A program made the position numbers and the translations under genes. Shown here piece by piece: positions 1 through 64,000 of a DNA stretch of 64,000 bases. This DNA is from Pseudoalteromonas gelatinilytica. GTDB lineage: Bacteria; Pseudomonadota; Gammaproteobacteria; Enterobacterales; Alteromonadaceae. The notes under the pieces were generated by a model that was not told where the DNA came from, searched no databases, and worked only from the letters and a program-made list of their open reading frames with translations. The stretch's first letter is position 1. Every line of letters starts with the position of its first letter. The DNA lies in assembly GCF_001641615.1 (NCBI RefSeq), contig NZ_LRRU01000017.1, positions 124,001 through 188,000 of the forward strand, given 5' to 3'.

Positions 1-530
1 TTTTCAACGCGCTGCTCTAAGTAGTCAAAACGCGCTAATGCATCTGCAACTTTGCTGCTATGTAGCTGCTCTTTTACTTTTAAACGTGCTGTAACAACGC
101 GCTCTTTTTGCATATAAGTCAGCTGTTTAGCTTTTGCATCTGCAAGCTTATTTTGTAAACGCTGACAATCTTCAGTCAATTTTGCGAGTGACTCTGCCAC
201 TTTATCCATTTCAGCTTGTTGCGCTTCGATTTCTGTCGTTATGCGCTGCTTTTCAATCAGTGCAGCTTTAGCAAGATCATCACGATCTTTACTGAGTGCT
301 TTTTCTGCTTTCGCTTGCCAGTCAGCTACTTTTGCTTGTTTGGCTGCAATTTCGCGCTTCATTTGCTTTTCTTGCGTTAAAAATGTCGCAGCGGTTGCAC
401 GGCATTCAGTCAGTGCATCCTGCATTTCTTGCACGAGTAGATTAAGTAACTTTTCAGGATCTTCAGCTTTGTCTAGTGCTGCAGAAAGGTTTGCCTGAAT
501 AATGTCATTTACGCGATTTAATACACCCAT
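1..530 (-). CDS. pspA: Phage shock protein A (PspA/IM30 family), C-terminal end outside window
   Basis: The minus strand reads MGVLNRVNDIIQANLSAALD from the ATG at 528-530 and stays open to the window edge (about 176 codons; the usual length is about 220). The N-terminal amphipathic helix followed by continuous charged coiled coil (QEKQMKREI, AKVADWQAKAEKAL) is typical of PspA, a peripheral inner-membrane ESCRT-III-like protein that stabilises the membrane under stress. AGGAGA lies just upstream of the start. A sigma-54-type promoter precedes it at 573-589. In many relatives pspF is divergent to pspA, but here dusA occupies that position. The 3' end is missing only because the window ends. 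Confidence 0.93.
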   Translation of the reverse strand, partial: MGVLNRVNDIIQANLSAALDKAEDPEKLLNLLVQEMQDALTECRATAATFLTQEKQMKREIAAKQAKVADWQAKAEKALSKDRDDLAKAALIEKQRITTEIEAQQAEMDKVAESLAKLTEDCQRLQNKLADAKAKQLTYMQKERVVTARLKVKEQLHSSKVADALARFDYLEQRVE

Positions 531-572
531 GTGACTCTCCTGTTGATTATTGGGTTAATACAGCTAGGAGAT

Positions 573-589
573 TCCAATTCTTGTGCCAA
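573..589 (-). promoter_or_regulatory. Sigma-54 (-24/-12) promoter of pspA
   Basis: On the minus strand TTGGCAC is followed by five bases and TTGG, with the GG and GC/GG-type elements about 12 bases apart. This closely fits the RpoN consensus TGGCAC-N5-TTGC and sits about 45 bp upstream of the pspA start, as in enterobacterial psp operons. The -12 element has one deviation (TTGG). Activation by PspF is the known scheme; no pspF is visible in the window. Confidence 0.75.
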
Positions 590-723
590 CTAACAAATAA
601 AATAAATTTATTACTTAAATACAATAAGTTGAATAAATAGAATTAAAATTTTGACTGACTAATGGCTGAATGAGAAATAACTAATTTGACTAAAAAATTA
701 ACTTTTTCACCAAATTTTAGGAT

Positions 724-750
724 CAAAAAAAGCCACAATATGTGGCTTTT
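724..750 (-). terminator. Rho-independent terminator of dusA
   Basis: The stem AAGCCACA/TGTGGCTT with a 4-base loop is followed on the minus strand by a run of T, about 20 bp beyond the dusA stop. Confidence 0.8.
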
Positions 751-766
751 TTAATAGGCTTTGTGA

Positions 767-1744
767 TTAGGCTTCTGGGACAAAACTTAAAGCTTTATCC
801 ATAACAGATAAGTCAGCCGTTTTACCATGACCTTTTTCTGAAAGATGGCGTCTAAAACCACGCGCGCCAGGTTGGCCTTGGAAAATCCCCAACATATGGC
901 GAGCAATATGCCAAAAGTTAGCGCCTTTACTCATTTCATCTTCAATATAGTCATACATAGAGCGTACAACCTGATGGCGACTCAGCGTAAATGCGTCATC
1001 ACCATAAATGTTTTCGTCAACCTCAGACAAAATAAACGGATTACTATACGCCTCACGACCAATCATAATGCCATCAACATAATCAAGGTGAGCTACGCTA
1101 TCAGCAATTGTTTTCACCCCACCATTTAAGCTTAGGTGCAGTTGCGGATAATCTTTTTTCAACTGGTAAACGCGCGGGTAATCAAGTGGTGGGATCTCAC
1201 GATTTTCTTTCGGGCTTAAACCATTTAACCACGCTTTACGCGCATGAATTATAAAGTCATCACAACCAACATCGTGACTCGCTTCAATTAAAGCACATAA
1301 AAACTCATACGAGTCTTGCTCATCAATACCAATGCGCGTTTTAACTGTAACAGGAATAGTCACTTCGGCCTTCATTGCAGCAACGCAGTCAGCAACCAGT
1401 TTAGGCTCTGCCATTAAACAAGCACCAAAGCGGCCATTTTGCACGCGATCAGACGGACAGCCGACATTTAAATTTACTTCATGATAGCCACGCTCTGCTG
1501 CTAATTTTGCACACTTAGCTAATGCTTCAGGATCTGAGCCACCAAGTTGCAATGCCACAGGGCCTTCATGCTCATTAAAGTGTAGGTAATCGCCTTTACC
1601 AAATAAAATAGCGCCGGTTGTCACCATCTCAGTGTACAGCACAGCATGCTTAGTCATTTTACGGTGAAAGGTTCGACAGTGACGATCAGTCCAATCTAAC
1701 ATGGGTGCCACTGAAAAACGGCGGTTTAATGTCGTCGTGCTCAT
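767..1744 (-). CDS. dusA: tRNA-dihydrouridine(20/20a) synthase DusA
   Basis: The 325-residue FMN-dependent enzyme reduces U20/U20a in the tRNA D loop. The N-terminal [14 protein letters not shown] is the DusA-specific opening of the TIM barrel; [10 protein letters not shown] carries the catalytic Cys (about residue 96); LNGGV and [10 protein letters not shown] are the phosphate/FMN-binding segments; the helical C-terminal domain is complete. Length is normal for the subfamily. It is monocistronic, ending in a hairpin at 724-750. Recognition as DusA rather than DusB/C rests on the MLDWTD opening and the HxARKAWL segment. Confidence 0.96.
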
Positions 1745-1983
1745 AACATGGCCCCTTTAAAGATCAATGCGTTTACTTGCAACTTAAATTACCTAATACG
1801 ATTAACGCTAATCAATAGCGCTGACACATCAAAAGTTAGCTATGTGTCGGAATGAAAAATTGGGCTTATTATACCACCGAAGCACGCTCACGGCATGGCT
1901 TAATCGAAGATCAAATGATGAAAAGAGGTGAAGAAGTGTACTGCAAACTCACTTCTGTGATTGATACGTTAAAAGTGAAAATA

Positions 1984-2466
1984 CTAAATTTTCACTTCAT
2001 TCAATAAATTTTCTAGATTTTGTCCTGTGAGTTCAAAAATAATTATTTCTAATTCTTTGAAATCTTTATCTTTTAAGTTAACTAATTTAGCACCTACTGC
2101 AATGCGGGCAACTTCTTCTACGGGGTCAATTTCAACAATTTCGACCGATACATGGGTGTCGTGATCTTTGGATTGCACATAATATTCACTAAAGAATGTC
2201 GCGTCAGCTCTCACATTAGGGTTACTGTCAGACACTGATTGTAATAACGTGCCCTTTTTAAGATCGCTTTTACGAATTGAAAAACTGTATTCAGCAACAT
2301 GGCCTCGACCAATAATTAATGTTACGGCACTCTCACCGTTAATTTTAAACTCATGGTCTGTGACTTCAATCACGCGAAGTTTACCGGTATCTTCCGGTGG
2401 TGGCTCCGTACAGGCGCCCAAACTAAAAATCAGAAATACTGATATAACTACATTTTTGATTAGCAT
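1984..2466 (-). CDS. Hypothetical lipoprotein
   Basis: I chose the ATG at 2464-2466, preceded by AAGGAA, because it gives a clean lipoprotein signal: MLIKNVVISVFLIFSLGAC with lipobox SLGAC and the mature Cys at residue 19. The mature part (about 140 residues) is acidic with beta-strand-like segments and no motif I recognise. A longer upstream frame exists (to 2529) but would bury the signal peptide. It has no operon partner: dusA lies on one side and marC on the other with separate spacing. The function is unknown; it is likely an outer-membrane or periplasmic anchored protein. Confidence 0.7.
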   Translation of the reverse strand: MLIKNVVISVFLIFSLGACTEPPPEDTGKLRVIEVTDHEFKINGESAVTLIIGRGHVAEYSFSIRKSDLKKGTLLQSVSDSNPNVRADATFFSEYYVQSKDHDTHVSVEIVEIDPVEEVARIAVGAKLVNLKDKDFKELEIIIFELTGQNLENLLNEVKI

Positions 2467-2563
2467 TCTTTGTTCCTTAAATTTTATATTGCCTTCTTTT
2501 AAGTTAGATAAAAGAAGGCAATAATTCAAAGTTTAAATCACTGAAAATGCACTTTAAATTAAA

Positions 2564-3184
2564 CTAAGCAACAACACTCAAACCAAAGTAGTGAGCAATA
2601 CCACCTAAGATATTATTAACCGCGACTGACGATAAAATTAACCCCATCACTCGACTAATAATACTCGCGCCACTATCACCAATTAACTTATGAACATGTG
2701 TCGCCAGTAGCAATAACAGCAATACAATCACTAATACTGAGAGCATGATTGATGAAGTGATAAGTTGCTCATACCACGTGTATTCAGTATTTCGGGTCAT
2801 CAAAACTGCCGCAAGCATGGCACCGGGGCTGGCAATAGAAGGAATTGCTAATGGAAAAATTGCGGTTTCGGTACTGTTACGAACACTTTTAATCTCAGTT
2901 TCTGGCTTACTTTCACCGAAAATCATCGATAAAGCGAAAAGTAATAATACGATCCCCCCGGCAATTTGAAACGCAGAAAGCGGAATATTGATCGCGTTTA
3001 AAAGTACTTCACCCGCAAGCACAAAAAATAATAAAACTAATGCCGAAACGCCAACCGCTTTTAGCGCGACTTTGCGTTTGAATTTGGCATCATCCCCGCG
3101 TGTAACGGCAATAAAGACAGGCACAGTACCGATAGGATCAATGACAGCGAAAAAGAAAATGAATGCAGCTAGCAATTCACTCAT
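2564..3184 (-). CDS. MarC family integral membrane protein
   Basis: The 206-residue protein has about six hydrophobic helices, starting FIFFFAVIDPIGTVPVF, which is the diagnostic MarC/YhgN opening (FxxIDPxGxxP). A second copy of the repeat follows near residue 120 (IPSIASPGAML). Length matches the family (about 200). It is an inner-membrane protein; the transport substrate of this family is not established, and the old link to multiple antibiotic resistance is not supported for MarC itself. It diverges from zur with about 95 bp between the starts. Confidence 0.88.
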   Translation of the reverse strand: MSELLAAFIFFFAVIDPIGTVPVFIAVTRGDDAKFKRKVALKAVGVSALVLLFFVLAGEVLLNAINIPLSAFQIAGGIVLLLFALSMIFGESKPETEIKSVRNSTETAIFPLAIPSIASPGAMLAAVLMTRNTEYTWYEQLITSSIMLSVLVIVLLLLLLATHVHKLIGDSGASIISRVMGLILSSVAVNNILGGIAHYFGLSVVA

Positions 3185-3279
3185 TAAGAAAACTCCCTTG
3201 AAAACGTGTTAGCGAATAAAAACACTGCAACTACAATACAGTATGTTAGTATATCACGGTAGCGTAAGGATAAGAGAAG

Positions 3280-3714
3280 ATGAACATAGAATCACTCGTC
3301 AGTAAAGCAAAACAAGTATGCGATAATCGTGGTGCACGTTTCACACCTATCCGTGAAAAAGTATTCCGCCTGCTCGCTAGTGCGCAAGGTGGTGTAGGTG
3401 CTTATGACTTATTAGAACAACTCAAATTAACTGAGTCAGGCGCAAAACCAGCAACAATTTATCGCGCGCTCGATTTCTTATCGGAACTTGGCTTTATTCA
3501 CAAAATTGAAAGCACCAACTCATTTATGTTGTGCCATCATTTTGATCACATTCACCCTGTACAATTATTAATTTGTGACAGCTGTGGTTATGTAAAAGAA
3601 TTACATTCAACAGTAATTTCTCATGAACTTAATAACTTAGCTGCAGAAAGTGGATTTATTGTCTCTGGACAAACAATTGAAGCGCACGGCAAGTGCGAAA
3701 AATGCAAAGATTAA
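3280..3714 (+). CDS. zur: Fur-family zinc uptake regulator Zur
   Basis: The 144-residue protein has a winged-helix N-terminus (TPIREKVFRLL, PATIYRALDFL) followed by the HHFDHIHPV metal segment and two Cys pairs, CDSC and CEKC, that form the structural zinc site. The order and the GAYDLLEQL segment match Zur better than Fur, which has a longer C-terminal His-rich tail. It represses zinc-import genes when zinc is bound. The gap to divergent marC contains an AT-rich partly palindromic stretch near 3242-3260 that could be an autoregulatory site, but I cannot confirm it. Confidence 0.87.
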   Translation: MNIESLVSKAKQVCDNRGARFTPIREKVFRLLASAQGGVGAYDLLEQLKLTESGAKPATIYRALDFLSELGFIHKIESTNSFMLCHHFDHIHPVQLLICDSCGYVKELHSTVISHELNNLAAESGFIVSGQTIEAHGKCEKCKD

Positions 3715-3789
3715 GTGCGGTGTTTGAAACAACCACTACACTTAAAGTATGATTAACGGCATTTCTGCAAACCTAAGGGAAAGAAAATA

Positions 3790-4257
3790 ATGAATGTGGA
3801 GTTCATCAACCCTTTTTTATCATCATTATTAAATGTATTGAGCACGATGGCTCAAACAGAATTAAAACCGGGCAAACCTAGCTTAAAAAAAGACGAATTA
3901 GCCCGTGGCGATGTATCGGGTTTAATTGGTATGGTTGGCCCACAAACTAAAGGTTCACTTTCAATCTCATTCGATGAAAGCCTAGCACTGACTATTATGG
4001 AAAGAATGCTCGGTGAGCGTCCAGACTCAGTCAATGAAGAAGTCACTGACATGGTAGGCGAAATTACCAATATGGTAACAGGTGGTGCTAAAAACTTACT
4101 CGGCGAAAAAGGCTACGAGTTTGATATGGCAACGCCAGTTGTGGTGTCTGGTAAAGGACATACAATTGCCCATAAATGTGAAGGTGCCAAGGTGTTAATT
4201 CCATTCACGTCTGCTGATGGTAACGCCAATATTGAAGTTAGCTTTGATAAACTATGA
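3790..4257 (+). CDS. cheX: CheX-like chemotaxis phosphatase (CheC/CheX/FliY family)
   Basis: The 155-residue alpha/beta protein carries the family signature [14 protein letters not shown], with the conserved Glu and Asn that act on CheY-P, in a single copy as in CheX dimers. The N-terminal helix [13 protein letters not shown] is also typical. It is expected to dephosphorylate response regulators in the cytoplasm. Its stop overlaps the start of the next gene by 4 bp (ATGA), so it is translationally coupled to a YjbQ protein with no evident chemotactic role; no che or fli genes are near. Confidence 0.85.
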
Positions 4258-4679
4258 GCTGGCAGCAAAAAACCATTCAATTAAAGCCTCGCTCGCGAGG
4301 CTTTCACATCATTGATGACGAGCTACTTCGTCAACTTCCAGAAATAACGCAATACAAAGTCGGTTTATTACACCTGTTCATTCAGCATACGTCTGCAAGC
4401 TTAACAATTAACGAAAATGCCGATCCCACTGTGCGAATGGATATGGAAAGTCACTTCAATCACTTCGTACCAGAACGACAAAGTTATTATCGTCATGATT
4501 ATGAAGGTGATGACGACATGCCAGCCCACATAAAAAGCAGTACATTAGGTGCTGAACTCACCATACCTATTAACCAAGGCCGCTTAATGCTAGGCACATG
4601 GCAAGGCATCTATTTAGGTGAACACCGTGACCATGGTGGCGCTAGACGCATTGTCGCGACGATTCAAGGTCAGATCTAA
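4254..4679 (+). CDS. YjbQ/UPF0047 family protein
   Basis: The 141-residue single-domain protein has the family's conserved core: [33 protein letters not shown] and the C-terminal [17 protein letters not shown]. Family members have weak thiamine-phosphate synthase activity and bind metal through the conserved His residues; the physiological role is uncertain. It overlaps cheX by 4 bp. A true thiamine pathway, including ThiE fused to ThiD, is encoded 4 kb away, so this gene is not needed for that step. Confidence 0.9.
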
Positions 4680-4756
4680 AACTAACTTTAAGCTGTAAGC
4701 AAAACTTGGCTTTAACTAAATTATTTAAGAAAGTGTTTTTGGGATTTTTTAGAGAT

Positions 4757-4832
4757 TGGAGCGGCACACGAGGCTCGAACTCGTGACCTCAACCTTGGCA
4801 AGGTTGCGCTCTACCAACTGAGCTAGTGCCGC
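4757..4832 (-). tRNA. tRNA-Gly(GCC), last copy of the cluster
   Basis: The 76-nt cloverleaf begins GCGGCACTAGCTCAGT, has anticodon loop CTTGCCAAG and T arm ACGAGTTCGAGCCTCGT, and encodes its CCA end. It is the most downstream of four identical genes on the minus strand. Confidence 0.97.
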
Positions 4833-4934
4833 ATCAAATAGTTTCTAGTTACAAGATTCAAGTTACAAGTTTGAATAGCTTGGTGCTTTCAACTCTCCCC
4901 TTGAAACTTAAGCCAATTTCTTTTGGTGAGAAAT

Positions 4935-5010
4935 TGGAGCGGCACACGAGGCTCGAACTCGTGACCTCAACCTTGGCAAGGTTGCGCTCTACCAACTGAG
5001 CTAGTGCCGC
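4935..5010 (-). tRNA. tRNA-Gly(GCC), third copy
   Basis: Identical in sequence to the other three copies. The spacer to the next copy repeats a roughly 90-bp sequence (GAAACTTAAGCCAATTTC and neighbours), so tRNA plus spacer form a unit of about 168-178 bp that was tandemly duplicated. Confidence 0.97.
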
Positions 5011-5102
5011 ATAAATAAGTTGTAAGCTGCAAGTTTCTAGTTTCAAGCTAATGCTTTCAACTTTTCCCTTGAAACTTAAGCCAATTTCTTTTGGTGAGAA
5101 AT

Positions 5103-5178
5103 TGGAGCGGCACACGAGGCTCGAACTCGTGACCTCAACCTTGGCAAGGTTGCGCTCTACCAACTGAGCTAGTGCCGC
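5103..5178 (-). tRNA. tRNA-Gly(GCC), second copy
   Basis: Identical 76-nt tRNA with encoded CCA, anticodon GCC. Its flanks are near-identical to those of the neighbouring copies, indicating recent duplication or gene conversion. Confidence 0.97.
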
Positions 5179-5271
5179 ATAAATAAGTTGTAAGCTGCAA
5201 GTTTCTAGTTTCAAGCTAATGCTTTCAACTTTCCCCTTGAAACTTATATCAATTTCTTTTGGTGAAGAAAT

Positions 5272-5347
5272 TGGAGCGGCACACGAGGCTCGAACTCGTG
5301 ACCTCAACCTTGGCAAGGTTGCGCTCTACCAACTGAGCTAGTGCCGC
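5272..5347 (-). tRNA. tRNA-Gly(GCC), first intact copy
   Basis: Identical 76-nt tRNA, the intact copy closest to the promoter at 5584-5611. The two decayed copies lie between it and the promoter. Confidence 0.97.
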
Positions 5348-5352
5348 ATTCA

Positions 5353-5430
5353 AAAGTAGTCAGTAATTTGTCCGTTGTCGCACAACCTGAAGGTTGCGGT
5401 GAAACGTTCTGGCAACTGAGCTAGTGCCGC
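5353..5430 (-). pseudogene. Decayed tRNA-Gly copy, unit 1
   Basis: The unit begins on the minus strand with the exact acceptor and D-arm half GCGGCACTAGCTCAGTTG and keeps the anticodon-stem bases CAACCT/AGGTTG, but the anticodon itself and the T arm are gone. It is one of two near-identical tandem units (the other is 5434-5512) transcribed ahead of the intact genes. Confidence 0.7.
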
Positions 5431-5433
5431 TTT

Positions 5434-5512
5434 AAAGTAGTCAGTAATTTGTCCGTTGGCGCACAACCTTGAAGGTTGCGGTAAAACGTTCTGGCAACTG
5501 AGCTAGTGCCGC
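5434..5512 (-). pseudogene. Decayed tRNA-Gly copy, unit 2
   Basis: Same structure as unit 1 with a few substitutions: acceptor and D arm intact, anticodon loop shortened from TTGCCAA to TTCAA, no T arm. Because both units share the same decay, the damaged copy was itself duplicated and maintained. Confidence 0.7.
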
Positions 5513-5583
5513 AAATTTAAACTATAAAAGTTTAGCTAAAGACACACTAACCCCGCGGGGGTTAACGTCTTAAGCGGGGCAGG

Positions 5584-5611
5584 ATTCTACAATAATCCGA
5601 TGTGTTTGCAA
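5584..5611 (-). promoter_or_regulatory. Sigma-70 promoter of the tRNA-Gly cluster
   Basis: On the minus strand TTGCAA, a 16-bp spacer and TAGAAT are followed by the GC-rich discriminator CCTGCCCC, typical of stringently controlled stable-RNA promoters. It lies about 70 bp upstream of the first decayed tRNA unit. Confidence 0.6.
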
Positions 5612-5618
5612 ATGTTTT

Positions 5619-6164
5619 TTACAAATTAAAGAATTTTTCTTGGTAAACCTTTAATTCCATGATCGAATCTTTGATATCGTCGAGGGCTAGATGTGAACCT
5701 TTTTTGTTCACTTGTGCTAACACGTCAGGTTTCCAGCGACGCGCAAGTTCTTTAACTGTGCTTACATCAAGGTTACGGTAGTGGAAGTAGTTTTCCAATT
5801 CAGGCATGTACTTATTCATAAAGCGGCGGTCTTGGCCGATAGAATTACCACACATAGGCGATGTACCCGCTGGCACCCATTGCTTTAAAAATGCCAATGT
5901 TTGATCAATAGCATCTTGTTCAGTGAAAGTACTTGCTTTACAGCGAGCTGTTAAACCAGATTGACCGTGCTGAGTTGTACACCACTCGTCCATGCCATCA
6001 AGCAGTTCATCACTTTGATGAATAGCAATAACAGGGCCTTCAGCCAAGATGTTTAAATCACTGTCGGTGACAACAGTGGCAATTTCGAGTATTTTATCTG
6101 TTGCTGGTTCGAGGCCAGTCATTTCCAGGTCGAGCCAGATAAGATTTGATTTATGAAAAGACAT
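5619..6164 (-). CDS. orn: Oligoribonuclease
   Basis: From the ATG at 6162-6164 (AAGGTAACT upstream) the protein is 181 residues, the same as E. coli Orn; the frame extends further upstream but without homologous sequence. DEDDh exonuclease motifs are visible: [13 protein letters not shown] (ExoI, D and E), [11 protein letters not shown] (ExoII) and HLALDDI (ExoIII, H and D). Orn degrades 2-5-nt RNA and linear di-GMP in the cytoplasm and is usually essential in gammaproteobacteria. It is divergent from rsgA, the usual arrangement. Confidence 0.96.
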
Positions 6165-6286
6165 AGTTACCTTAGCGGTGCTTTCCTTTAGATCCAACGC
6201 ATTTAGATATATCATATTAGTATCATCAGTCGACCTAAAGCTTTTTTTTCAAAAAGCCCGACATTTACTCAAGTTATAGGCCAAAA

Positions 6287-7345
6287 GTGGCAAAACAAAA
6301 GAAATTAAGTAAAGGCCAATCGCGTCGAATTAAGGCCAATCATCAAAAACGCCTCTCTAATGCAGACAAAAAGCAAGAGAAAGGGGCAACTGTGCAATGG
6401 CAAAATGACAATTTAGGCCCTGCCGAGAATGCGGTTGTGATCAGCCGATTTGGCCAACATGCCGATATCGAAACCGAATCAGGCGAAGTTCTGCGCTGTA
6501 ATATACGCAGAACCGTATCGAGCCTTGTGTGTGGTGATGAAGTTATTTTTCGCCGTGCAAAAGTTAGCGAAGGCGACTTAGCTGGCGTTATTGAAGCAAC
6601 CCATGAACGTCGCTCACAATTAACGCGCCCTGATTTTTATGACGGGGTAAAAGTCGTCGCTGCCAATATCGACCAAATTTTAATGGTTTCTGCGGTATTG
6701 CCTGAGTTTACACCAAACATTATCGACCGCTATTTAGTTGCCTGTGAAGACATGGGTATTGAGCCTATTTTAGTGCTTAACAAAATAGATTTAATTGACG
6801 ATGAAGGCCTTGCTTTTATTGATGAAATTCTCGATATCTATCGTGAGCTAGGTTATCAAGTACTGTTAGTCAGTAATAAAACCGGTCAAGGCATTGATGA
6901 GCTTAAACAAAAACTGGTTGGTAAAAACAGCATTTTTGTTGGTCAAAGTGGTGTGGGTAAATCAACCTTAGTAAACACTGTACTGCCAGATGCAGACATC
7001 CTAACCCAAGAAGTCTCTGAGAATAGCGGTCTTGGTCAACACACAACAACCGTATCGCGATTACACCATTTACCAAGTGGTGGTAACCTAATCGACTCAC
7101 CGGGAATTCGTGAGTTTGGCTTATGGCATTTAGAGGTTGAGCGCGTTACTTGGTGCTTTAAAGAGTTCCGTGATTTTATTGGTGGCTGTCGTTTTCGCGA
7201 TTGTAAGCATTTAAACGATCCTGGCTGTATAATTCGCCAAGCTGTTGATGATGGTGAAATTTCAGAACTTCGCTTTGACAGTTACCACCGAATTTTAGAA
7301 ACTATGGCCGACGGCCGTGCTGGTGCACGCGCTCCTCGCGTATAA
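6287..7345 (+). CDS. rsgA: Ribosome small subunit-dependent GTPase RsgA
   Basis: The 352-residue protein starts at GTG. It has a basic N-terminus ([15 protein letters not shown]), an OB-fold, then a circularly permuted GTPase: NKID (G4) precedes GQSGVGKST (G1) and IDSPG (G3). The C-terminal zinc knuckle [14 protein letters not shown] has the conserved Cys/His set. RsgA assists late 30S maturation. It lies 18 bp upstream of psd and is expected to be co-transcribed with it, an arrangement conserved in gammaproteobacteria. Confidence 0.96.
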
Positions 7346-7363
7346 CTATTTAGGAAATAACAA

Positions 7364-8230
7364 GTGAGTTTAGATAAATTCAAAATTGCTATGCAATATG
7401 CCATGCCAAAACATTTCATTTCGCGCATGGTTGGCAAGTTAGCAGCAGCAAAAGCGGGTGGCTTAACAACGGCCTTAATTAAATTGTTTATCAAACAATA
7501 CAAAATTGATATGAGTGAGGCTAAATACCCAGATCCAGCTCATTACAAAACTTTTAATGAGTTTTTCACTCGCCCATTAAAAGAAGGTATTCGTCCACTT
7601 GCTGAAGAAAGCGACATTATTGCTCACCCAGTTGATGGTGCAATTAGCCAATTAGGCGATGTAGTCGACGGTCAAATCATCCAAGCAAAAGGCCATGACT
7701 ACAGCTTACAAGCACTCCTTGGTGGCAAAGAAGAAGACACTGCACCGTTTTTAGGCGGTAAGTTTGCAACGATTTATTTAGCGCCTAAAGATTATCACCG
7801 TATTCACATGCCTGTTGATGGCACGCTGAGCAAAATGATCTACGTACCGGGTGATTTATTTTCGGTAAACCCGTTAACAGCGCAAAATGTACCTAACCTA
7901 TTTGCTCGTAACGAACGTGTTGTAGCTATCTTTGAAACTGAAATTGGCCCGCTAGCCATGGTACTTGTTGGTGCAACAATTGTTGCTAGCATCGAGACTA
8001 TTTGGGCAGGCACAGTAACGCCACCAGCAGGTAAAGATGTATTTAGTTGGAATTACCCAACTGAAGGTGACAATGCGATTACTCTGAAGAAGGGTGAAGA
8101 AATGGGTCGCTTTAAATTAGGCTCTACCGTTATTTTAGCCTGGGGCGCAAATCAAGCTGAATTCTTATCAGATCAACACCCAGAAACAGTGACGCGAATG
8201 GGCACACCATTTGCGAAAATTAACGACTAA
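7364..8230 (+). CDS. psd: Phosphatidylserine decarboxylase proenzyme
   Basis: The 288-residue protein starts at GTG. The autocleavage motif LGST has its Ser at residue 254, which becomes the pyruvoyl prosthetic group; [11 protein letters not shown] and [10 protein letters not shown] contain the Asp and His of the processing triad. It converts phosphatidylserine to phosphatidylethanolamine at the inner membrane. The transcript with rsgA ends at the hairpin at 8242-8273. Confidence 0.97.
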
Positions 8231-8241
8231 TAAGTTCAATT

Positions 8242-8273
8242 AAGCAAACCACTTGAGCAATAGTGGTTTGCTT
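8242..8273 (+). terminator. Hairpin terminating rsgA-psd and/or the thi operon
   Basis: A 12-bp perfect stem (AAGCAAACCACT) with an 8-base loop lies between the convergent psd and thiF genes. The flanking T tract is weak. Confidence 0.6.
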
Positions 8274-8294
8274 AAAATTCATTATAAACCGCGC

Positions 8295-9050
8295 CTACAC
8301 CCCACGATTACACTCTGAACATTCACTATCTTTTTGAATATTAAATCGCTGCTGCTGTAGTGTTAGCCCGTCAAATTGAATAAACTCGCTGCCCGTTTTA
8401 TGGCCAAGCAATATATTGATAGCCAATAAACTTTGCATGCTCCCCATAACACCCAGTAACGGGCTCAATACCCCAGCATTATCACAATTAAGCGCTGTCT
8501 GCTCCTCCGTTTGCGGGAATATACAGCCATAGCAAGGGCTTTGTTCATCACGAAAATCAAAACTCATCACCTGCCCCTGCGTTGCAATAGCGGCAGCTGA
8601 TACAAGTGGGATAGATTTAGCTAAACAATAGCGATTAACCAAATAGCGGGTAGCAAAGTTATCACTGCAATCGAGGATGATGTCAGCACCTTCAAGTAGC
8701 TCAGCACAGTTACTTTCATCAAGCTTTTGGCATAGAGGCTTAACCGTAATTTGATTATTTAAACTGCCTAACACCTTGGCAGCCGCCTGTGTTTTTGCCT
8801 GCCCCATGTGGTTTACTTTATAGAGTATTTGTCGCTGTAGATTTGAAAGCTCAACTTTATCGTCGTCAATCAAAGTGAGCGTCCCGATTCCTGCAGCCGC
8901 TAAATAAAACAATGCCGGTGAGCCAAGCCCACCCGCTCCGACAACCACAATATGTGCAGTTTTTAACTTTTGCTGCCCTGCATGCCCCACCTCTTTGAGT
9001 AGCAAGTGGCGGCTATAACGAATTTGCTCTTTGTCGCTTAACGCGCTCAT
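8295..9050 (-). CDS. thiF: ThiF adenylyltransferase (ThiS activation)
   Basis: The 251-residue E1-like protein has ATP-binding GAGGLGSP (about residues 38-45), DDDKVELSNLQRQ, and a zinc site from CYGC and the C-terminal CSEC. It adenylates the C-terminal Gly-Gly of ThiS so sulfur can be loaded for thiazole formation. MoeB is the close alternative, but its place as last gene of the thi operon, 1 bp after thiDE, argues for ThiF; the short length (no rhodanese domain) fits ThiF. Confidence 0.92.
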   Translation of the reverse strand: MSALSDKEQIRYSRHLLLKEVGHAGQQKLKTAHIVVVGAGGLGSPALFYLAAAGIGTLTLIDDDKVELSNLQRQILYKVNHMGQAKTQAAAKVLGSLNNQITVKPLCQKLDESNCAELLEGADIILDCSDNFATRYLVNRYCLAKSIPLVSAAAIATQGQVMSFDFRDEQSPCYGCIFPQTEEQTALNCDNAGVLSPLLGVMGSMQSLLAINILLGHKTGSEFIQFDGLTLQQQRFNIQKDSECSECNRGV

Positions 9051-9051
9051 A

Positions 9052-10575
9052 TTATGACTGACCTTCGACCAGCTGTTTTAACTTGACAATGGCTGCTTGG
9101 TAGTTTTCGGCTTCAGTAATCGCACGTACTACTGCAACACTGCCAACACCCGTGCTCGCAACTTGCTCAGCACGAGATAAGTCAATTCCACCAATCGCGA
9201 CCGTTGGATAATCGGCCATCAACGGCACAAATTTTTCGAGCTTTTCTAAGCCCTGAATTTGCCCAGTCATGTCTTTAGTGGTGGTTGGATAAATAGCACC
9301 AAACGCCATATAACTTGGTCTGTAATTATGTGCACGCAGCATCTCATAAAAGCCATGAGTCGATACACCTAAGCGTAACCCCGCCTCTTTTATGGCAATT
9401 AAATTAGCGGTTTGTAAGTCTTCTTGTCCTAAATGCACACCATAAGCACCGTGCTTAATCGCCAACTGCCAATAATCATTGATATACACCTGCGCATCGT
9501 ACTTCTGCCCCAGCATAACCGCACTTGCAATCGACTCATCAAGTGCTGCATCGTCTGCATTTTTCATTCTTAATTGAACTGTTTTAACCCCTTCGGCTAA
9601 ACACTTCTCTAACCAATCAACCGTATCTACAACGGCATACAGCCCAAGCTGTTTAGAGTCGCACTCGGCAAAGCCTGCTGCCATGGTAAAATCAACCGGG
9701 CAATCAAAGTCGAGCTCATCACCGAGCCAACTTCCCGCCTCGATGACTTGTGGGTAATCTGCTAGATTTGTTGGAAAGCAAGTGTGTGCAACAGGTCCAA
9801 TCCCTTCACCATATCGAATGGCTGCTTTTAAACCTTGGTTTATATAGGCTTTCGCTAAAATAAAGGCATCTTTGAGTGGATACTGTTTGGCTAAACACGC
9901 AGCAATCACAGAGGCCATACTGCATCCAGTACCATGACAATGCGGAGTTTGAATTTTTTCGTTACCAAGCCAATATTCCTGCTCACCTTGCACGCAGTAA
10001 TCAATGCAATAGCCACTTGGGTAATCCCAATGACCTCCTTTGATGATCACCGCTTTTGCACCATAGCCTGTTAACTTCTCGGCGGCTTCTTTCACTGCGC
10101 TTGGGCCAATCAAATAAACACCGGTTAATAGCTGCGTTTCGTGGGTGTTCGGTGTTACTACATCGACTAATGGTAATAAGCACTCTTTAATGGCACTAAC
10201 GGTATCTTCTTCTGTTAATAAATCACCACTTGAGGCAATGGCAACCGGATCATAAACAACCAAAGGCGGCTCTGCCCAAGTTGCTTTGTAATGTTTTAAA
10301 TGCTCACTAATAAGCTGTATTTGCTGCACATTGGCAAGCATGCCAATTTTAATCACACTGGCAGGCATATCACTGGCTAAGGCTAATAGTTGCGACTCAA
10401 TCACCTCTGTTGAAATCGGGTTCAGCGCTTCTACACCTAAACTATTTTGTGCCGTTAAAGCAGTAATAACCGTACAGCCATGTACATTAAAACTTTGCAT
10501 TGCCTTGATGTCGGCTTGAATTCCTGCACCGCCGCCCGAATCTGAGCCAGCTATGGTCCATACAACCTGATTCAT
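9052..10575 (-). CDS. thiDE: ThiD-ThiE fusion: HMP(-P) kinase / thiamine-phosphate synthase
   Basis: The fusion is 507 residues. Residues about 1-265 are ThiD (AGSDSGGGAGIQADIKA, ending with the GTGCSMAS anion-hole motif); residues about 300-505 are ThiE (YAVVDT, YINDYWQLA, HLGQEDL, GxSTH, AIGGIDL). It phosphorylates hydroxymethylpyrimidine phosphate and couples it to the thiazole phosphate. I chose the ATG at 10573-10575, preceded by GTGAGGAAT, over the longer frame. The ThiDE fusion is known in several gammaproteobacteria. Confidence 0.95.
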   Translation of the reverse strand: MNQVVWTIAGSDSGGGAGIQADIKAMQSFNVHGCTVITALTAQNSLGVEALNPISTEVIESQLLALASDMPASVIKIGMLANVQQIQLISEHLKHYKATWAEPPLVVYDPVAIASSGDLLTEEDTVSAIKECLLPLVDVVTPNTHETQLLTGVYLIGPSAVKEAAEKLTGYGAKAVIIKGGHWDYPSGYCIDYCVQGEQEYWLGNEKIQTPHCHGTGCSMASVIAACLAKQYPLKDAFILAKAYINQGLKAAIRYGEGIGPVAHTCFPTNLADYPQVIEAGSWLGDELDFDCPVDFTMAAGFAECDSKQLGLYAVVDTVDWLEKCLAEGVKTVQLRMKNADDAALDESIASAVMLGQKYDAQVYINDYWQLAIKHGAYGVHLGQEDLQTANLIAIKEAGLRLGVSTHGFYEMLRAHNYRPSYMAFGAIYPTTTKDMTGQIQGLEKLEKFVPLMADYPTVAIGGIDLSRAEQVASTGVGSVAVVRAITEAENYQAAIVKLKQLVEGQS

Positions 10576-10590
10576 GTTATTCCTCACATT

Positions 10591-11373
10591 TTATTCTTGA
10601 TGCCAAAATGGCATTCCGAGCGTCGGCGTTGACGGGCTTGCGACGTCTTTTTCTGGCATCGCTTTAGCCACATAGCTATATCGCCCCGCCTCTACAGCAC
10701 TCTTAAACGCTTTACTCATCGTCACTGGGCAACCTGCACCCGCAATTGCCGAATTTAATAATACGGCATCATACCCTAATTCAAGCGCTTGGCAGGCATG
10801 AGATGGTAAACCTAAGCCCGCATCAACAATTAACGTATGGTTTGGCAAGCGCTCACGGATCATTTTTAAGTTGTAAGGATTCAGCAAGCCTTTACCCGTA
10901 CCAATCGGTGCGCCCCAAGGCATTAGTACTTCGCAGCCTAAATCAGCGAGGTGCTGACACAGCACTAAATCATCTGTGCAATAAGGTAAAACTTTAAAGC
11001 CATCGGCCAATAAAATTTTAGTGGCTTCGAGCAGTGCGAATGGATCTGGCTGTAAATTATATTCATCACCAATCAACTCTAACTTGATCCAATCAGTGGC
11101 AAACACTTCGCGACACATTTGTGCCAACGTCACCGCTTCTTTCACGCTATGACAACCCGCCGTATTTGGCAGCACCTTTAGCCCGGTGTTTTTTATCAAT
11201 TGCCAAAAATCATCACCCGCAGAAGCGCTTTGCTGACGTCTCAATGAAACAGTGACAATTTCAGCCTGTGAGGCCACTATCGACTGAGTCATAACACTTG
11301 GCGAAGGGTACAGTGCTGAGCCAATCAGTAAACGACTCGTAAATTGCTCACCATAAACCGAAAAACTATCCAT
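10591..11373 (-). CDS. thiG: Thiazole synthase
   Basis: From the ATG at 11371-11373 the protein is 260 residues, the usual ThiG length; AAGGAGG for this start lies inside the end of thiS. It is a TIM barrel with the order [51 protein letters not shown] and DAGLG. It forms the thiazole from DXP, ThiS-thiocarboxylate and dehydroglycine, the last supplied here by ThiO. Confidence 0.95.
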
Positions 11374-11374
11374 C

Positions 11375-11572
11375 TTAGCCTCCTTGAATTGGCGACAATA
11401 GCTCAATGCTGTCGCCTTCGTTGAGGGGTTTAGCATCGCATTGGCTGCGAGGTACAAAGTCACCATTAACGGCAACGGCAAATGGAGGTCTTGCACCAAA
11501 CTGGCTCAACGCCTGAGTGAGCGATGTATTGTCGTTCACTGTAACTGACTGACCATTAATTAAAATATTCAT
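11375..11572 (-). CDS. thiS: Sulfur carrier protein ThiS
   Basis: The 65-residue ubiquitin-like protein ends in the diagnostic PIQGG, whose terminal Gly becomes the thiocarboxylate. [17 protein letters not shown] is the typical first beta-hairpin and helix. It lies between thiO and thiG with 1-8 bp gaps. Confidence 0.95.
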
Positions 11573-11580
11573 TTTTATCC

Positions 11581-12585
11581 TTAAGCAATTAAGCTCACTG
11601 CATCATCAACCACCTGAGGCGCAAGTAGATAGCCATGACGATACAAGCCATTAATACTGATCACTCGACCTTGTTTTGTGACTTTCGGGCGGTTGTCTGC
11701 AAACGCTGGACGAAGCCCCGATTTCAAGCTCTCGATACGCCCTTCAGCAAAGCCGCTATGCACCGTATAAGCAGCAGACAATAACTCCAGCGCCGAGCGC
11801 ACGGTGACTTTACCGCGGTCTTGCGATTCGATTTCAGTCGCACCAATCACAAATTGATGGTTTGGCTTAGGAGCAATATAAATTGGATAACGCGGATGCA
11901 TCAGTCGTATCGGTCTGGTTAGGTTCACCTCTGGTGCATATAAACGCGCCACCTCCCCTCTTACTCCACGCAGTAAGGGTTCAGCCTGTTTTGCACCTAA
12001 ACCGCGACAATCAAATACATAATCAAAGCTTTGGCCATTCACTTGATGAGCGTTCAATTCAACTTTACAGCCAAAGTTAAATTGCACTCCTTGCAAGGTA
12101 AGCTTTTTAAAACTAGCGCTATAAAATGCTTGGTTATCGAGTTGCCCTTCACAAGGTAAATACACACCTTGGTGGAACCGCCCAGCTAGTTCTGGCTCAA
12201 GGTCTGCGATTTGAGTGCCAACCAATGCCTGTGCCTGATAGCTTTCAAGCGGTTTTAAGCGGCTCACAAAACTTTGTAAATCGCCTTTATCTTGCTGATG
12301 AGCAACCACTAAACTGCCTGTTTGTTGAAAATACACAGCGTCATCGAGCTCACTTAAAATTTGCTGCCAACGAATGATGCTATTAAGTCCTTGTAAGGCT
12401 AAATCCTGTTCACACAGGACTGACTCAGCAAGGGGTGCCAGCATCGCTGCAGCAACGCTGCCAGCACTGTTACTAGCATGTTCATCATCTTGCTCAAACA
12501 CACTTAGCTGATGCTCTTTAGCAAGTGTTAATGCAGTTAAACGGCCAGTTAAACCAAAGCCCAATATCGCTATCTTTAATGACAT
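11581..12585 (-). CDS. thiO: Glycine oxidase ThiO
   Basis: The 334-residue FAD-dependent amine oxidase (DAO family) has dinucleotide-binding ILGFGLTGRLTAL at the N-terminus and a C-terminal GLYRHGYLLAPQV, the family's last FAD-contacting segment. It makes iminoglycine for ThiG, an oxygen-dependent route; the window has no ThiH, the radical-SAM alternative, so thiazole synthesis here is predicted to need oxygen. Confidence 0.92.
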   Translation of the reverse strand: MSLKIAILGFGLTGRLTALTLAKEHQLSVFEQDDEHASNSAGSVAAAMLAPLAESVLCEQDLALQGLNSIIRWQQILSELDDAVYFQQTGSLVVAHQQDKGDLQSFVSRLKPLESYQAQALVGTQIADLEPELAGRFHQGVYLPCEGQLDNQAFYSASFKKLTLQGVQFNFGCKVELNAHQVNGQSFDYVFDCRGLGAKQAEPLLRGVRGEVARLYAPEVNLTRPIRLMHPRYPIYIAPKPNHQFVIGATEIESQDRGKVTVRSALELLSAAYTVHSGFAEGRIESLKSGLRPAFADNRPKVTKQGRVISINGLYRHGYLLAPQVVDDAVSLIA

Positions 12586-12657
12586 AAACTTTCTAGGCCT
12601 AAGCTCTAGGCCCTAGGTAAAAACCCAGAGCCTATCGCTGATGCCTAGCTCCATCAA

Positions 12658-14613
<1,956 letters not shown>

Positions 14614-14734
14614 TTACCTCATTGCTTTAAGGGTTGTCTTGTCAGATATTGCAAATGCAATAGAGAGTGGCAAACGCCATTGGATCGTCAATAAGCTAAG
14701 TGCTTACTAGTGCAGCCTGTACCGCTTATGCCCC

Positions 14735-14756
14735 AAAAATTTGGCGCACAAGCGCC
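14735..14756 (-). terminator. Hairpin with T tract downstream of the TPP aptamer
   Basis: On the minus strand GGCGC-TTGT-GCGCC is followed by AAATTTTT, located between the aptamer and thiC. It may be the expression platform (a conditional terminator). Confidence 0.5.
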
Positions 14757-14768
14757 CAGTGAGGCAGC

Positions 14769-14850
14769 TTGTTCCCTACGCAGGTGTTAGCCTGATCAGG
14801 TTCACGGATCCCGCTTTCGCGATCTCAGCCTTGTTAAAGGCACTCCGACA
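14769..14850 (-). promoter_or_regulatory. TPP riboswitch (THI element)
   Basis: The conserved THI-box segments occur in order on the minus strand: GTCGGAGTGCC, GGCTGAGA, GGATCCGTGAACCTGATCAG and CTAACACCTGCGTAGGGAA. It sits about 160 bp upstream of thiC on the same strand. It is expected to bind thiamine pyrophosphate and shut off the thi operon. Confidence 0.97.
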
Positions 14851-14921
14851 AGTATAAATTCGTTTCTTTTAAAACGCCCTGAGTGTACGTCAGTTAAAAA
14901 TTTGCTGCAAGCTCAGCTACT

Positions 14922-15323
14922 TTAGTTTTTTGCAATGAAGGTAAAGTGGTGCTCACCTTGTAGGGTAAGTTGCTCAGCAGTTAAAGTAATGGCCGCACCT
15001 TCTTTTAGCGTTGACAGTAATTGCTGCTCAAGCGCATCAACTTGCTCACCACAAGATTTACGCGTCATACCTAACTTATTTACTGTTAGCGTATCTTCGC
15101 TGAGCGTACCTTCACCAAAAAATTTATTACAGCCAGCAAAGCCGTTAACCTGCATCGCTTCGATAAAACGCAGCGAGGCTGTTTGGGATACAGGAATGGC
15201 TAAACCATTCACTTTTGATAATTGCCACTGTGTATATTTTAATTGCTCACTAGTGACTGTCCCTGTCGATGAGCAGCCCATGCAAAATAATACTAAAAGG
15301 AGGGGCAAGGCTACTAACTTCAT
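14922..15323 (-). CDS. META-domain lipoprotein (HslJ-like)
   Basis: The 133-residue protein has a lipoprotein signal (ALPLLLVLFCMGCSS, Cys at about 17). The mature part contains the META/HslJ pattern YTQWQLSKVNG, then MQVNGFAGCNKFFGEG and GMTRKSC, with the conserved FAGCN core. E. coli HslJ is an outer-membrane lipoprotein implicated in novobiocin resistance; the biochemical role is not known. It is a single gene with its own upstream region. Confidence 0.88.
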   Translation of the reverse strand: MKLVALPLLLVLFCMGCSSTGTVTSEQLKYTQWQLSKVNGLAIPVSQTASLRFIEAMQVNGFAGCNKFFGEGTLSEDTLTVNKLGMTRKSCGEQVDALEQQLLSTLKEGAAITLTAEQLTLQGEHHFTFIAKN

Positions 15324-15447
15324 ATTTTTTTACGATTCAAATTTCAATGTGGTAATAATAACAACATTTAACGCAATTGATCGTTAAAAAAACATGTTTT
15401 ATCTGTAAAAAATTGTTCTAAGTTAGCTTATCAAGGAACAATGCAGA

Positions 15448-15837
15448 CTATTTGAATAAGTTATCGACTTCTTCTGGTAAAAAAGGACGACCTTTTTCGT
15501 TAACTGAGGTGCCAATGACCAAAGCTTGCAGCATCACTTTATCGTCATGTTTGCGATACACTGTTTGCCTAAAAGCAAACTTTAAACGGCTGATACGCTC
15601 AGGCTCAACGGCAACGTAAAACTCATCGCCCGGCACAAGTGATGCCTTGTAATCCATTTCGCTACGCAGCACGACAAGGTTTACTTTTTCTCTTGCTAGC
15701 TTTGCAAAGTCGATACCTTGAGCATGTAAAAACTCATGGCGAGCATGCTCTAGGTAATTAAAATAAACACTGTTATTAACAATGCCTTGTAAATCACACT
15801 CATAATCACGCACTTTAAAGTCTACTTTAAAGGTCAT
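15448..15837 (-). CDS. Acyl-CoA thioesterase, hotdog fold (YbgC/FadM-like)
   Basis: From the ATG at 15835-15837 (TAGGAA upstream) the protein is 129 residues. The 4HBT motif VRDYECDLQGIVNNSVYFNYLEHAR contains the catalytic Asp-based signature, where the canonical DxxGxVNNxxY replaces the HxN variant. It hydrolyses acyl-CoA thioesters in the cytoplasm. The substrate cannot be read from sequence. It is divergent from the TonB-dependent receptor. Confidence 0.9.
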   Translation of the reverse strand: MTFKVDFKVRDYECDLQGIVNNSVYFNYLEHARHEFLHAQGIDFAKLAREKVNLVVLRSEMDYKASLVPGDEFYVAVEPERISRLKFAFRQTVYRKHDDKVMLQALVIGTSVNEKGRPFLPEEVDNLFK

Positions 15838-15960
15838 AGTCGTATTCCTAATCAATTTACGTATAATTGCCTGCGTTTATACCATAAAAATTGATTTTAT
15901 AGCCATTTGGCTAGCTAGGTTGCTAGAATAGCAGTCCCGAAAATGGAGTTAAGAATCCGC

Positions 15961-18060
15961 ATGAAACGACGTTTATCATTATTATCTGCTGCTATCCTGC
16001 CTTTATTCGCAGCATCTTCGATTGCTTACGCTGAAGACGGCGAGCTGGAAACGATTGAAGTTACCGGTGATTTCAAAAGAGAAAGCATTCAAACCCTTAG
16101 TGCCAGCGCAAGCTTATTTTCAGACCATGAAATCAATCAACGTGGTGCAAAATTTTTAGATGAGATGCTTGCTAGTGCAGCGAATGTTAACTTTACCTCA
16201 GGGGCATCTCGTGGTCGTTTCGTGCAAATTCGTGGTGTTGGTTTACGCTCACAGTTTGTTGACCCTATTAATCCTTCTGTTGGTTTAGTGATCGACGGTA
16301 TTAACTACTCTGGTTTAGGCGGCAGTTCACTGTTATTTGATATTGACCAAGTTGAAATTTATCGCGGCCCACAAGGTACTCGCTTTGGCGCTGATGCCTT
16401 AGCAGGCATGATTCAAATGGAATCTGCTGCACCGGCCCTTGACCCAAGTGTGAAAATACAATTAGGTGCGGGCAACTACAACAGCTACGAAGCTGGTGTT
16501 GCCGCAGGTACGGGTATTACTGACGACACAGCAGTACGCGCTAGCATTTATCAACGTGAATCTGATGGTTATGTAGAAAACCGTTATTTAGGCGAAGATA
16601 CCCAACAACAAGATGAGCTCGTTTCTCGCTTTAAATTACACAGTCAATTAACCGAGCATCTGCGTACTGAACTGAATGTACATTACATCGATATTAATAA
16701 CGGCTATGACGCCTTCACATTAGATAACAGCCGTTACAGTGTTGCTGATGAACCAGGTCAAGACAACCAAGAAAGCATTGCGGTTGGCCTAGCAAATATT
16801 TATACCGGTTTTGACTTATTTGATGTCAGCTTAAACCTTTCTGGTATCGACAGCGAGCTGTTATACAGCTACGACGAAGACTGGGTGTGTAATGATGAAG
16901 CCCAACCTGAATTATGTGCCGCTGGCTTACATGATTGGGGCTATAGCTCAACAGATGCTTACTTTCGCGATCGTCAAGATCAGGCTGCAGAGCTGCAATT
17001 TAGCGGTAAATCAGGTGAGTGGGTCGCAGGCATTTATTATCAAGGCCGCGAAGTTGATTTAGAGCGCCAATACACTTGGCTTGCACAGCCATTTACCTCA
17101 AATTATGAAACCAGCAATATTGCAGCGTATGGCCAACTAGCAACAGCTATTGGTCCAAAAACAACCTTAATTACGGGTCTGCGTGTTGAGCAGTATCAAG
17201 GCGACTACATCGACAATAACGGTTTTATTGAAGAAACGGATGATGTCATGGTGGGCGGTAAGCTTGCACTTGAATACCAAGTGATAGATCGCACTATGAT
17301 CTACACCAGCATTACTCGTGGCTATAAGGCTGGCGGTATTAACTCTGAAGCTTTAGCAAAAGCTAAAGATGAGGGCTTAAATCTAGATGCTGATTTCTTC
17401 GCTAATCACACATCATTTGCCCCTGAATACCTTTGGAGCGGTGAGTTTGGTGTAAAAGGCAGCTCTTTGGATGATAAGTTTGTGTTACGTCTTGCCGCTT
17501 TCTACATGTACCGCGAAGATATGCAGCTAAAATCGTGGCAAGTTGAAGGCCAAAAATTCACAGGTTATATCGATAACGCCAGCTCTGGCGAAAACTATGG
17601 TTTAGAAGTTGAAGGCAGCTTCCAAGCTACTGACAATTTACTACTAACGGGTAGTGCAGGTTATCTACATACAGAAATCAATGACTTTGTTGCGCAATCA
17701 GGCCTAGATCAAGATGGTCGAGATCAAGCACAAGCTCCTAAATACCAATATGCATTCACTGCGCGTTATAACTTTACGCCAGCACTTTACGCATCAGTTG
17801 GTATAGAAGGCAAAGACGATTACTACTTCTCTGATAGCCATAACTCACAAGCACCAAGCACTAATTTAGTGAATGCTTCATTTGGTTATGAAAGTGATAA
17901 TTGGAGCATTAATGCATGGGCACGTAACTTATTTGACGAAGACGTACCAACTCGTGGTTTTGAGTTTGGTAACGACCCATTAGACGGTTACACCACTCAT
18001 ACATACACACAACTTGGCGAACCTATGGTTGCCGGTGTGACATTTATTTACGAGCTATAA
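15961..18060 (+). CDS. TonB-dependent outer-membrane receptor
   Basis: About 699 residues from the ATG at 15961, which gives a standard signal peptide (MKRRLSLLSAAILPLF, cleavage after AYA). A start at 15943 is possible but adds six residues before the signal. ETIEVTG resembles a TonB box; the plug contains GxxSRGRFVQIRGVG and VEIYRGPQGTRFGADALAG; the 22-strand barrel ends with the terminal Phe/Tyr-type segment VAGVTFIYEL. The substrate is unknown. A Fur box or TPP site is not evident upstream, and it is not in an operon. Confidence 0.93.
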   Translation: MKRRLSLLSAAILPLFAASSIAYAEDGELETIEVTGDFKRESIQTLSASASLFSDHEINQRGAKFLDEMLASAANVNFTSGASRGRFVQIRGVGLRSQFVDPINPSVGLVIDGINYSGLGGSSLLFDIDQVEIYRGPQGTRFGADALAGMIQMESAAPALDPSVKIQLGAGNYNSYEAGVAAGTGITDDTAVRASIYQRESDGYVENRYLGEDTQQQDELVSRFKLHSQLTEHLRTELNVHYIDINNGYDAFTLDNSRYSVADEPGQDNQESIAVGLANIYTGFDLFDVSLNLSGIDSELLYSYDEDWVCNDEAQPELCAAGLHDWGYSSTDAYFRDRQDQAAELQFSGKSGEWVAGIYYQGREVDLERQYTWLAQPFTSNYETSNIAAYGQLATAIGPKTTLITGLRVEQYQGDYIDNNGFIEETDDVMVGGKLALEYQVIDRTMIYTSITRGYKAGGINSEALAKAKDEGLNLDADFFANHTSFAPEYLWSGEFGVKGSSLDDKFVLRLAAFYMYREDMQLKSWQVEGQKFTGYIDNASSGENYGLEVEGSFQATDNLLLTGSAGYLHTEINDFVAQSGLDQDGRDQAQAPKYQYAFTARYNFTPALYASVGIEGKDDYYFSDSHNSQAPSTNLVNASFGYESDNWSINAWARNLFDEDVPTRGFEFGNDPLDGYTTHTYTQLGEPMVAGVTFIYEL

Positions 18061-18066
18061 GCAATT

Positions 18067-18127
18067 GGGTGCTAGGTTTTCACCTAGCACCCAAACACCT
18101 AGAGCCTAGAGCCTAGAGCCTAGAGCC
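18067..18127. repeat. Hairpin plus 7-bp tandem repeat between receptor gene and epmA
   Basis: The perfect 10-bp inverted repeat GGGTGCTAGG/CCTAGCACCC (18067-18092) is followed by about four copies of CCTAGAG (18097-18127). A related CTAGG-rich stretch lies near 12591-12620 after thiO. The hairpin lacks a T tract but may end transcription of the convergent genes. Confidence 0.6.
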
Positions 18128-18134
18128 AAATCAG

Positions 18135-19109
18135 TTAAGCCCTTTCAACATCAAAGGCAAGTACGTCTTTAATCTTTTGCTTATTCGTTGCCAGCATAAT
18201 GAGTCGATCAATACCCAGTGCGACACCCGCACATTGTGGTAAACCATGTTCTAGTGCAGCTATTAAGCGCTCATCCATTGGCACTTGCTTTAATCCATTC
18301 GCTTCACGATATTGATTATCTTCACTAAAACGAGCTGCTTGCTCTTTACCATTGGTCAGTTCATTAAAGCCGTTTGCCAGTTCCATATTTTTAAAATATA
18401 ACTCAAAGCGTCCTGCTACTCGCTCATCATGTTGGCAAATTTGGGCAAGAGCGGCTTGTGATGCAGGAAAATGATAAACAAAACAAGGCTTTTCTTGGCC
18501 AATCGTTGGTTCAACCTTCATACAAAATAATAGCTGCAACAAGGTATCGCGGTGCGTTTCATTCGCGGCAATATCGGCAAAGCCCTGCTCCGCTGCTAGT
18601 TGTTGTAATGTACCCACATCAGCAGTTAAAGGATCTACACCTAAGGCGTTAATGAAGGCTTGCTGATAAGTTAGTCGCTCTGCGCTATCTACGCCAAGCA
18701 CTAATTGCATAAGCTCATCCATTTCATCCATAAGCGCAAACTCATCAAAGCCTGGGCGGTACCACTCAAGCATTGTAAATTCAGGATTATGATGACTACC
18801 CGCTTCTTCATTACGAAAGGCTTTGCACAGCTGGAAAATAGCCCCAGAGCCCGCTGCAAGTAAACGCTTCATGGCAAACTCAGGTGACGTTTGCAAATAC
18901 AGTGGCAAGCCACCAGCATGACCTGGGCCAACAAACTCGGTACTAAAAGTCGCTAAATGCACATCGGTTACACTGGCAGCACTAAGACTCGGCGTTTCAA
19001 CCTCCATTACATCCCGTGCATAAAAGAATTCGCGAATACGACGAATGATGGCGGCACGCTCTCGTAAAGTTTCAATATCGGCGCTTGGTTGCCAAAGGAC
19101 ATTAGACAT
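18135..19109 (-). CDS. epmA: EF-P beta-lysyltransferase EpmA (GenX/PoxA)
   Basis: The 324-residue class II lysyl-tRNA-synthetase paralogue lacks the anticodon-binding domain. Motif 2 [21 protein letters not shown] and motif 3 [13 protein letters not shown] are intact. It attaches (R)-beta-lysine to Lys34 of EF-P. Both partners, efp and epmB, follow within 2 kb, so the modification pathway is present; the third factor EpmC is not in the window. Confidence 0.96.
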
Positions 19110-19126
19110 AAAGTGTTTCCCAAAAA

Positions 19127-19150
19127 AAATCCCAGCAGAAGCTGGGATTT
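19127..19150 (-). terminator. Rho-independent terminator downstream of efp
   Basis: The 10-bp stem AAATCCCAGC/GCTGGGATTT with a 4-base loop is followed by T7 on the minus strand. Confidence 0.75.
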
Positions 19151-19162
19151 TACAATAATTTC

Positions 19163-19323
19163 ATACCAACTCGCTTAATTAAGTGGTCTATTTTGAGGCA
19201 ATAAAACCTTGTTGATAGCAAGGCAAAAATCTCTTATTTAGTTGTTCTAAATCAGAAGTTTTTAACGCAGCTAGCGACTGGTTTAATCCCTCAAAATGAT
19301 TAAGTATTATTGCGAATTGCTAT
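19163..19323. repeat. MITE-like dispersed repeat, long form
   Basis: The 161-bp element has imperfect terminal inverted repeats (ATACCAACTCGC at the left and the complement of GCGAATTGCTAT at the right). It shares most of its sequence (CTTAATTAAGTNGTCTATTT, GAGGCAATAAAACC, CTAAAT, TGATTAAGTATTATTGCG) with 23964-24080. Neither has coding capacity. It lies between efp and its terminator. Confidence 0.75.
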
Positions 19324-19335
19324 TATATAAGCCTA

Positions 19336-19902
19336 TTACTTAACACGGCTCACGTATTCACCGCTACGTGTATCAACTTTGATCACTTCGCCGATTTGTA
19401 CGAAAAGAGGAACACGAACAACAGCACCAGTGCTTAATGTTGCTGGTTTACCACCCGTACCCGCTGTATCACCTTTTAGACCTGGATCTGTTTCAGTGAT
19501 TTCTAGTTCAACGAAGTTTGGTGGAGTAACTGCGATTGGGTTACCGTTCCAAAGCGTGATTGTACATACGTCATTTTCAACTAACCATTTTGCATTGTCG
19601 CCAAGTGCTTTTTCGTCAGCAGCGATTTGCTCAAATGTTTCGTTGTTCATGAAATGCCAGAACTCACCGTCAGTGTAAAGATACGCTAAATCTGTATCCA
19701 TTACGTCTGCACCTTCAACGCTATCGCCTGATTTAAACGTTTTCTCAAGAACTTTGCCTGAAATTAGTTTACGAATACGAACACGGTTAAACGCTTGGCC
19801 TTTACCAGGTTTTACCATTTCATTTTCTAAGATGCTGCAAGGTTCGCCGTCTAACATAATTTTTAGGCCGCCCTTGAACTCATTGGTGCTATAATTCGCC
19901 AT
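19336..19902 (-). CDS. efp: Translation elongation factor P
   Basis: The 188-residue three-domain protein relieves ribosome stalling at polyproline. The modification loop is KPGKGQAF with Lys34, the target of EpmA, so this is the beta-lysylated type rather than the rhamnosylated Arg32 type. The C-terminal signature [12 protein letters not shown] is present. It is divergent from epmB with 35 bp between the starts. Confidence 0.97.
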
Positions 19903-19937
19903 CGTTTCCTCTGTCTAAATAATTTCGAGTAATCTAC

Positions 19938-20957
19938 GTGTCAATGATACAAAGAAATGAAGTAAATTTGCATAAAAACTGGCAAAAAGAATTGGCAAAT
20001 GTTGTCACTTGTCCTGAACGCTTGCTAGAAATGCTAGGATTATCAAGCAAAGTAGACGAAAAAGACCTCAAAGCACGCAGTCTTTTTCCTGTCCGCGTGC
20101 CACTGCCTTTTATCAAAAAAATGCGTTATGGCGACATAAACGACCCTCTTTTGCTGCAAGTGATGCCAAGACACCAAGAGTTTTTAGCAAAAACAGGTTA
20201 CGACAAAGATCCTCTAAAAGAGCAAGATAACAACCAACCTGGTTTGTTACACAAGTATCGCTCTCGGGTTTTAGTGATGTTTAAAACCGGCTGTGCTGTA
20301 AATTGCCGTTATTGTTTTAGACGCCATTTTCCTTATCAAGAAAACCAATTAAACAAACGCAGCTTGATTGACGCACTGGCTTACATTAAAGCCGACAGCA
20401 ACATCAACGAAGTCATTTTAAGTGGTGGCGATCCATTGATGGCCAAAGACGATGCTGTTAGTTGGTTTATGGATGAGTTAGAGCAGCTACCGCAAATTAA
20501 ACGCATGCGTATTCACAGCCGCTTACCTGTGGTGATCCCTGCAAGAATTACCGATGAGCTATGTGCACGCTTTGCTGCATCACCGTTAAAAGTAGTGTTT
20601 ATAAACCATATCAATCACGCTAACGAAATTGATGATGACTTTAAAATGGCCATGCAAAAGTTAAAAGCTGCAGGGGTTACGTTATTAAATCAGGCGGTGT
20701 TACTAAAAGATGTGAATGATTCTGTCGAGTCGCAAGTTGCACTTAGTGAGGCTCTGTTTGAGGCAGATATACTTCCTTACTACTTACATCTACTCGATAA
20801 AGTTGAGGGTGCTAGCCATTTTGACATAGCTGAGAGTCAGGCACGGGAAATCGTAACGGCTATGCTGGCAGCATTGCCGGGGTTCTTAGTTCCTAAGCTG
20901 GTGCGCGAGATCGGCGGCGAAAAAAGTAAAACGCCTATCGATCTAAGGGCGTGTTGA
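19938..20957 (+). CDS. epmB: EF-P-(R)-beta-lysine 2,3-aminomutase EpmB (KamA family)
   Basis: The 339-residue radical-SAM protein with CAVNCRYCFRRHF (CxxxCxxC) and the GGDPLM segment isomerises lysine for EF-P modification. PLP is held by the LNQAVLLKDVN region. Length fits EpmB (about 340) rather than the longer catabolic KamA. The last four codons (RAC and stop) lie inside a MITE (20946-21211), so the native C-terminus has been replaced at its tip; the catalytic parts are intact. Confidence 0.95.
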   Translation: MSMIQRNEVNLHKNWQKELANVVTCPERLLEMLGLSSKVDEKDLKARSLFPVRVPLPFIKKMRYGDINDPLLLQVMPRHQEFLAKTGYDKDPLKEQDNNQPGLLHKYRSRVLVMFKTGCAVNCRYCFRRHFPYQENQLNKRSLIDALAYIKADSNINEVILSGGDPLMAKDDAVSWFMDELEQLPQIKRMRIHSRLPVVIPARITDELCARFAASPLKVVFINHINHANEIDDDFKMAMQKLKAAGVTLLNQAVLLKDVNDSVESQVALSEALFEADILPYYLHLLDKVEGASHFDIAESQAREIVTAMLAALPGFLVPKLVREIGGEKSKTPIDLRAC

Positions 20958-21211
20958 CCTTTGTTGATTGAAATTTGTTCACTCTAGGGGCGATTTAATC
21001 GCGGCGCGAGATTTGTAACCTAGTGGGCTAAGTAAAAACCGAGCAACAAAGAGTTAATCGCCCCTAGGAAGAACCCGAAGGGCAGCGCGTGTTTGGCATT
21101 GATGCTGCGTTATCGCCTATTTATGTGGAACAACCACACTACATAGGCCCTGCCTTGCCTAAATACCAAACACACTGCTGCAAAATTAATCATAAAGGGT
21201 CAACACGCCCT
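20946..21211. mobile_element. MITE with 5-bp target duplication
   Basis: The 266-bp element starts AGGGCGTGTTGACCTTT and ends with the near-exact complement AAAGGGTCAACACGCCCT; an inner inverted pair CTAGGGGCGATT/AATCGCCCCTAG adds a second layer. It is flanked by the direct repeat ATCTA (20941-20945 and 21212-21216). It has no ORF of its own, so it is a non-autonomous element that a transposase elsewhere must move. Confidence 0.85.
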
Positions 21212-21225
21212 ATCTAGTTTAACAA

Positions 21226-21438
21226 CTAAACGTATACGTTTACGTTGTTACCTAGTGTCGCAGTTACCGACTTAGCAGGTGTTTGTGCAGCACTGGTATT
21301 CATTGCTGCGCCTTCGATAAGTGCAAGTGCCGCAGCACCATCAGCCTTTTGCTGTTTTTTAGCAAGCGATGCGCTGTAAACTTCTGCGCTTTCGCCACCG
21401 CCACTCATCGCTGGTAAGCTTGATCCTGATATATTCAT
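21226..21438 (-). CDS. YjfB-like small protein
   Basis: The 70-residue protein has an alanine-rich central helix (KKQQKADGAAALALIEGA) and ends LGNNVNVYV, resembling the LGxxIDVxx end of the YjfB family (described as putative motility proteins in Bacillus). The family link is by recollection of the pattern and is tentative; the function is unknown. The MITE ends 15 bp from its stop, and the 3' flank was therefore altered by that insertion. Confidence 0.6.
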   Translation of the reverse strand: MNISGSSLPAMSGGGESAEVYSASLAKKQQKADGAAALALIEGAAMNTSAAQTPAKSVTATLGNNVNVYV

Positions 21439-21510
21439 AGTTCATTACCTGACTTTTTATGACAATCCACGTACTATATCGGCATTGCAGTCTAAAGCTT
21501 TAGGAAAAAA

Positions 21511-21801
21511 ATGGATTCAATTATTGAACAACTCAATGCTAACCTAAAAATCGTTTATCGTCAGGCACTTGATGCTGATAAAAAATTAGATGATTTACAG
21601 CAGCAAGGCCATGGCAAATTCACAGCCTTATTTGCAAAAGATGCTGGCTTTGATTTTGAAGCAAAACGCTTTAAACCTTACGTTCTTGATGTTGCTGCTG
21701 ATGTAGAAAGCTTAAGCAACGACGGTATGGACGAAGAAAAACTGAAAAAAACCGTTATTAAACTGCAGCAGTTACTACAACTGTTAGCGACGTTTAAGTA
21801 A
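21511..21801 (+). CDS. Hypothetical helical protein
   Basis: The 96-residue protein is almost entirely alpha-helical and charged, with heptad-like leucines at both ends (IIEQLNANLKIVYRQAL; LKKTVIKLQQLLQLL). It has no signal peptide, membrane segment or motif I recognise. An RBS-like AGGAAAAAA precedes the ATG. It stands alone between divergent yjfB-like and DUF3016 genes. Protein-protein interaction is plausible from its composition, but no function can be assigned. Confidence 0.65.
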   Translation: MDSIIEQLNANLKIVYRQALDADKKLDDLQQQGHGKFTALFAKDAGFDFEAKRFKPYVLDVAADVESLSNDGMDEEKLKKTVIKLQQLLQLLATFK

Positions 21802-21856
21802 CGTAGAAGCCTCTATTTATTATAAATAGAGGCTATCGCGCGAAATAAATTTCACG

Positions 21857-21925
21857 CCTACATGTGGGAGCAGCCTTATCCAAGCATTGTTTTCGGCGTT
21901 AAAACGCCTCCCACGTTGCAGGTCT
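21857..21925. repeat. Inverted-repeat extragenic element
   Basis: ACATGTGGGAG at the left and CTCCCACGTTG at the right frame about 70 bp of non-coding sequence between two genes. The pattern resembles REP-type elements carrying a GTGGGAG motif, but only one copy is visible here. Confidence 0.35.
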
Positions 21926-21979
21926 TTTACAAGACCCACAAACATCACAGTTCAACTTTAAACTGACGGCTGACAGCTA

Positions 21980-22483
21980 TCATTCACCCAGATTTAACGA
22001 CGGCAGTAGCTCGTCTTCAAACCAATCAGTGATTAGGCGCTTGTCGTAGTAATAGGCTTCATCGCGACCCATTTTCATGCGATCCATGAAGCCCATGTCC
22101 TTAAGCTTTACATCATTAGCTTCGCTTATCACTTTACCGTCTTTATCGGTAATCGAATAATTTAGGTCGATACGTGGGAAATAAATTGGTTTGATGATGC
22201 GCAATTCATTCATCGTACCAAAACGCACATCACCCGCTAGATCAAGCTCCGTCACTTCAACATTGAAGGTGTAGCCTTCAGGTAGTTTTTCAGCAAGCTT
22301 GTTAAAGTGTTTTTCAAAATTCTTCGCCACATTTTTATGAAATGAACCTTTCGGTGAGTTGTTGCCAGGTTCAACATCGCGGTAATCGTTAAAGTCATGC
22401 CATTTAACTTTTGCCTCTCCTGCGTGAGCAAAAGCAGGTAGTGCAATGATCATTGCTAAGGCAATTTTTTTTACTGTATTCAT
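21980..22483 (-). CDS. DUF3016 domain protein, exported
   Basis: From the ATG at 22481-22483 (GGAG upstream) the protein is 167 residues with a cleavable signal (MNTVKKIALAMIIALPAFAHA). The mature part begins AKVKWHDFNDYRDVEPGN and contains the DUF3016 pattern around VTELDLAGDVRFG and DNWFED-like LITDWFEDELL. It is a periplasmic protein of unknown role, common in Alteromonadales. There is no operon partner. Confidence 0.82.
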   Translation of the reverse strand: MNTVKKIALAMIIALPAFAHAGEAKVKWHDFNDYRDVEPGNNSPKGSFHKNVAKNFEKHFNKLAEKLPEGYTFNVEVTELDLAGDVRFGTMNELRIIKPIYFPRIDLNYSITDKDGKVISEANDVKLKDMGFMDRMKMGRDEAYYYDKRLITDWFEDELLPSLNLGE

Positions 22484-22713
22484 CTGTTTCTCCACTTAAC
22501 AGGTATAGCTAATGATTAAATTTTAGCTGCTGACAATTAACTATAGCTTAATATCTAAACACTTAGGTGTAACCAATATGGTGCAAAATGTAATCAAAAA
22601 CAAGCGATTCATATTTTTGCTTTATTGCTATAAGTCACAATTTATTCATGTAATTTAGGCCGAAATGTGATGAAATAAGGCTAATTCAACCAGGTATAGT
22701 TCATGGATATTAT

Positions 22714-23727
22714 ATGACCATTTTAGTCACCGGCGGAGCCGGATACATCGGTTCTCACACCGTATTAGAGTTAATACAACAAGGTACTGACGTTGTTGTA
22801 CTCGATAACTTAAGCAATTCATCAAATGAGTCATTGGCTCGCGTAAAACAAATCACGGGTAAAGACGTCACGTTTTATCAAGGTGACATTTTAGATAGGG
22901 CCTGCTTAGACAAAATCTTCAGTGAACACACAATTGATAGTGTTATTCACTTCGCTGGTTTAAAAGCGGTTGGTGAATCGGTTGTAAAACCTATCGAGTA
23001 TTATCAAAACAACGTACAAGGTACATTGACTCTGGTTGATGCTATGCGTGATGCTGGCGTGTTTAAGTTAGTATTTAGCTCATCAGCAACCGTATACGGT
23101 GACCCTGCAAGCCTGCCAATTCGTGAAGACTTCCCAGTTGGCGGTACAACTAACCCGTATGGCACATCAAAGCTTATGGTTGAAATGATGCTGCAAGATA
23201 TCGCAAAATCAGATGAACGCTTTGCCTTTGTTATCTTACGTTACTTTAACCCTGTCGGCGCTCATGAATCTGGCCTTATCGGTGAAGACCCTAACGGTAT
23301 TCCTAACAACTTATTACCTTATATTTCGCAAGTCGCTGTGGGTAAGCTAGAAAAGCTAGGTGTATTTGGGGATGACTACGATACTGTAGATGGTACAGGT
23401 GTTCGTGACTATATCCATGTCGTCGATTTAGCATTAGGTCACTTAAAAGCACTTAACCGAATTGCAAGTGATACAGGTGCGCACGTATTTAACCTTGGCA
23501 CAGGTAATGGTTACTCAGTACTACAAATGGTTACCGCTTTTGAGAAAGCCAGCGGTCAAGCTGTACCATACCAAATTTCGCCGCGCCGAGCGGGCGATAT
23601 TGCAGCTTGCTACGCAGCTCCAGAAAAAGCGCTGAACGAGCTTGGTTGGCAAGCAGAGCGTGGTATCGATGAGATGATGCAAGATACATGGCGCTGGCAA
23701 AGCAATAACCCGAACGGTTACAAATAG
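22714..23727 (+). CDS. galE: UDP-glucose 4-epimerase
   Basis: The 337-residue extended short-chain dehydrogenase has NAD-binding [10 protein letters not shown], catalytic [10 protein letters not shown], and the YGTSK Tyr-Lys pair. [12 protein letters not shown] and [11 protein letters not shown] are the UDP-sugar-binding segments. It interconverts UDP-glucose and UDP-galactose for surface polysaccharide or Leloir metabolism; no other gal genes are in the window. A terminator follows at 23744-23768. Confidence 0.97.
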
Positions 23728-23743
23728 TCAAAATCATTATAAG

Positions 23744-23768
23744 GCCGATGTTCACACATCGGCTTTTT
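23744..23768 (+). terminator. Terminator of galE
   Basis: The 7-bp stem GCCGATG/CATCGGC is followed by TTTTT on the plus strand. Confidence 0.75.
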
Positions 23769-23898
23769 AATTTAATGAAGCTTTCTTAAGCTGCGCAATA
23801 CCCCAGAAAAGTATCCCTGCCCCCGTGCACGATAAGAAAAAGAACAACCCTAAGCCGACAGGCGATCCCCAAAACAAAATACTGTATAAAACTTCCAT
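23767..23898 (-). CDS. Small single-pass membrane protein, 43 residues
   Basis: The minus strand encodes MEVLYSILFWGSPVGLGLFF, continuing through a second hydrophobic stretch to a basic tail (QLKKASLN). AAAGGATATAGAG precedes the ATG at 23896-23898 with good spacing. Two hydrophobic stretches broken by SCTGAG suggest one long or two short inner-membrane helices. I do not recognise the family. The clean RBS, the composition and the fit of the stop to the galE terminator make a real gene likely. Confidence 0.6.
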   Translation of the reverse strand: MEVLYSILFWGSPVGLGLFFFLSCTGAGILFWGIAQLKKASLN

Positions 23899-23963
23899 CT
23901 CTATATCCTTTATTATTATTCGAATAGTAAGTTATATAAGTTTTAGGAACAGCTCGTCAAGTT

Positions 23964-24080
23964 ATACCAATCCGCTTAATTAAGTAGTCTATTTTGAGGC
24001 AATAAAACCTAGTTGATAACAAGGCAAAAATTTCGTTATTTAGTTGTTCTAAATGATTAAGTATTATTGCGGGTTGGTAT
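23964..24080. repeat. MITE-like dispersed repeat, short form
   Basis: The 117-bp element has terminal inverted repeats ATACCAATCCGC and GCGGGTTGGTAT. It is the same element as 19163-19323 but lacks about 45 bp of the centre. Non-coding. Confidence 0.78.
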
Positions 24081-24149
24081 TAAAGCGATTCCTTTTATAA
24101 AAGCGCTTAGCCAAGGTATGGCGGATTAATATTTCATGCCAGTAAAAAT

Positions 24150-24174
24150 TAAGCCTGCACTATATGCAGGCTTA
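24150..24174 (-). terminator. Terminator of the PKD-repeat lipoprotein gene
   Basis: The stem TAAGCCTGCA/TGCAGGCTTA with a short loop lies 12 bp beyond the stop of the neighbouring minus-strand gene. Confidence 0.6.
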
Positions 24175-24185
24175 ATTATAAATCA

Positions 24186-26636
24186 CTAACCGCCGGGGCC
24201 ACCTCGACCACCGCCACCACCTGGGCCAGTTTGCCCTCCTAACTGAGTAACAACATCAGTAAGAGTAAATGACTCTGACAAACTTGCTCCGTCTAATGAG
24301 AACTCCCCTGAAGTATACAAACCATTAAAGCTTTCGCCGTCACTCACACTGCCGCCAGCATAAATATCGTAGCTTGCAGACAAGCTCAATTTAGCACTTG
24401 AATAGAGTATGGTCGCAACTTGTTTAGGCACTAAAAAAGTAAGCGCTTCGTCTTGTGATTCTGAGCGAATATGTAAAATGCTATCTTTGGCTACCCCATC
24501 GAGCACGATGCTATTTTGCGTGCTTTCGGTTGAGCTTGGTAAACTTGTGGTTCCACCGAGCCCAAGAATTGTGCCCCCTGTGAACTTAATCGTGTTGCTA
24601 TCTGCATCGATCCCTGCTTCTGGTGCACTGCTACCAATCGCTATCAGAACACCACCGGTGATAGTAATTTCGCCATTTGAGTCAACCGAGTCATTTGAAC
24701 TGCTATACGCGTAGATCTGACCGCCATTAATATAAATCATATCGCCTGCATTTATAGCATCGTCATACGCGTTGATCTCAAATTGCCCATCGTTAATGGT
24801 TATTTCACTTTTCGCTTCAATTCCTTCACCTTCTGAGGTTGTTATCGTAAAAGTGCCGCCATTAATCGTTACATTAGGAGTGATTGACTCATCCGGCTCG
24901 TCTTCTTCGCTAATATCATAAGATGCAGCAATACCATCATCTAGCACGTCAATATTAAAGACTCCATCATTGATAATAATGTAGCCCTCAGATGCATCAA
25001 TACCGTCGCTTTGTGCTGCAAGCGTAAAACTACCGCCATCCGCAATAAAATAATCATTGGTATGAATGGCATCTTTTACTGCGTCAGTCACAATAATAGT
25101 GCCATCACGTACACGGATATAATCATCACTGACAATCCCGTGCTTGTAATTAGCCGTCACGGTTAACTCACCTGAGCCACTAAAAATCAGTTGCCCTTCA
25201 CTAAAAAAGGTCGCTTTAGCGTCTTCATCGTCAGGAATATCTGAATACGTTGTACCGTCGATAAGAGAGCTCTCACCTTCTAAAATGACGAACACCGTTT
25301 TTTTAGACTGAATATTAATGGCAGGGCCATCACTATTTACAAGCTCAAGATATGATAAACCCAGTTTAAATTTATTATCACTATAGATCTTTAATGAGCC
25401 CTCAGTGCTCGAGCCCGCGACGTCATACGCAACTCCCGAGATGGTTGCCACAACAGTCACATCAGCACCATCAACACTAATCTCAACACCATTGTCTTCA
25501 AACGGATTTGTTACCGACACGCTGGTATCGGCATAACTAATGATAACAGTGCCATCAAAGCTAGCATTTTCAACGAGGTCGTCTTCATCTTCACCTGTGT
25601 TGTCAGTATCTCCTTCTGCGGCTCCTGACGGGTTGTAGTCTAAAATGGTAATGGTATCTGCAGATGATGTACTCGTGGTCGCTGTAATAACTACCGTATC
25701 AGCAGTACTATTTTGCGAGCCATCATTAACGATTAATTGAATGGTATAAACACCGTCTAAATCAGTTGTGAATGAGGGGGATACCGTTGTTGCATTCGTT
25801 AATTCAGCTTCACTGTCTGTCGGAGTTGATAACAATGACCATTGATAAGTAAGTGTATCGCCGTCTTCATCGCTACTTGATGAACCATCTAAGGTCACCT
25901 CAGCTCCAGTTTCAACGCTTTGACTGTCGCCCGCTTCCGCTATGGGCGCGGTATTAGTTGCAGCTGTCGATGAGGCAGTAATTGTCACTGTATCTGCACT
26001 GCTCGACTCTGCCCCATCATTCACTATTAACTGTACTTCATAGTCGCCATCGCTATCTGCAGTAAAAGTAGCAGAGACACTCGTTGCATTTGAGAGGGTT
26101 GCTTCGCTGCCTGATGGCATACTTACAAAAGACCATTGATAAGTTAATGTGTCATCATCGTCATCACTACTCGACGCGCCATTTAAAGTGACGAGCGTGC
26201 CCGTTTCAACAGTTTGATCAGTACCAGCATCGGCTTCAGGTGCTGTATTTTCAACGCTAGTGGTACTTGCCGTGATAGTAACCGTATCTGCACTACTTGT
26301 GTCTTCACCATCGCTTACAACAAGCTGTACTTGGTAGCTCCCCACTACATCTGTAGTAAAAGTAGCAGATGCGCTGGTTGCATTTGCAAGACTGGCGGAG
26401 CTGTCCGAAGGTACGCTAACAAAAGACCATTGATAGGTTAACGTGTCACCATCTTCATCACTACTTGATGAGCCATCTAACGTAACCAATGTGCCCGCTT
26501 CGACACTTTGATCGACCCCTGCAATCGCAATAGGCGCCGAATTCACCGTTTCTTGATTGTCTGAGCCACTGTCACCACAGGCAACTAAGCTCAGCATAAT
26601 GATCGATAAAAGCAAACATTTCACAACATGTGTCAT
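24186..26636 (-). CDS. Surface lipoprotein with three PKD-like repeats and a DUF4353 (carbohydrate-binding) domain
   Basis: The 816-residue protein has a lipobox (MLSLVACGD, Cys at about 20), followed by three tandem repeats of about 95 residues (about 30-320), each with a PIA(I/E)AG-D/S-QSVE start, LDGSSSSDEDGDTLTYQWS and a DTVTITAS end. Residues about 330-790 form repeated beta-helix-like turns (SDGIDASEGYIIINDG, DDGIAASYD, GEGIEAKSEI) typical of DUF4353. The C-terminus is a Gly-rich tail (GPGGGGGRGGPGG). It is probably exposed on the outer membrane and adhesive or sugar-binding; a partner such as CotH is not adjacent. Confidence 0.85.
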   Translation of the reverse strand: MTHVVKCLLLSIIMLSLVACGDSGSDNQETVNSAPIAIAGVDQSVEAGTLVTLDGSSSSDEDGDTLTYQWSFVSVPSDSSASLANATSASATFTTDVVGSYQVQLVVSDGEDTSSADTVTITASTTSVENTAPEADAGTDQTVETGTLVTLNGASSSDDDDDTLTYQWSFVSMPSGSEATLSNATSVSATFTADSDGDYEVQLIVNDGAESSSADTVTITASSTAATNTAPIAEAGDSQSVETGAEVTLDGSSSSDEDGDTLTYQWSLLSTPTDSEAELTNATTVSPSFTTDLDGVYTIQLIVNDGSQNSTADTVVITATTSTSSADTITILDYNPSGAAEGDTDNTGEDEDDLVENASFDGTVIISYADTSVSVTNPFEDNGVEISVDGADVTVVATISGVAYDVAGSSTEGSLKIYSDNKFKLGLSYLELVNSDGPAINIQSKKTVFVILEGESSLIDGTTYSDIPDDEDAKATFFSEGQLIFSGSGELTVTANYKHGIVSDDYIRVRDGTIIVTDAVKDAIHTNDYFIADGGSFTLAAQSDGIDASEGYIIINDGVFNIDVLDDGIAASYDISEEDEPDESITPNVTINGGTFTITTSEGEGIEAKSEITINDGQFEINAYDDAINAGDMIYINGGQIYAYSSSNDSVDSNGEITITGGVLIAIGSSAPEAGIDADSNTIKFTGGTILGLGGTTSLPSSTESTQNSIVLDGVAKDSILHIRSESQDEALTFLVPKQVATILYSSAKLSLSASYDIYAGGSVSDGESFNGLYTSGEFSLDGASLSESFTLTDVVTQLGGQTGPGGGGGRGGPGG

Positions 26637-26787
26637 AAATACTCCCTATATCTCAGTATTGACATAGGTGTATTTTTAGCCAGTTACAGGGCGCTCTACT
26701 ATAGGTCGGGAGGCATCTTTATTGTATAAGCACAATACTTCCACACTATAAACACAATTTGGCCACCTCAAGTAGCAACGCCGCTCA

Positions 26788-27357
26788 TCAGCGCATCGCT
26801 TGAATACTCTCAAGCGCTACAGCTAGCTGTGCTTTTAGTTTTTTATAGCGTACATAAACAGCCAGCATGATAATACCATTTATACCCAGCTGGATGAGCC
26901 ATAGGCTGTATGTTTTAAACATAACTATATTAAACAAGGCAACGACAAGCAAAGCGCACCAAAGCACAACGCAGCCAATAAAACTCACATGCCAGTAATG
27001 AACTTGGTGCTTCAGCTGGTTTTCTTTAAAATTAAGCATTGCATTAACGTCTAGTGTTTCTGCCTGCCAAAGCTTTCGTCTTAAGCGGTATGACCAAATC
27101 CCAAAGCCTAAAGGAATAGGCACTAATAGCGCAAACATAATGGTTTCATAGGTATTTTTTGCCTCAAACAACATGGCGTAAATACAAAATACGGTTACCA
27201 CAACACCTAAAAATGAGTCGATTATCCCTTTTAGTTTTAACTTAGCTCGCGACTTTTGCGTTTGTGCTATTAACGCTGCACTATCCACTTTCGGCGTTGC
27301 TTGCACAAATGCCTGCTGCCACTTAGCTAATTGATCATCTGCTTCGAATTTATCCAC
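26788..27357 (-). CDS. Membrane protein of the ECF-sigma locus, putative anti-sigma-like
   Basis: The 189-residue protein has an N-terminal soluble part (about 45 residues, FEADDQLAKWQQAF) and four hydrophobic helices in two pairs (SFLGVVVTVFCIYAML and following; HVSFIGCVVLWCALLVVAL and following). It starts 5 bp after the sigma-factor stop, so it is co-transcribed. Position after an ECF sigma gene suggests anti-sigma or sensor function, but there is no zinc-binding HxxxCxxC motif, so this is inference. Confidence 0.7.
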   Translation of the reverse strand: MDKFEADDQLAKWQQAFVQATPKVDSAALIAQTQKSRAKLKLKGIIDSFLGVVVTVFCIYAMLFEAKNTYETIMFALLVPIPLGFGIWSYRLRRKLWQAETLDVNAMLNFKENQLKHQVHYWHVSFIGCVVLWCALLVVALFNIVMFKTYSLWLIQLGINGIIMLAVYVRYKKLKAQLAVALESIQAMR

Positions 27358-27362
27358 TTTAT

Positions 27363-27866
27363 TTACTCCATTAGGCTCGCAAGTTGTTGCCTTGCTCTAC
27401 TTGAACGTTTAGCAACCGCGTCCTCAGACAGCCCCAGCGTTTGAGCTATCTCACTTTGATTAAACCCTTCAAGCTGCAAAGCAAGCACCTGCCTATATTT
27501 CAGCGTTAATTTACGAAGGGCAGCCATTAAATCTAAACTGTCGTCTGGTGATTTATGCGCACTTAAGGCTTGGGTGTAATCAATACTTTCAGAGCTTGCC
27601 ACCTCTTTGCGGTTTTGCTCTTTTATCACATGATCAACCGCTTTATTGTGAGCTATTCGGGCAATATAGGTTTTTATACTGGCATCGCCCCGAAAGGCAA
27701 CATCGGGTGATGAGTCATTACTTTCAAAAGCGCGCCAAACAGCCAACGACATCTCTTGAACTAGCTCATCTTGTAGCGCTTGATTGATCTCGTAGGTTGC
27801 AGCAACACGCGCCAACAGCGGCGCGTATTCATTCAGCAATGTGTTTATTTGAACATCAGTTTTCAC
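27363..27866 (-). CDS. ECF-family RNA polymerase sigma factor
   Basis: The 167-residue protein has region 2 (DELVQEMSLAVWRAFES, FRGDASIKTYIARIAHNKAVDHV) with the -10-recognising helix, and region 4 (LTLKYRQVLALQLEGFNQSEIAQTLGLSEDAVAKRSSRARQQL) with a helix-turn-helix. It lacks the sigma-1.1 and sigma-3 domains, as ECF factors do. It is second in a three-gene minus-strand group between two membrane proteins. The regulon is unknown; autoregulation of the cluster would be typical. Confidence 0.92.
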   Translation of the reverse strand: MKTDVQINTLLNEYAPLLARVAATYEINQALQDELVQEMSLAVWRAFESNDSSPDVAFRGDASIKTYIARIAHNKAVDHVIKEQNRKEVASSESIDYTQALSAHKSPDDSLDLMAALRKLTLKYRQVLALQLEGFNQSEIAQTLGLSEDAVAKRSSRARQQLASLME

Positions 27867-27887
27867 TGTACTTCCATGTTTTTATTA

Positions 27888-28595
27888 TTATTTAAACAAA
27901 CGAGTATAGGCACAAAAGTAGGTACATGCTAACACCGGCCCTACCAACAACATAGGTAAAAGATTATAAGGGGCAGCAAAGGTAACAAGCATATTAATCA
28001 AACAAAGCATGCTTAATGGTTTAATCACCTTTAGTGCCGTTGTAATGCTCTCTTTAACAGCTGCACTAAGCGAAGCATTGTTTAAAAGTAATAGAGGAAC
28101 CACAAACATAAGCAACATATTTACAGGAACAATTGATACAAACATGACCCCAACGCGCCAGCGTTCAACATCAACAAACTGACCAGACAATAATGCCGAT
28201 AACTGCTCACTACCAATCAAAGTACTCCCTACTGCAAATTGCACCAGCGCCAGTAAAATACCAACAACCGACCACACGGCAACTCGCCCCCACTTCGCCC
28301 ATGTTGCATTATGCTTAAATGAAAAACCTTGCTGATTATTCAGGTTAAACAACAAAGGCCACACCGTTGCCATTAACATAGGCGCTAACCATTTAGATAC
28401 GGTTAAACCTGTAGGTGCAGGCAATAGCTGCACTAAACCAGGCAAAATGGCGAACAGCGTCATAAGTAAAAAAAGTTTAAACGGTGCTTTTTTAAATAAC
28501 CCCCACCCTTCTTTTAACCAAAGAGCCGCATCACTAAATGGTGCATTCGTTGAATCAAGTTTTAGCGTATTCACAGTTGATGTTGTAGTCGTCAT
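27888..28595 (-). CDS. Integral membrane protein, BPSS1780-like
   Basis: From the ATG at 28593-28595 (AAAGGACAAACTC upstream) the protein is 235 residues with about six hydrophobic helices. It begins ALWLKEGWGLFKKAPFKLFLL, the opening pattern of BPSS1780-type proteins (GWxxFxxxP). The transport or structural role is unknown. The ECF sigma gene starts 21 bp downstream, so this is the first gene of the operon. It is the last core gene before the island; its promoter region runs up to the tRNA-Ile2 3' fragment. Confidence 0.75.
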   Translation of the reverse strand: MTTTTSTVNTLKLDSTNAPFSDAALWLKEGWGLFKKAPFKLFLLMTLFAILPGLVQLLPAPTGLTVSKWLAPMLMATVWPLLFNLNNQQGFSFKHNATWAKWGRVAVWSVVGILLALVQFAVGSTLIGSEQLSALLSGQFVDVERWRVGVMFVSIVPVNMLLMFVVPLLLLNNASLSAAVKESITTALKVIKPLSMLCLINMLVTFAAPYNLLPMLLVGPVLACTYFCAYTRLFK

Positions 28596-28831
28596 GAGTT
28601 TGTCCTTTTCGTAAAAAATAGATACACAAGACACTGCCTATTACTACCACCGAATAGAACAACTTCGTGTCATTTGCAGCTATAGACGAGACAAACACAG
28701 AAAACCTGACAAAATATTTTTAAAAACTTAAAAATAATTTTATTTCATTGAATTTTAAGGATTAAAAAGAGGTGGAACGCAGCTATAAAAACAGCTGTAA
28801 GCTTTAATTTTGGATTTTTACAGTAAGAAAA

Positions 28832-28855
28832 TGGTGGCCCCTCCCAGACTTGAAC
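28832..28855 (-). pseudogene. 3' end of the split host tRNA-Ile2(CAU) gene (left island junction)
   Basis: Twenty-four bases on the minus strand (GTTCAAGTCTGGGAG...CCACCA) match exactly the T-loop-to-CCA end of the complete tRNA-Ile2 at 59419-59737. Immediately inward the sequence changes to the island terminal repeat. Joining this fragment to 59863-59919 across the shared GAAC restores a normal intron-less tRNA gene. Confidence 0.92.
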
Positions 28856-28857
28856 CG

Positions 28858-28868
28858 TTATGTGGTAT
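28858..28868. repeat. Left terminal inverted repeat of the island
   Basis: TTATGTGGTAT, perfectly complementary in inverted orientation to 59852-59862. It lies 2 bp inside the left tRNA fragment. Confidence 0.85.
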
Positions 28869-29068
28869 TAAAAGACTTAAAACCAATACTGACTGTAGCT
28901 AGCAAACAGTTCTGATGCATTGATTTAAGAAAGATGGGCACGTGTTTCTGAACTAAAGTTAAGTATGCACCAAAAGTGCGTACTTAACTTATAACGTTTG
29001 TAATTACCAATTTAATTGCTCACTTCATTAACTAGCAAACTTCTAAGACATTATGTTTTTTGGCTAGT

Positions 29069-29236
29069 CTAATTGCGCCTAATTTCAATTGCTTTTAGAG
29101 AACCAATTTTTCCTTCTGGCGAAATAGCTGTATACCGGGTACAAAAATTACCACTACTACCGGATGTAGTATTTATCATTTTACCTATTTTCCACCCAGA
29201 AGTAATAACTAGACCCTCAAGTGCTTTTGATGGCAT
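29069..29236 (-). CDS. Small ORF, 55 residues, possibly a remnant
   Basis: The minus strand encodes MPSKALEGLVITSGWKIGKM, followed by GSSGNFCTRYTAISPEGK and a stop after EIRRN. AGGGAGAAG lies about 9 bp upstream of the ATG. The Gly/Ser-rich loop followed by xxSLKAIEI resembles the nucleotide-binding N-lobe start of protein-kinase-like folds, which would make this a truncated N-terminus; that is only pattern resemblance. It is the leftmost gene-like feature of the island. Confidence 0.4.
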   Translation of the reverse strand: MPSKALEGLVITSGWKIGKMINTTSGSSGNFCTRYTAISPEGKIGSLKAIEIRRN

Positions 29237-29526
29237 CTTTAAATCTTCTCCCTGTTATATGCACATGATACATGTGAAGCTTCACATGATGTTTTATTTT
29301 CTTCTTTCAAGTAAATAAATTACTTAACAATAGATTTATAAAATATCTGAACACAATTTGCTTATGAAATCGATACATTAATTTTAATAGATTAGCTATC
29401 AAACACTATGAACAATTATATTTTTACAATAAGTTGTAATGAAAATATAGAATTGACAAAAGGTTACATCAAGGAAGGAGTAGGTCTAATATGAAAGGTT
29501 ACTGCTTTTGAGAAGATAAAATTCGT

Positions 29527-29973
29527 TTATGCTGTAAAGCCATAACGCAGCTTAGTAATAGCACTTTTTATCAATTCACGACCACGAATTGTATGAATAA
29601 CTGAATATGGTTTATGGCTATTAAATTGAATATGAGGTGTATTCAACCATTGATTCCAAATATCTATGCTATCAAAGTATGAAGTCCCGAAAGCACATAA
29701 TTTCGCAATTTCCATTAAATTTTCACTTACTTGTTTATCTAATCTATGCTCCATATTAAGTCTTAATTTTCTCTCTTTTGTACCTATAGCCTCAGCAAAA
29801 GCTCTTATCTCCCAACCAAGAATGTTGACGAAAGCATTCAGAGCATTCGGAGTGACTCCTAGTTCTACGAAAGCAATTTCAGCAAAGGGATCTGAATTAG
29901 CTGTTAATTTACCATCCGAGATTACAGTAATGAAATCTGGTATATTTTCGCAACGAGAATTAACATTCTTCAT
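29527..29973 (-). CDS. MbcA/ParS/Xre-type antitoxin-like protein (DUF2384-like), orphan
   Basis: The 148-residue protein has a middle segment (WEIRAFAEAIGTKERKL) like the helix-turn-helix of Xre/ParS antitoxins. The C-terminal WLNTPHIQFNSHKPYSVI, then GRELIKSAITKLRYG, matches the DUF2384 toxin-binding domain ending in the LxRIxYG motif. Such proteins normally neutralise an adjacent RES-domain toxin; none is next to it. It ends the minus-strand group that starts with gmtY, 57 bp after the helicase stop, so it might act as a regulator of the element rather than an antitoxin. Confidence 0.62.
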   Translation of the reverse strand: MKNVNSRCENIPDFITVISDGKLTANSDPFAEIAFVELGVTPNALNAFVNILGWEIRAFAEAIGTKERKLRLNMEHRLDKQVSENLMEIAKLCAFGTSYFDSIDIWNQWLNTPHIQFNSHKPYSVIHTIRGRELIKSAITKLRYGFTA

Positions 29974-30029
29974 TTATTTTACCTTTACCAATAAATTATC
30001 ATTAATGAATATGCGACATATCGAAAATA

Positions 30030-32195
30030 TTAATCAATATTAAACCCATGAATGATCGTTTCTGAACGAGGTAATTTCTTAATTGCTCTTTTGAAAACCT
30101 CATACTCACCAACAAAAATTGCACGTTTCTTGCTTCGAGTTAGCGCAGTATAAATCATACTACGCTCCAGAAGCTTAGACTCTTTAACACAACAAATAAT
30201 AGTATTGTCATACTCTGAACCTTGAGATTTATGAATAGTTATTGCATACGCCAAATTAATCCCTAACTCGAAGCATTGCTCTTTAGACAACGTATAAACT
30301 CTATTATTAAACTCTGCAATAATATTTTCTGTATTTTCATGAAATTCAACACCAATGATACTTCCTGTCATTCCATTAAATAGCTCTAATTCGTAATTAT
30401 TGGAAGTAACAATGATGGGATCATTTTCTTTAAGAATACTACTACCTAGTTTGATGCTTTGATCTTCATCACCTTGATTGCACACGAACTGCATCGACTG
30501 ATTTATAGCTTTGGTGTTATCAATCATCGAATGAGAAGCATGAGGGCTGATAACTTGACCAATATGAGTTTTAGAAATTTCAATTATTTTCTTTATAAGA
30601 TCTTTTTGATTCGGCTCGCATGGAACAAAAAATACTCCTTCGTCTTCTTTGTTCCATTTCGGAATATTACTGATAACTCCATTGCGAATTGACATTGACA
30701 ATTGATGTATTGGGCTACCTTGGGTTTGTCGGTGAACTTCCGTTAAGTTTGAAGTTGGCAATCGGCCTACACAAACGTGAAAGAATAAACCGAATCCAAC
30801 AGGGCTTAATTGACCTGTATCACCTACTAACAGTAAAGAAAAATTGGTGTTTTCTAAATGTCTTAAAAGTCTACTGGCTAGTGAAATATCAACCATGCTA
30901 GCTTCATCAATTATAATGATCGGCTTATGCATTTGCAGAGTTGTATTAGCATTGGCTAATTGTTTGATGAAGCCATGAATTGTAAAAGTTATATCATCAC
31001 GTCCAGTTGCTTCTCTAGCTCGCTCTTTGGCTTTGCCTGCTAGAGCAAGAATATACACGTTTCGAGAAAATCGTTCAGCAATATCAACAACAGCTTTAAG
31101 TACAGTAGTTTTGCCAGTGCCACCATAACCAGTGATAACAGATATCCGGCTAGTTAATGACATTTTCACTGCTGATTTCTGTTCATTTGTCAGCGGATAA
31201 CCAACATCTCTGTGATTTTGAACACTGTAGAGTTCAATTGCACTCACAAGTTCTTTTACTTTTACTCGTGTTATTAACCTTTGCTTTTTAAGATTACAGA
31301 TTTGTTCTTCTAACAGGGCTTCAATATATCCAACACCTGCTGTTTGAAAGTACTTTTCTTTATTTTTTGTAAAGAAGCAAACGGCACGGACTTTACATGC
31401 TTCATCAATCGCATTTTTACTATTTTCTATGCCTATCAGACTAGATACGTTTGATTGGAGATGGGGCTCTGACATAGCTGTATCGCCATTCATCAAGTGC
31501 TGATATAAAACATACTCAACAGCCCCAACTTTTCGCTCTATTGATTCATTGGAGAATCCAAGTTGCAGCGCAGTTTTGTCAATTGCATTCCAGAAGTTTT
31601 TTGTAATTGAACCGAAGGCTAATAAACCATAAGGGTTACTCTGAATACGCTCTAAAGAATTGTATTTGCATACTTTAATTATTTTCTTCGCAAGAGAAGG
31701 ATCTAAATGATTTTCCATGAGGAAATGTGCAAGTTTCATTTCTTCATGCAAGGGATTCCATCTAGAGCAAAGAGCTTTGGCTATAGGCAGGGCTATAGTG
31801 TTTGCAATAACGGAGTAATCACCCGCATCCAATAAGCGAACTAACTGACTGGAGCCTATTTTTTCTATTAATTGTTTTACTTTTTTAGGGCCTAAGTGAA
31901 TACCTCTGAAGTTAGGATGTTTGATTAAAAGGCTACTTAAGTAATTATCTGCAGGAAGTGGAACTATTATGCATTTGCTGACAATGACATTCTTTCCATA
32001 CTTTTCTGTGCGAATTATTTCACCTTTTATGGACCAAAATTCTCCTGACCCAGGAGTTCTAGTCAGTATTTTGTAATTTGCGCGAAACTTGAGTGGATAT
32101 TTTCGTCCCAATACTGTTCCTGTAAAAATTGCACCACCAAAACTTCCTGCATAGACACTTCCGATTTGAACTGTTTCATTAAAGGAGCTTCTCAT
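30030..32195 (-). CDS. RecD/TraA-like superfamily 1B DNA helicase
   Basis: The 721-residue protein has an N-terminal region with OB/SH3-like strands and a helix-hairpin-rich part (about 90-230), then ATPase motifs: GYGGTGKTT (Walker A, about residue 355), IIIDEASMVD (Walker B), GDTGQLSPVG (motif III), and the C-terminal AYAITIHKSQGSEYDNTI (motifs V/VI) ending with YTALTRSKKRAIFVG. This is RecD2 organisation with a 5'-3' helicase core. Its ATG overlaps the preceding stop by 4 bp, so it belongs to the gmt operon and is likely part of element maintenance or transfer. Confidence 0.9.
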   Translation of the reverse strand: MRSSFNETVQIGSVYAGSFGGAIFTGTVLGRKYPLKFRANYKILTRTPGSGEFWSIKGEIIRTEKYGKNVIVSKCIIVPLPADNYLSSLLIKHPNFRGIHLGPKKVKQLIEKIGSSQLVRLLDAGDYSVIANTIALPIAKALCSRWNPLHEEMKLAHFLMENHLDPSLAKKIIKVCKYNSLERIQSNPYGLLAFGSITKNFWNAIDKTALQLGFSNESIERKVGAVEYVLYQHLMNGDTAMSEPHLQSNVSSLIGIENSKNAIDEACKVRAVCFFTKNKEKYFQTAGVGYIEALLEEQICNLKKQRLITRVKVKELVSAIELYSVQNHRDVGYPLTNEQKSAVKMSLTSRISVITGYGGTGKTTVLKAVVDIAERFSRNVYILALAGKAKERAREATGRDDITFTIHGFIKQLANANTTLQMHKPIIIIDEASMVDISLASRLLRHLENTNFSLLLVGDTGQLSPVGFGLFFHVCVGRLPTSNLTEVHRQTQGSPIHQLSMSIRNGVISNIPKWNKEDEGVFFVPCEPNQKDLIKKIIEISKTHIGQVISPHASHSMIDNTKAINQSMQFVCNQGDEDQSIKLGSSILKENDPIIVTSNNYELELFNGMTGSIIGVEFHENTENIIAEFNNRVYTLSKEQCFELGINLAYAITIHKSQGSEYDNTIICCVKESKLLERSMIYTALTRSKKRAIFVGEYEVFKRAIKKLPRSETIIHGFNID

Positions 32196-32656
32196 GAAAA
32201 TGCTCTTCTGCCTGTTTCGAGAAAGTGTTCAAATTTATGTGCATCTTCTTCTTTGCTATTTCTTAATAAGATGATTTCCTTTTGCGCTAACGCCAGCTCT
32301 TTTCTTAGCTGTTCAACTTCGGCAGTGGTTCTTTCCAATTCTCTTTCTAATTTCGATGCATTTTGAGTAACCTTCTTGGTTTGAGCCTCAAGCTTAGATT
32401 CTGTTTCTTTTGTAGGAGAAACCTCTGTACCAATTCTTTCCAAATCTGATTGAAATTGTCGCCCCATTAAAGATTCTTTATTTTGAATCACTCCTCTTTT
32501 AAAACCGCACTCTTTGGCAATAAGAGAAATATTAGCATCACCAAACTGATTAACTGGAAACTTAGTATTTGTTGCCAAGAGATTTGCTACATATGCAGCA
32601 TAATTATCTCTATTTATTTTAGCCTTTAAGTTTGGGGATAGTCTTTCCTTAGTCAT
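32192..32656 (-). CDS. Coiled-coil accessory protein of the gmt operon
   Basis: The 154-residue protein's first 75 residues contain a helix-turn-helix-like segment (ANISLIAKECGFKRGVIQNK); residues about 80-140 are a continuous coiled coil (LERELERTTAEVEQLRKELALAQKEI). It overlaps gmtX by 8 bp and the helicase by 4 bp. Small HTH-plus-coiled-coil proteins accompany paired tyrosine recombinases in Tn554-like and related elements (TnpC-type), so a DNA-binding or recombination-directionality role is a reasonable inference. Confidence 0.7.
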   Translation of the reverse strand: MTKERLSPNLKAKINRDNYAAYVANLLATNTKFPVNQFGDANISLIAKECGFKRGVIQNKESLMGRQFQSDLERIGTEVSPTKETESKLEAQTKKVTQNASKLERELERTTAEVEQLRKELALAQKEIILLRNSKEEDAHKFEHFLETGRRAFS

Positions 32657-33335
32657 TGCTATACCCCTTGAATACTTGTGAGTCTTTAATTTTAGTCCTT
32701 TTTAAAAGTTTGGAATCAACAACTGTTCGATCACTTCCTTGATGTATTACGTTAGCTATACCCTCGTTTTCTAAAATTAGTAATCCTTCAGTAGCTTCAA
32801 TGATAAACATTATAACTTTATGACAAGCATCAAGAGCTTCCATCTGATTATAATTATTATCTTCGAATATAGCTGAGTTTTCCTTATTTTTTGAAGAAGC
32901 AACAAGATTTTGACTATCAGTATTTAAATTTAGATCAATAAATTTATTCAGAGCTTTGATTTCATTTCGAAGATTTACTAACTCAAGCTGCTCAGTTAAA
33001 AGCTGAACACTCTGTGAAGTTAAATCACGTTTTTCAGAGTTAACAAAATAGCTATCGAGTAAATATCGATACTTTCCATTTTTTCTCAGCAGAGTAGATC
33101 GGTCTATTTTCCCTTCACCTTTTTTTGACATTGATGCTGCATGACTTTCTTCAATATCAATCATAGAATTAAAGGTTTTTACGGTATAGTCTGCCAAGAC
33201 ACTTACGTTATCAAAAACAATATGTGAGCTTTTTAAAGAGCTTAATATTTCCTTAATCTTACTTATTCGATTTTGCACTTTAATATCAACAGATGTCTTG
33301 AATCTATTAGTCCCCTTACTTGCCCCCCTAGCCAT
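32649..33335 (-). CDS. gmtX: Gamma-mobile-trio protein GmtX (putative)
   Basis: 228 residues from the ATG at 33333-33335. There is no tyrosine-recombinase motif. STLLRKNGKYRYLLDSYF followed by a helical region is like the small third protein of recombinase trios (DUF6262-like region). It overlaps the end of gmtZ by 8 bp and the next gene by 8 bp, so all are translated together. Assignment to GmtX rests on gene order (gmtY-gmtZ-gmtX), size and context, not on a motif of known function. Confidence 0.72.
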   Translation of the reverse strand: MARGASKGTNRFKTSVDIKVQNRISKIKEILSSLKSSHIVFDNVSVLADYTVKTFNSMIDIEESHAASMSKKGEGKIDRSTLLRKNGKYRYLLDSYFVNSEKRDLTSQSVQLLTEQLELVNLRNEIKALNKFIDLNLNTDSQNLVASSKNKENSAIFEDNNYNQMEALDACHKVIMFIIEATEGLLILENEGIANVIHQGSDRTVVDSKLLKRTKIKDSQVFKGYSND

Positions 33336-36300
33336 TTTGTAGATCACTCAGTCGGATGTTGTTTAACTTATGATTTTCAAGTGGCTTTCTCAAATTAATA
33401 ATTACTTCATCCTTTGATATCCCTTCTTTCTCTGCAATATCTCTGACAAGCCCACGTAATTCATCGATGAGACAAAATGTTTCAGTATTTTGTAAAAGCT
33501 GTTCAAATTTCTGTTGGTTTATGAGTATTCGATTTCGAATATGTAAAATTTCAGCTTTCAATGATGGCGTAAAATACTCTTTAAACATCTTTGCATCATT
33601 CATTCTTAACAAAAACTCAGTGGCCTGAGGGCTTTTTTCTTTTGTTTTAAGAAAGCTCTTGTGCAGCATAAAAGGTTTAGCAACAACATAATTGCTATTT
33701 GAAATGTGAGATTCTTCACTTTTTATGAATTCATCGTACTTAACTTGCAAAATTTGATAAGTATGAATCCAAGCAGCTAATTCCATTGCGACTTCATTTT
33801 TTTCGCGATCTAGTTTATCTATGCTCGATTCATCACGCACTGATTCACTATTCAATAGATTAATTTGAGACTGATAACTTTTCACTTCACTATTTAATTT
33901 GCGTATCTCAGCTAAAATCCGCGGCATATGATCTATTGTTTTTATTGAGTAATAACATTGACCACACTTATATTTACCACAATCGGAAAGAATGTCCGTA
34001 GGACATTGGCCATTAAATGGGCAAATATGTGTAGACATAAAAGACATATTAGAAGTTGGGGTTACATCAATTAAGTTGATACCACTTTTAATTTTTCCTT
34101 TATCTGACTCGGAAACCTCACTAAATGAAGTACCACCAAAGACCCGCCTAATTAGACTCGGTTCTGTATCTACAACCTCTTTCAGCTTAGTATTTACTTC
34201 GATACTTTTTGTATTTTGAAAATTAAACAGGTCATCACTTGTAGAAATATTGCCACTTCTCAAGCTTTGTGACTGACTCTCTAATATTTCGAGAACATCA
34301 TCTTTATCGAGCTGCACATAGTGATGTAAAACTGCTAATGATTCATGACCAGAAATAAACTCAGCAATAACCCAAGGCGGCAGTACTTTAATTTTCTCAC
34401 TAATGACAGATGATCGCGTACCGTGAGGCGTGTAATCTGTTTCATAATGTGTCGCTAAAGAAAAAGAATCTTTGATTAAATCTTTTTCGAGTTGATCAAA
34501 GTTATCATCTACAGTAATTTCTTCCAGAAAATTTAAGTCATCTTGATTTTTAGAGTCATTGTATAGCTCTTCATTATTCTTATACTCATCAATAAACGTA
34601 GTCATGGATTCTGGCAAAGGGTTAAGAGGCTTAGCATTAACCTTTTTCATCGCAACATGTAAATCAAAAAACAATTGAATATTGCGATACAATGTAACAG
34701 TTCTAGAATAACTAAATGGCTTACTATCGCCGACAGAGGCCAAGTGAAACAATGGGCGAATTTTTTTGTAAGGCGAATTTTTATAGCCGTTGTACACCAA
34801 CTCTGGGACAACAATATCAAGAGAGTCTTGAAAAGACTTCAAGCGCTTTAAAAGCTTAATAACTCTCGAGCTGACGAAAGGTGTCCAGCCAGACTTTTTG
34901 ACCTTATCTGTAGATACTTCAATAAAATCAGAATCTAAATTTAACTCAGACAAAACACTATCAGTCTCATCTTTTAAATGCTTATCGAAAGTATCTCTAT
35001 CTAGCCATCTGATATGTCTATGTCTTAGTCCAGTTTCTAATGCGACAGCCAGTAGAAATAACCCTTGAAAACAAGGGTAATCATATAATTTACCGTCACG
35101 CTTTGAGACAACATTTGTTAGTAGGCGAGAAGGTATTGCTTTGATCGGTATAATTTTGCCGTCGCTGTCATAGTAAATCGGAGTAAAGCCTAGTTTTTGA
35201 GTATCATAGTATGAAAATTGATACGATAACTGTCTTTCATACTTTCCCGAGTCAATTAAATAATAAAAGAACTCACATAGTGCATGCACAAGTGAGTGAA
35301 TTGCAGCAAAACACCGAGAGGGAAAGATTTTCTTATTCGTTCCCTTATTGTTTTTTTTGCTGAGAGGAAAGTCATGTTTTGAAATAGGGTTAATGAAACC
35401 GGATGTATACTCATTTCCTTTTTGCTCTTCGAGCCACTCAAAAAATAAAGAAATTGATTTTAAGTTGTTGTAATACGATGATTCACCATTATTACCTTTG
35501 ATGCTAGTTAATAATGATGGGATATTTCCACCAAAATCTTGGTTTCCATCAATGAAAATTCGATTAAAACCTATAGGACAGGAAGGTACCGCTTTATCTC
35601 CTGCTGATTGAAATAAATCTACAAATAAATATTTATTAAGTAGGCCAAGCGCCCTCGTATCATTGCGTTCAGTAGACATAAAGTTTCTACTTCGATATTT
35701 CAAATATGCTCTTTGCAGCTCAATCCAAGTCGAAGCTTTTTCATTGTTATCATTTTTTAGTAAATCATCGATGTTATGAATTGTGAGAGAGCGATTAGTA
35801 TTTAATAAAAAGCTAATTCTATCTATATCAAAGTTACATCGATCAGGTGCATATCGATATAAAGTTGTTAATACATGATGAAACGGTAGGCTGTAATGTG
35901 GTGAATGATATGCAGAATCATTGATTTTCTTTTGATACATAGCTTTTGAAAACGCGATTACCTCATCAATATCGATATCTTCAATTTTATACCATGTCGA
36001 CGCGATGAAAATCTTATATGCATAATCTCGACAGTAAGTATTATCACTATCTGGTAAATATTCAGATAAGTCATCAATTTTTGAAGATTTATTCATAAAG
36101 CAATTTCTGAAAAGCGCTAATAGCTCTGGATAGATCTCTATTGCATGCTCAAACCAAATACGATTTTTACTAGATTTCGGGAATGCGTATGAAGTAGGTA
36201 ATAAAATAGCTTTTCTAGCATAAAGCGCATAAAAGAAAACTCTCAGCCCTGACTTAATCGGTTTAAAAAAAGCTTTGGTAAATTTAGCTTGATTACTATT

Positions 36301-36597
36301 AGGAATGTAAGGCAAGAACTTTCTAAAACTATTTAACGAGATTGAGTCTTGAGGTTCATCACTTATAGCAAATACATCATACAGCCATTGCTCAGTAAAT
36401 AGCTCTGAGTTCAACTCATGGTTGTGGTAAAATTTGTAAATTGCACATCTGCTGTTAGTCTTCGTCGTAATAGAGCTAGCTGAAACTTTCAGATCCCCAC
36501 GTATAACATTGAAAGTATCTCTAAAAGCTAAATGAATAGCATCTGATAACTCTTTATTAGATAAAAGTAAAATTAACTCATTAGTAGCATTAAACAC
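33328..36597 (-). CDS. gmtZ: Gamma-mobile-trio large integrase GmtZ
   Basis: The 1089-residue protein has tyrosine-recombinase catalytic positions in the middle third: TGLRHRHIRWLD (Arg I), PHGTRSSVISEKI (HxxR), and ISGHESLAVLHHYVQLD (His and nucleophile Tyr). A Cys cluster follows (CPFNGQCPTDILSDCGKYKCGQCYYS), probably binding zinc, then a coiled coil (IRKLNSEVKSYQSQINLLNSE). The size, several hundred residues beyond ordinary integrases, and the position after gmtY fit GmtZ. Its start overlaps the gmtY end by 8 bp. Confidence 0.85.
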   Translation of the reverse strand: MFNATNELILLLSNKELSDAIHLAFRDTFNVIRGDLKVSASSITTKTNSRCAIYKFYHNHELNSELFTEQWLYDVFAISDEPQDSISLNSFRKFLPYIPNSNQAKFTKAFFKPIKSGLRVFFYALYARKAILLPTSYAFPKSSKNRIWFEHAIEIYPELLALFRNCFMNKSSKIDDLSEYLPDSDNTYCRDYAYKIFIASTWYKIEDIDIDEVIAFSKAMYQKKINDSAYHSPHYSLPFHHVLTTLYRYAPDRCNFDIDRISFLLNTNRSLTIHNIDDLLKNDNNEKASTWIELQRAYLKYRSRNFMSTERNDTRALGLLNKYLFVDLFQSAGDKAVPSCPIGFNRIFIDGNQDFGGNIPSLLTSIKGNNGESSYYNNLKSISLFFEWLEEQKGNEYTSGFINPISKHDFPLSKKNNKGTNKKIFPSRCFAAIHSLVHALCEFFYYLIDSGKYERQLSYQFSYYDTQKLGFTPIYYDSDGKIIPIKAIPSRLLTNVVSKRDGKLYDYPCFQGLFLLAVALETGLRHRHIRWLDRDTFDKHLKDETDSVLSELNLDSDFIEVSTDKVKKSGWTPFVSSRVIKLLKRLKSFQDSLDIVVPELVYNGYKNSPYKKIRPLFHLASVGDSKPFSYSRTVTLYRNIQLFFDLHVAMKKVNAKPLNPLPESMTTFIDEYKNNEELYNDSKNQDDLNFLEEITVDDNFDQLEKDLIKDSFSLATHYETDYTPHGTRSSVISEKIKVLPPWVIAEFISGHESLAVLHHYVQLDKDDVLEILESQSQSLRSGNISTSDDLFNFQNTKSIEVNTKLKEVVDTEPSLIRRVFGGTSFSEVSESDKGKIKSGINLIDVTPTSNMSFMSTHICPFNGQCPTDILSDCGKYKCGQCYYSIKTIDHMPRILAEIRKLNSEVKSYQSQINLLNSESVRDESSIDKLDREKNEVAMELAAWIHTYQILQVKYDEFIKSEESHISNSNYVVAKPFMLHKSFLKTKEKSPQATEFLLRMNDAKMFKEYFTPSLKAEILHIRNRILINQQKFEQLLQNTETFCLIDELRGLVRDIAEKEGISKDEVIINLRKPLENHKLNNIRLSDLQNG

Positions 36598-37954
36598 TTA
36601 CAGTCTCCTTATTATTTTTTTGGGGTAGGAGCTTTTCTAGTTTTTTTAATTCTTTTTCATGATATTTAATTCTGATTTCATGAATATTAATTTTTTCTCT
36701 CGAAAACATTTCTTCATTCGCATAAGCAATTTGGGCTAACAATAGATCCTGATCTGCTTTGGCATATACTTCGGTTGATTTAATTGAAGCATGGCCCATT
36801 AAAATTTTTACATAAGATATATTTAAGCCATAGTCACCTTGCGGCAGTGGAAGATAATTCAAAGTATATACACCGTAGCTATGTCTAAGAGAGTGAATTG
36901 AAATACCTTCAATATTTCCATCACAAGAGACACTAGCGTGCTTTTTAAATTGTTTTTCTCGACTACTGCGATCTGATAAGAAATAAGGTTTTCCCGTCTT
37001 TTGGTTTTGGAAAATAAATTTATGGGGCATCATATTATTTCTTTCATATCTGAGGTACTTCTCAAGGTTTTTAAAAAAGATCGACTTAAAGGGCTCAATT
37101 AAAAATGTCATTTTCGTTTGTCTACCTTTCCAGCAAAGTTGCTCGGCTTCTTTTTCTGAAAGCCCTTTTAGCCTGCTCTTATCTGCCCAAGGACTGTTTA
37201 GCTCAACTTCATAATTCATTTGATTGATATCTGATATTGTGAGCTGAAGACACTCGTGGACTCGACAACCTGAGGCTGCTAAGAATGCATATATAGTCTT
37301 ATCTCTGTAACTCGTAGCAGCATCAATAAGCTTTGCGATACAATCAAGAGGAAAGTGTCTGACATTTTTTCTCGACCGGTCTACGACACGCTTTAGAATA
37401 CCAAGCCTGACTTTTTTAAGCTTATCGGGGCTTTTAGCTATTACACCTCCTAGCAAACTATTTTCCTTTACTTTTTTTGCTTCAAAAGTAGTGACATCAC
37501 GATATTGAATTTTGAGTATTCTGCTGATTTTTGGGTTTTCGAATGACCCTATTTTTAATTCGTAGTATTGAATAAAACTCGTTAATGCTGCATTTATAAC
37601 TGAAATCGAAGAATATGCTGTATTTTTATTCTTTTTATTTTCTATAGCAATTTTTTTAGCCAGTTCAATATCTGAATCAACACCGAAAGTCAGGTATGAA
37701 TTATATGAATATATAATATCTTCAATAATAGAATCTGTTATGGTTCTCTTTACTGACTCTATTTCATAAGCACGATGCAAATAGTTAAGAAAGCGTAATA
37801 TATGCTCAAGATAAACTTTAATTGTACTTGATGAATAACCTCGACTTTTTAAATCACGAGCATACAAAGCAATTGAAGGATAAACAGTACCACTTTCATC
37901 TGTCACAACAGCATCCAGTTTATTTCCAATAAAATAAAATTTTTTACGAAGCAT
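36590..37954 (-). CDS. gmtY: Gamma-mobile-trio tyrosine recombinase GmtY
   Basis: The 454-residue protein has an N-terminal SAM-like core-binding domain (YLEHILRFLNYLHRAYE) and a catalytic domain with AASGCRVHECLQLTISDI (Arg I), HSLRHSYGVYTLNY (HxxR) and ILMGHASIKSTEVYAKAD (His and nucleophile Tyr). All catalytic residues are present, so it should be active. It is the first gene of a five- or six-gene minus-strand operon with overlapping ends. It presumably acts together with GmtZ at the island ends. Confidence 0.9.
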   Translation of the reverse strand: MLRKKFYFIGNKLDAVVTDESGTVYPSIALYARDLKSRGYSSSTIKVYLEHILRFLNYLHRAYEIESVKRTITDSIIEDIIYSYNSYLTFGVDSDIELAKKIAIENKKNKNTAYSSISVINAALTSFIQYYELKIGSFENPKISRILKIQYRDVTTFEAKKVKENSLLGGVIAKSPDKLKKVRLGILKRVVDRSRKNVRHFPLDCIAKLIDAATSYRDKTIYAFLAASGCRVHECLQLTISDINQMNYEVELNSPWADKSRLKGLSEKEAEQLCWKGRQTKMTFLIEPFKSIFFKNLEKYLRYERNNMMPHKFIFQNQKTGKPYFLSDRSSREKQFKKHASVSCDGNIEGISIHSLRHSYGVYTLNYLPLPQGDYGLNISYVKILMGHASIKSTEVYAKADQDLLLAQIAYANEEMFSREKINIHEIRIKYHEKELKKLEKLLPQKNNKETVSV

Positions 37955-38416
37955 TCTAATTTCTACTCAACACAGAAGACAAAAAGAAATATAACAGCAA
38001 CTTTTAAATTTGCAACCCTTTGATTAGAAAGAATATTTATGACAAAAAAAGATATTTTCAGATTTTTTAAAGATGTTAATTAATACAAAATTAAGATATA
38101 AAACAAAACAACTGCTTATAAAGTAATTTAGTTAACTTAGATGAAAAGGTAAGTGAGATTAGAGTAAAAAATTTCTCGAAATTATTTTAATGAGTAGCTA
38201 ATTAAGAGAGTATTTTCATGTTATTGACCATATTTTTATAGTTTAAAATGATAATTATAGATTGGGAGGGGGGGAGGAGGTATTAAAAATTAAGAATTCT
38301 CTTCTCAATTCATAACATTGAAAAGGTAAGCAAATTAGCTCACCATTATTGTTTGTGAAGATACAGTTAGACAAACCCGCTTTTGAACAAGAGGAAGTTG
38401 GCTCACCGACCATTCA
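37955..38416. other. Non-coding stretch upstream of gmtY
   Basis: AT-rich sequence with a G-rich tract (GGGAGGGGGGGAGGAGG, about 38264-38280) and two direct copies of a GAAAAGGTAAGNNANATTAG-type motif about 176 bp apart (38145 and 38322). It presumably holds the gmt promoter on the minus strand and perhaps recombinase-binding repeats. No ORF is seen. Confidence 0.4.
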
Positions 38417-39313
38417 TCATTTCTCCAACCTTAATAAATGCCGAAAGATTGATTCGTAACGTCTGCTAACCTGAGAAGCGGAACTTAACATCCCGAGTAG
38501 CTTCGCCTTGTTTTCAGGTTTTAGGCGTCCTTCGATGTACTCGACGTATAACTCGTGGATCGCTTCATGGTGCTTATTTTGGACCTGTAAGCCTTTATCG
38601 TTAATTGCGACGCCTGTCACTAGCTTGGTCTTTTCCGGAGGGCGAGAAAACTCTTTATGATACTGATAACCGTAACCGTGTATTAGCTTCTTAACCTCCC
38701 ATATAAAAGCCCCTGAGACAGTCTTTCCTGAAAACGTTAAGTCGTCCACATAGACCGTAAAGGTTATCTGATTAGTAGCGGACAACTCGCCTATTTTTTC
38801 GAACATCGGCAAAGACGAAAAGAACGCTAAGATCTGACTTAAAGGACTCCCCGTCGGGATATGGCCATTAACACACGCTAGATTTGTAACTATTTTTGAT
38901 ACATCAGGTGAGCAGAATAAACAGGACCTGAAAAACTGATAGACGGCTTCTCGTTTCGTTGACAGGTAATATTTCTTAATATCGAGTTTTACCAGCGCGG
39001 AGCCTTCTTCGTGGGCCATGGCATTCGTTATATGAGATTTTTTCTTGACCCCTGAATGTAGGTATTCAGGAGTTTCAATTCGCTGTAAGAGGTTAAATAG
39101 CCTCTTGTGGAGCTGCTCTAAGGTTGGCTTCGGGACTTGGACTTCTCGGCTTTTACCATTCTTTTGAATAGTGAATATTCGAAAATTATTTTCGTTTTCG
39201 GATAAGCTCCGTAAGGCTTTAAGGTCCATACCGAGTAACTCGGCTAGCTTCTTTTTTGCCTGTAATCTATATAAGGGCGATTGTTCTTTGGGATAACGGT
39301 TCCGTGTTCTCAG
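38417..39313 (-). CDS. Retron-type reverse transcriptase
   Basis: I extend the gene to a CTG at 39311-39313, giving 298 residues, because the frame upstream of the first ATG (39229) reads SPLYRLQAKKKLAELLG, the standard N-terminus of retron RTs, and GGAGGAATAAAAA stands just before the CTG. No ATG, GTG or TTG exists between the upstream stop and that point. Motifs: TNAMAH (NAxxH box X), LVKLDIKKYY, TGSPLSQ, YVDDLTF catalytic box, and KLVTGVAIN (VTG box Y). It makes msDNA from the RNA encoded at 39568-39693 and is one part of an anti-phage retron. Confidence 0.9.
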   Translation of the reverse strand: MRTRNRYPKEQSPLYRLQAKKKLAELLGMDLKALRSLSENENNFRIFTIQKNGKSREVQVPKPTLEQLHKRLFNLLQRIETPEYLHSGVKKKSHITNAMAHEEGSALVKLDIKKYYLSTKREAVYQFFRSCLFCSPDVSKIVTNLACVNGHIPTGSPLSQILAFFSSLPMFEKIGELSATNQITFTVYVDDLTFSGKTVSGAFIWEVKKLIHGYGYQYHKEFSRPPEKTKLVTGVAINDKGLQVQNKHHEAIHELYVEYIEGRLKPENKAKLLGMLSSASQVSRRYESIFRHLLRLEK

Positions 39314-39533
39314 TTTTTATTCCTCCAACGATATAGTTATCTAGAGGTCCCGAGCCATCACCCTCGACGAGCCACTCCAAAAAGTTGCCTATCGGGTCCT
39401 CAACCCATCTATAAAATCTATAGAAAGCCAAGAGTTTAGTAAGCCATTTACATGGCTTGACTAGATGTTTAACGACTTTACGTCGCTTTATTCGGGTCTG
39501 TTCTTCTTTGCTTGGGTCGTCTGTATTAGACAT
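39267..39533 (-). CDS. Small retron accessory protein
   Basis: The 88-residue protein has a basic N-terminus (TRIKRRKVVKHLVKPCKW) followed by aromatic, amphipathic sequence (AFYRFYRWVEDPIGNFLEWL). There is no clear membrane helix. It lies between the msr-msd RNA and the RT, overlapping the RT start by 47 bp in another frame, so the two are translationally linked. Retron effectors are often encoded here, so it is a candidate toxin or effector; I do not recognise the family. Confidence 0.7.
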   Translation of the reverse strand: MSNTDDPSKEEQTRIKRRKVVKHLVKPCKWLTKLLAFYRFYRWVEDPIGNFLEWLVEGDGSGPLDNYIVGGIKTENTEPLSQRTIALI

Positions 39534-39567
39534 AACTTTATCCTCATGGTTACCGGGGCGATTGCCA

Positions 39568-39693
39568 CCGTCTCACTCGTAACTTAAGGACGGGAGAAAA
39601 GAACAGTTTTTATCCTCCAGATTCCAAGACCGTTCGTTTCTCACCGAACGGCCTGCACGTCATTCATTGATACATGTCATACGAGTAATACGG
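39568..39693 (-). ncRNA. Retron msr-msd RNA
   Basis: The arms CCGTATTACTCGTA (a1, 39680-39693) and TACGAGTGAGACGG (a2, 39568-39581) pair over 14 positions with one mismatch and one G-U pair. They enclose about 98 nt with two hairpins: CCGTTCG/CGAACGG (39630-39651) and GGAG/CTCC-closed (39593-39618). It lies directly upstream of the accessory gene and RT on the same strand, the standard retron layout. The branching G and msd boundary cannot be fixed by eye. Confidence 0.72.
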
Positions 39694-39843
39694 CGACACG
39701 AAGAACGGATAAGCGCGCAAAGGGTTAGGGTTTTATCCCTTCGGAAACTAACGTTTCCCAATAGTATGAGATTATTCCCGCTTTCCAAGTAACATCATTA
39801 TGGGGGGCGTTTGTTTATTAATCAATACAAGGGAGTTAAATTT

Positions 39844-39877
39844 CTCTAACTCATTTTTGGACAAAAATGAGTTAGAG
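39844..39877. terminator. Perfect 15-bp inverted repeat
   Basis: CTCTAACTCATTTTT and its complement enclose a 4-base loop between the kinase operon and the retron. Both strands carry T5 or A5 in the arm, so it may terminate the kinase operon, but no classical T tail follows. Confidence 0.5.
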
Positions 39878-39962
39878 CCAACGGGCGGCTCAATACAATT
39901 TCATAAGGTGGTAACGCTCTTATTAGATATTAGACCTCGCCTCTTTTAGGCTTAAGCTGAGT

Positions 39963-42900
39963 TTACTTGTTAGAAGTTGTACTTTTTTTAACATCCTCTA
40001 CTAACCTAGGTATCATTTGTTCAACAGAGGCTAGCTGAGTGCCGATATCCAAATTACCTTTCTCTGCTATCACCTCAATATCAGAGAATAACTCTCTTAA
40101 TTTGTTAGCGCTTATTTCACCACACATCCCTTTTAACGCATGCGCTATTTGACGAACTTCTTCACTATTCCCTTGTTTGTGTTGCTCTATTAGTTCCTGC
40201 ACTTTAATAGGTGCTTTTACAACAAACACTTCACAAATTTTGTTTAGTAAGACTTCTTTATTTAATAATCGTGCAAGGGCTTGTTCGCGATCCCATAGCT
40301 TTTCTTCTTTGAGTTCACTTTCTACTTGAGGTATTGCTCTAGGTTGCTCCTCGTAGCTTGATAAAGACCATTTGACGACCTTTTTTAATACTTTAACTGC
40401 TTCAATTGGCTTACTCACATAATCACTCATCCCCACGGCTAAGCATTTTTCCTTTTCACCTGCCATCGCGCTTGCAGTCATTGCAATGATAGGAATATCA
40501 ATAAAAGACTCTCCAGCTTTTCCTGTGCGTATTTTTTCACACACTTGATAACCATCTAAAATTGGCATTTGGCAATCCATCAGTATGCAGTTTATTTGCT
40601 TCTCATTTGTGTTGTAATGATTTAAAAGTTCAATTGCATCCTGTCCATTACTTGCTGTTAAAATATTGATTGGCAGCTCATCTAATGCGCCTTTAGCAAC
40701 CTCAATGTTTATTTCGTTATCATCGACAATCAATACCGTACACTCTTTTAATTGCTCAGTGATATCACCTGAAAGTTCAAAGCCGCTGGTTTCAGAAAGT
40801 AGATATAATGGCTCACTTTTCGGCACTTCGTAGCCCGCTACTTGCACCAGCTCTGTTTGGGTTATCGGTTTGGTGATTTGAGAAACTTTTGATGCAATAC
40901 CTTTAGGGAGTGGGTTTCCTGGTTGATGAAGTGTTATAAACTGAGCGCTTTGGTTATTTTTGCTTAAAACTTCAATGATTGAACCTATGTTATTAGTAGT
41001 ATCATCTTCATAGTCTAAGAACACGTAGTCAAAAGCTTTGCTTTTATGTGCACCAAGTTCCGCCATAGAGCATGTGCTGACAATACCTCCCTGTAAACTG
41101 ATTGCCTTATCTAAAACTTCCCAAATATTCTGATTACTGCTCGCCACCAAAATTGCTTTATTCTCGTAACATTTTACAGGAACCTGAATGCTTTCTGCAT
41201 TGCAGCGAACTTTAATATTGAAGGTGAAAACACTGCCCTGATTTAAAGTTGAACTGACAGAGATGTCTCCATCCATTAATTGGCATAATTGTTTACAAAT
41301 AGACAAGCCAAGTCCGGTCCCCCCAAACTTTTCTGATATTGCTGTACTTGCCTGCTGAAACGCATCAAATAATTGTCCTTGTGTACTAGGCGCGATCCCT
41401 ATTCCAGTATCTTGGACCTTCACTTTTAAATTGTGTGTACCTTCTGATATGCGCTCAGAACTAACAATGACTTTGATATAGCCTTTGTCAGTAAATTTTA
41501 TCGCATTACTGATTAAGTTATTTAAAATTTGGGTGAGTCTGAGCGGATCTGTTTTAACATTTTCACAGTTTAAGTTACTGGTATCTAAGTATACATTTAA
41601 CCCTTTATCAAACGCTCGAATAGCACTCGATTCAACTAGCCTTTCAATTAGCAGTTGTAGATTGATTGTTTTAAGATTTAGATCAAGTTTACCTGCTTCG
41701 ATCTTTGATAAATCAAGTATGTCATTAATTAATAGATTTAAGTTTGACGCACTTAGATCCATCATTTCAACAAGGTTTCGTGATTTATCAGACAATTCTT
41801 CTCGTTTTAAAATATTTAAAGTACCAATAACTCCATTTAGCGGAGTACGAAGCTCATGACTGATGTTCGAAATGAATGCACTTTTTATATCGCTATGCTT
41901 AATAGCATCATCTTTGGCCTCTGCAAGCGCTTGAGTACGCTTTCGAACTTTCGCTTCTAGTTCTGTATTTAATCGTTTTACTTTTATCTCTGCATCTTTT
42001 TCTTTTGTTATATCTCTAATAATTAAAGCAAGTCCTATTAAGGTACTGTGTTCAGAAAAAACGGGGCTAACAGATACAGCGTAATGAAGCGTTGTTTCGC
42101 CAAATTGCTCAGATAATTCATCTTTAATTTGTGATTTAGAACTTTGAATATCATTAATGTAGGTGTGGGTGGGTAATTTTGAGAGAAACTCAATGTCTAT
42201 TGCTGGTTTCCCTAATGCTGTCACTTTAGAAATTGATAACAAACGCTCCGCTGTATTATTTATACTTGTTAACTCCCCCTCTAAATTTAACCCAACGATT
42301 GCATCGATAGACCCATCAACTATCGCAGACGCTTCTCTGCGGGCTTCTGCTAGTAACTGACTCCTCGTTGCATTCCTATAAAACATTATAAGCAATATAG
42401 AAGTGAAAACACCAATAGCTGCTAGGAAGCTATAAGTAATTTCTCGCTTCTCATTAATTAACATTTCTATGTACTTTTCAGGCACTAAAAGATTAAAGTT
42501 GATGTAACCATACTTATTTCTAGGCCTTGTATTCACTTTTGTAGAATGTACATAAAACTGCAGTTCAGGGTTAAGTTTTGAAGTTACCTTATAGAGCCCC
42601 TGATATTGAACTTTCTGACTATAAACTTTATCCCACGTTATTTCAGGGTTTAAGTCTCTTGAAAATTGATATTCTTCTACAGGATGGTAAATAAAGTCAC
42701 CTTCAGAGCTACTAATGACTAACTCCGAGTAATCGAAAACTGTCTGTTTAAGATTATTAATGAGTGAATTCGCATTTACATTCATAATTAAAAATGCATA
42801 TCGCTTTCCTTTATCACTAAAGATGGGAATAGAAAAACGTAACATTGGCTGGTAAGGAAAAACAATTTCACCAAATTCTTTATTTAAAGTAAGTGGCGAC

Positions 42901-43436
42901 ATGTAAATTTGATTCGTTTCAAGCTGAGAGCTTGGTAAAAAGTATGGCTCACCGCTTTTAGCTTGCAATGAGTAATCAGGTACAGCCTCTACAGATGCAC
43001 CTACCCGTTGCACGCGTATTAACTCTTTACCCTCGGCTGTAACAGCAACAATACGAAGTTGCTCAACTGCAAGGTTATTTTCCATAAAACCAATAAATAT
43101 GGTTTCTAGACGCTCTTTCCATTGGTTGTATGTAGTACCATCGTATGGATCAATTCCATCATTAAATTCCGCTCTTGGTAAACCAGATATGGGGGGAGTC
43201 GAGTATAAAAAGCGGAGATCAGATTTTGACTCAGCAATTGAACTAGTTACTATTTCTTTTAAGCGCTCTTGAGTCTCAGTAAACTCTTGGTCAATTGAGC
43301 CTAAAACATCATTTTTAACGTGCCCTTCAAAAAAATAAACTGCGAATAAGCCAAAAGTGCAAAACACAAAGGAAACTACTGTTAAAAATACCTTCGAACC
43401 AACAAAACTTGCACCACCTTTATCATGAATATTCAT
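39963..43436 (-). CDS. Hybrid sensor histidine kinase with Cache-like sensor, PAS, two REC and HPt domains
   Basis: The 1157-residue protein has a membrane helix at about 14-34 (VFLTVVSFVFCTFGLFAVYFF), a large periplasmic sensor to about 340 (Cache-like), and a second helix (FLAAIGVFTSILLIMFY). A PAS domain (SIDAIVGLNLEGELTSINNTA) is followed by HisKA (AFISNISHELRTPLNG, His about 525), HATPase (NAIKFTDKG, GTGLGLSI), a degenerate REC (YVFLDYEDD), a canonical REC (VDDNEIN, CILMDCQMPILDG) and C-terminal HPt (IAHALKGMCGEIS). It is last of the operon, starting 2 bp after the other kinase gene. All phosphorelay residues are present; it may phosphorylate the neighbouring GGDEF regulators. Confidence 0.92.
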   Translation of the reverse strand: MNIHDKGGASFVGSKVFLTVVSFVFCTFGLFAVYFFEGHVKNDVLGSIDQEFTETQERLKEIVTSSIAESKSDLRFLYSTPPISGLPRAEFNDGIDPYDGTTYNQWKERLETIFIGFMENNLAVEQLRIVAVTAEGKELIRVQRVGASVEAVPDYSLQAKSGEPYFLPSSQLETNQIYMSPLTLNKEFGEIVFPYQPMLRFSIPIFSDKGKRYAFLIMNVNANSLINNLKQTVFDYSELVISSSEGDFIYHPVEEYQFSRDLNPEITWDKVYSQKVQYQGLYKVTSKLNPELQFYVHSTKVNTRPRNKYGYINFNLLVPEKYIEMLINEKREITYSFLAAIGVFTSILLIMFYRNATRSQLLAEARREASAIVDGSIDAIVGLNLEGELTSINNTAERLLSISKVTALGKPAIDIEFLSKLPTHTYINDIQSSKSQIKDELSEQFGETTLHYAVSVSPVFSEHSTLIGLALIIRDITKEKDAEIKVKRLNTELEAKVRKRTQALAEAKDDAIKHSDIKSAFISNISHELRTPLNGVIGTLNILKREELSDKSRNLVEMMDLSASNLNLLINDILDLSKIEAGKLDLNLKTINLQLLIERLVESSAIRAFDKGLNVYLDTSNLNCENVKTDPLRLTQILNNLISNAIKFTDKGYIKVIVSSERISEGTHNLKVKVQDTGIGIAPSTQGQLFDAFQQASTAISEKFGGTGLGLSICKQLCQLMDGDISVSSTLNQGSVFTFNIKVRCNAESIQVPVKCYENKAILVASSNQNIWEVLDKAISLQGGIVSTCSMAELGAHKSKAFDYVFLDYEDDTTNNIGSIIEVLSKNNQSAQFITLHQPGNPLPKGIASKVSQITKPITQTELVQVAGYEVPKSEPLYLLSETSGFELSGDITEQLKECTVLIVDDNEINIEVAKGALDELPINILTASNGQDAIELLNHYNTNEKQINCILMDCQMPILDGYQVCEKIRTGKAGESFIDIPIIAMTASAMAGEKEKCLAVGMSDYVSKPIEAVKVLKKVVKWSLSSYEEQPRAIPQVESELKEEKLWDREQALARLLNKEVLLNKICEVFVVKAPIKVQELIEQHKQGNSEEVRQIAHALKGMCGEISANKLRELFSDIEVIAEKGNLDIGTQLASVEQMIPRLVEDVKKSTTSNK

Positions 43437-43437
43437 A

Positions 43438-45696
43438 CTATGTCCGTTCGATATTTGTTCTACACCACTTTAGCAAGATAGATCTTAAAGCGTCATACTC
43501 GAGTGGCTTTGCGATATAATCATCCATTCCGGCATCAAAACAGCGTTGCTTATCTGCACTTAATACATTAGCAGTTAAAGCAATAATCGGCGTTTGTTTA
43601 TATGCTGATAACTCTCTGATTTTTAAAGTGGCTTGCGGACCATCTAATACTGGCATTTGCATATCCATAAAAATGATATCAAATACACCTAGTTCACATT
43701 GCTCAACAGCTTCCTGACCATTATTTGCCATATTTATAGAGGTGATATTAAATTCATTAAGCATTGCTTCAATCACTATCTGATTAATGTCATTATCTTC
43801 AACAACAAGGGCATTAATATTAGATAAATCTATATCTTCTTTAGGTTTAGTTAATAAAACATCTTTGTGATCTAAGTCCATTGAAGATAGTATGCGCTTT
43901 GCTTTTAAATCAAAATAAAAGTGAGATCCCTCTCCCAATACACTTTCAACTTTAAGTGGTGCTTCCATCAAATTTAATAATTTATTTGATATAGTAAGGC
44001 CCAACCCTGTACCACCAAAACGTCTTGTAATAGACGTATCTGCCTGAGAAAATGCTTCAAAAAGTGTACTCAAGTGCTCACTTGCAATCCCGATCCCTGT
44101 GTCTGAGACATTAAACGTAAGCTTTACTTCATCAAGCCCAATCTCTTGTATGTTTACTGTTAACGAAACACTGCCTCTCTCTGTGAACTTTACAGCATTC
44201 CCCAGCAGATTAATTAATACCTGCTTTAAACGTGTTTCATCGGCCAAAAACGCCAGCTTTTCAACTTCCGGAGTTGTAGAGATATAAAGCTGAATATTCT
44301 TACTATCTGCTTGTTCCTGAAATAGGCGCTCAAGCTCCTCTAAAAGATAGCTTAAATCTACTGGTTCAGACTCAAGTTCAATTTTTGAAGCCTCAATTTT
44401 ACTCAAATCAAGAATGTCGTTAATAATCACTAATAAGCTAGCACCTGAAGACTGTATGAGGTGTAGCATTTTGCTTTGCTCTTGTGTGAGTGTCGTGCGG
44501 CTCATCTGGCGAGCCATGCCTAAAATACCATTCATCGGTGTTCTAATTTCATGGCTCATGTTTGCTAAAAACTCTGACTTAACTTTTGTTGTATGCTCAG
44601 CACTTTGCTTCGCTTCAGATAGGTCTTTACTTAGCTCTCTAAACTTATTAGCTGCCTTGGCTAAAATACCAATTTCGTCTTTTCTTTTTAAATCATAAAT
44701 TTGTGCTTCCAAATCTCCGTCTAAGAAATGTGTGAAGCTATTTGTTAAGCGTTTAATCGCACGTGTAATTTGCAAGTGAAAGAATGCTGATAAAGAGACA
44801 ATGTAAATAACAACTATCAAAGCAAGTACATTTAAAATGCTTTTTGTCATTGAAACCGTCTTTTGAGCATCCCGTTTTATTTGTTTTAGCTGAGTTAATG
44901 AATCTTCCCTTAAGCTATTCGCAAGCGTACTAAATTCAATTGCATCTCCAGCCATTACTACATTTACTAAGCTTAAATAGTTTCGATTAGCCTGAACACT
45001 TTTTGAAAAAGTATTTCGATAGCTATTAGACAAATCGATCATATTTTTAAATTTAGATTTATCTGCAACGTTTTTAGATAGCGAGTTCAGTATTTTTTCA
45101 ACTTCAGCTCTTTTAGCATAATCTTTTTTTGTTAAAAATTGATAAGCATCACGATGCAGCATATGCCATAGGTTAAGGTACTCTGTAACAAACAACTTCT
45201 CATTTGTATCAGTAGCCTTCGCTTTTAAATTTTCAAGAAGTGAAATTGCGTTCAAATAAATTTGCGGTAATTCTTTTTCAATTAAGTCATTCCGTCGTGT
45301 AAAGCGAAATGTCAGTACTTTTAAATTAGCGCCATAACGACTTACAAGCTCCGTCATACCATCAAGATGAATTTGAATACTTTCTGCGCCTTTTACTACA
45401 TTAATTTCAGCTAATCGCTTTTCAATACTGTCAAAATTTTCCATGATTTTTTTAAAAACGGGTGCACTACCTGATGCACCATAAACTGAGATATCCCTTT
45501 GCATCTCAACAATATCTTTATTAATTTTTAAAATATCTACAGCATAGTTGCTAATCTTACCGATGTTATTAAAAGAGTCCTCAATCGTTTTAAGCCTTTG
45601 ATTCATAATCAAATAACTCGCGCTCATAGCGACTAAGACAAGCACCATTGCTAGCGACATTTTGACAGCAAGAGATTTTGAAAAAAAACTTAACAA
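43438..45696 (-). CDS. Hybrid sensor histidine kinase with helical periplasmic sensor and HAMP
   Basis: The 752-residue protein has an N-terminal membrane helix (KMSLAMVLVLVAMSASYLI), a four-helix-bundle sensor (about 35-290), a second helix (ILNVLALIVVIYIVSLSAFF), and HAMP. A HisKA domain (FLANMSHEIRTPMNGILGM, His about 385) is followed by HATPase (NAVKFTERG, GTGLGLTIS) and a C-terminal REC (VVEDNDINQIVI, IIFMDMQMPVLDG). It starts 9 bp after the solute-binding protein stop and overlaps none. Helical sensors of this type in TorS-like kinases pair with periplasmic binding proteins, which suits the gene next door. Confidence 0.92.
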   Translation of the reverse strand: MLSFFSKSLAVKMSLAMVLVLVAMSASYLIMNQRLKTIEDSFNNIGKISNYAVDILKINKDIVEMQRDISVYGASGSAPVFKKIMENFDSIEKRLAEINVVKGAESIQIHLDGMTELVSRYGANLKVLTFRFTRRNDLIEKELPQIYLNAISLLENLKAKATDTNEKLFVTEYLNLWHMLHRDAYQFLTKKDYAKRAEVEKILNSLSKNVADKSKFKNMIDLSNSYRNTFSKSVQANRNYLSLVNVVMAGDAIEFSTLANSLREDSLTQLKQIKRDAQKTVSMTKSILNVLALIVVIYIVSLSAFFHLQITRAIKRLTNSFTHFLDGDLEAQIYDLKRKDEIGILAKAANKFRELSKDLSEAKQSAEHTTKVKSEFLANMSHEIRTPMNGILGMARQMSRTTLTQEQSKMLHLIQSSGASLLVIINDILDLSKIEASKIELESEPVDLSYLLEELERLFQEQADSKNIQLYISTTPEVEKLAFLADETRLKQVLINLLGNAVKFTERGSVSLTVNIQEIGLDEVKLTFNVSDTGIGIASEHLSTLFEAFSQADTSITRRFGGTGLGLTISNKLLNLMEAPLKVESVLGEGSHFYFDLKAKRILSSMDLDHKDVLLTKPKEDIDLSNINALVVEDNDINQIVIEAMLNEFNITSINMANNGQEAVEQCELGVFDIIFMDMQMPVLDGPQATLKIRELSAYKQTPIIALTANVLSADKQRCFDAGMDDYIAKPLEYDALRSILLKWCRTNIERT

Positions 45697-45705
45697 TTTA
45701 CTTCC

Positions 45706-46974
45706 TTATGCGTTAAGTAGTTCATACCACTTATCTAAACTGTAATCATAATTTGGCATCACAGTATTCCAAACCGCAATATTCGAAAACCGTTTAATAT
45801 AACTGCCACCATCCCTTATTTCGCCTGCTTTAATAGATACTTTTCCATCTGTTCCCTTCAAGTCAGTTGACGCTTCTTGTCCTTCATACCAATAGTTCCA
45901 CTCAGGTTTAGACATAAGCGGTTGGCTACGACTAGGGTTAGAAATGTAATATCCTTGCCTTGCTATAAATGCACCTGGGTAGCCAGATAACCACCAGTTC
46001 ATATACTCATACGCAGCATCTTTAACATGCCCATGGGTATTTTTTGATAAACACATAACTCCATGCCATGCTCTGTAACCTTCTTTTGGCGATGCATAAG
46101 TTACTGGAATGCCTTGCCCATTTAGCGCACTGACACCTGGTGAGAACATACTTTGAATGGTCACTCGGTTCATTTTCATAAAATCAACCGATTGCGGTAC
46201 TGACGTCCAAAAGCCTGAAAAATGACCTTGGCGTTTCTTTTCAAATAAAACGGCAAATAATTGGTCAATCTCGGCAATAGTCATATTGCCGAAATCATTA
46301 AATTTCATTAATCCTTTAGCTTGAGCAGCGAGAGCAGCGTCAAAAATGCCTATTGTTGGTGCATTGACTAATGCTACTTTCCCTCTATTCTTTTCATCTA
46401 ATAACCATGCCCAAGATTCTGTTTCGTAAGGAATGCCTTTTTCAATAACATTCGTGTTATAGCCAAATGAATCGACATTATGTACATAAGGCATGAAGCT
46501 AATTAATTTGGATGGTGTTTCTCCTAACGAACCATCCGGCTGTGCATAAAGAAGCTTATTTGGTGAATCGCCTGCACCTAACTTTGCATCCGGTACAATT
46601 TTGCCAGTCTTGGTAAGCGGGTTTATTTCATCCCAATAAACGAGTCTATCAACCTCGATTGGCTGGATTGCATCAGCTTGCCACAAAATATTAATAGAGT
46701 CAGACCATTGTTCATACAAATCAAAAGAGCTAGGGTCTGCTGCTGCTTTTTGCAAAACTGAGGCACTACCCATAGGTGAAAACTCAATGTTTATACCTAG
46801 TTCGCGCATTGCTCTTTGTCTAAGCTCTTCTTGCAACGTAACATGTGTTCCCATTACACGAAGGGTTACTTTGTTCTTTGCAAAAACATAAGGGGCTTTA
46901 AACGCAAGTGTTGATGCCGCAGCACCAACACCGAGTGTTTTTAGAAAATCTCGACGCTTTTGGGAATGTTCCAT
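45706..46974 (-). CDS. Tat-exported ABC-type solute-binding protein (polyamine/sugar-type)
   Basis: From the ATG at 46972-46974 the protein is 422 residues with the twin-arginine signal KRRDFLKTLGVGAAAST followed by AFA-type cleavage near residue 32. The fold pattern (LRVMGTHVTLQEELRQRAMRELGINIEF; SWAWLLDEKNRGKVAL; EYMNWWLSGYPGAFIARQGYYI) is that of group-D binding proteins such as PotD/PotF. No ABC permease or ATPase is nearby; instead two sensor kinases follow, so it is probably a signalling receptor, by analogy with LuxP-LuxQ and NspS-MbaA. The ligand is unknown. Confidence 0.85.
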   Translation of the reverse strand: MEHSQKRRDFLKTLGVGAAASTLAFKAPYVFAKNKVTLRVMGTHVTLQEELRQRAMRELGINIEFSPMGSASVLQKAAADPSSFDLYEQWSDSINILWQADAIQPIEVDRLVYWDEINPLTKTGKIVPDAKLGAGDSPNKLLYAQPDGSLGETPSKLISFMPYVHNVDSFGYNTNVIEKGIPYETESWAWLLDEKNRGKVALVNAPTIGIFDAALAAQAKGLMKFNDFGNMTIAEIDQLFAVLFEKKRQGHFSGFWTSVPQSVDFMKMNRVTIQSMFSPGVSALNGQGIPVTYASPKEGYRAWHGVMCLSKNTHGHVKDAAYEYMNWWLSGYPGAFIARQGYYISNPSRSQPLMSKPEWNYWYEGQEASTDLKGTDGKVSIKAGEIRDGGSYIKRFSNIAVWNTVMPNYDYSLDKWYELLNA

Positions 46975-47058
46975 TGTATTTCTTGGTAAGTTAACAATCT
47001 CCAAAGTATAGGCTATGTTCCTGAGGTTTCTACAAAAAGCAGTAAAAAAAAACCTAAA

Positions 47059-47982
47059 TCAATCACAAAAACTAAGCCTAAAACAGTTTCGCCCATCACT
47101 TTTAGCCGCATAAAGCGCTTTATCTGCGCAATTAATTAGCTCATCAAAGCTCACCTTATTTTGATGCTCATAGATAACCCCACCGATACTGACTGTCGCG
47201 CGGCCCCAAATAGACTTAACATGCGGGATATTAATCGTCTCAAGCTCAGTTGATATACGGTCACATATGAATTTAACACCTTCGAAGTCAGTGTATGGCA
47301 GTATGATAAGAAACTCCTCGCCACCATATCGTATTGCTATATCTTGAGGTCGTTGAATAGAACGTTCAATAACATCAGCAATTAGTTTCAGGCAAGCATC
47401 TCCTTGCGGGTGCCCGTATTGATCGTTGTATAACTTAAAGAAATCTAGATCAAGCATTAGCAAACTGAACGGTTTCTTCTCTCTTGAAGTTTGTTTAAAA
47501 ACATTAGCAACTTCAAGGTCTAAATAGTGACGGTTAAATAAGCCTGTCAATGAATCTTTATAGGTAAGCTCTATTAGTTTTTCTAATCGAAGTTTATTCT
47601 CTAAATGATTTTTCGTGCGGTGTATCAATGTCGATGCAGTAATAGGTTTACCAATAAAATCAGAAGCACCAGCTTCCCAGCATGCATTTTGGTATTCCGT
47701 GTCGTAAGTCGAAGTGATGAAAATTATTGGGATATTTTCGAATTTAGCTTTAGCCTTAAGTCGCCTACAAATATCCAGACCACTTATATCCGGCAAATTA
47801 ATATCTAGTAAAATCAAATCTGGAAGTAAATCCTCACAGGCTTCTAAAACAGCCTGACCAGAAGAGTATGCATCCACGGAAAAATGATCTTCTAAAATAA
47901 CTCCTAAACTTAGCCTTACCATCTCATCATCGTCAACGATGAATACTTTACATTGTGATAAGGGCTTTAAACTTAAGGGCAT
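47059..47982 (-). CDS. Response regulator with GGDEF diguanylate cyclase domain
   Basis: The 307-residue protein has a REC domain (VFIVDDDEMV, ILLDINLPDISG; phospho-Asp about residue 59) and a GGDEF domain with YGGEEFLIILP, an active-site variant found in working cyclases. The RxxD inhibitory site is not obvious. It should make c-di-GMP when phosphorylated. It overlaps the upstream REC-PAS-GGDEF-EAL gene by 10 bp and is followed by the solute-binding protein after about 85 bp. It was probably built to receive phosphate from the kinases of the same operon. Confidence 0.92.
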   Translation of the reverse strand: MPLSLKPLSQCKVFIVDDDEMVRLSLGVILEDHFSVDAYSSGQAVLEACEDLLPDLILLDINLPDISGLDICRRLKAKAKFENIPIIFITSTYDTEYQNACWEAGASDFIGKPITASTLIHRTKNHLENKLRLEKLIELTYKDSLTGLFNRHYLDLEVANVFKQTSREKKPFSLLMLDLDFFKLYNDQYGHPQGDACLKLIADVIERSIQRPQDIAIRYGGEEFLIILPYTDFEGVKFICDRISTELETINIPHVKSIWGRATVSIGGVIYEHQNKVSFDELINCADKALYAAKSDGRNCFRLSFCD

Positions 47983-50084
47983 AATATTCCTTCAGCTTTA
48001 CTGGTTTGAATTAGATTACCAGCGTTCTCGAAACTCAATGGCTTACTAAGTAAATAACCTTGGCCTATTTGACAGCCAAGCTCTTGCAATCGTTCTTTTT
48101 GCTGTAAAGTTTCAATCCCTTCAGCCACAATTTGGAGCTTTAAAGAATGAGCTAGTTCAATTATAGTCGTTACAATATTGAGCGCTTGCTCATCGTTAAG
48201 CATATCATGTACAAAAGACTGATCTATTTTTAGTATATCTAGTGGGAACAACCTTAAATATGAAAGGCTGGAATACCCAGTTCCAAAGTCATCAAGAGCA
48301 ATACTGACACCCATACTAGAGATAAGCTTTAATTGACTTACAGTATAATCAAAATTTTCAATCAAGGCCGATTCTGTCACTTCTAATTCTAAATAACGGC
48401 TAGGTAATTGCGTTCTTTCAAGAATCTCAGCAACAGTATCTACAAGTTTAGTATCTGTGAACTGTTTAGCAGATATGTTTACTGCAACTTTAATAGGGAG
48501 ACCTTTATCAAGCCAATTTTTTGCAGCAATACAGCTTTTTTCTAGAACTTGTTCTCCTAAGCGAAAAATAAGCCCTGTCTCCTCGGCATATTCAATAAAA
48601 TGAACTGGAGAAATAAAGCCGCCTTGCCCATCTTTTAAACGAACTAAACTTTCTACACCAATAAGTGTGTCAGTGTTTAAATCATATTTAGGTTGGTAAT
48701 GAACGTCGAGATCATCTTCATCTAATGCCTTTCTAAGTTTATTTCCAACCTCAAGGCGTCTATTCATTTCAATCTGTAAATCGTCACTAAAGTAAAAGTA
48801 ACTATTTGCAGATTCATTCTTAGCTTTATACATTGCAGAGTCTGCATGACGAAGCATCTCTTCAACGCTTGAAGCATCGTCGGGATACACACTTATACCT
48901 AAACTTGCTGTAAGCACATGTTGTTCACCACCAGACCTGAAAGGTTTGCTAATAACATTGAGAACTTGATTAACAAGAGGCTCTAGGCTTAATGAGTTAG
49001 CTGAATGAGGAACAACGAGTGCAAACTCATCCCCACCAACACGTGCGACAGTAATATCGTTACATGCAAATAAATCTAAAGTATGACCAATATGGGCAAT
49101 TATCTCATCACCAACGTGATGGCCTAATGCATCATTAATAAACTTGAACTTATCTAAATCAAGTAACATTAAACTTAATTTAGAGTCATTAAATTCTGCT
49201 CTGGCTATGCCTTGCGTGAGTCTATCATGCAGTAGCACTCGATTTGGTAGTGAGGTCAATTGATCATGATGAGATAAATAAGTCATCTGCATAGACATAG
49301 CTAAAGCTTCGCTTACATCTTGAAACACCATAACAGCGCCGCATTGATTATGGTTTTTATCAAGGATAGGAGCTGCGCTGTCTTCAACTCGATGTTCAAT
49401 TCCTTGCTTACTTATTAGTTGCGTATTTAAAGCCATAGCAACAGGTCTATTTTCATTTAATGCAACGACTAATGGGTTAATTGATGAAGCTTTGGTCGTA
49501 GCATCGACTAACTTCATCACCTCTTCAATATGGCGACCTTTCGCTGCTGTTTGTGACCACCCTGTAAGTCTTTGCGCTACAGGGTTCATATACACAATAT
49601 TTGCCTTTTTATCAGTAGAAATAACAGCATCAGCAATCGAGTCAAGAGTGATTCTCAACTGTTCCTTTTCAGCAAAAAGTTCTGCTTGAGTCTGTTGCAA
49701 TATCTTTTCTTGTGACCTGATTTTTATATGATTTTCAATACGAATTCGACATAGTCTGAGGTTTAAGGGTTTTGAAATAAAGTCTATCGCGCCAAGAGAC
49801 AATGCTTTTTCTTCTATCGCAGGATCACTGTGAGACGTAATAACAACAGTTCTAATATGTGCCAGAGTAGACTTTTTCTGTATGACTTCTAAAATATCAA
49901 AACCACTGACTTTAGGCATTTCTAAGTCAAGAACTAAGATATCAGGCTTAATTTTTTCTATAAGTTGTATAGCCTCGGAGCTATTGTTAGAAGTTGTAAT
50001 CTTACCAACATCCTCTAGGGCATGCTCTAACTGTAAGGTATTAATTTCTTCATCATCAATGATTAGAACGCTGCAATTGTCCAT
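47973..50084 (-). CDS. Response regulator with PAS, GGDEF and EAL domains (c-di-GMP turnover)
   Basis: The 703-residue protein has a REC domain (LIIDDEEIN, ILVLDLEMPKVSG), a PAS domain (SIADAVISTDKKANIVYMN), GGDEF (VGGDEFALVVP, intact) and EAL (GVESLVRL, with ESL in place of EAL, then DDFGTGYSSL and KIDQSFV). The catalytic Glu and the metal-binding Asp residues remain, so both activities are possible. It is the first gene of the signalling operon, starting at 50084 with GGGAAAC upstream. Confidence 0.92.
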   Translation of the reverse strand: MDNCSVLIIDDEEINTLQLEHALEDVGKITTSNNSSEAIQLIEKIKPDILVLDLEMPKVSGFDILEVIQKKSTLAHIRTVVITSHSDPAIEEKALSLGAIDFISKPLNLRLCRIRIENHIKIRSQEKILQQTQAELFAEKEQLRITLDSIADAVISTDKKANIVYMNPVAQRLTGWSQTAAKGRHIEEVMKLVDATTKASSINPLVVALNENRPVAMALNTQLISKQGIEHRVEDSAAPILDKNHNQCGAVMVFQDVSEALAMSMQMTYLSHHDQLTSLPNRVLLHDRLTQGIARAEFNDSKLSLMLLDLDKFKFINDALGHHVGDEIIAHIGHTLDLFACNDITVARVGGDEFALVVPHSANSLSLEPLVNQVLNVISKPFRSGGEQHVLTASLGISVYPDDASSVEEMLRHADSAMYKAKNESANSYFYFSDDLQIEMNRRLEVGNKLRKALDEDDLDVHYQPKYDLNTDTLIGVESLVRLKDGQGGFISPVHFIEYAEETGLIFRLGEQVLEKSCIAAKNWLDKGLPIKVAVNISAKQFTDTKLVDTVAEILERTQLPSRYLELEVTESALIENFDYTVSQLKLISSMGVSIALDDFGTGYSSLSYLRLFPLDILKIDQSFVHDMLNDEQALNIVTTIIELAHSLKLQIVAEGIETLQQKERLQELGCQIGQGYLLSKPLSFENAGNLIQTSKAEGILCP

Positions 50085-50286
50085 TTAAGTTTCCCGCAAT
50101 ACTTTGTACCTACTTACAATAACGCTAAAACAGTAAATTTGCGACACACTTTTTTATTAGTCTTAAAATATTATTTTTTGTATATTAAACTGGTATTTTT
50201 GAAAGCATTAGCTAGTTTTTAATTAATGTGTAAGTAATACATATTAACTATGTAATAAAACAAAATGGATAATTTAGGGAGGAATT

Positions 50287-50493
50287 TTGAAACATTATTA
50301 CATTAACGATAACGCCCAAAACACAGGTGAACATGAGGTACATACAGAGTCATGCCCGTACTTCAACTTGATAACAGACCGCACTTATTTAGGTTTCTTC
50401 CATAGTTGCAAAGATGCAGTAGAGAAAGCAAAAACCAAATATTCAAATGTTGATGGTTGTAAGCATTGTTGCTCGCTTTGCCATACTCGATAG
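50287..50493 (+). CDS. Small Cys/His-rich protein
   Basis: The 68-residue protein has a TTG start with a very strong GGGAGG 6 bp upstream. It contains ESCPYFNLI, FHSCKDAVEKAK and the C-terminal CKHCCSLCHTR, five or six Cys plus His that could bind zinc or iron. No longer frame includes an ATG. I do not recognise a named family. It is divergent from the signalling operon (about 200 bp apart). Confidence 0.7.
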   Translation: MKHYYINDNAQNTGEHEVHTESCPYFNLITDRTYLGFFHSCKDAVEKAKTKYSNVDGCKHCCSLCHTR

Positions 50494-50506
50494 AGAAATT
50501 TATAAC

Positions 50507-50549
50507 TGAGAGACTGACTTGATTTAGTCACATTGTTCAGTCTCTCTCA
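50507..50549. terminator. Inverted repeat between convergent genes
   Basis: TGAGAGACTGA and its complement form an 11-bp stem with a 20-base loop between the small Cys-rich gene and the chemoreceptor-like gene. There is no T tract, so the call is tentative. Confidence 0.4.
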
Positions 50550-50565
50550 AGTTGTGATAGCTAAA

Positions 50566-51865
50566 TTAAAGGTTTGTTTTAAATTGGCCTACAGCCTCAA
50601 CGACTTCTTTTGCGCCTTTTTGAATGTCATCGATTACATTACCTGCACTATTAGATAAATCCAAAGCATCTTTGGCTTCTACTAGGCTAGATTCAATTTG
50701 GGTTACAGCGTCCTGAGTAAGTACTTTGTTTTCTGCAACCACACTAATTATTTGCTCTGTAGCTAAACTCGTTCTTGATGCTAATTGTCTTACTTCGTCT
50801 GCGACAACTGAAAAACCACGTCCTTGCTCACCCGCTCTTGCAGCCTCTATTGCAGCATTAAGTGCTAATAAGTTTGTTTGATCTGCTATTCCTTTAATAC
50901 TTTCAACCAATTGAGAGACTTTTGCTGATTGTACATCAAGTTTATTAATGCCTTCGCTCGCAGTTTCAAGTTTCTTAGAAAGCGCATTCATAGTTGAGAT
51001 AGTTTGCTTTACAACACCTAAACCATTTTCTGCATCAGAGTCCGTTTGTTTTGAGATATCGTAAGCAATGCCAGCTGTTTCTGAAATAGCTTGCTCTCTT
51101 CTCATTTGTTCTGTAATGACAGTCGCGAACTTAGCAACTTTATATAAATCTCCATTTTCATCATGAATAGGGTTATAAGAAGCTTCAAGCCATACTTCAT
51201 TGCCATAACTATCTATTCTTTTAAAGCGGTCAGAGATAAAGCGCCCCCCCTTTAACTCTGACCAAAACTCTTTGTAAGAATTTGAATTTGCTTCTTCTGG
51301 ATCGCAAAAGATACTATGGTGCTTACCTAGTATTTGGCTTTTAGAGTACCCCATTGCATTTAAAAAATTATCGTTAGCACTCAGAATTATTCCATCTAGA
51401 GTAAACTCGATTACAGCAGATGAACGACTAAGAGCAGCAAGCATATCTTCTTTCTCTCTCGAATGAGAGATAGTGCGAGTGAGCTCAGATGAGAAAATAG
51501 CTATATCTTCATTTACAGGTTGAACAATGCTTCTAAGCCACAATTCTCTATCAGTTTTCGTTTTTAACTGTAAAGCACCATGCCAATGGTTAGTTTTCTT
51601 AAGTGCTGACAAGAATTTTTGTGTATGAGGTTTATTTAATGACTTTTTTAAGATCAAGCTTTCAATGCTTGCCCCTTTTAGATCCTCAACTTCAATTTCG
51701 ATTGCCGCAGCAAAACGATGATTTGCTTCTAAGATATGCCCACTTTTACTTAATAAAAAAATACAGCATCTCTTCTTTCAGTTCCTGCTTAATATTTTCA
51801 TACTCGGCAGTTTGCTCTTTCAGATAAGCAATTTCAGATAACAATTTTTTATTTGTAAACCACAT
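50566..51865 (-). pseudogene. PAS-PAS methyl-accepting chemotaxis-type protein, frameshifted at A7/T7 run
   Basis: The 3' frame (from 51657) encodes PAS ([20 protein letters not shown]) and the MCP signalling domain ([32 protein letters not shown]). Upstream, from the ATG at 51863-51865, the frame reads MWFTNKKLLSEIAYLKEQTA and runs into a stop just after the T7 run (51755-51761). Removing one T joins it to [19 protein letters not shown], the rest of a first PAS domain. So the intact gene would be a soluble BdlA/Aer-like two-PAS receptor of about 433 residues. Either real inactivation, a sequencing indel, or slippage. Confidence 0.85.
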
Positions 51866-52215
51866 TTGGGGTGTTTCCCTTAAGAGTCAACTCAAAATTT
51901 GAGTGTTAAGAATCAATAGTTTAGACAGTAGATACTAAAAGTAAAGATATGACAGATTAAGGGCTCATATTATCACTTCAACTGGCCTTCAGTACGAAGT
52001 TAGTGAGCAATTGGATCTTTATGTTAGTTCATAAATAAGAGAGGTTATGTAAATAACCTGTTTCTCTGTAATCTGGTTTGAGTGTCCCTCCCATCACTTT
52101 TATCCAAGATTAAAGTGCATGTGCGTAAGAATCAAAAATTGTCTTTAACGCCCCCCAAAGAGGCAGATCACTCTAGCGCATTTCTGGACATAAATGTGTC
52201 AGCGTATTTATTTGG
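51866..52215. other. Non-coding stretch, possibly a second decayed recombination site
   Basis: No ORF with an RBS is visible. On the minus strand GGGGGGCGTTAAAG near 52150 resembles the 3' end of an integron-type site, but its partner arm is not convincing. Confidence 0.3.
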
Positions 52216-52310
52216 TAACGCCTTGTATAGAGGCAAAAAATTGCTGGCTAAAATTAGCTACGAAGGAGCAAAAGCCAACTGTTTTTTGTCCTTTTAAACG
52301 ACTTATTATA
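52216..52310 (-). repeat. attC-like integron recombination site
   Basis: On the minus strand it begins TAATAAGTCGTTTAAAAGGAC, then GTTGGCTTTTGCTCC, TAGCTAATTTTAGCCA and ends GCCTCTATACAAGGCGTTA, with inverted arms (ACAGTTGGCT vs AGCCAGCAAT) as in attC sites of Shewanella/Vibrio-type integrons. It directly follows the stop of the HEPN gene, where a cassette's attC belongs. Confidence 0.6.
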
Positions 52311-52311
52311 T

Positions 52312-53004
52312 TCATGTTTCTACTACAAAAGTTTGATCGTTAACTTTGCTTATCGCAATTCCCAAAAAGTTACCCACTACTTCAACAAGTTCTTTAATCA
52401 AAAGATTATCTGTAATGTGAAAGTCCCATGAGTCATAATTTATCTCAATACTCGAAAAGGTCGCTTTGAGGGCTTTTGCATTTTTTGCTAAAGCACTAGA
52501 GTTGTTTCCTTTTACTCGAGAATTTGAGTGGACTATTTGATTTCTTAGTTGTTGGAACTCACATATACGGTCATATAATTTTTTCTCTTTTTTAAGGTCA
52601 ATGTCGCAGGTGAGTTCAATGTACCTAATTGATTTCCTAATTAAGTTATTGTCGCTAAGATCTTTTAAACTTAATTTACTGTTTGTACAATTTTTTATCT
52701 CTTCACTCAGGTGTGACAGAGAACTTTCGAGTAAAGTATAAACAAGCACTATTGAAGAATGATAAAAATAACTTTTTAGCTTTGTTATTTCTTTATTGAA
52801 TAAATCGACCAAAATTTCTTCGTCATCAGGGCGGCTATCAATATCAGAGGCCATATTCTCTTCTAAAGCATCGCCTTTTTCAGATATAGCTTCACTAATA
52901 TCTACTACATAACTCCGTAAATATTTTAGCTCGTATTCAGTTCGCTCTTTAAAGTTAACTAAATCAATTGATTTTTCTGTAAATGAATTCTTTTTAGTTA
53001 GCAT
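52312..53004 (-). CDS. HEPN-type hypothetical protein
   Basis: 230 residues from the ATG at 53002-53004; the frame continues upstream to a GTG at 53070, but that lies inside the attC-like site. The protein is helical with LRNQIVHSN near the middle-end, the Rx4H motif of HEPN RNases. No membrane helix. It reads as a single integron cassette. A toxin or defence RNase is a fair inference; the partner antitoxin is not adjacent. Confidence 0.65.
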   Translation of the reverse strand: MLTKKNSFTEKSIDLVNFKERTEYELKYLRSYVVDISEAISEKGDALEENMASDIDSRPDDEEILVDLFNKEITKLKSYFYHSSIVLVYTLLESSLSHLSEEIKNCTNSKLSLKDLSDNNLIRKSIRYIELTCDIDLKKEKKLYDRICEFQQLRNQIVHSNSRVKGNNSSALAKNAKALKATFSSIEINYDSWDFHITDNLLIKELVEVVGNFLGIAISKVNDQTFVVET

Positions 53005-53047
53005 ACGATGGCTTATAGAATAGATATAACGATCTATTAAGGTGTGA

Positions 53048-53147
53048 GCAACGCAAATAAGCCTCCGCACACCATCTTAATAACGAAAATCAACGCATAA
53101 TAAAAATACAACGCGTTGCGGATCACTCTTGAACAGTTTGTTATAAA
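53048..53147 (-). repeat. attC-like integron site (VCR-like)
   Basis: The minus strand begins TATAACAAACTGTTCAAGAG, then CAACGCGTTG at the same spacing (18 nt after TATAACAAA) as in Vibrio VCR sites, followed by TTATGCGTTG and a 3' half with TGCGG and GCGTTG. It starts 4 bp after the DUF2806 stop. The left half matches well; the 3' half is diverged. Confidence 0.5.
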
Positions 53148-53150
53148 TAC

Positions 53151-53984
53151 TTATTTCAGTTCTTTTACCTTGCGAGCCATTAGCTGTGATCTGCTTATCA
53201 AGATCTCGTAGTATTTTTCACATGGTTTAACGTCAATGAAGCGATAGAGCTCTCGTCCAGCTTTAGTTAGAAACTCTGTTCGATTTTCACGATGACCTTT
53301 CAGTGTCATTGCAAACTTATAATTACTATATTCAATTACATATCGCTCATTCTTGGTAAAGTGGAATTGTTGCTGAGGTTGTACCAAACCAAGATCTTGA
53401 AGGTGACGAATGTCCGCCTCTTGTATCCCTTGATTTTCGATATGCTTGTTAAGAGATGAGTATTTAAAACGCAACAACTCACCGTTAACTTGAAAAAGGA
53501 ACTGACAGTAACGATTAAATAACTTTAGATCATTATTACTCAGAGATTGAAGGACAAGCAATGTAGCTCTACTACACGCTTCTGGCTCTAAAACCTCACC
53601 GGCAAGTATTTTAGCCCAAAGTTCTTGGACATTTTCAATAGAAACATCTTGGCACTTATCAAAATAAAACGACAACCAATCCACATCTATAGTTACACCA
53701 TCGGCAATATCATTATTCTCAAGGAAGTTAATTGACTTATCAACTATACCCTCAATATTTTCTTGTCGGCGCGTCTCTTGCGTTGAAATCCGTCTAGCAG
53801 CTCTGAGAGCAAGTGCGTCAGACTCTCCTTTAGCCATAATAACAAGCGTATCAGATTCGGCCCTTGCTTTTCTGCGAATCCTTGTAGGCTCATACAAAAC
53901 GCCAATTGTGTTACTCACTGCATCAATCAACTTACATGCAGGTTCAGATAGAGCTTTTAAGTCGATTAGACTAGTTTCTGTCAT
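53151..53984 (-). CDS. DUF2806 protein
   Basis: From the ATG at 53982-53984 (GGTGAAAG upstream) the protein is 277 residues. The N-terminal part (LSEPACKLIDAVSNTIGVLYEPTRIRRKARAES) and the middle VQELWAKILAGEVLEPEACSRATL are the DUF2806 pattern. The C-terminal part may contact DNA or protein (HLQDLGLVQPQQ). There is no catalytic motif and no signal peptide. DUF2806 proteins often occur in mobile and defence loci; the function is unknown. It is followed directly by an attC-like site, so it looks like a cassette gene. Confidence 0.78.
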   Translation of the reverse strand: MTETSLIDLKALSEPACKLIDAVSNTIGVLYEPTRIRRKARAESDTLVIMAKGESDALALRAARRISTQETRRQENIEGIVDKSINFLENNDIADGVTIDVDWLSFYFDKCQDVSIENVQELWAKILAGEVLEPEACSRATLLVLQSLSNNDLKLFNRYCQFLFQVNGELLRFKYSSLNKHIENQGIQEADIRHLQDLGLVQPQQQFHFTKNERYVIEYSNYKFAMTLKGHRENRTEFLTKAGRELYRFIDVKPCEKYYEILISRSQLMARKVKELK

Positions 53985-54382
53985 TGTGCTTTCACCAAGT
54001 ATCGATTGCCGTGTATTTATAACAATTTTATAGTGCACGCGTCGCGCATCTTTCTGCCAATGTCACGCTCATGTATTAATAAATGTATTAGTAACAAATA
54101 ACATAACGCATTACCAATTCTAATTTTTATTGGTACTAAAGATATACAAAAAAGAAAATGCGCTCGTCGCTCAGTTTCTTGAATATGGGAGCACTACAAT
54201 AAAACTGTATATTAATACTGTTATTTATGTCATCACCAACATAAAAGTTAGTGCAATATCAGATTATGGAGTAGAGCCAATATCAATAGGTGAATCACTG
54301 TATCTGATAGCTCAAAGGTAATCTATAGAGTAATTACGTTAACTCACTTTGGGGCACGAGTTATATTTAAAACCCGTCTGTG
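53985..54382. other. Gap without a recognisable gene
   Basis: AT-rich sequence. A 63-codon frame exists on the plus strand but its TTG start lacks an RBS and I do not support it. An inverted repeat TAACTC/GAGTTA lies near 54342-54366. No attC is convincing here. Confidence 0.3.
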
Positions 54383-54416
54383 AAAAAAAATGGCTTAGAT
54401 TTGCCACTTAAGCCAT
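54383..54416 (-). terminator. Terminator of the LA2681-like HEPN gene
   Basis: ATGGCTTA/TAAGCCAT hairpin followed by T8 on the minus strand, about 110 bp after the stop at 54526. Confidence 0.75.
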
Positions 54417-54525
54417 GCTGTTATGGTAAGTTGTGAAAAAGCACATGTGTCTACTGAGTCGATGACGATTTAATAAGTGATTCAGCCATACTTTCCTAAA
54501 ATGAATATTTATAGGATACAATGAT

Positions 54526-56256
54526 CTACTTCAAAGGTACTTCGATAGGCATCATCACTGCACCATTATCAGGCTTATTTTTCTCTTCTACGTGGATTGC
54601 AAGTGAAAGGTACATAATCGAATTTCGAGCGAGCTTCATCAACGTCATGAGCCTTGATTCAAATTCACTCTCTTTTATCAGCACAGAATGACTTGAAAGC
54701 TTTTGGTGCTCATAAATTTTTGACTGTGCTTGACGCAAACCTTCATCAAGTAATTTTTTTTTGGTCTCTAGTTCGGCTTTAAGAGTTATATTATGAGCCT
54801 TTTTCGCCAAAGCAATTTCACCATACAGCTCTTGAAGCTGTTCTTCAAAGTCATTTATACCACCATTAAGCTTTTCAAGCTGTGATTGCTTAAAAGCTTT
54901 ACCTGATTGAATTAGGGTATAACCAAAATCATCAACAATCTTTAAAGAACAATGCTCTATAGCATTTCTAATTTCAGAAAATGCCTTTGCATCAGGATCA
55001 AGCCACCGACTAACAGAAGTCGAGTCTTTCACATCTCGAATGTCTTTCAGGATGTAGAATAAGGCATGGATAAAGCAATTCTGACTATCTTTAAGCTTAC
55101 TGTGTGGTTTCCAGCTCTTACTGCCTTTCAGCTCACTAAAAATACTGTCAAAGCTGATTTTATGATCATACTTGATATCATTCAGATCAAAAAAGCGATT
55201 GATAAAGTAGGCAATTTTATCAAATATCGAGTAAAGTGTTCTGAACGCGCTTTTAAAATGACTAGCTTTTAGATTGGTAATGGAGTGTGACATATCATCA
55301 ACGTGAGGATATGTTTTGTTGAAGAAATGTGTATGGTCACTAGGTATGTTTCTAGCCGAAAAAATTAAATAACGCGCATAGCAATAATCGTTCTTTAATT
55401 CATCGAAGTTCCCATGATACATAAGCTCTTCATGCATCGATAAAGCGAAGTTTATTTGTTGAGAAAAAGAGGGAAGGACCATAATGTCTTGATAGACAAT
55501 TTCAGATACGCAAACGTCATTTAAGTCATTGATAAAAAGCTTGTTATCTCCACACCACTTTAAATATTCACCTTGCTTTCTTGTCTCAACTTCTTCTTCA
55601 AATGACTCAAAATAGTCAAAGTCTTCTGGTTCAAAAGTATCTTCAAACCATGCTTTAAAATTCATAAAATTGCTGTTTTCTGAATAAGCAATTCTTTGCT
55701 CAGGATGGAGTTGTTCAATACTTTCAAGACCTAAATTAATGAGTAGGTATGCAGTATAGTAATGGTAGTGCTTATGACTAGGATCGTAAACATTGCTCGC
55801 AAGAAAAAGCTCATTGTTTGCTTTAGATATTATAGTCACTGGGTTTTGTATGCATGTAAAGGCATTATCCCAGAATGGAATACAGCAGAAGGCACGACCT
55901 TGAGAACTTAGATAATTGCCTAAATTGGTTTCAATGCAACTTTGGAGAAAAAGTTCTTCGTCAGTTGGAGAGTCGATTTTTCGTATGACGTATAGAGCTT
56001 TTCTGAAAAATATAACGGATTTACTTAGTTCATCAGAAAACCAATCTAGTTTATGGTAGTTAAAAATCGCTACTGAACAATTACCCAATATATAGCAAAA
56101 ACGAGCTTCATCAACGAGACTTTCAAACTTATAATCAACGCCCAACAACGATTCTAAGAACGTTTTAATCTTTTCATGATCATTAGCTATCAAAAACTCA
56201 TCAGCCTTCATTGACAGCTCTTCAAGAGCACTTGAATTCAAGACATCTTCTGACAT
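54526..56256 (-). CDS. LA2681-like HEPN domain protein with TPR-like N-terminus
   Basis: The 576-residue protein has helical repeats at about 1-180 (DELFLQSCIETNLGNYLSSQGRAF and others, TPR-like). The middle (SHFKSAFRTLYSIFDKIAYFINRFFDLN) and FSEIRNAIEHCSL carry the HEPN fold with the RNAIEH (Rx4H) motif at about residue 445. A coiled coil (about 480-530) follows. LA2681-like HEPN proteins are predicted RNA-targeting defence or stress proteins; no activity is proven. It is monocistronic with its own terminator. Confidence 0.75.
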   Translation of the reverse strand: MSEDVLNSSALEELSMKADEFLIANDHEKIKTFLESLLGVDYKFESLVDEARFCYILGNCSVAIFNYHKLDWFSDELSKSVIFFRKALYVIRKIDSPTDEELFLQSCIETNLGNYLSSQGRAFCCIPFWDNAFTCIQNPVTIISKANNELFLASNVYDPSHKHYHYYTAYLLINLGLESIEQLHPEQRIAYSENSNFMNFKAWFEDTFEPEDFDYFESFEEEVETRKQGEYLKWCGDNKLFINDLNDVCVSEIVYQDIMVLPSFSQQINFALSMHEELMYHGNFDELKNDYCYARYLIFSARNIPSDHTHFFNKTYPHVDDMSHSITNLKASHFKSAFRTLYSIFDKIAYFINRFFDLNDIKYDHKISFDSIFSELKGSKSWKPHSKLKDSQNCFIHALFYILKDIRDVKDSTSVSRWLDPDAKAFSEIRNAIEHCSLKIVDDFGYTLIQSGKAFKQSQLEKLNGGINDFEEQLQELYGEIALAKKAHNITLKAELETKKKLLDEGLRQAQSKIYEHQKLSSHSVLIKESEFESRLMTLMKLARNSIMYLSLAIHVEEKNKPDNGAVMMPIEVPLK

Positions 56257-56623
56257 ATAGCGCGCCGTTAAGTTAATTTCACATCATACTAACGCATTGG
56301 GAATTAGTATTCATTTTATATCAATAAGTCACATATGCTAATGGTCTAAACTAGCTAAAAATGTCATTCTCACTATGTCTGTGGCTTAAGAATTCAGCAA
56401 CATTATGCTACCCCAATCCTGTTGAATCGTTAATGACATTACGAAAAGTAAGTCAAGTGACGATTTGGCTAAGCAAGTTCTCAATTGGTCGCAACACACT
56501 TTGGGGCAATAAGAACACTGCCTGCGTTACATCAACAATCGGTTTCTCTCGATATTTTAATCGCGTCTTCAATCTCTATTCCCAAATATCTCAGCGGAAA
56601 ATTTGACCGACAACAGCGCCTTA
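56257..56623. other. Non-coding stretch between Shedu and LA2681 genes
   Basis: No supported gene. A plus-strand frame of 81 codons (56361-56606) is open but has no RBS. ACTAATTCCCAATGCGTTAGT near 56280-56320 (minus strand) looks like a short palindrome ending in GCGTTAG, reminiscent of an integron arm, without a convincing partner. Confidence 0.3.
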
Positions 56624-57748
56624 TTAAGTACGATCACCTTTTAATCTCAGCAGCATATCACTCCCTCTTTCCAAAAGATCTTCATAGGTTAAGACCTTAA
56701 TTTTACCGCTGAAGAATATATTTCTTCTACGTAATCTCTCTTTATCTAACTCAGACAAGCTATCCCGTCTGCCAATAACGACAAAACCTGACGGTGAATA
56801 AAGACCATTTAACGAAGTTCTTGCGTATGGGTTGTTTTTATCAATCCAGTCTAGCCAATCCAATATCTGTTGCTCTGCATGCACGAGATGACTAGTTGGA
56901 TTACCAACCTTTGTATATAACTTGAGATTTGATGATTCAAGTTCCACCACATCACATGAACCATCATATTTCTCGAGCGCATAATCTGTTTCGTACTCTC
57001 CACCTAAGCGGTGCTTGGGTATAACTCGCTTATATTCAAACCCGAATAATATGGGGTTTCTGGATAAATGTGCCTGTATAGAGTTTTCATTTCGTTTTTC
57101 AGACTCTAACAGTACTGTGAACTCATCAATTGCCAACTGTAAACTCAGTAGCAATCGATCTGCGCTTTCTAGATTCGAAAGTTCTTCCTTGATGGTTTGT
57201 CTAATAATAGAAATATCAGATGGGGAGTAATGTTTTTCAGGGTCTATACTAGATAATAGCTTTTTTGCACTTTCGAACTCATCAGATTGTCGAGACGTAA
57301 GACGATATCTCTCACCTTGAAGTTTGAAGCCACCCTCAATCATCTTGCGGTGTAATATAGCTAGTTCATCCTCGCAATCGGGAGTGTTTGGATAAACTGG
57401 GACTTCAGATATCGCAGCTATGGCTAAAGTACTTAGAATATCTTCCTCATAATCTTCTTCTAGAATTTGATCAAGAAGATGACAAACTTCCATCTCTCCA
57501 CGTTCTATATTGAATGAAAAGCATATAATGTGAATAGTTCGTTTACCGCCTTCATTAGAATAAATTAGCTCTTTTGCAATATTTATTAGATCAAAATTGT
57601 TCATTTTGGGACTATCATCATCCTCAATCTGTTGAGAATGAATAACATTTGCAAGTTCTTTATTTTCTCCTGTGAGAATCGTGAGCCTACGCTGTCCGTC
57701 TTTCCATTTATCTAATCTACTCACCGATACTCCCTGAGTACTTAACAT
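56624..57748 (-). CDS. Shedu anti-phage nuclease SduA-like (DUF4263)
   Basis: The 374-residue protein has an N-terminal domain (1-150) of unknown fold and a helical linker. The C-terminal DUF4263/PD-(D/E)xK domain (about 225-370) has LGGEYETDYALEK (about 248-260), DVVELESS (266-273) and HAEQQILDWLDWI (290-302), the spacing typical of Shedu. The ExK position reads ELE rather than EIK, a variant also seen in part of the family, so catalysis needs testing. Single-gene Shedu systems protect against phage. Confidence 0.82.
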   Translation of the reverse strand: MLSTQGVSVSRLDKWKDGQRRLTILTGENKELANVIHSQQIEDDDSPKMNNFDLINIAKELIYSNEGGKRTIHIICFSFNIERGEMEVCHLLDQILEEDYEEDILSTLAIAAISEVPVYPNTPDCEDELAILHRKMIEGGFKLQGERYRLTSRQSDEFESAKKLLSSIDPEKHYSPSDISIIRQTIKEELSNLESADRLLLSLQLAIDEFTVLLESEKRNENSIQAHLSRNPILFGFEYKRVIPKHRLGGEYETDYALEKYDGSCDVVELESSNLKLYTKVGNPTSHLVHAEQQILDWLDWIDKNNPYARTSLNGLYSPSGFVVIGRRDSLSELDKERLRRRNIFFSGKIKVLTYEDLLERGSDMLLRLKGDRT

Positions 57749-58320
57749 TTTAGTATTTATGCGACACGCAGTCTGTGTTGCATAATCGCTTGTTGGACTG
57801 AGCCGCTACCTGCTCGGTGTGTAAGAGTTGTTGTTGTTTATGCTATGGTAATTAGTTTTTTGGTGACTCTCACTTTCCTAACTAATTTAATCAGCTTAGC
57901 TAGTGTTATGTAAGCTTTCCCTGCATTACTCATCCTTTATTATTTTTCTATTACACCTAAGTATAGCTAGATAAGCAACTATATTTTTTGCACGCATATT
58001 GGTTTCCAGACTGAGCTGAAAAATAGGTTAACCCATTGATTTTACTTAGCTAGAAAGACAACTAAGTCATTCGCAATATTTTTTGTCGCTACATCTAAAT
58101 TCATGCAACAAGTAATGCTTATTGCAACACTTAGCTGTATTTAGAGACTTTGTTAACCCTTAGCCACACAAACGATGTGAGGAAGGCGACCCTCCTCGAA
58201 TATAAACACCTACCATTGGTCATGCAACTCTGTCAGATTTAATCGGTGCCACATAAATCAAACCTGACAAAACGGTAATTAAAAATAAAAAACCTATTTA
58301 TAAATAATTATTTAAGCTTC
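57749..58320. other. Gap without a recognisable gene
   Basis: AT-rich sequence, many short stops in all frames; no RNA or repeat structure stood out to me. It presumably contains the promoter of the Shedu gene. Confidence 0.3.
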
Positions 58321-59199
58321 TTAGATAAAATGCAGATGTAGTTTATGTCTGACTGCGCTTGTTACATCTGAAAGTTCTATTTTTGATTTATTATCAAAGT
58401 GAGCATCCTCTATAATAGTTATGAAATTACCACTCAGACTATCGATAAAATCACTGATTAAGCTCGTATCAACAACAAAGTGAAAATTATCACACATAAA
58501 GTAATCACTTAATGCATCTGTAATAATTTCTCTTATTAAAAAAAGATCATCACTTGTAGTTATATGAAATTGTAAATACGCTGATATTTTTTTGATAAAT
58601 TCATAATTGTTAATACGAAACTCTTCTAAAACACGCTTGTTTGAAATCTCATTTTGCTTTGTAATTGTAGAGTAAAATATCTCATCACTTTGCCGAGAAG
58701 CTTGTCCTGAAATGTGAAGTGCAATATTCACAAAAGTTTTTGCGCATTCATAATTTGAAAACCTCACACTATCTATTTCCCTGTAGCCAGCAACATTTTT
58801 TTGGATAAAACCAACTGTGCCTTGACCGTTACTTATCAATGAAAGATTTCGGTTTTCTTTCAGCACTGAAACTAGTTTAAAACAGTTCTTGTCAACTTGT
58901 TCGAGGAAAGGTTTTATTGTAGCAGCAATAAGATTTGATGCTGATGAAAAGCTTAACTTTCTATTCTTATGACGAAACTTTTCACATAATTTTTCTGCAT
59001 TTAACTCAAAGTATTTCACTTTATTTTCGAGAGATGCATGAAGAGATGAGTAATTTTTATTTGCCAAAAACTGCGCCCATGGATCAAAGCTTTTACATTT
59101 TGACTTTATTCCGATACCAATACTTTTGGTATTTTCATAAAAAGACTCAGCGGTTAATTTGAGTAACTCTGTAGTAAAAATCATAATTTTTCTCAGCAT
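58321..59199 (-). CDS. Unrecognised protein, candidate new cargo/defence gene
   Basis: The 292-residue protein has no signal peptide. It is helical throughout, with basic patches (KSKCKSFDPW, EKFRHKNRKLSF) and a hydrophobic core segment near 145-175 (FVNIALHISGQA). I recognise no motif. ATG at 59199 or the in-frame ATG at 59184; neither has a strong RBS. It is the last protein gene before the replacement tRNA, in the region where GMT islands store cargo. Its start faces the right end, and it has no operon partner. Confidence 0.65.
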   Translation of the reverse strand: MLRKIMIFTTELLKLTAESFYENTKSIGIGIKSKCKSFDPWAQFLANKNYSSLHASLENKVKYFELNAEKLCEKFRHKNRKLSFSSASNLIAATIKPFLEQVDKNCFKLVSVLKENRNLSLISNGQGTVGFIQKNVAGYREIDSVRFSNYECAKTFVNIALHISGQASRQSDEIFYSTITKQNEISNKRVLEEFRINNYEFIKKISAYLQFHITTSDDLFLIREIITDALSDYFMCDNFHFVVDTSLISDFIDSLSGNFITIIEDAHFDNKSKIELSDVTSAVRHKLHLHFI

Positions 59200-59418
59200 C
59201 AGACATAGGAGGTCGTTTAAGCAGCTAATGCATTAAAAAATGATTTGGACTTAGTAATATTGAGATATTTGATGATGGTCGACCACAACCAAGTCAGTTA
59301 AATACTGCCTTCGAATGCTAGTTATATTAGCACTGTCCCAAAAGCATAGTAAAAAATAGGAATAAAAAAATCAAGAGAGATATTAGAGGTAATTGAATCT
59401 TTAATATTAAAGATGAAA

Positions 59419-59737
59419 TGGTGGCCCCTCCCAGACTTGAACTGGGGACCTAACGATTCTGGTTACCCACTACTTTCGTAATGGCCTGGACTATATCATC
59501 ACCCTAGATAACTTTATCTGTGGGGTGTCGGACGCTAATGATGTATTACACAGCAAGTTCGTGCTGAACCATCTAGTCTCTGAACCTTCTCCAAACGCTT
59601 TTGGAGCTTGGCTGCTGATTAGCATGTTTAAATAAACGAAGCCTTCCAGCAATTCATCCGATTTTCCATATGCCATTACTGACATAGGTCACAATTTCTT
59701 ATGAGTCGTGTGCTCTAACCAACTGAGCTAAGGGGCC
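59419..59737 (-). tRNA. tRNA-Ile2(CAU) replacement gene with group I intron
   Basis: Exons give a 77-nt tRNA: GGCCCCTTAGCTCAGTTGG at the 5' end, anticodon loop CTCATAA, T arm CCCAGTTCAAGTCTGGG, encoded CCA. It matches the E. coli tRNA-Ile2 pattern, whose C34 becomes lysidine (by TilS), so it should read AUA. The gene is split after CAT by 242 nt (59459-59700). Exons are identical to the two halves of the disrupted host copy. It lies 115 bp inside the right island end. Confidence 0.93.
59459..59700 (-). ncRNA. Group I intron (IC3-like) in tRNA-Ile2
   Basis: Conserved core on the minus strand: P (GAATTGCTGGAAGGC, 59641-59655), Q (AATCAGCAGCCAAGCT, 59605-59620), R (TTCAGAGACTA, 59574-59584), S (ATATAGTCC, 59488-59496), and terminal G at 59459. 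P7 is GACTA/TAGTC. GTG at 59690-59692 is the internal guide pairing with CAT of the 5' exon, ending in the usual U-G pair. The segments and the insertion site (CAU|AA) match the Azoarcus tRNA-Ile intron. There is no homing-endonuclease gene. Confidence 0.92.
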
Positions 59738-59776
59738 AAATTTTCATTTTAAGTATGCACTTAAAGATAAGTGGGA

Positions 59777-59805
59777 ATACTAACGGAATTACCGTTTAAC
59801 TTCAA
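59777..59805 (-). promoter_or_regulatory. Possible promoter of the replacement tRNA-Ile2
   Basis: TTGAAG and TAGTAT with a 17-bp spacer, ending about 40 bp upstream of the tRNA 5' end on the minus strand. It is within the island. Read-through from the original host tRNA promoter is an alternative source of transcription. Confidence 0.45.
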
Positions 59806-59851
59806 GGCATTGCACCTTTTCTTTGCCCTTATAAGTACACACCAAATTCTT

Positions 59852-59862
59852 ATACCACATAA
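59852..59862. repeat. Right terminal inverted repeat of the island
   Basis: ATACCACATAA, the inverted complement of TTATGTGGTAT at 28858-28868, directly abutting the 5' part of the host tRNA. Confidence 0.85.
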
Positions 59863-59919
59863 GAACTGGGGACCTAACGATTATGAGTCGTGTGCTCTAA
59901 CCAACTGAGCTAAGGGGCC
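59863..59919 (-). pseudogene. 5' part of the split host tRNA-Ile2(CAU), intron-less
   Basis: The first 57 nt of the tRNA, GGCCCC... through the anticodon loop ACTCATAATCG to CCCCAGTTC, identical to the exons of the replacement gene but without an intron. The 3' end is replaced by the island. Its own promoter, if intact at the right side, would now transcribe into the island. Confidence 0.92.
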
Positions 59920-60120
59920 ATTGTATTAGCGAAAGCTAAATTTTTTGATGCGTTTAGCAGGTTTAACTGACTAAAGCGGGATGCAGTATAAAAAGTTTTT
60001 GTAACCTTGTCACTAGCAAAACCCTTTATTTTAACAATCACTAAATCAACTGCTCAAATAGTAAACTCTTTGTTTTTACAACGACCTTAAAGCATGCCGA
60101 TTAGTTTCTAGCCTCCGACA

Positions 60121-60134
60121 TTGTTCTAGATCAA
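60121..60134 (+). promoter_or_regulatory. FNR-type site upstream of hemN
   Basis: TTGTTCTAGATCAA differs at one position from TTGAT-N4-ATCAA, and is about 60 bp upstream of the chosen hemN start. Anaerobic activation of hemN by FNR is established in E. coli and Pseudomonas. Confidence 0.65.
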
Positions 60135-60192
60135 ATAGCTAAATCACTAAACTCGTTAAAATAGCCGCTCAATCAATTGCGGAGTGCTGACT

Positions 60193-61566
60193 GTGATAAA
60201 TTTACCTAGCTGGGATCAATCTCTGATCAACAAGTACAATATTTCTGGGCCTCGATATACATCTTACCCAACAGCATTGTCTTTAGCTGATGGTTATAAC
60301 CAACAAGATATGATTAACGCGATTGCGGCATCGAAAAGCCGTTCTTTATCTTTGTATATCCATATCCCTTTTTGCAGTCAGCTTTGTTATTACTGTGGTT
60401 GTAATAAAGTAATCACTCGTCATCAATCTAAAGCCGATTTATACCTAGATAATTTAGCGCTTGAAATTGCTGAGCAAGCAACACTTTTTGCCGATTATAA
60501 GGTTGAGCAATTGCATTTAGGGGGTGGTACGCCAACGTTCTTATCGGCAGAGCAAATGAGTCGCTTAATGGCATTGGTTGAACAGCATTTTAATTTTGCT
60601 GATGATGCCGAGCGCGGTATTGAGATTGACCCTCGCTCTTTAGCTGATGGCATGCTAGTTCATTTACGTAAGCTTGGCTTCAATCGTGTTTCGTTTGGTA
60701 TTCAAGATTTCAATGATGCTGTGCAACTGGCGGTTAATCGCCCGCAAAGTGTGCAATCTGTAAAAGGCTTGATTAGTGAGGCTCGTGAACTTGGCTTTAA
60801 GTCTATTAATGCCGATATGATTTACGGTTTGCCACTGCAAACACCTGAGAGCTTTAAAGAGACGATTGCACAGCTGATAGAGTTAAACCCTGATCGCGTG
60901 TCGGTATTTAACTATGCCCACTTACCAGATAGATTCGCAGCACAGCGTAAAATTAAAGACGCTGACTTACCATCTGCGGGCGATAAGCTCACTATGTTCA
61001 AAAATACCCTTGAGCAGATGTTAGCGGCGGGTTATCAGTTTATCGGTATGGACCACTTTGCCCGTAAAGACAATGAACTGGCAATTGCACAAAACGCGGG
61101 TCAATTACATCGTAATTTCCAAGGTTATACAACGCATGGCCAATGTGACTTATTAGGTTTGGGTGTGTCGTCGATTTCACAAATTGGCAATGCCATTTTA
61201 CAAAACGAAAAAGAGTTAAAACACTATTACAAAGCCGTGCAAGAAGGCTTTGGCAGTGCAGTCTGTAAAGGTGTTGCTTTAACTGATGACGATACGTTAC
61301 GTGCCGCAGTGATCAAACAATTGATCTGCCAGTTTGAGCTGGATATTCCTGCAATCGAAAAGCAGTTTAATATCAACTTTGCCAGCTACTTCTGCGAGGC
61401 ACTACAAGCACTTGACCCGCTACTGGCTGATGGCTTGGTGTCTGTGAGCCAAGAAAAAATCACAGTAACAGCCCGTGGTAATTTATTTATTCGTATTATT
61501 TGTATGTGCTTTGATGCGCACCTACAACAACAAATCAAGCAAACTCGTTTCTCACGAGTTATCTAA
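60193..61566 (+). CDS. hemN: Oxygen-independent coproporphyrinogen III oxidase HemN
   Basis: 457 residues from the GTG at 60193, with GGAG 8 bp upstream; the GTG at 60184 overlaps this SD and is less likely. Radical-SAM motif CSQLCYYCGC (Cx3Cx2C), YHLGGGTPTFL-like EQLHLGGGTPTFL, and NFQGYTTH and DLLGLGVSSIS in the C-terminal part. It oxidatively decarboxylates coproporphyrinogen III anaerobically. It follows the island and probably responds to FNR. Confidence 0.96.
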   Translation: MINLPSWDQSLINKYNISGPRYTSYPTALSLADGYNQQDMINAIAASKSRSLSLYIHIPFCSQLCYYCGCNKVITRHQSKADLYLDNLALEIAEQATLFADYKVEQLHLGGGTPTFLSAEQMSRLMALVEQHFNFADDAERGIEIDPRSLADGMLVHLRKLGFNRVSFGIQDFNDAVQLAVNRPQSVQSVKGLISEARELGFKSINADMIYGLPLQTPESFKETIAQLIELNPDRVSVFNYAHLPDRFAAQRKIKDADLPSAGDKLTMFKNTLEQMLAAGYQFIGMDHFARKDNELAIAQNAGQLHRNFQGYTTHGQCDLLGLGVSSISQIGNAILQNEKELKHYYKAVQEGFGSAVCKGVALTDDDTLRAAVIKQLICQFELDIPAIEKQFNINFASYFCEALQALDPLLADGLVSVSQEKITVTARGNLFIRIICMCFDAHLQQQIKQTRFSRVI

Positions 61567-61573
61567 CCCAACA

Positions 61574-61600
61574 AAAAGCAGAGCCTAGGCTCTGCTTTTT
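61574..61600 (+). terminator. Bidirectional terminator between hemN and DUF2489
   Basis: Palindrome AAAGCAGAGCCTAGGCTCTG with A and T runs on the two sides; it serves both convergent genes. Confidence 0.85.
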
Positions 61601-61627
61601 ATTTTGCTTAAATCACTGCACGTATGT

Positions 61628-62143
61628 TTAATTGAATACGACGTTTTCGCTGCCTGGGGCTGCTTTAAACTCTTCAATGATACGTACGCAATCTGCTTTT
61701 ATCTCATCGCTAAGTTGCTCTTCAGCACGCCAGCGAGTGGTGTCCATTTTAAAAATCTCTTTTTTAGAGTATTTCTTACGGGCATCATGGGTTGGCATGT
61801 CTTTAACTACTTCGTACATTTTAAATATGCCTGGGTAGCGCTCACTTAACTCAAACTCTTCTGCAAAGCTGTATTGAGAGATCAGCACCCAAATGCGCAA
61901 GCTGCCTTCTGAGAACTCACATTGCTCTTCATTCATTGCACGGGCAATTAAATGAATGCTATCGGCTAACTTTGCATTACGCTTTGTTCTTGATGCCGCA
62001 AGCTTTTGCTCATGCTCAGCTTGCTTCTTGGCGATAAGCTTATTTTGCTCTTTTAGTTTATACAGAAGTTGTCCTGCATAAAACGCAAGCCCTGCGATAA
62101 TTGCCGCACCAATTACGATGGCAATAATCAAGGTTGTGCTCAT
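61628..62143 (-). CDS. DUF2489 membrane-anchored protein
   Basis: The 171-residue protein has an N-terminal membrane helix (TTLIIAIVIGAAIIAGLAFYA), a coiled coil (about 30-60), then the DUF2489 core (ADSIHLIARAMNEEQCEFSEGSLRI). It overlaps yihI by 4 bp, the conserved arrangement in Alteromonadales. Its function is unknown. Confidence 0.88.
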   Translation of the reverse strand: MSTTLIIAIVIGAAIIAGLAFYAGQLLYKLKEQNKLIAKKQAEHEQKLAASRTKRNAKLADSIHLIARAMNEEQCEFSEGSLRIWVLISQYSFAEEFELSERYPGIFKMYEVVKDMPTHDARKKYSKKEIFKMDTTRWRAEEQLSDEIKADCVRIIEEFKAAPGSENVVFN

Positions 62144-62742
62144 CGCTCATCCTCATCTTCGTCATCAAACCATTCGTTCGCTAAATCGTCAGATAAGTAC
62201 TTATCGAAGTCTGATTCACCTTCATCGTAAAAATCATCTTCAAAGTCATCTTCGTACTCGTCTTCATCATCTTCGATACCTAATAGCTCACATAGAGCTT
62301 GGTGACGAGCAATACGACTATTAAAGTACTTAGCGTCTTTACCTGTTAGTAACTCGCCACGCTCATGACGTTCTACCAGTTTCAGAAGGCGCTCGTCATT
62401 TTCTAGCGCTTCTAGTTCTTGCTCTGGCGTTAACTCAGGCTCAGTTACTTTCTTCAGCTCAACCATTGGCTTTAAGTTGCGTTTCATTTCAACTTTTGGC
62501 TCCGCCTTAGGCGCAACTAAAGAAACCGGCTTTTTACTACCAACACGCTTATCTTTCGGTTGATTGTTCGCAGCAGTGTTTTCTGCTCTTTGTGCATCAG
62601 GCGCATTTCGAGACCCAGGTTTAGCACCTTTCGTCTTTTTAACTCGCTGCTCTTTTAACGCGCGCATCTCTCTAAGCTTTTCTTTACTTAGACGTACAGG
62701 ACCATTCGATGGAATTTTACGCGACTTTTTCTTTCTACTCAT
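62140..62742 (-). CDS. yihI: Der GTPase-activating protein YihI
   Basis: The 200-residue protein has a basic N-terminus (SRKKKSRKIPSNGPVRLSKEKLREMR), a middle ELTPEQELEALENDERLLKLVERHERGE, and a highly acidic C-terminus (DEDEYEDDFEDDF). This matches YihI, which stimulates Der during 50S assembly. It is upstream of the DUF2489 gene and adjacent to hemN and a CsrB/C-type RNA, as in E. coli (csrC-yihI-hemN). Confidence 0.93.
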   Translation of the reverse strand: MSRKKKSRKIPSNGPVRLSKEKLREMRALKEQRVKKTKGAKPGSRNAPDAQRAENTAANNQPKDKRVGSKKPVSLVAPKAEPKVEMKRNLKPMVELKKVTEPELTPEQELEALENDERLLKLVERHERGELLTGKDAKYFNSRIARHQALCELLGIEDDEDEYEDDFEDDFYDEGESDFDKYLSDDLANEWFDDEDEDER

Positions 62743-62904
62743 ATCTTGATCATCTCACTTAAGAGGTTGTGCACAACGCCTGTGTGGCATTGTAATGCTG
62801 GCATAACCAGAAGAATTCGATGTGCGGATGTGGTTGGTCAACTTGACGAACTGCGCACTTTTCATACTTTTAGTACAAACGGTGGCTATTGTAACAGGAC
62901 AAAT

Positions 62905-63245
62905 AAAAAGGCGGTAGAGAAAACATCTCTACCGCCTACTAATCTGAGCGCCAATTATCTGGACACTTCTCCCTTCGACTTTTTAGTCTTTATTATTTTT
63001 ATTATTATTGTTTTTCCATTTTGTTATTGTTTTAACCTTCCGTGTAGCATTCCATTTTGTTTTTATTATTAAACTTCCATGAGCTTTTATTATTCTCGGT
63101 CAATCCTGACGCTTTTTTGTTATTTCCTTTAGGACACCTAACCAGTGTCAACCCCTAAAGACTTGCCGCAATCACTTTCCTTATTACATTGTCCATGTTG
63201 TTTTTGCTGTCTCAGCGACAGTGGTTAATTTACTCATTAATAATT
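62905..63245 (-). ncRNA. CsrB/CsrC-family small RNA (CsrA antagonist)
   Basis: About 340 nt on the minus strand contains nine GGA motifs (AAGGAAA, AAAGGAA, CAGGATT, ATGGAAG, ATGGAAT, CGGAAGG, ATGGAAA, GGGAGAA, ATGGACA), mostly in A/U-rich single-stranded context. It ends with the terminator stem AGGCGGTAGAG/CTCTACCGCCT and T5 (62905-62937). It lies beside yihI, the location of csrC in E. coli. It would sequester CsrA. The 5' end is uncertain; about 63250 from an AT-rich -10 (TATAAAT). Confidence 0.82.
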
Positions 63246-63343
63246 TTGTTACAACTAATTTATATAATTTTTCTTACAGATAAGATATTGCAACAAGATC
63301 AAATCAACCAATAACAAAGACTTACAATTAAAAGTGAAATAAA

Positions 63344-63361
63344 AATAAGATTTAGCTTACA
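63344..63361 (-). promoter_or_regulatory. GacA/UvrY-type box upstream of the Csr RNA
   Basis: TGTAAGCTAAATCTTATT fits TGTAAG-N6-CTTACA with two deviations. Two more TGTAAG half-sites lie at about 63320 and 63272. This is the expected BarA/UvrY (GacS/GacA) activation region of csrB/C-type RNAs. Confidence 0.6.
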
Positions 63362-63417
63362 GCTCGATATGGTCAATGTCTCACAAGAGTGTGGGATATT
63401 TCGACATGGATTAAATA

Positions 63418-63446
63418 CAAAAAAAGCAGCTTGCGCTGCTTTTTTC
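63418..63446 (-). terminator. Terminator of the cytochrome c4 gene
   Basis: AAAAGCAGC/GCTGCTTTT stem with T run on the minus strand, about 48 bp after the stop at 63494. Confidence 0.85.
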
Positions 63447-63493
63447 ACACTAATCACATATTACTGCGCAGTATTACTACTGGCAATCAGACT

Positions 63494-64000
63494 TTAGTGT
63501 AAGCCACCTAAGTATTTTGAAAGTACTTCGATGTCTTTGTCTGTTAACTTTTTAGCGATGTCTTGCATCATACCGTTTAAGTCGTTATTACGCGTGCCAT
63601 CACGGAATTTTTCAAGTTGTGACTTGATGTATTCTGGATGTTGGAACGAAATTTTCGGGAATTTTGCAAGTGATGTACCGTTACCACGTGGACCGTGACA
63701 CGCAGCACATGCTGGAATACCACGCTCTGCATCACCGGCTTTATAAAGCTGCTGACCAACTTCTACTACATCTTTAGGTGTTGCACCTTCAGACATATTT
63801 AAAGAAGAGAAGTAAGCTGCTAGGTCTTTCATGTCTTGATCGCTAAGCGGCATAGCCATACCACTCATTACTGGATCCATACGACCTTCTTTGCCGCCAG
63901 ATGTCATACCTAATTTCAAATCTTTTAATTGTTTATAGATATAATCTGCGTGTTGGCCTGCAAGCTTAGGGTAGATATTAACCGGCGCATTACCGTCTGG
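63494..64000 (-). CDS. Cytochrome c4 (di-haem), 5' end outside window
   Basis: The frame is open to the window edge (about 169 codons). The second haem site CAACHGPRGNG lies in the second half, and PKLAGQHADYIYKQLKDLK belongs to the first c4 domain; MDPVMSGMAMPLSDQDMKDLAAYF and GMMQDIAKKLTDKDIEVLSKYL are its repeated axial-Met ends. It transfers electrons in the periplasm to terminal oxidases. Location near engB/yihI/hemN genes is common in gammaproteobacteria. Confidence 0.9.
   Translation of the reverse strand, partial: PDGNAPVNIYPKLAGQHADYIYKQLKDLKLGMTSGGKEGRMDPVMSGMAMPLSDQDMKDLAAYFSSLNMSEGATPKDVVEVGQQLYKAGDAERGIPACAACHGPRGNGTSLAKFPKISFQHPEYIKSQLEKFRDGTRNNDLNGMMQDIAKKLTDKDIEVLSKYLGGLH

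What the first reader, a model, noticed from the sequence alone, without database searches (positions are those of the whole stretch)
59419..59737. Island-borne tRNA-Ile2(CAU) gene interrupted by a group I intron
The gene has the group I core elements P, Q, R, S, a terminal G, and an internal guide GTG that pairs with the 5' exon CAT. Insertion after the anticodon of tRNA-Ile(CAU) is the same as in Azoarcus. The exons equal the host tRNA. The host copy (59863-59919) had no intron, so the intron arrived with the island. Group I introns in tRNA genes are described mainly in cyanobacteria and alpha/betaproteobacteria; a copy on a gammaproteobacterial mobile element that makes a functional tRNA depend on self-splicing would be unusual.
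Basis: partly seen in the sequence, partly recalled or inferred. Interest (0 to 1): 0.9.

Follow-up and report, generated by a model that had tools for sequence, protein, structure and literature searches.

The report
Island-borne self-splicing replacement tRNA gene
A 31-kb mobile island has cut this bacterium's own isoleucine-tRNA gene in two and carries a complete copy interrupted by a predicted self-splicing intron, so the cell likely depends on that intron removing itself to read the AUA codon.

Summary
Window 59419-59737 (-) is a complete tRNA-Ile2(CAU) gene with a 242-nt group I intron after the anticodon (Rfam 93.5 bits). The joined exons equal the native tRNA of two same-genus genomes (77/77). 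The gene lies 125 bp inside one end of a 31,007-bp island (28856-59862) that split the host's intronless tRNA-Ile2 in its T-loop; those two genomes show the empty site. No other intact tRNA-Ile2 was found.

Islands usually restore the tRNA they enter through attP. This one shares only GTTC with its target and brings a separate, intron-bearing replacement. Three relatives (and a fourth locus whose integrase was not seen) do the same with tRNA-Ile2, others with tRNA-Arg(UCU). Elements with other recombinases (gamma-mobile-trio-like; XerA-like) also carry intron-bearing replacement tRNAs.

The recurrent pairing of tRNA-breaking elements with intron-bearing replacements is. Splicing, expression and dependence are untested. 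Why the replacement keeps an intron is open; a shield against re-integration is contradicted by one nested insertion.

The parts
59419..59737 (-). replacement tRNA-Ile2(CAU) gene with encoded CCA, interrupted by a group I intron
   Evidence: exons joined give one 77-nt tRNA, identical to the native tRNA of G012 and G001
59701..59737 (-). 5' exon, ends ...GACTCAT
   Evidence: sequence
59459..59700 (-). group I intron, 242 nt; longest stop-free stretch 65 codons, so no room for a usual homing endonuclease
   Evidence: no ORF of 100 aa or more overlaps it
59689..59692 (-). internal guide GUGA pairing with UCAU at the end of the 5' exon (P1)
   Evidence: invariant in the 6 aligned genes
59419..59458 (-). 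3' exon, starts AATCG; AAU may pair with AUU just before the guide (P10, read by eye)
   Evidence: sequence
59738..59862 (-). 125-bp island end between attR and the tRNA; possible weak promoter TTGAAG-17-TAGTAT (59805-59777), by eye only
   Evidence: the promoter scan reported none here
59863..59919 (-). orphaned 5' 57 nt of the host tRNA-Ile2, ends in T-loop GTTC
28832..28855 (-). orphaned 3' 24 nt of the host tRNA-Ile2, begins GTTC
28856..59862 (.). integrative element, 31,007 bp
   Evidence: empty sites in two same-genus genomes; the flank matches overlap by 4 bp; GC fraction mostly 0.33-0.40 against 0.38-0.46 outside
28856..28867 (+). attL arm CGTTATGTGGTA
   Evidence: inverted repeat with the attR arm
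59851..59862 (+). attR arm TATACCACATAA
36590..37954 (-). tyrosine integrase, 454 aa
   Evidence: Pfam Phage_integrase 48.5 bits; R231, K276, H354, R357, H388, Y397 invariant among 10 aligned sequences
33328..36597 (-). 1089-aa protein, distant relative of GmtZ, likely a second tyrosine recombinase
   Evidence: R525, H725, R728, Y760 invariant among 4; weak Phage_integrase E 0.066; hhalign to GmtZ-like proteins 91.9%, E 7e-7
32649..33347 (-). 232-aa protein, third member of the module
   Evidence: relative in G613; no family
32192..32656 (-). 154-aa coiled-coil-like protein of the module
   Evidence: relatives in G613 and G551
30030..32195 (-). RecD2-like helicase of the module
   Evidence: TIGR01448 348.6 bits, cut-off 500; relatives in G613, G551, G180, G498, G526, G419, G213
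29527..29973 (-). Xre/ParS-type antitoxin-like protein
38417..39229 (-). cargo: retron-type reverse transcriptase
   Evidence: PADLOC RT_VI 273.2 bits
54526..57748 (-). cargo: HEPN protein (54526-56256) and Shedu SduA (56624-57748)

Best explanation
This is a complete tRNA-Ile2(CAU) gene, interrupted by a predicted self-splicing group I intron, that a 31-kb integrative element carries beside the host gene it has split in the T-loop, and after splicing it likely replaces that gene as the cell's only AUA-reading tRNA. Shown from sequence: the host gene is cut at GTTC into a 57-nt 5' piece and a 24-nt 3' piece at the two ends of the island; two relatives hold the uncut intronless gene; the element shares only GTTC with its target and so does not restore it; a whole second tRNA gene lies 125 bp inside one end; its exons equal the native tRNA; the intron has the group I core and covarying helices; no other intact tRNA-Ile2 was found. 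Inferred: the element's tyrosine integrase made the insertion; the replacement is transcribed from an island promoter; the intron removes itself with guanosine; TilS then modifies the tRNA to read AUA; loss of the island other than by precise excision would be lethal. The intron itself is most likely an old passenger of a mobile tRNA-Ile2 cassette whose kin are on related islands and in a jumbo phage.
For: Intron and exons. Empty site: of 21 genomes searched with the left flank (the window's own included), G012 and G001 hold all of it; flanks 93/96% and 87/94% identical, 4-bp overlap, intact tRNA identical to the spliced product. Single copy; of 7 genomes (checked), 6 show only the cut copy and the intron copy. 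TilS present, 185 bits. The integrase and the 1089-aa protein recur in G613, G551 and G437, the RecD2-like gene in G613 and G551. Island introns are 81-86% identical to the window's, although integrases share 30-45% with it; native introns 50-56%; jumbo-phage intron 71%. A compensatory change in the acceptor stem and three in the T stem among the copies point to selection on the tRNA.
Against: No splicing, transcript or excision data. The promoter scan found no promoter between attR and the gene. A tRNA-Ile(UAU) gene was not searched for. The genome is in 23 contigs and has runs of N (one lies in a tRNA-Met-like gene), though it is rated 100% complete. RecD2 was not found in the stretches read of G437. 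Whether the intron is only a passenger is an inference.
Confidence: 0.85

Rival explanations
1. The intron is there as a shield: by interrupting the replacement tRNA it would destroy the attachment site inside the element's own copy and stop the integrase from cutting it.
For: In other element types the host tRNA is broken in or beside the anticodon arm, near where the intron sits: Paraglaciecola G706, tRNA-Leu in G026, GMT-like elements G080 and G384. Intronless Arg(CCU) replacements in G180, G249 and G346 have the T-loop core GTTC changed to GATC; those of G249 and G346 are nearly the same sequence. Introns found in tmRNA genes all lie in the T-loop, though the authors warn of a search bias (PMC11915505, passages), and islands often use the tmRNA gene.
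Against: In the window's own element type the cut is in the T-loop, which the intron leaves intact. In G169 a second element has inserted into the T-loop of an intron-bearing replacement tRNA. The inner G169 replacement has neither intron nor altered T-loop.
Confidence: 0.12
2. The intron acts as a control: splicing, sensitive to GTP or folding, would set the supply of the AUA-reading tRNA or signal the island's state.
For: Single functional copy found; strong conservation of the intron over very diverged integrases.
Against: Replacements without introns exist in related elements; introns at the same site are common in native genes. No search for a regulatory domain beyond Rfam was made.
Confidence: 0.07
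3. The copy is dispensable or dead, and AUA is read by another tRNA.
For: A tRNA-Ile(UAU) was not searched for.
Against: Exons identical to the native tRNA; paired changes in tRNA and intron stems among relatives; no other intact tRNA-Ile2 found.
Confidence: 0.05
4. An ordinary tRNA-integrated island whose attP restores the target, or an assembly error.
For: Islands in tRNA genes are common (PMC4383910, passages).
Against: The junctions share 4 bp only, and the host 5' piece runs into island sequence. The same build recurs in four other genomes.
Confidence: 0.03

Closest known systems
Native group I introns in tRNA-Ile2(CAU) of proteobacteria
   Same: Same gene and same site after the anticodon; Ile2 introns in Acidovorax and Burkholderia are noted in PMC8450103 (passages); 17 gammaproteobacterial loci here. 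Azoarcus is recalled as the type case; its pre-tRNA-Ile intron is named in passages of PMC3984707.
   Different: The 17 have no cut tRNA upstream, and their introns are 50-56% identical to this one.
Genomic islands in tRNA genes (Islander principle)
   Same: Tyrosine integrase, split tRNA gene, tRNA fragments marking both ends.
   Different: PMC4383910 (passages) describes an attP that contains a tDNA fragment so that integration restores the gene. Here only GTTC is shared, and a separate whole gene stands in.
Gamma-mobile-trio (GmtY, GmtX, GmtZ)
   Same: Integrase related to GmtY-like proteins (hhalign 97.9%) and the 1089-aa protein to GmtZ-like ones (91.9%). Two GMT-like elements also carry intron-bearing tRNA-Arg.
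   Different: The window integrase scores 59 bits against the GmtY cut-off of 340; GmtX and GmtZ models do not hit; a RecD2-like gene is part of the module.
Group I introns in tmRNA genes
   Same: Self-splicing introns in a tRNA-like gene that islands target.
   Different: Those sit in the T-loop (PMC11915505, passages), this one at the anticodon.
tRNA-Ile2 with intron in Klebsiella phage Muenster
   Same: Same gene and site; intron 71% identical, grouping with the island introns.
   Different: In a tRNA cluster of a jumbo phage; no integrase is annotated in the 3-kb stretch read.

Membership tests
Group I intron (RF00028) | Score above Rfam's gathering score over the whole model | tested here: met
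   93.5 bits against 50, model 1-253
Group I intron (RF00028) | P1 with U.G at the 5' splice site, P3-P8 core with P7, terminal G | tested here: met
   P7 GACTA/TAGTC invariant in 6
Group I intron (RF00028) | Self-splicing with guanosine | not testable with these tools
   needs in vitro transcription
Group I intron, subgroup IC3 (Azoarcus type) | Subgroup features and similarity to the Azoarcus intron | not tested
   no Azoarcus sequence fetched
tRNA-Ile2(CAU) | Spliced product folds as tRNA with CAU and equals the native gene | tested here: met
tRNA-Ile2(CAU) | Lysidine at C34, decoding of AUA | not testable with these tools
   TilS gene present; modification not observed
tRNA-integrated genomic island | Tyrosine integrase and split tRNA gene | tested here: met
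tRNA-integrated genomic island | attP carries the tRNA 3' part and restores the target | tested here: not met
   only GTTC shared; both host pieces stay orphaned
Gamma-mobile-trio | GmtY, GmtX, GmtZ above NCBIfam cut-offs | tested here: not met
   GmtY 59 of 340 bits; no GmtX or GmtZ hit; distant homology by profile only

The most novel reading that the evidence does not exclude
Several different kinds of integrative element in marine gammaproteobacteria break essential tRNA genes beyond repair and bring self-splicing, intron-bearing replacement tRNAs, making the host dependent on an element-encoded ribozyme for translation; the intron is kept for a reason that serves the element.
Probability: 0.3. 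Interest if true: 0.82.

Novelty: new variant of a known kind. Interest (0 to 1): 0.66.

Why it matters
If true, it is a clear case of a mobile element taking over a likely essential tRNA gene and tying the host's reading of a codon to a ribozyme the element carries: a form of addiction that needs no toxin. The pairing of tRNA-breaking elements with intron-bearing replacement tRNAs recurs with three tRNA identities (Ile2, Arg, Leu) and at least three recombinase types, so it can be tested why introns accumulate there. It also matters for annotation: ARAGORN in its default mode reported no tRNA-Ile2 in the window, and island finders that expect a restored target would likely misread these ends.

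Tried and rejected
Shield against re-integration: attractive, but contradicted for the T-loop family by the nested insertion in G169. The window island as a gamma-mobile-trio: model cut-offs not met; only distant homology. A second tRNA-Ile2: the other exact hit in the genome (C21) lies where ARAGORN finds no tRNA; the third near-hit (C13) begins like tRNA-Met and has a run of N in its 3' half. The same intron in E. coli genomes: none; plasmids: only a 39-nt exon match in 2 records; the integrase in plasmids: none. Automatic promoter search: nothing near the gene. The first attempt to count native Ile2 introns failed through a wrong search expression and was redone. Association of integrase family and intron in the same 394 genomes: 5 genomes have both, out of 8 and 12; Fisher p 5.5e-7, 1.1e-5 without the window's genome, but 0.08 when the three seed genomes found through introns are also dropped. 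The structure job on the 1089-aa protein had not finished at the last look, so no model is used. Paper searches listed nothing on intron-bearing replacement tRNAs on islands; I saw listings, and passages of six papers; the library holds open-licence papers only, and the original gamma-mobile-trio paper was not in its listing.

Full report
What is there. On the minus strand, 59737-59419 reads as tRNA-Ile2(CAU) with a 242-nt intron right after the anticodon. Rfam's group I model is matched from its first to its last position at 93.5 bits, and this is the only such hit in the 4.8-Mb genome. The 5' exon end UCAU pairs with the internal guide GUGA, with U.G at the splice site; the intron ends in G. 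Joined exons make one 77-nt tRNA. ARAGORN without its intron option misses the gene. The longest stop-free stretch in the intron is 65 codons.

Is it more than chance. Six intron-bearing tRNA-Ile2 genes, the window's included, were aligned. In the consensus structure plus P7, 98.8% of cells pair, and 24 of 94 pairs carry changes on both sides. Shuffles give a mean of 10.1, none of 500 reaching 24, and slid structures give 0 to 2. The two Vibrio introns are 99% alike, so the rows are not fully independent, and the structure was derived from the same rows.

The island. A direct repeat marks the 3' end of the host tRNA at 28832-28855. The 5' 57 nt of the host tRNA lie at 59919-59863. Of 21 genomes searched with the left flank (the window's own included), two others of the same genus, G012 and G001, hold all of it, and both have an intact intronless tRNA-Ile2 there. 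Their flanks match the window's at 93 and 96%, and at 87 and 94%, and the two flank matches overlap by 4 bp, GTTC. The island is therefore 28856-59862, 31,007 bp. GC is mostly 0.33-0.40 inside and 0.38-0.46 outside. The arms beside GTTC are inverted repeats (CCACATAA / TTATGTGG); G419 and G213 show the same plan with other arms. So the island does not rebuild the tRNA it cuts. It brings a whole copy 125 bp inside its end.

Single copy. The 11-nt anticodon motif occurs twice in the genome: in the cut copy and in a stretch where ARAGORN finds no tRNA. With up to two mismatches in a longer motif, 7 genomes were examined (checked). In 6 (the window's, G613, G551, Vibrio G437, Paraglaciecola G706, V. 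tasmaniensis G707) only the cut copy and the intron copy appear. The other hits there are tRNA-Met genes or places where ARAGORN finds no tRNA; one of these, in the window's genome, begins like tRNA-Met and is broken by a run of N. The seventh, an uncultured Ferrimonas, has an intact intronless tRNA-Ile2 on another contig and a broken one at a contig end, so its state is unclear. TilS is present in the window's genome. A tRNA-Ile(UAU) was not looked for.

The element family. The 454-aa integrase has the catalytic residues of tyrosine recombinases. The 1089-aa protein next to it keeps R, HxxR and Y among four relatives and is a distant relative of GmtZ. A RecD2-like helicase belongs to the module in most relatives read. 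With the window integrase as query, 295 genomes of the family gave 6 besides the window's: G613, G551 and G564 have an intron-bearing replacement tRNA; G180 has an intronless one; G498 breaks tRNA-Pro with no replacement beside the integrase (an intact tRNA-Pro(GGG) lies 12.6 kb further on); G526 has no tRNA there. Over all routes, 14 junctions of the form GTTC-TTA with a complete tRNA beside them were read, and 10 carry the intron: five Ile2 (window, G613, G551, G437, V. tasmaniensis) and five Arg(UCU) (G419, G213, G564, G266, G169 outer, whose T-loop the inner element has since cut). Four do not: G169 inner, and Arg(CCU) in G180, G249 and G346. Seven of the ten are the window or were found through the intron, so the fair figure is the one from the integrase alone: 3 of 6 genomes, or 3 of 8 if G249 and G346 are added. 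The integrase was not seen for V. tasmaniensis and G266, whose contigs end. In G266 and the outer G169 element the cut upstream tRNA is degenerate, by eye.

Other element types. G080 and G384 carry an intron-bearing tRNA-Arg next to a host tRNA-Arg cut near the D arm. At their far ends lie GmtY-like genes (294.5 and 298.1 bits against a cut-off of 340) and GmtX (44.9 and 57.1 bits, above its cut-off of 40), and in G080 a GmtZ-like protein (410.6 of 600, on a partial protein). G179 shows the same kind of junction by eye; its far end was not read. Paraglaciecola arctica G706 has an intron-bearing tRNA-Ile2 beside a host copy cut in the anticodon arm, and at the far end a tyrosine recombinase whose best model is XerA (48.5 of 220 bits). 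G026, of the window's genus, has an intron in tRNA-Leu(CAA) beside a cut tRNA-Leu; its recombinase was not identified. In 60 genomes of the genus only the window's and G026 have RF00028 hits.

How specific is the pairing. In 394 genomes of the order, 12 have RF00028 hits: 11 in tRNA genes and one in a tmRNA. Of the 11, 8 have a stretch matching at least 14 of the first 20 nt of the same tRNA within 300 nt upstream, and 6 at 16 or more. Of 25 class-level intron tRNAs called by ARAGORN among 29 loci, none reaches 14 (threshold set after seeing the values). The two tRNA cases in the order without any cut copy are tRNA-Arg(CCU) in two genomes of one genus. In the class-level sample (369 genomes, including a few of the order and the window's) 56 have RF00028 hits. 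Of the 29 new loci fetched, 17 are tRNA-Ile2 with the intron at the same site and no cut copy upstream. The integrase family was not found in the other 368 genomes of that sample at E 1e-25, although protein databases list relatives in Aeromonas, Pseudomonas and Ralstonia.

Where the intron comes from. Island introns are 81-86% identical to the window's, that of Klebsiella jumbo phage Muenster 71%, native gammaproteobacterial ones 50-56%. In a FastTree tree the islands and the phage separate from the native introns with support 1.0. The phage intron scores 104.1 bits and sits in an unannotated tRNA-Ile2. Two uncultivated virus contigs also carry intron-bearing tRNA-Ile2, read by eye.

How it most likely works. 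Inferred: the integrase recombines GTTC in the T-loop, orphaning both host pieces; the island gene is transcribed, the intron splices itself out, and TilS modifies the tRNA. Clean excision would restore the host gene; any other loss of the replacement would be harmful. The intron is most likely a passenger of a mobile tRNA cassette. A shield role is possible for anticodon-arm elements but unlikely for this one, since in G169 a second element has gone into the T-loop of an intron-bearing replacement.

What is known. PMC4383910 (passages) states the usual rule, restoration by attP. PMC8450103 (passages) reports 36 genomes lacking a detected fMet or Ile2 tRNA gene because of group I introns, and names Acidovorax and Burkholderia for Ile2. 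PMC11915505 (passages) finds tmRNA introns only in the T-loop. PMC3984707 (passages) says phage introns seen by 2014 were all in protein genes. PMC9897764 and PMC12595487 (passages) treat tRNA fragments and islands without such introns in the passages seen. None of the listed papers was seen to describe an intron-bearing replacement tRNA on an island.

Noticed in passing
L298 (Klebsiella phage Muenster, MT708547.1), about 1370-1680: Unannotated tRNA-Ile2(CAU) with a 231-nt group I intron (104.1 bits) in a jumbo-phage tRNA cluster; a 2014 review said phage introns were all in protein genes. ARAGORN does not call the spliced tRNA, perhaps because of its long D-loop.
   Followed up: partly
L301 and L305 (IMG/VR contigs): Two uncultivated viral contigs with intron-bearing tRNA-Ile2, read by eye.
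   Followed up: no
L296 and L297 (Vibrio phages 1.187.O and vB_VpaM_R16F): Terminase large-subunit genes split by three and four group I introns.
   Followed up: no
L207 (G169): Nested elements: a second element sits in the T-loop of the first element's intron-bearing tRNA-Arg and brings its own intronless tRNA-Arg.
   Followed up: partly
G180, G249, G346 (L182, L205, L206): Intronless replacement tRNA-Arg(CCU) with the T-loop core changed from GTTC to GATC.
   Followed up: partly
L022 (G073): tmRNA with a weakly scoring group I intron in the T-loop, a cut tmRNA 5' piece upstream and a LAGLIDADG-like frame downstream, by eye.
   Followed up: no
window 38417-39229, 54526-57748: Defence-like cargo: retron type VI reverse transcriptase, HEPN protein, Shedu.
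   Followed up: no
window 39963-51657: Sensor kinases, solute-binding protein, GGDEF/EAL and MCP genes as island cargo.
   Followed up: no
L161 (Planctomycetota MAG) and L165 (Verrucomicrobia MAG): tRNA-Ile2 5' halves that break off at the anticodon loop, perhaps other insertions, by eye.
   Followed up: no
window 14756-14857: TPP riboswitch, 74.7 bits.
   Followed up: no
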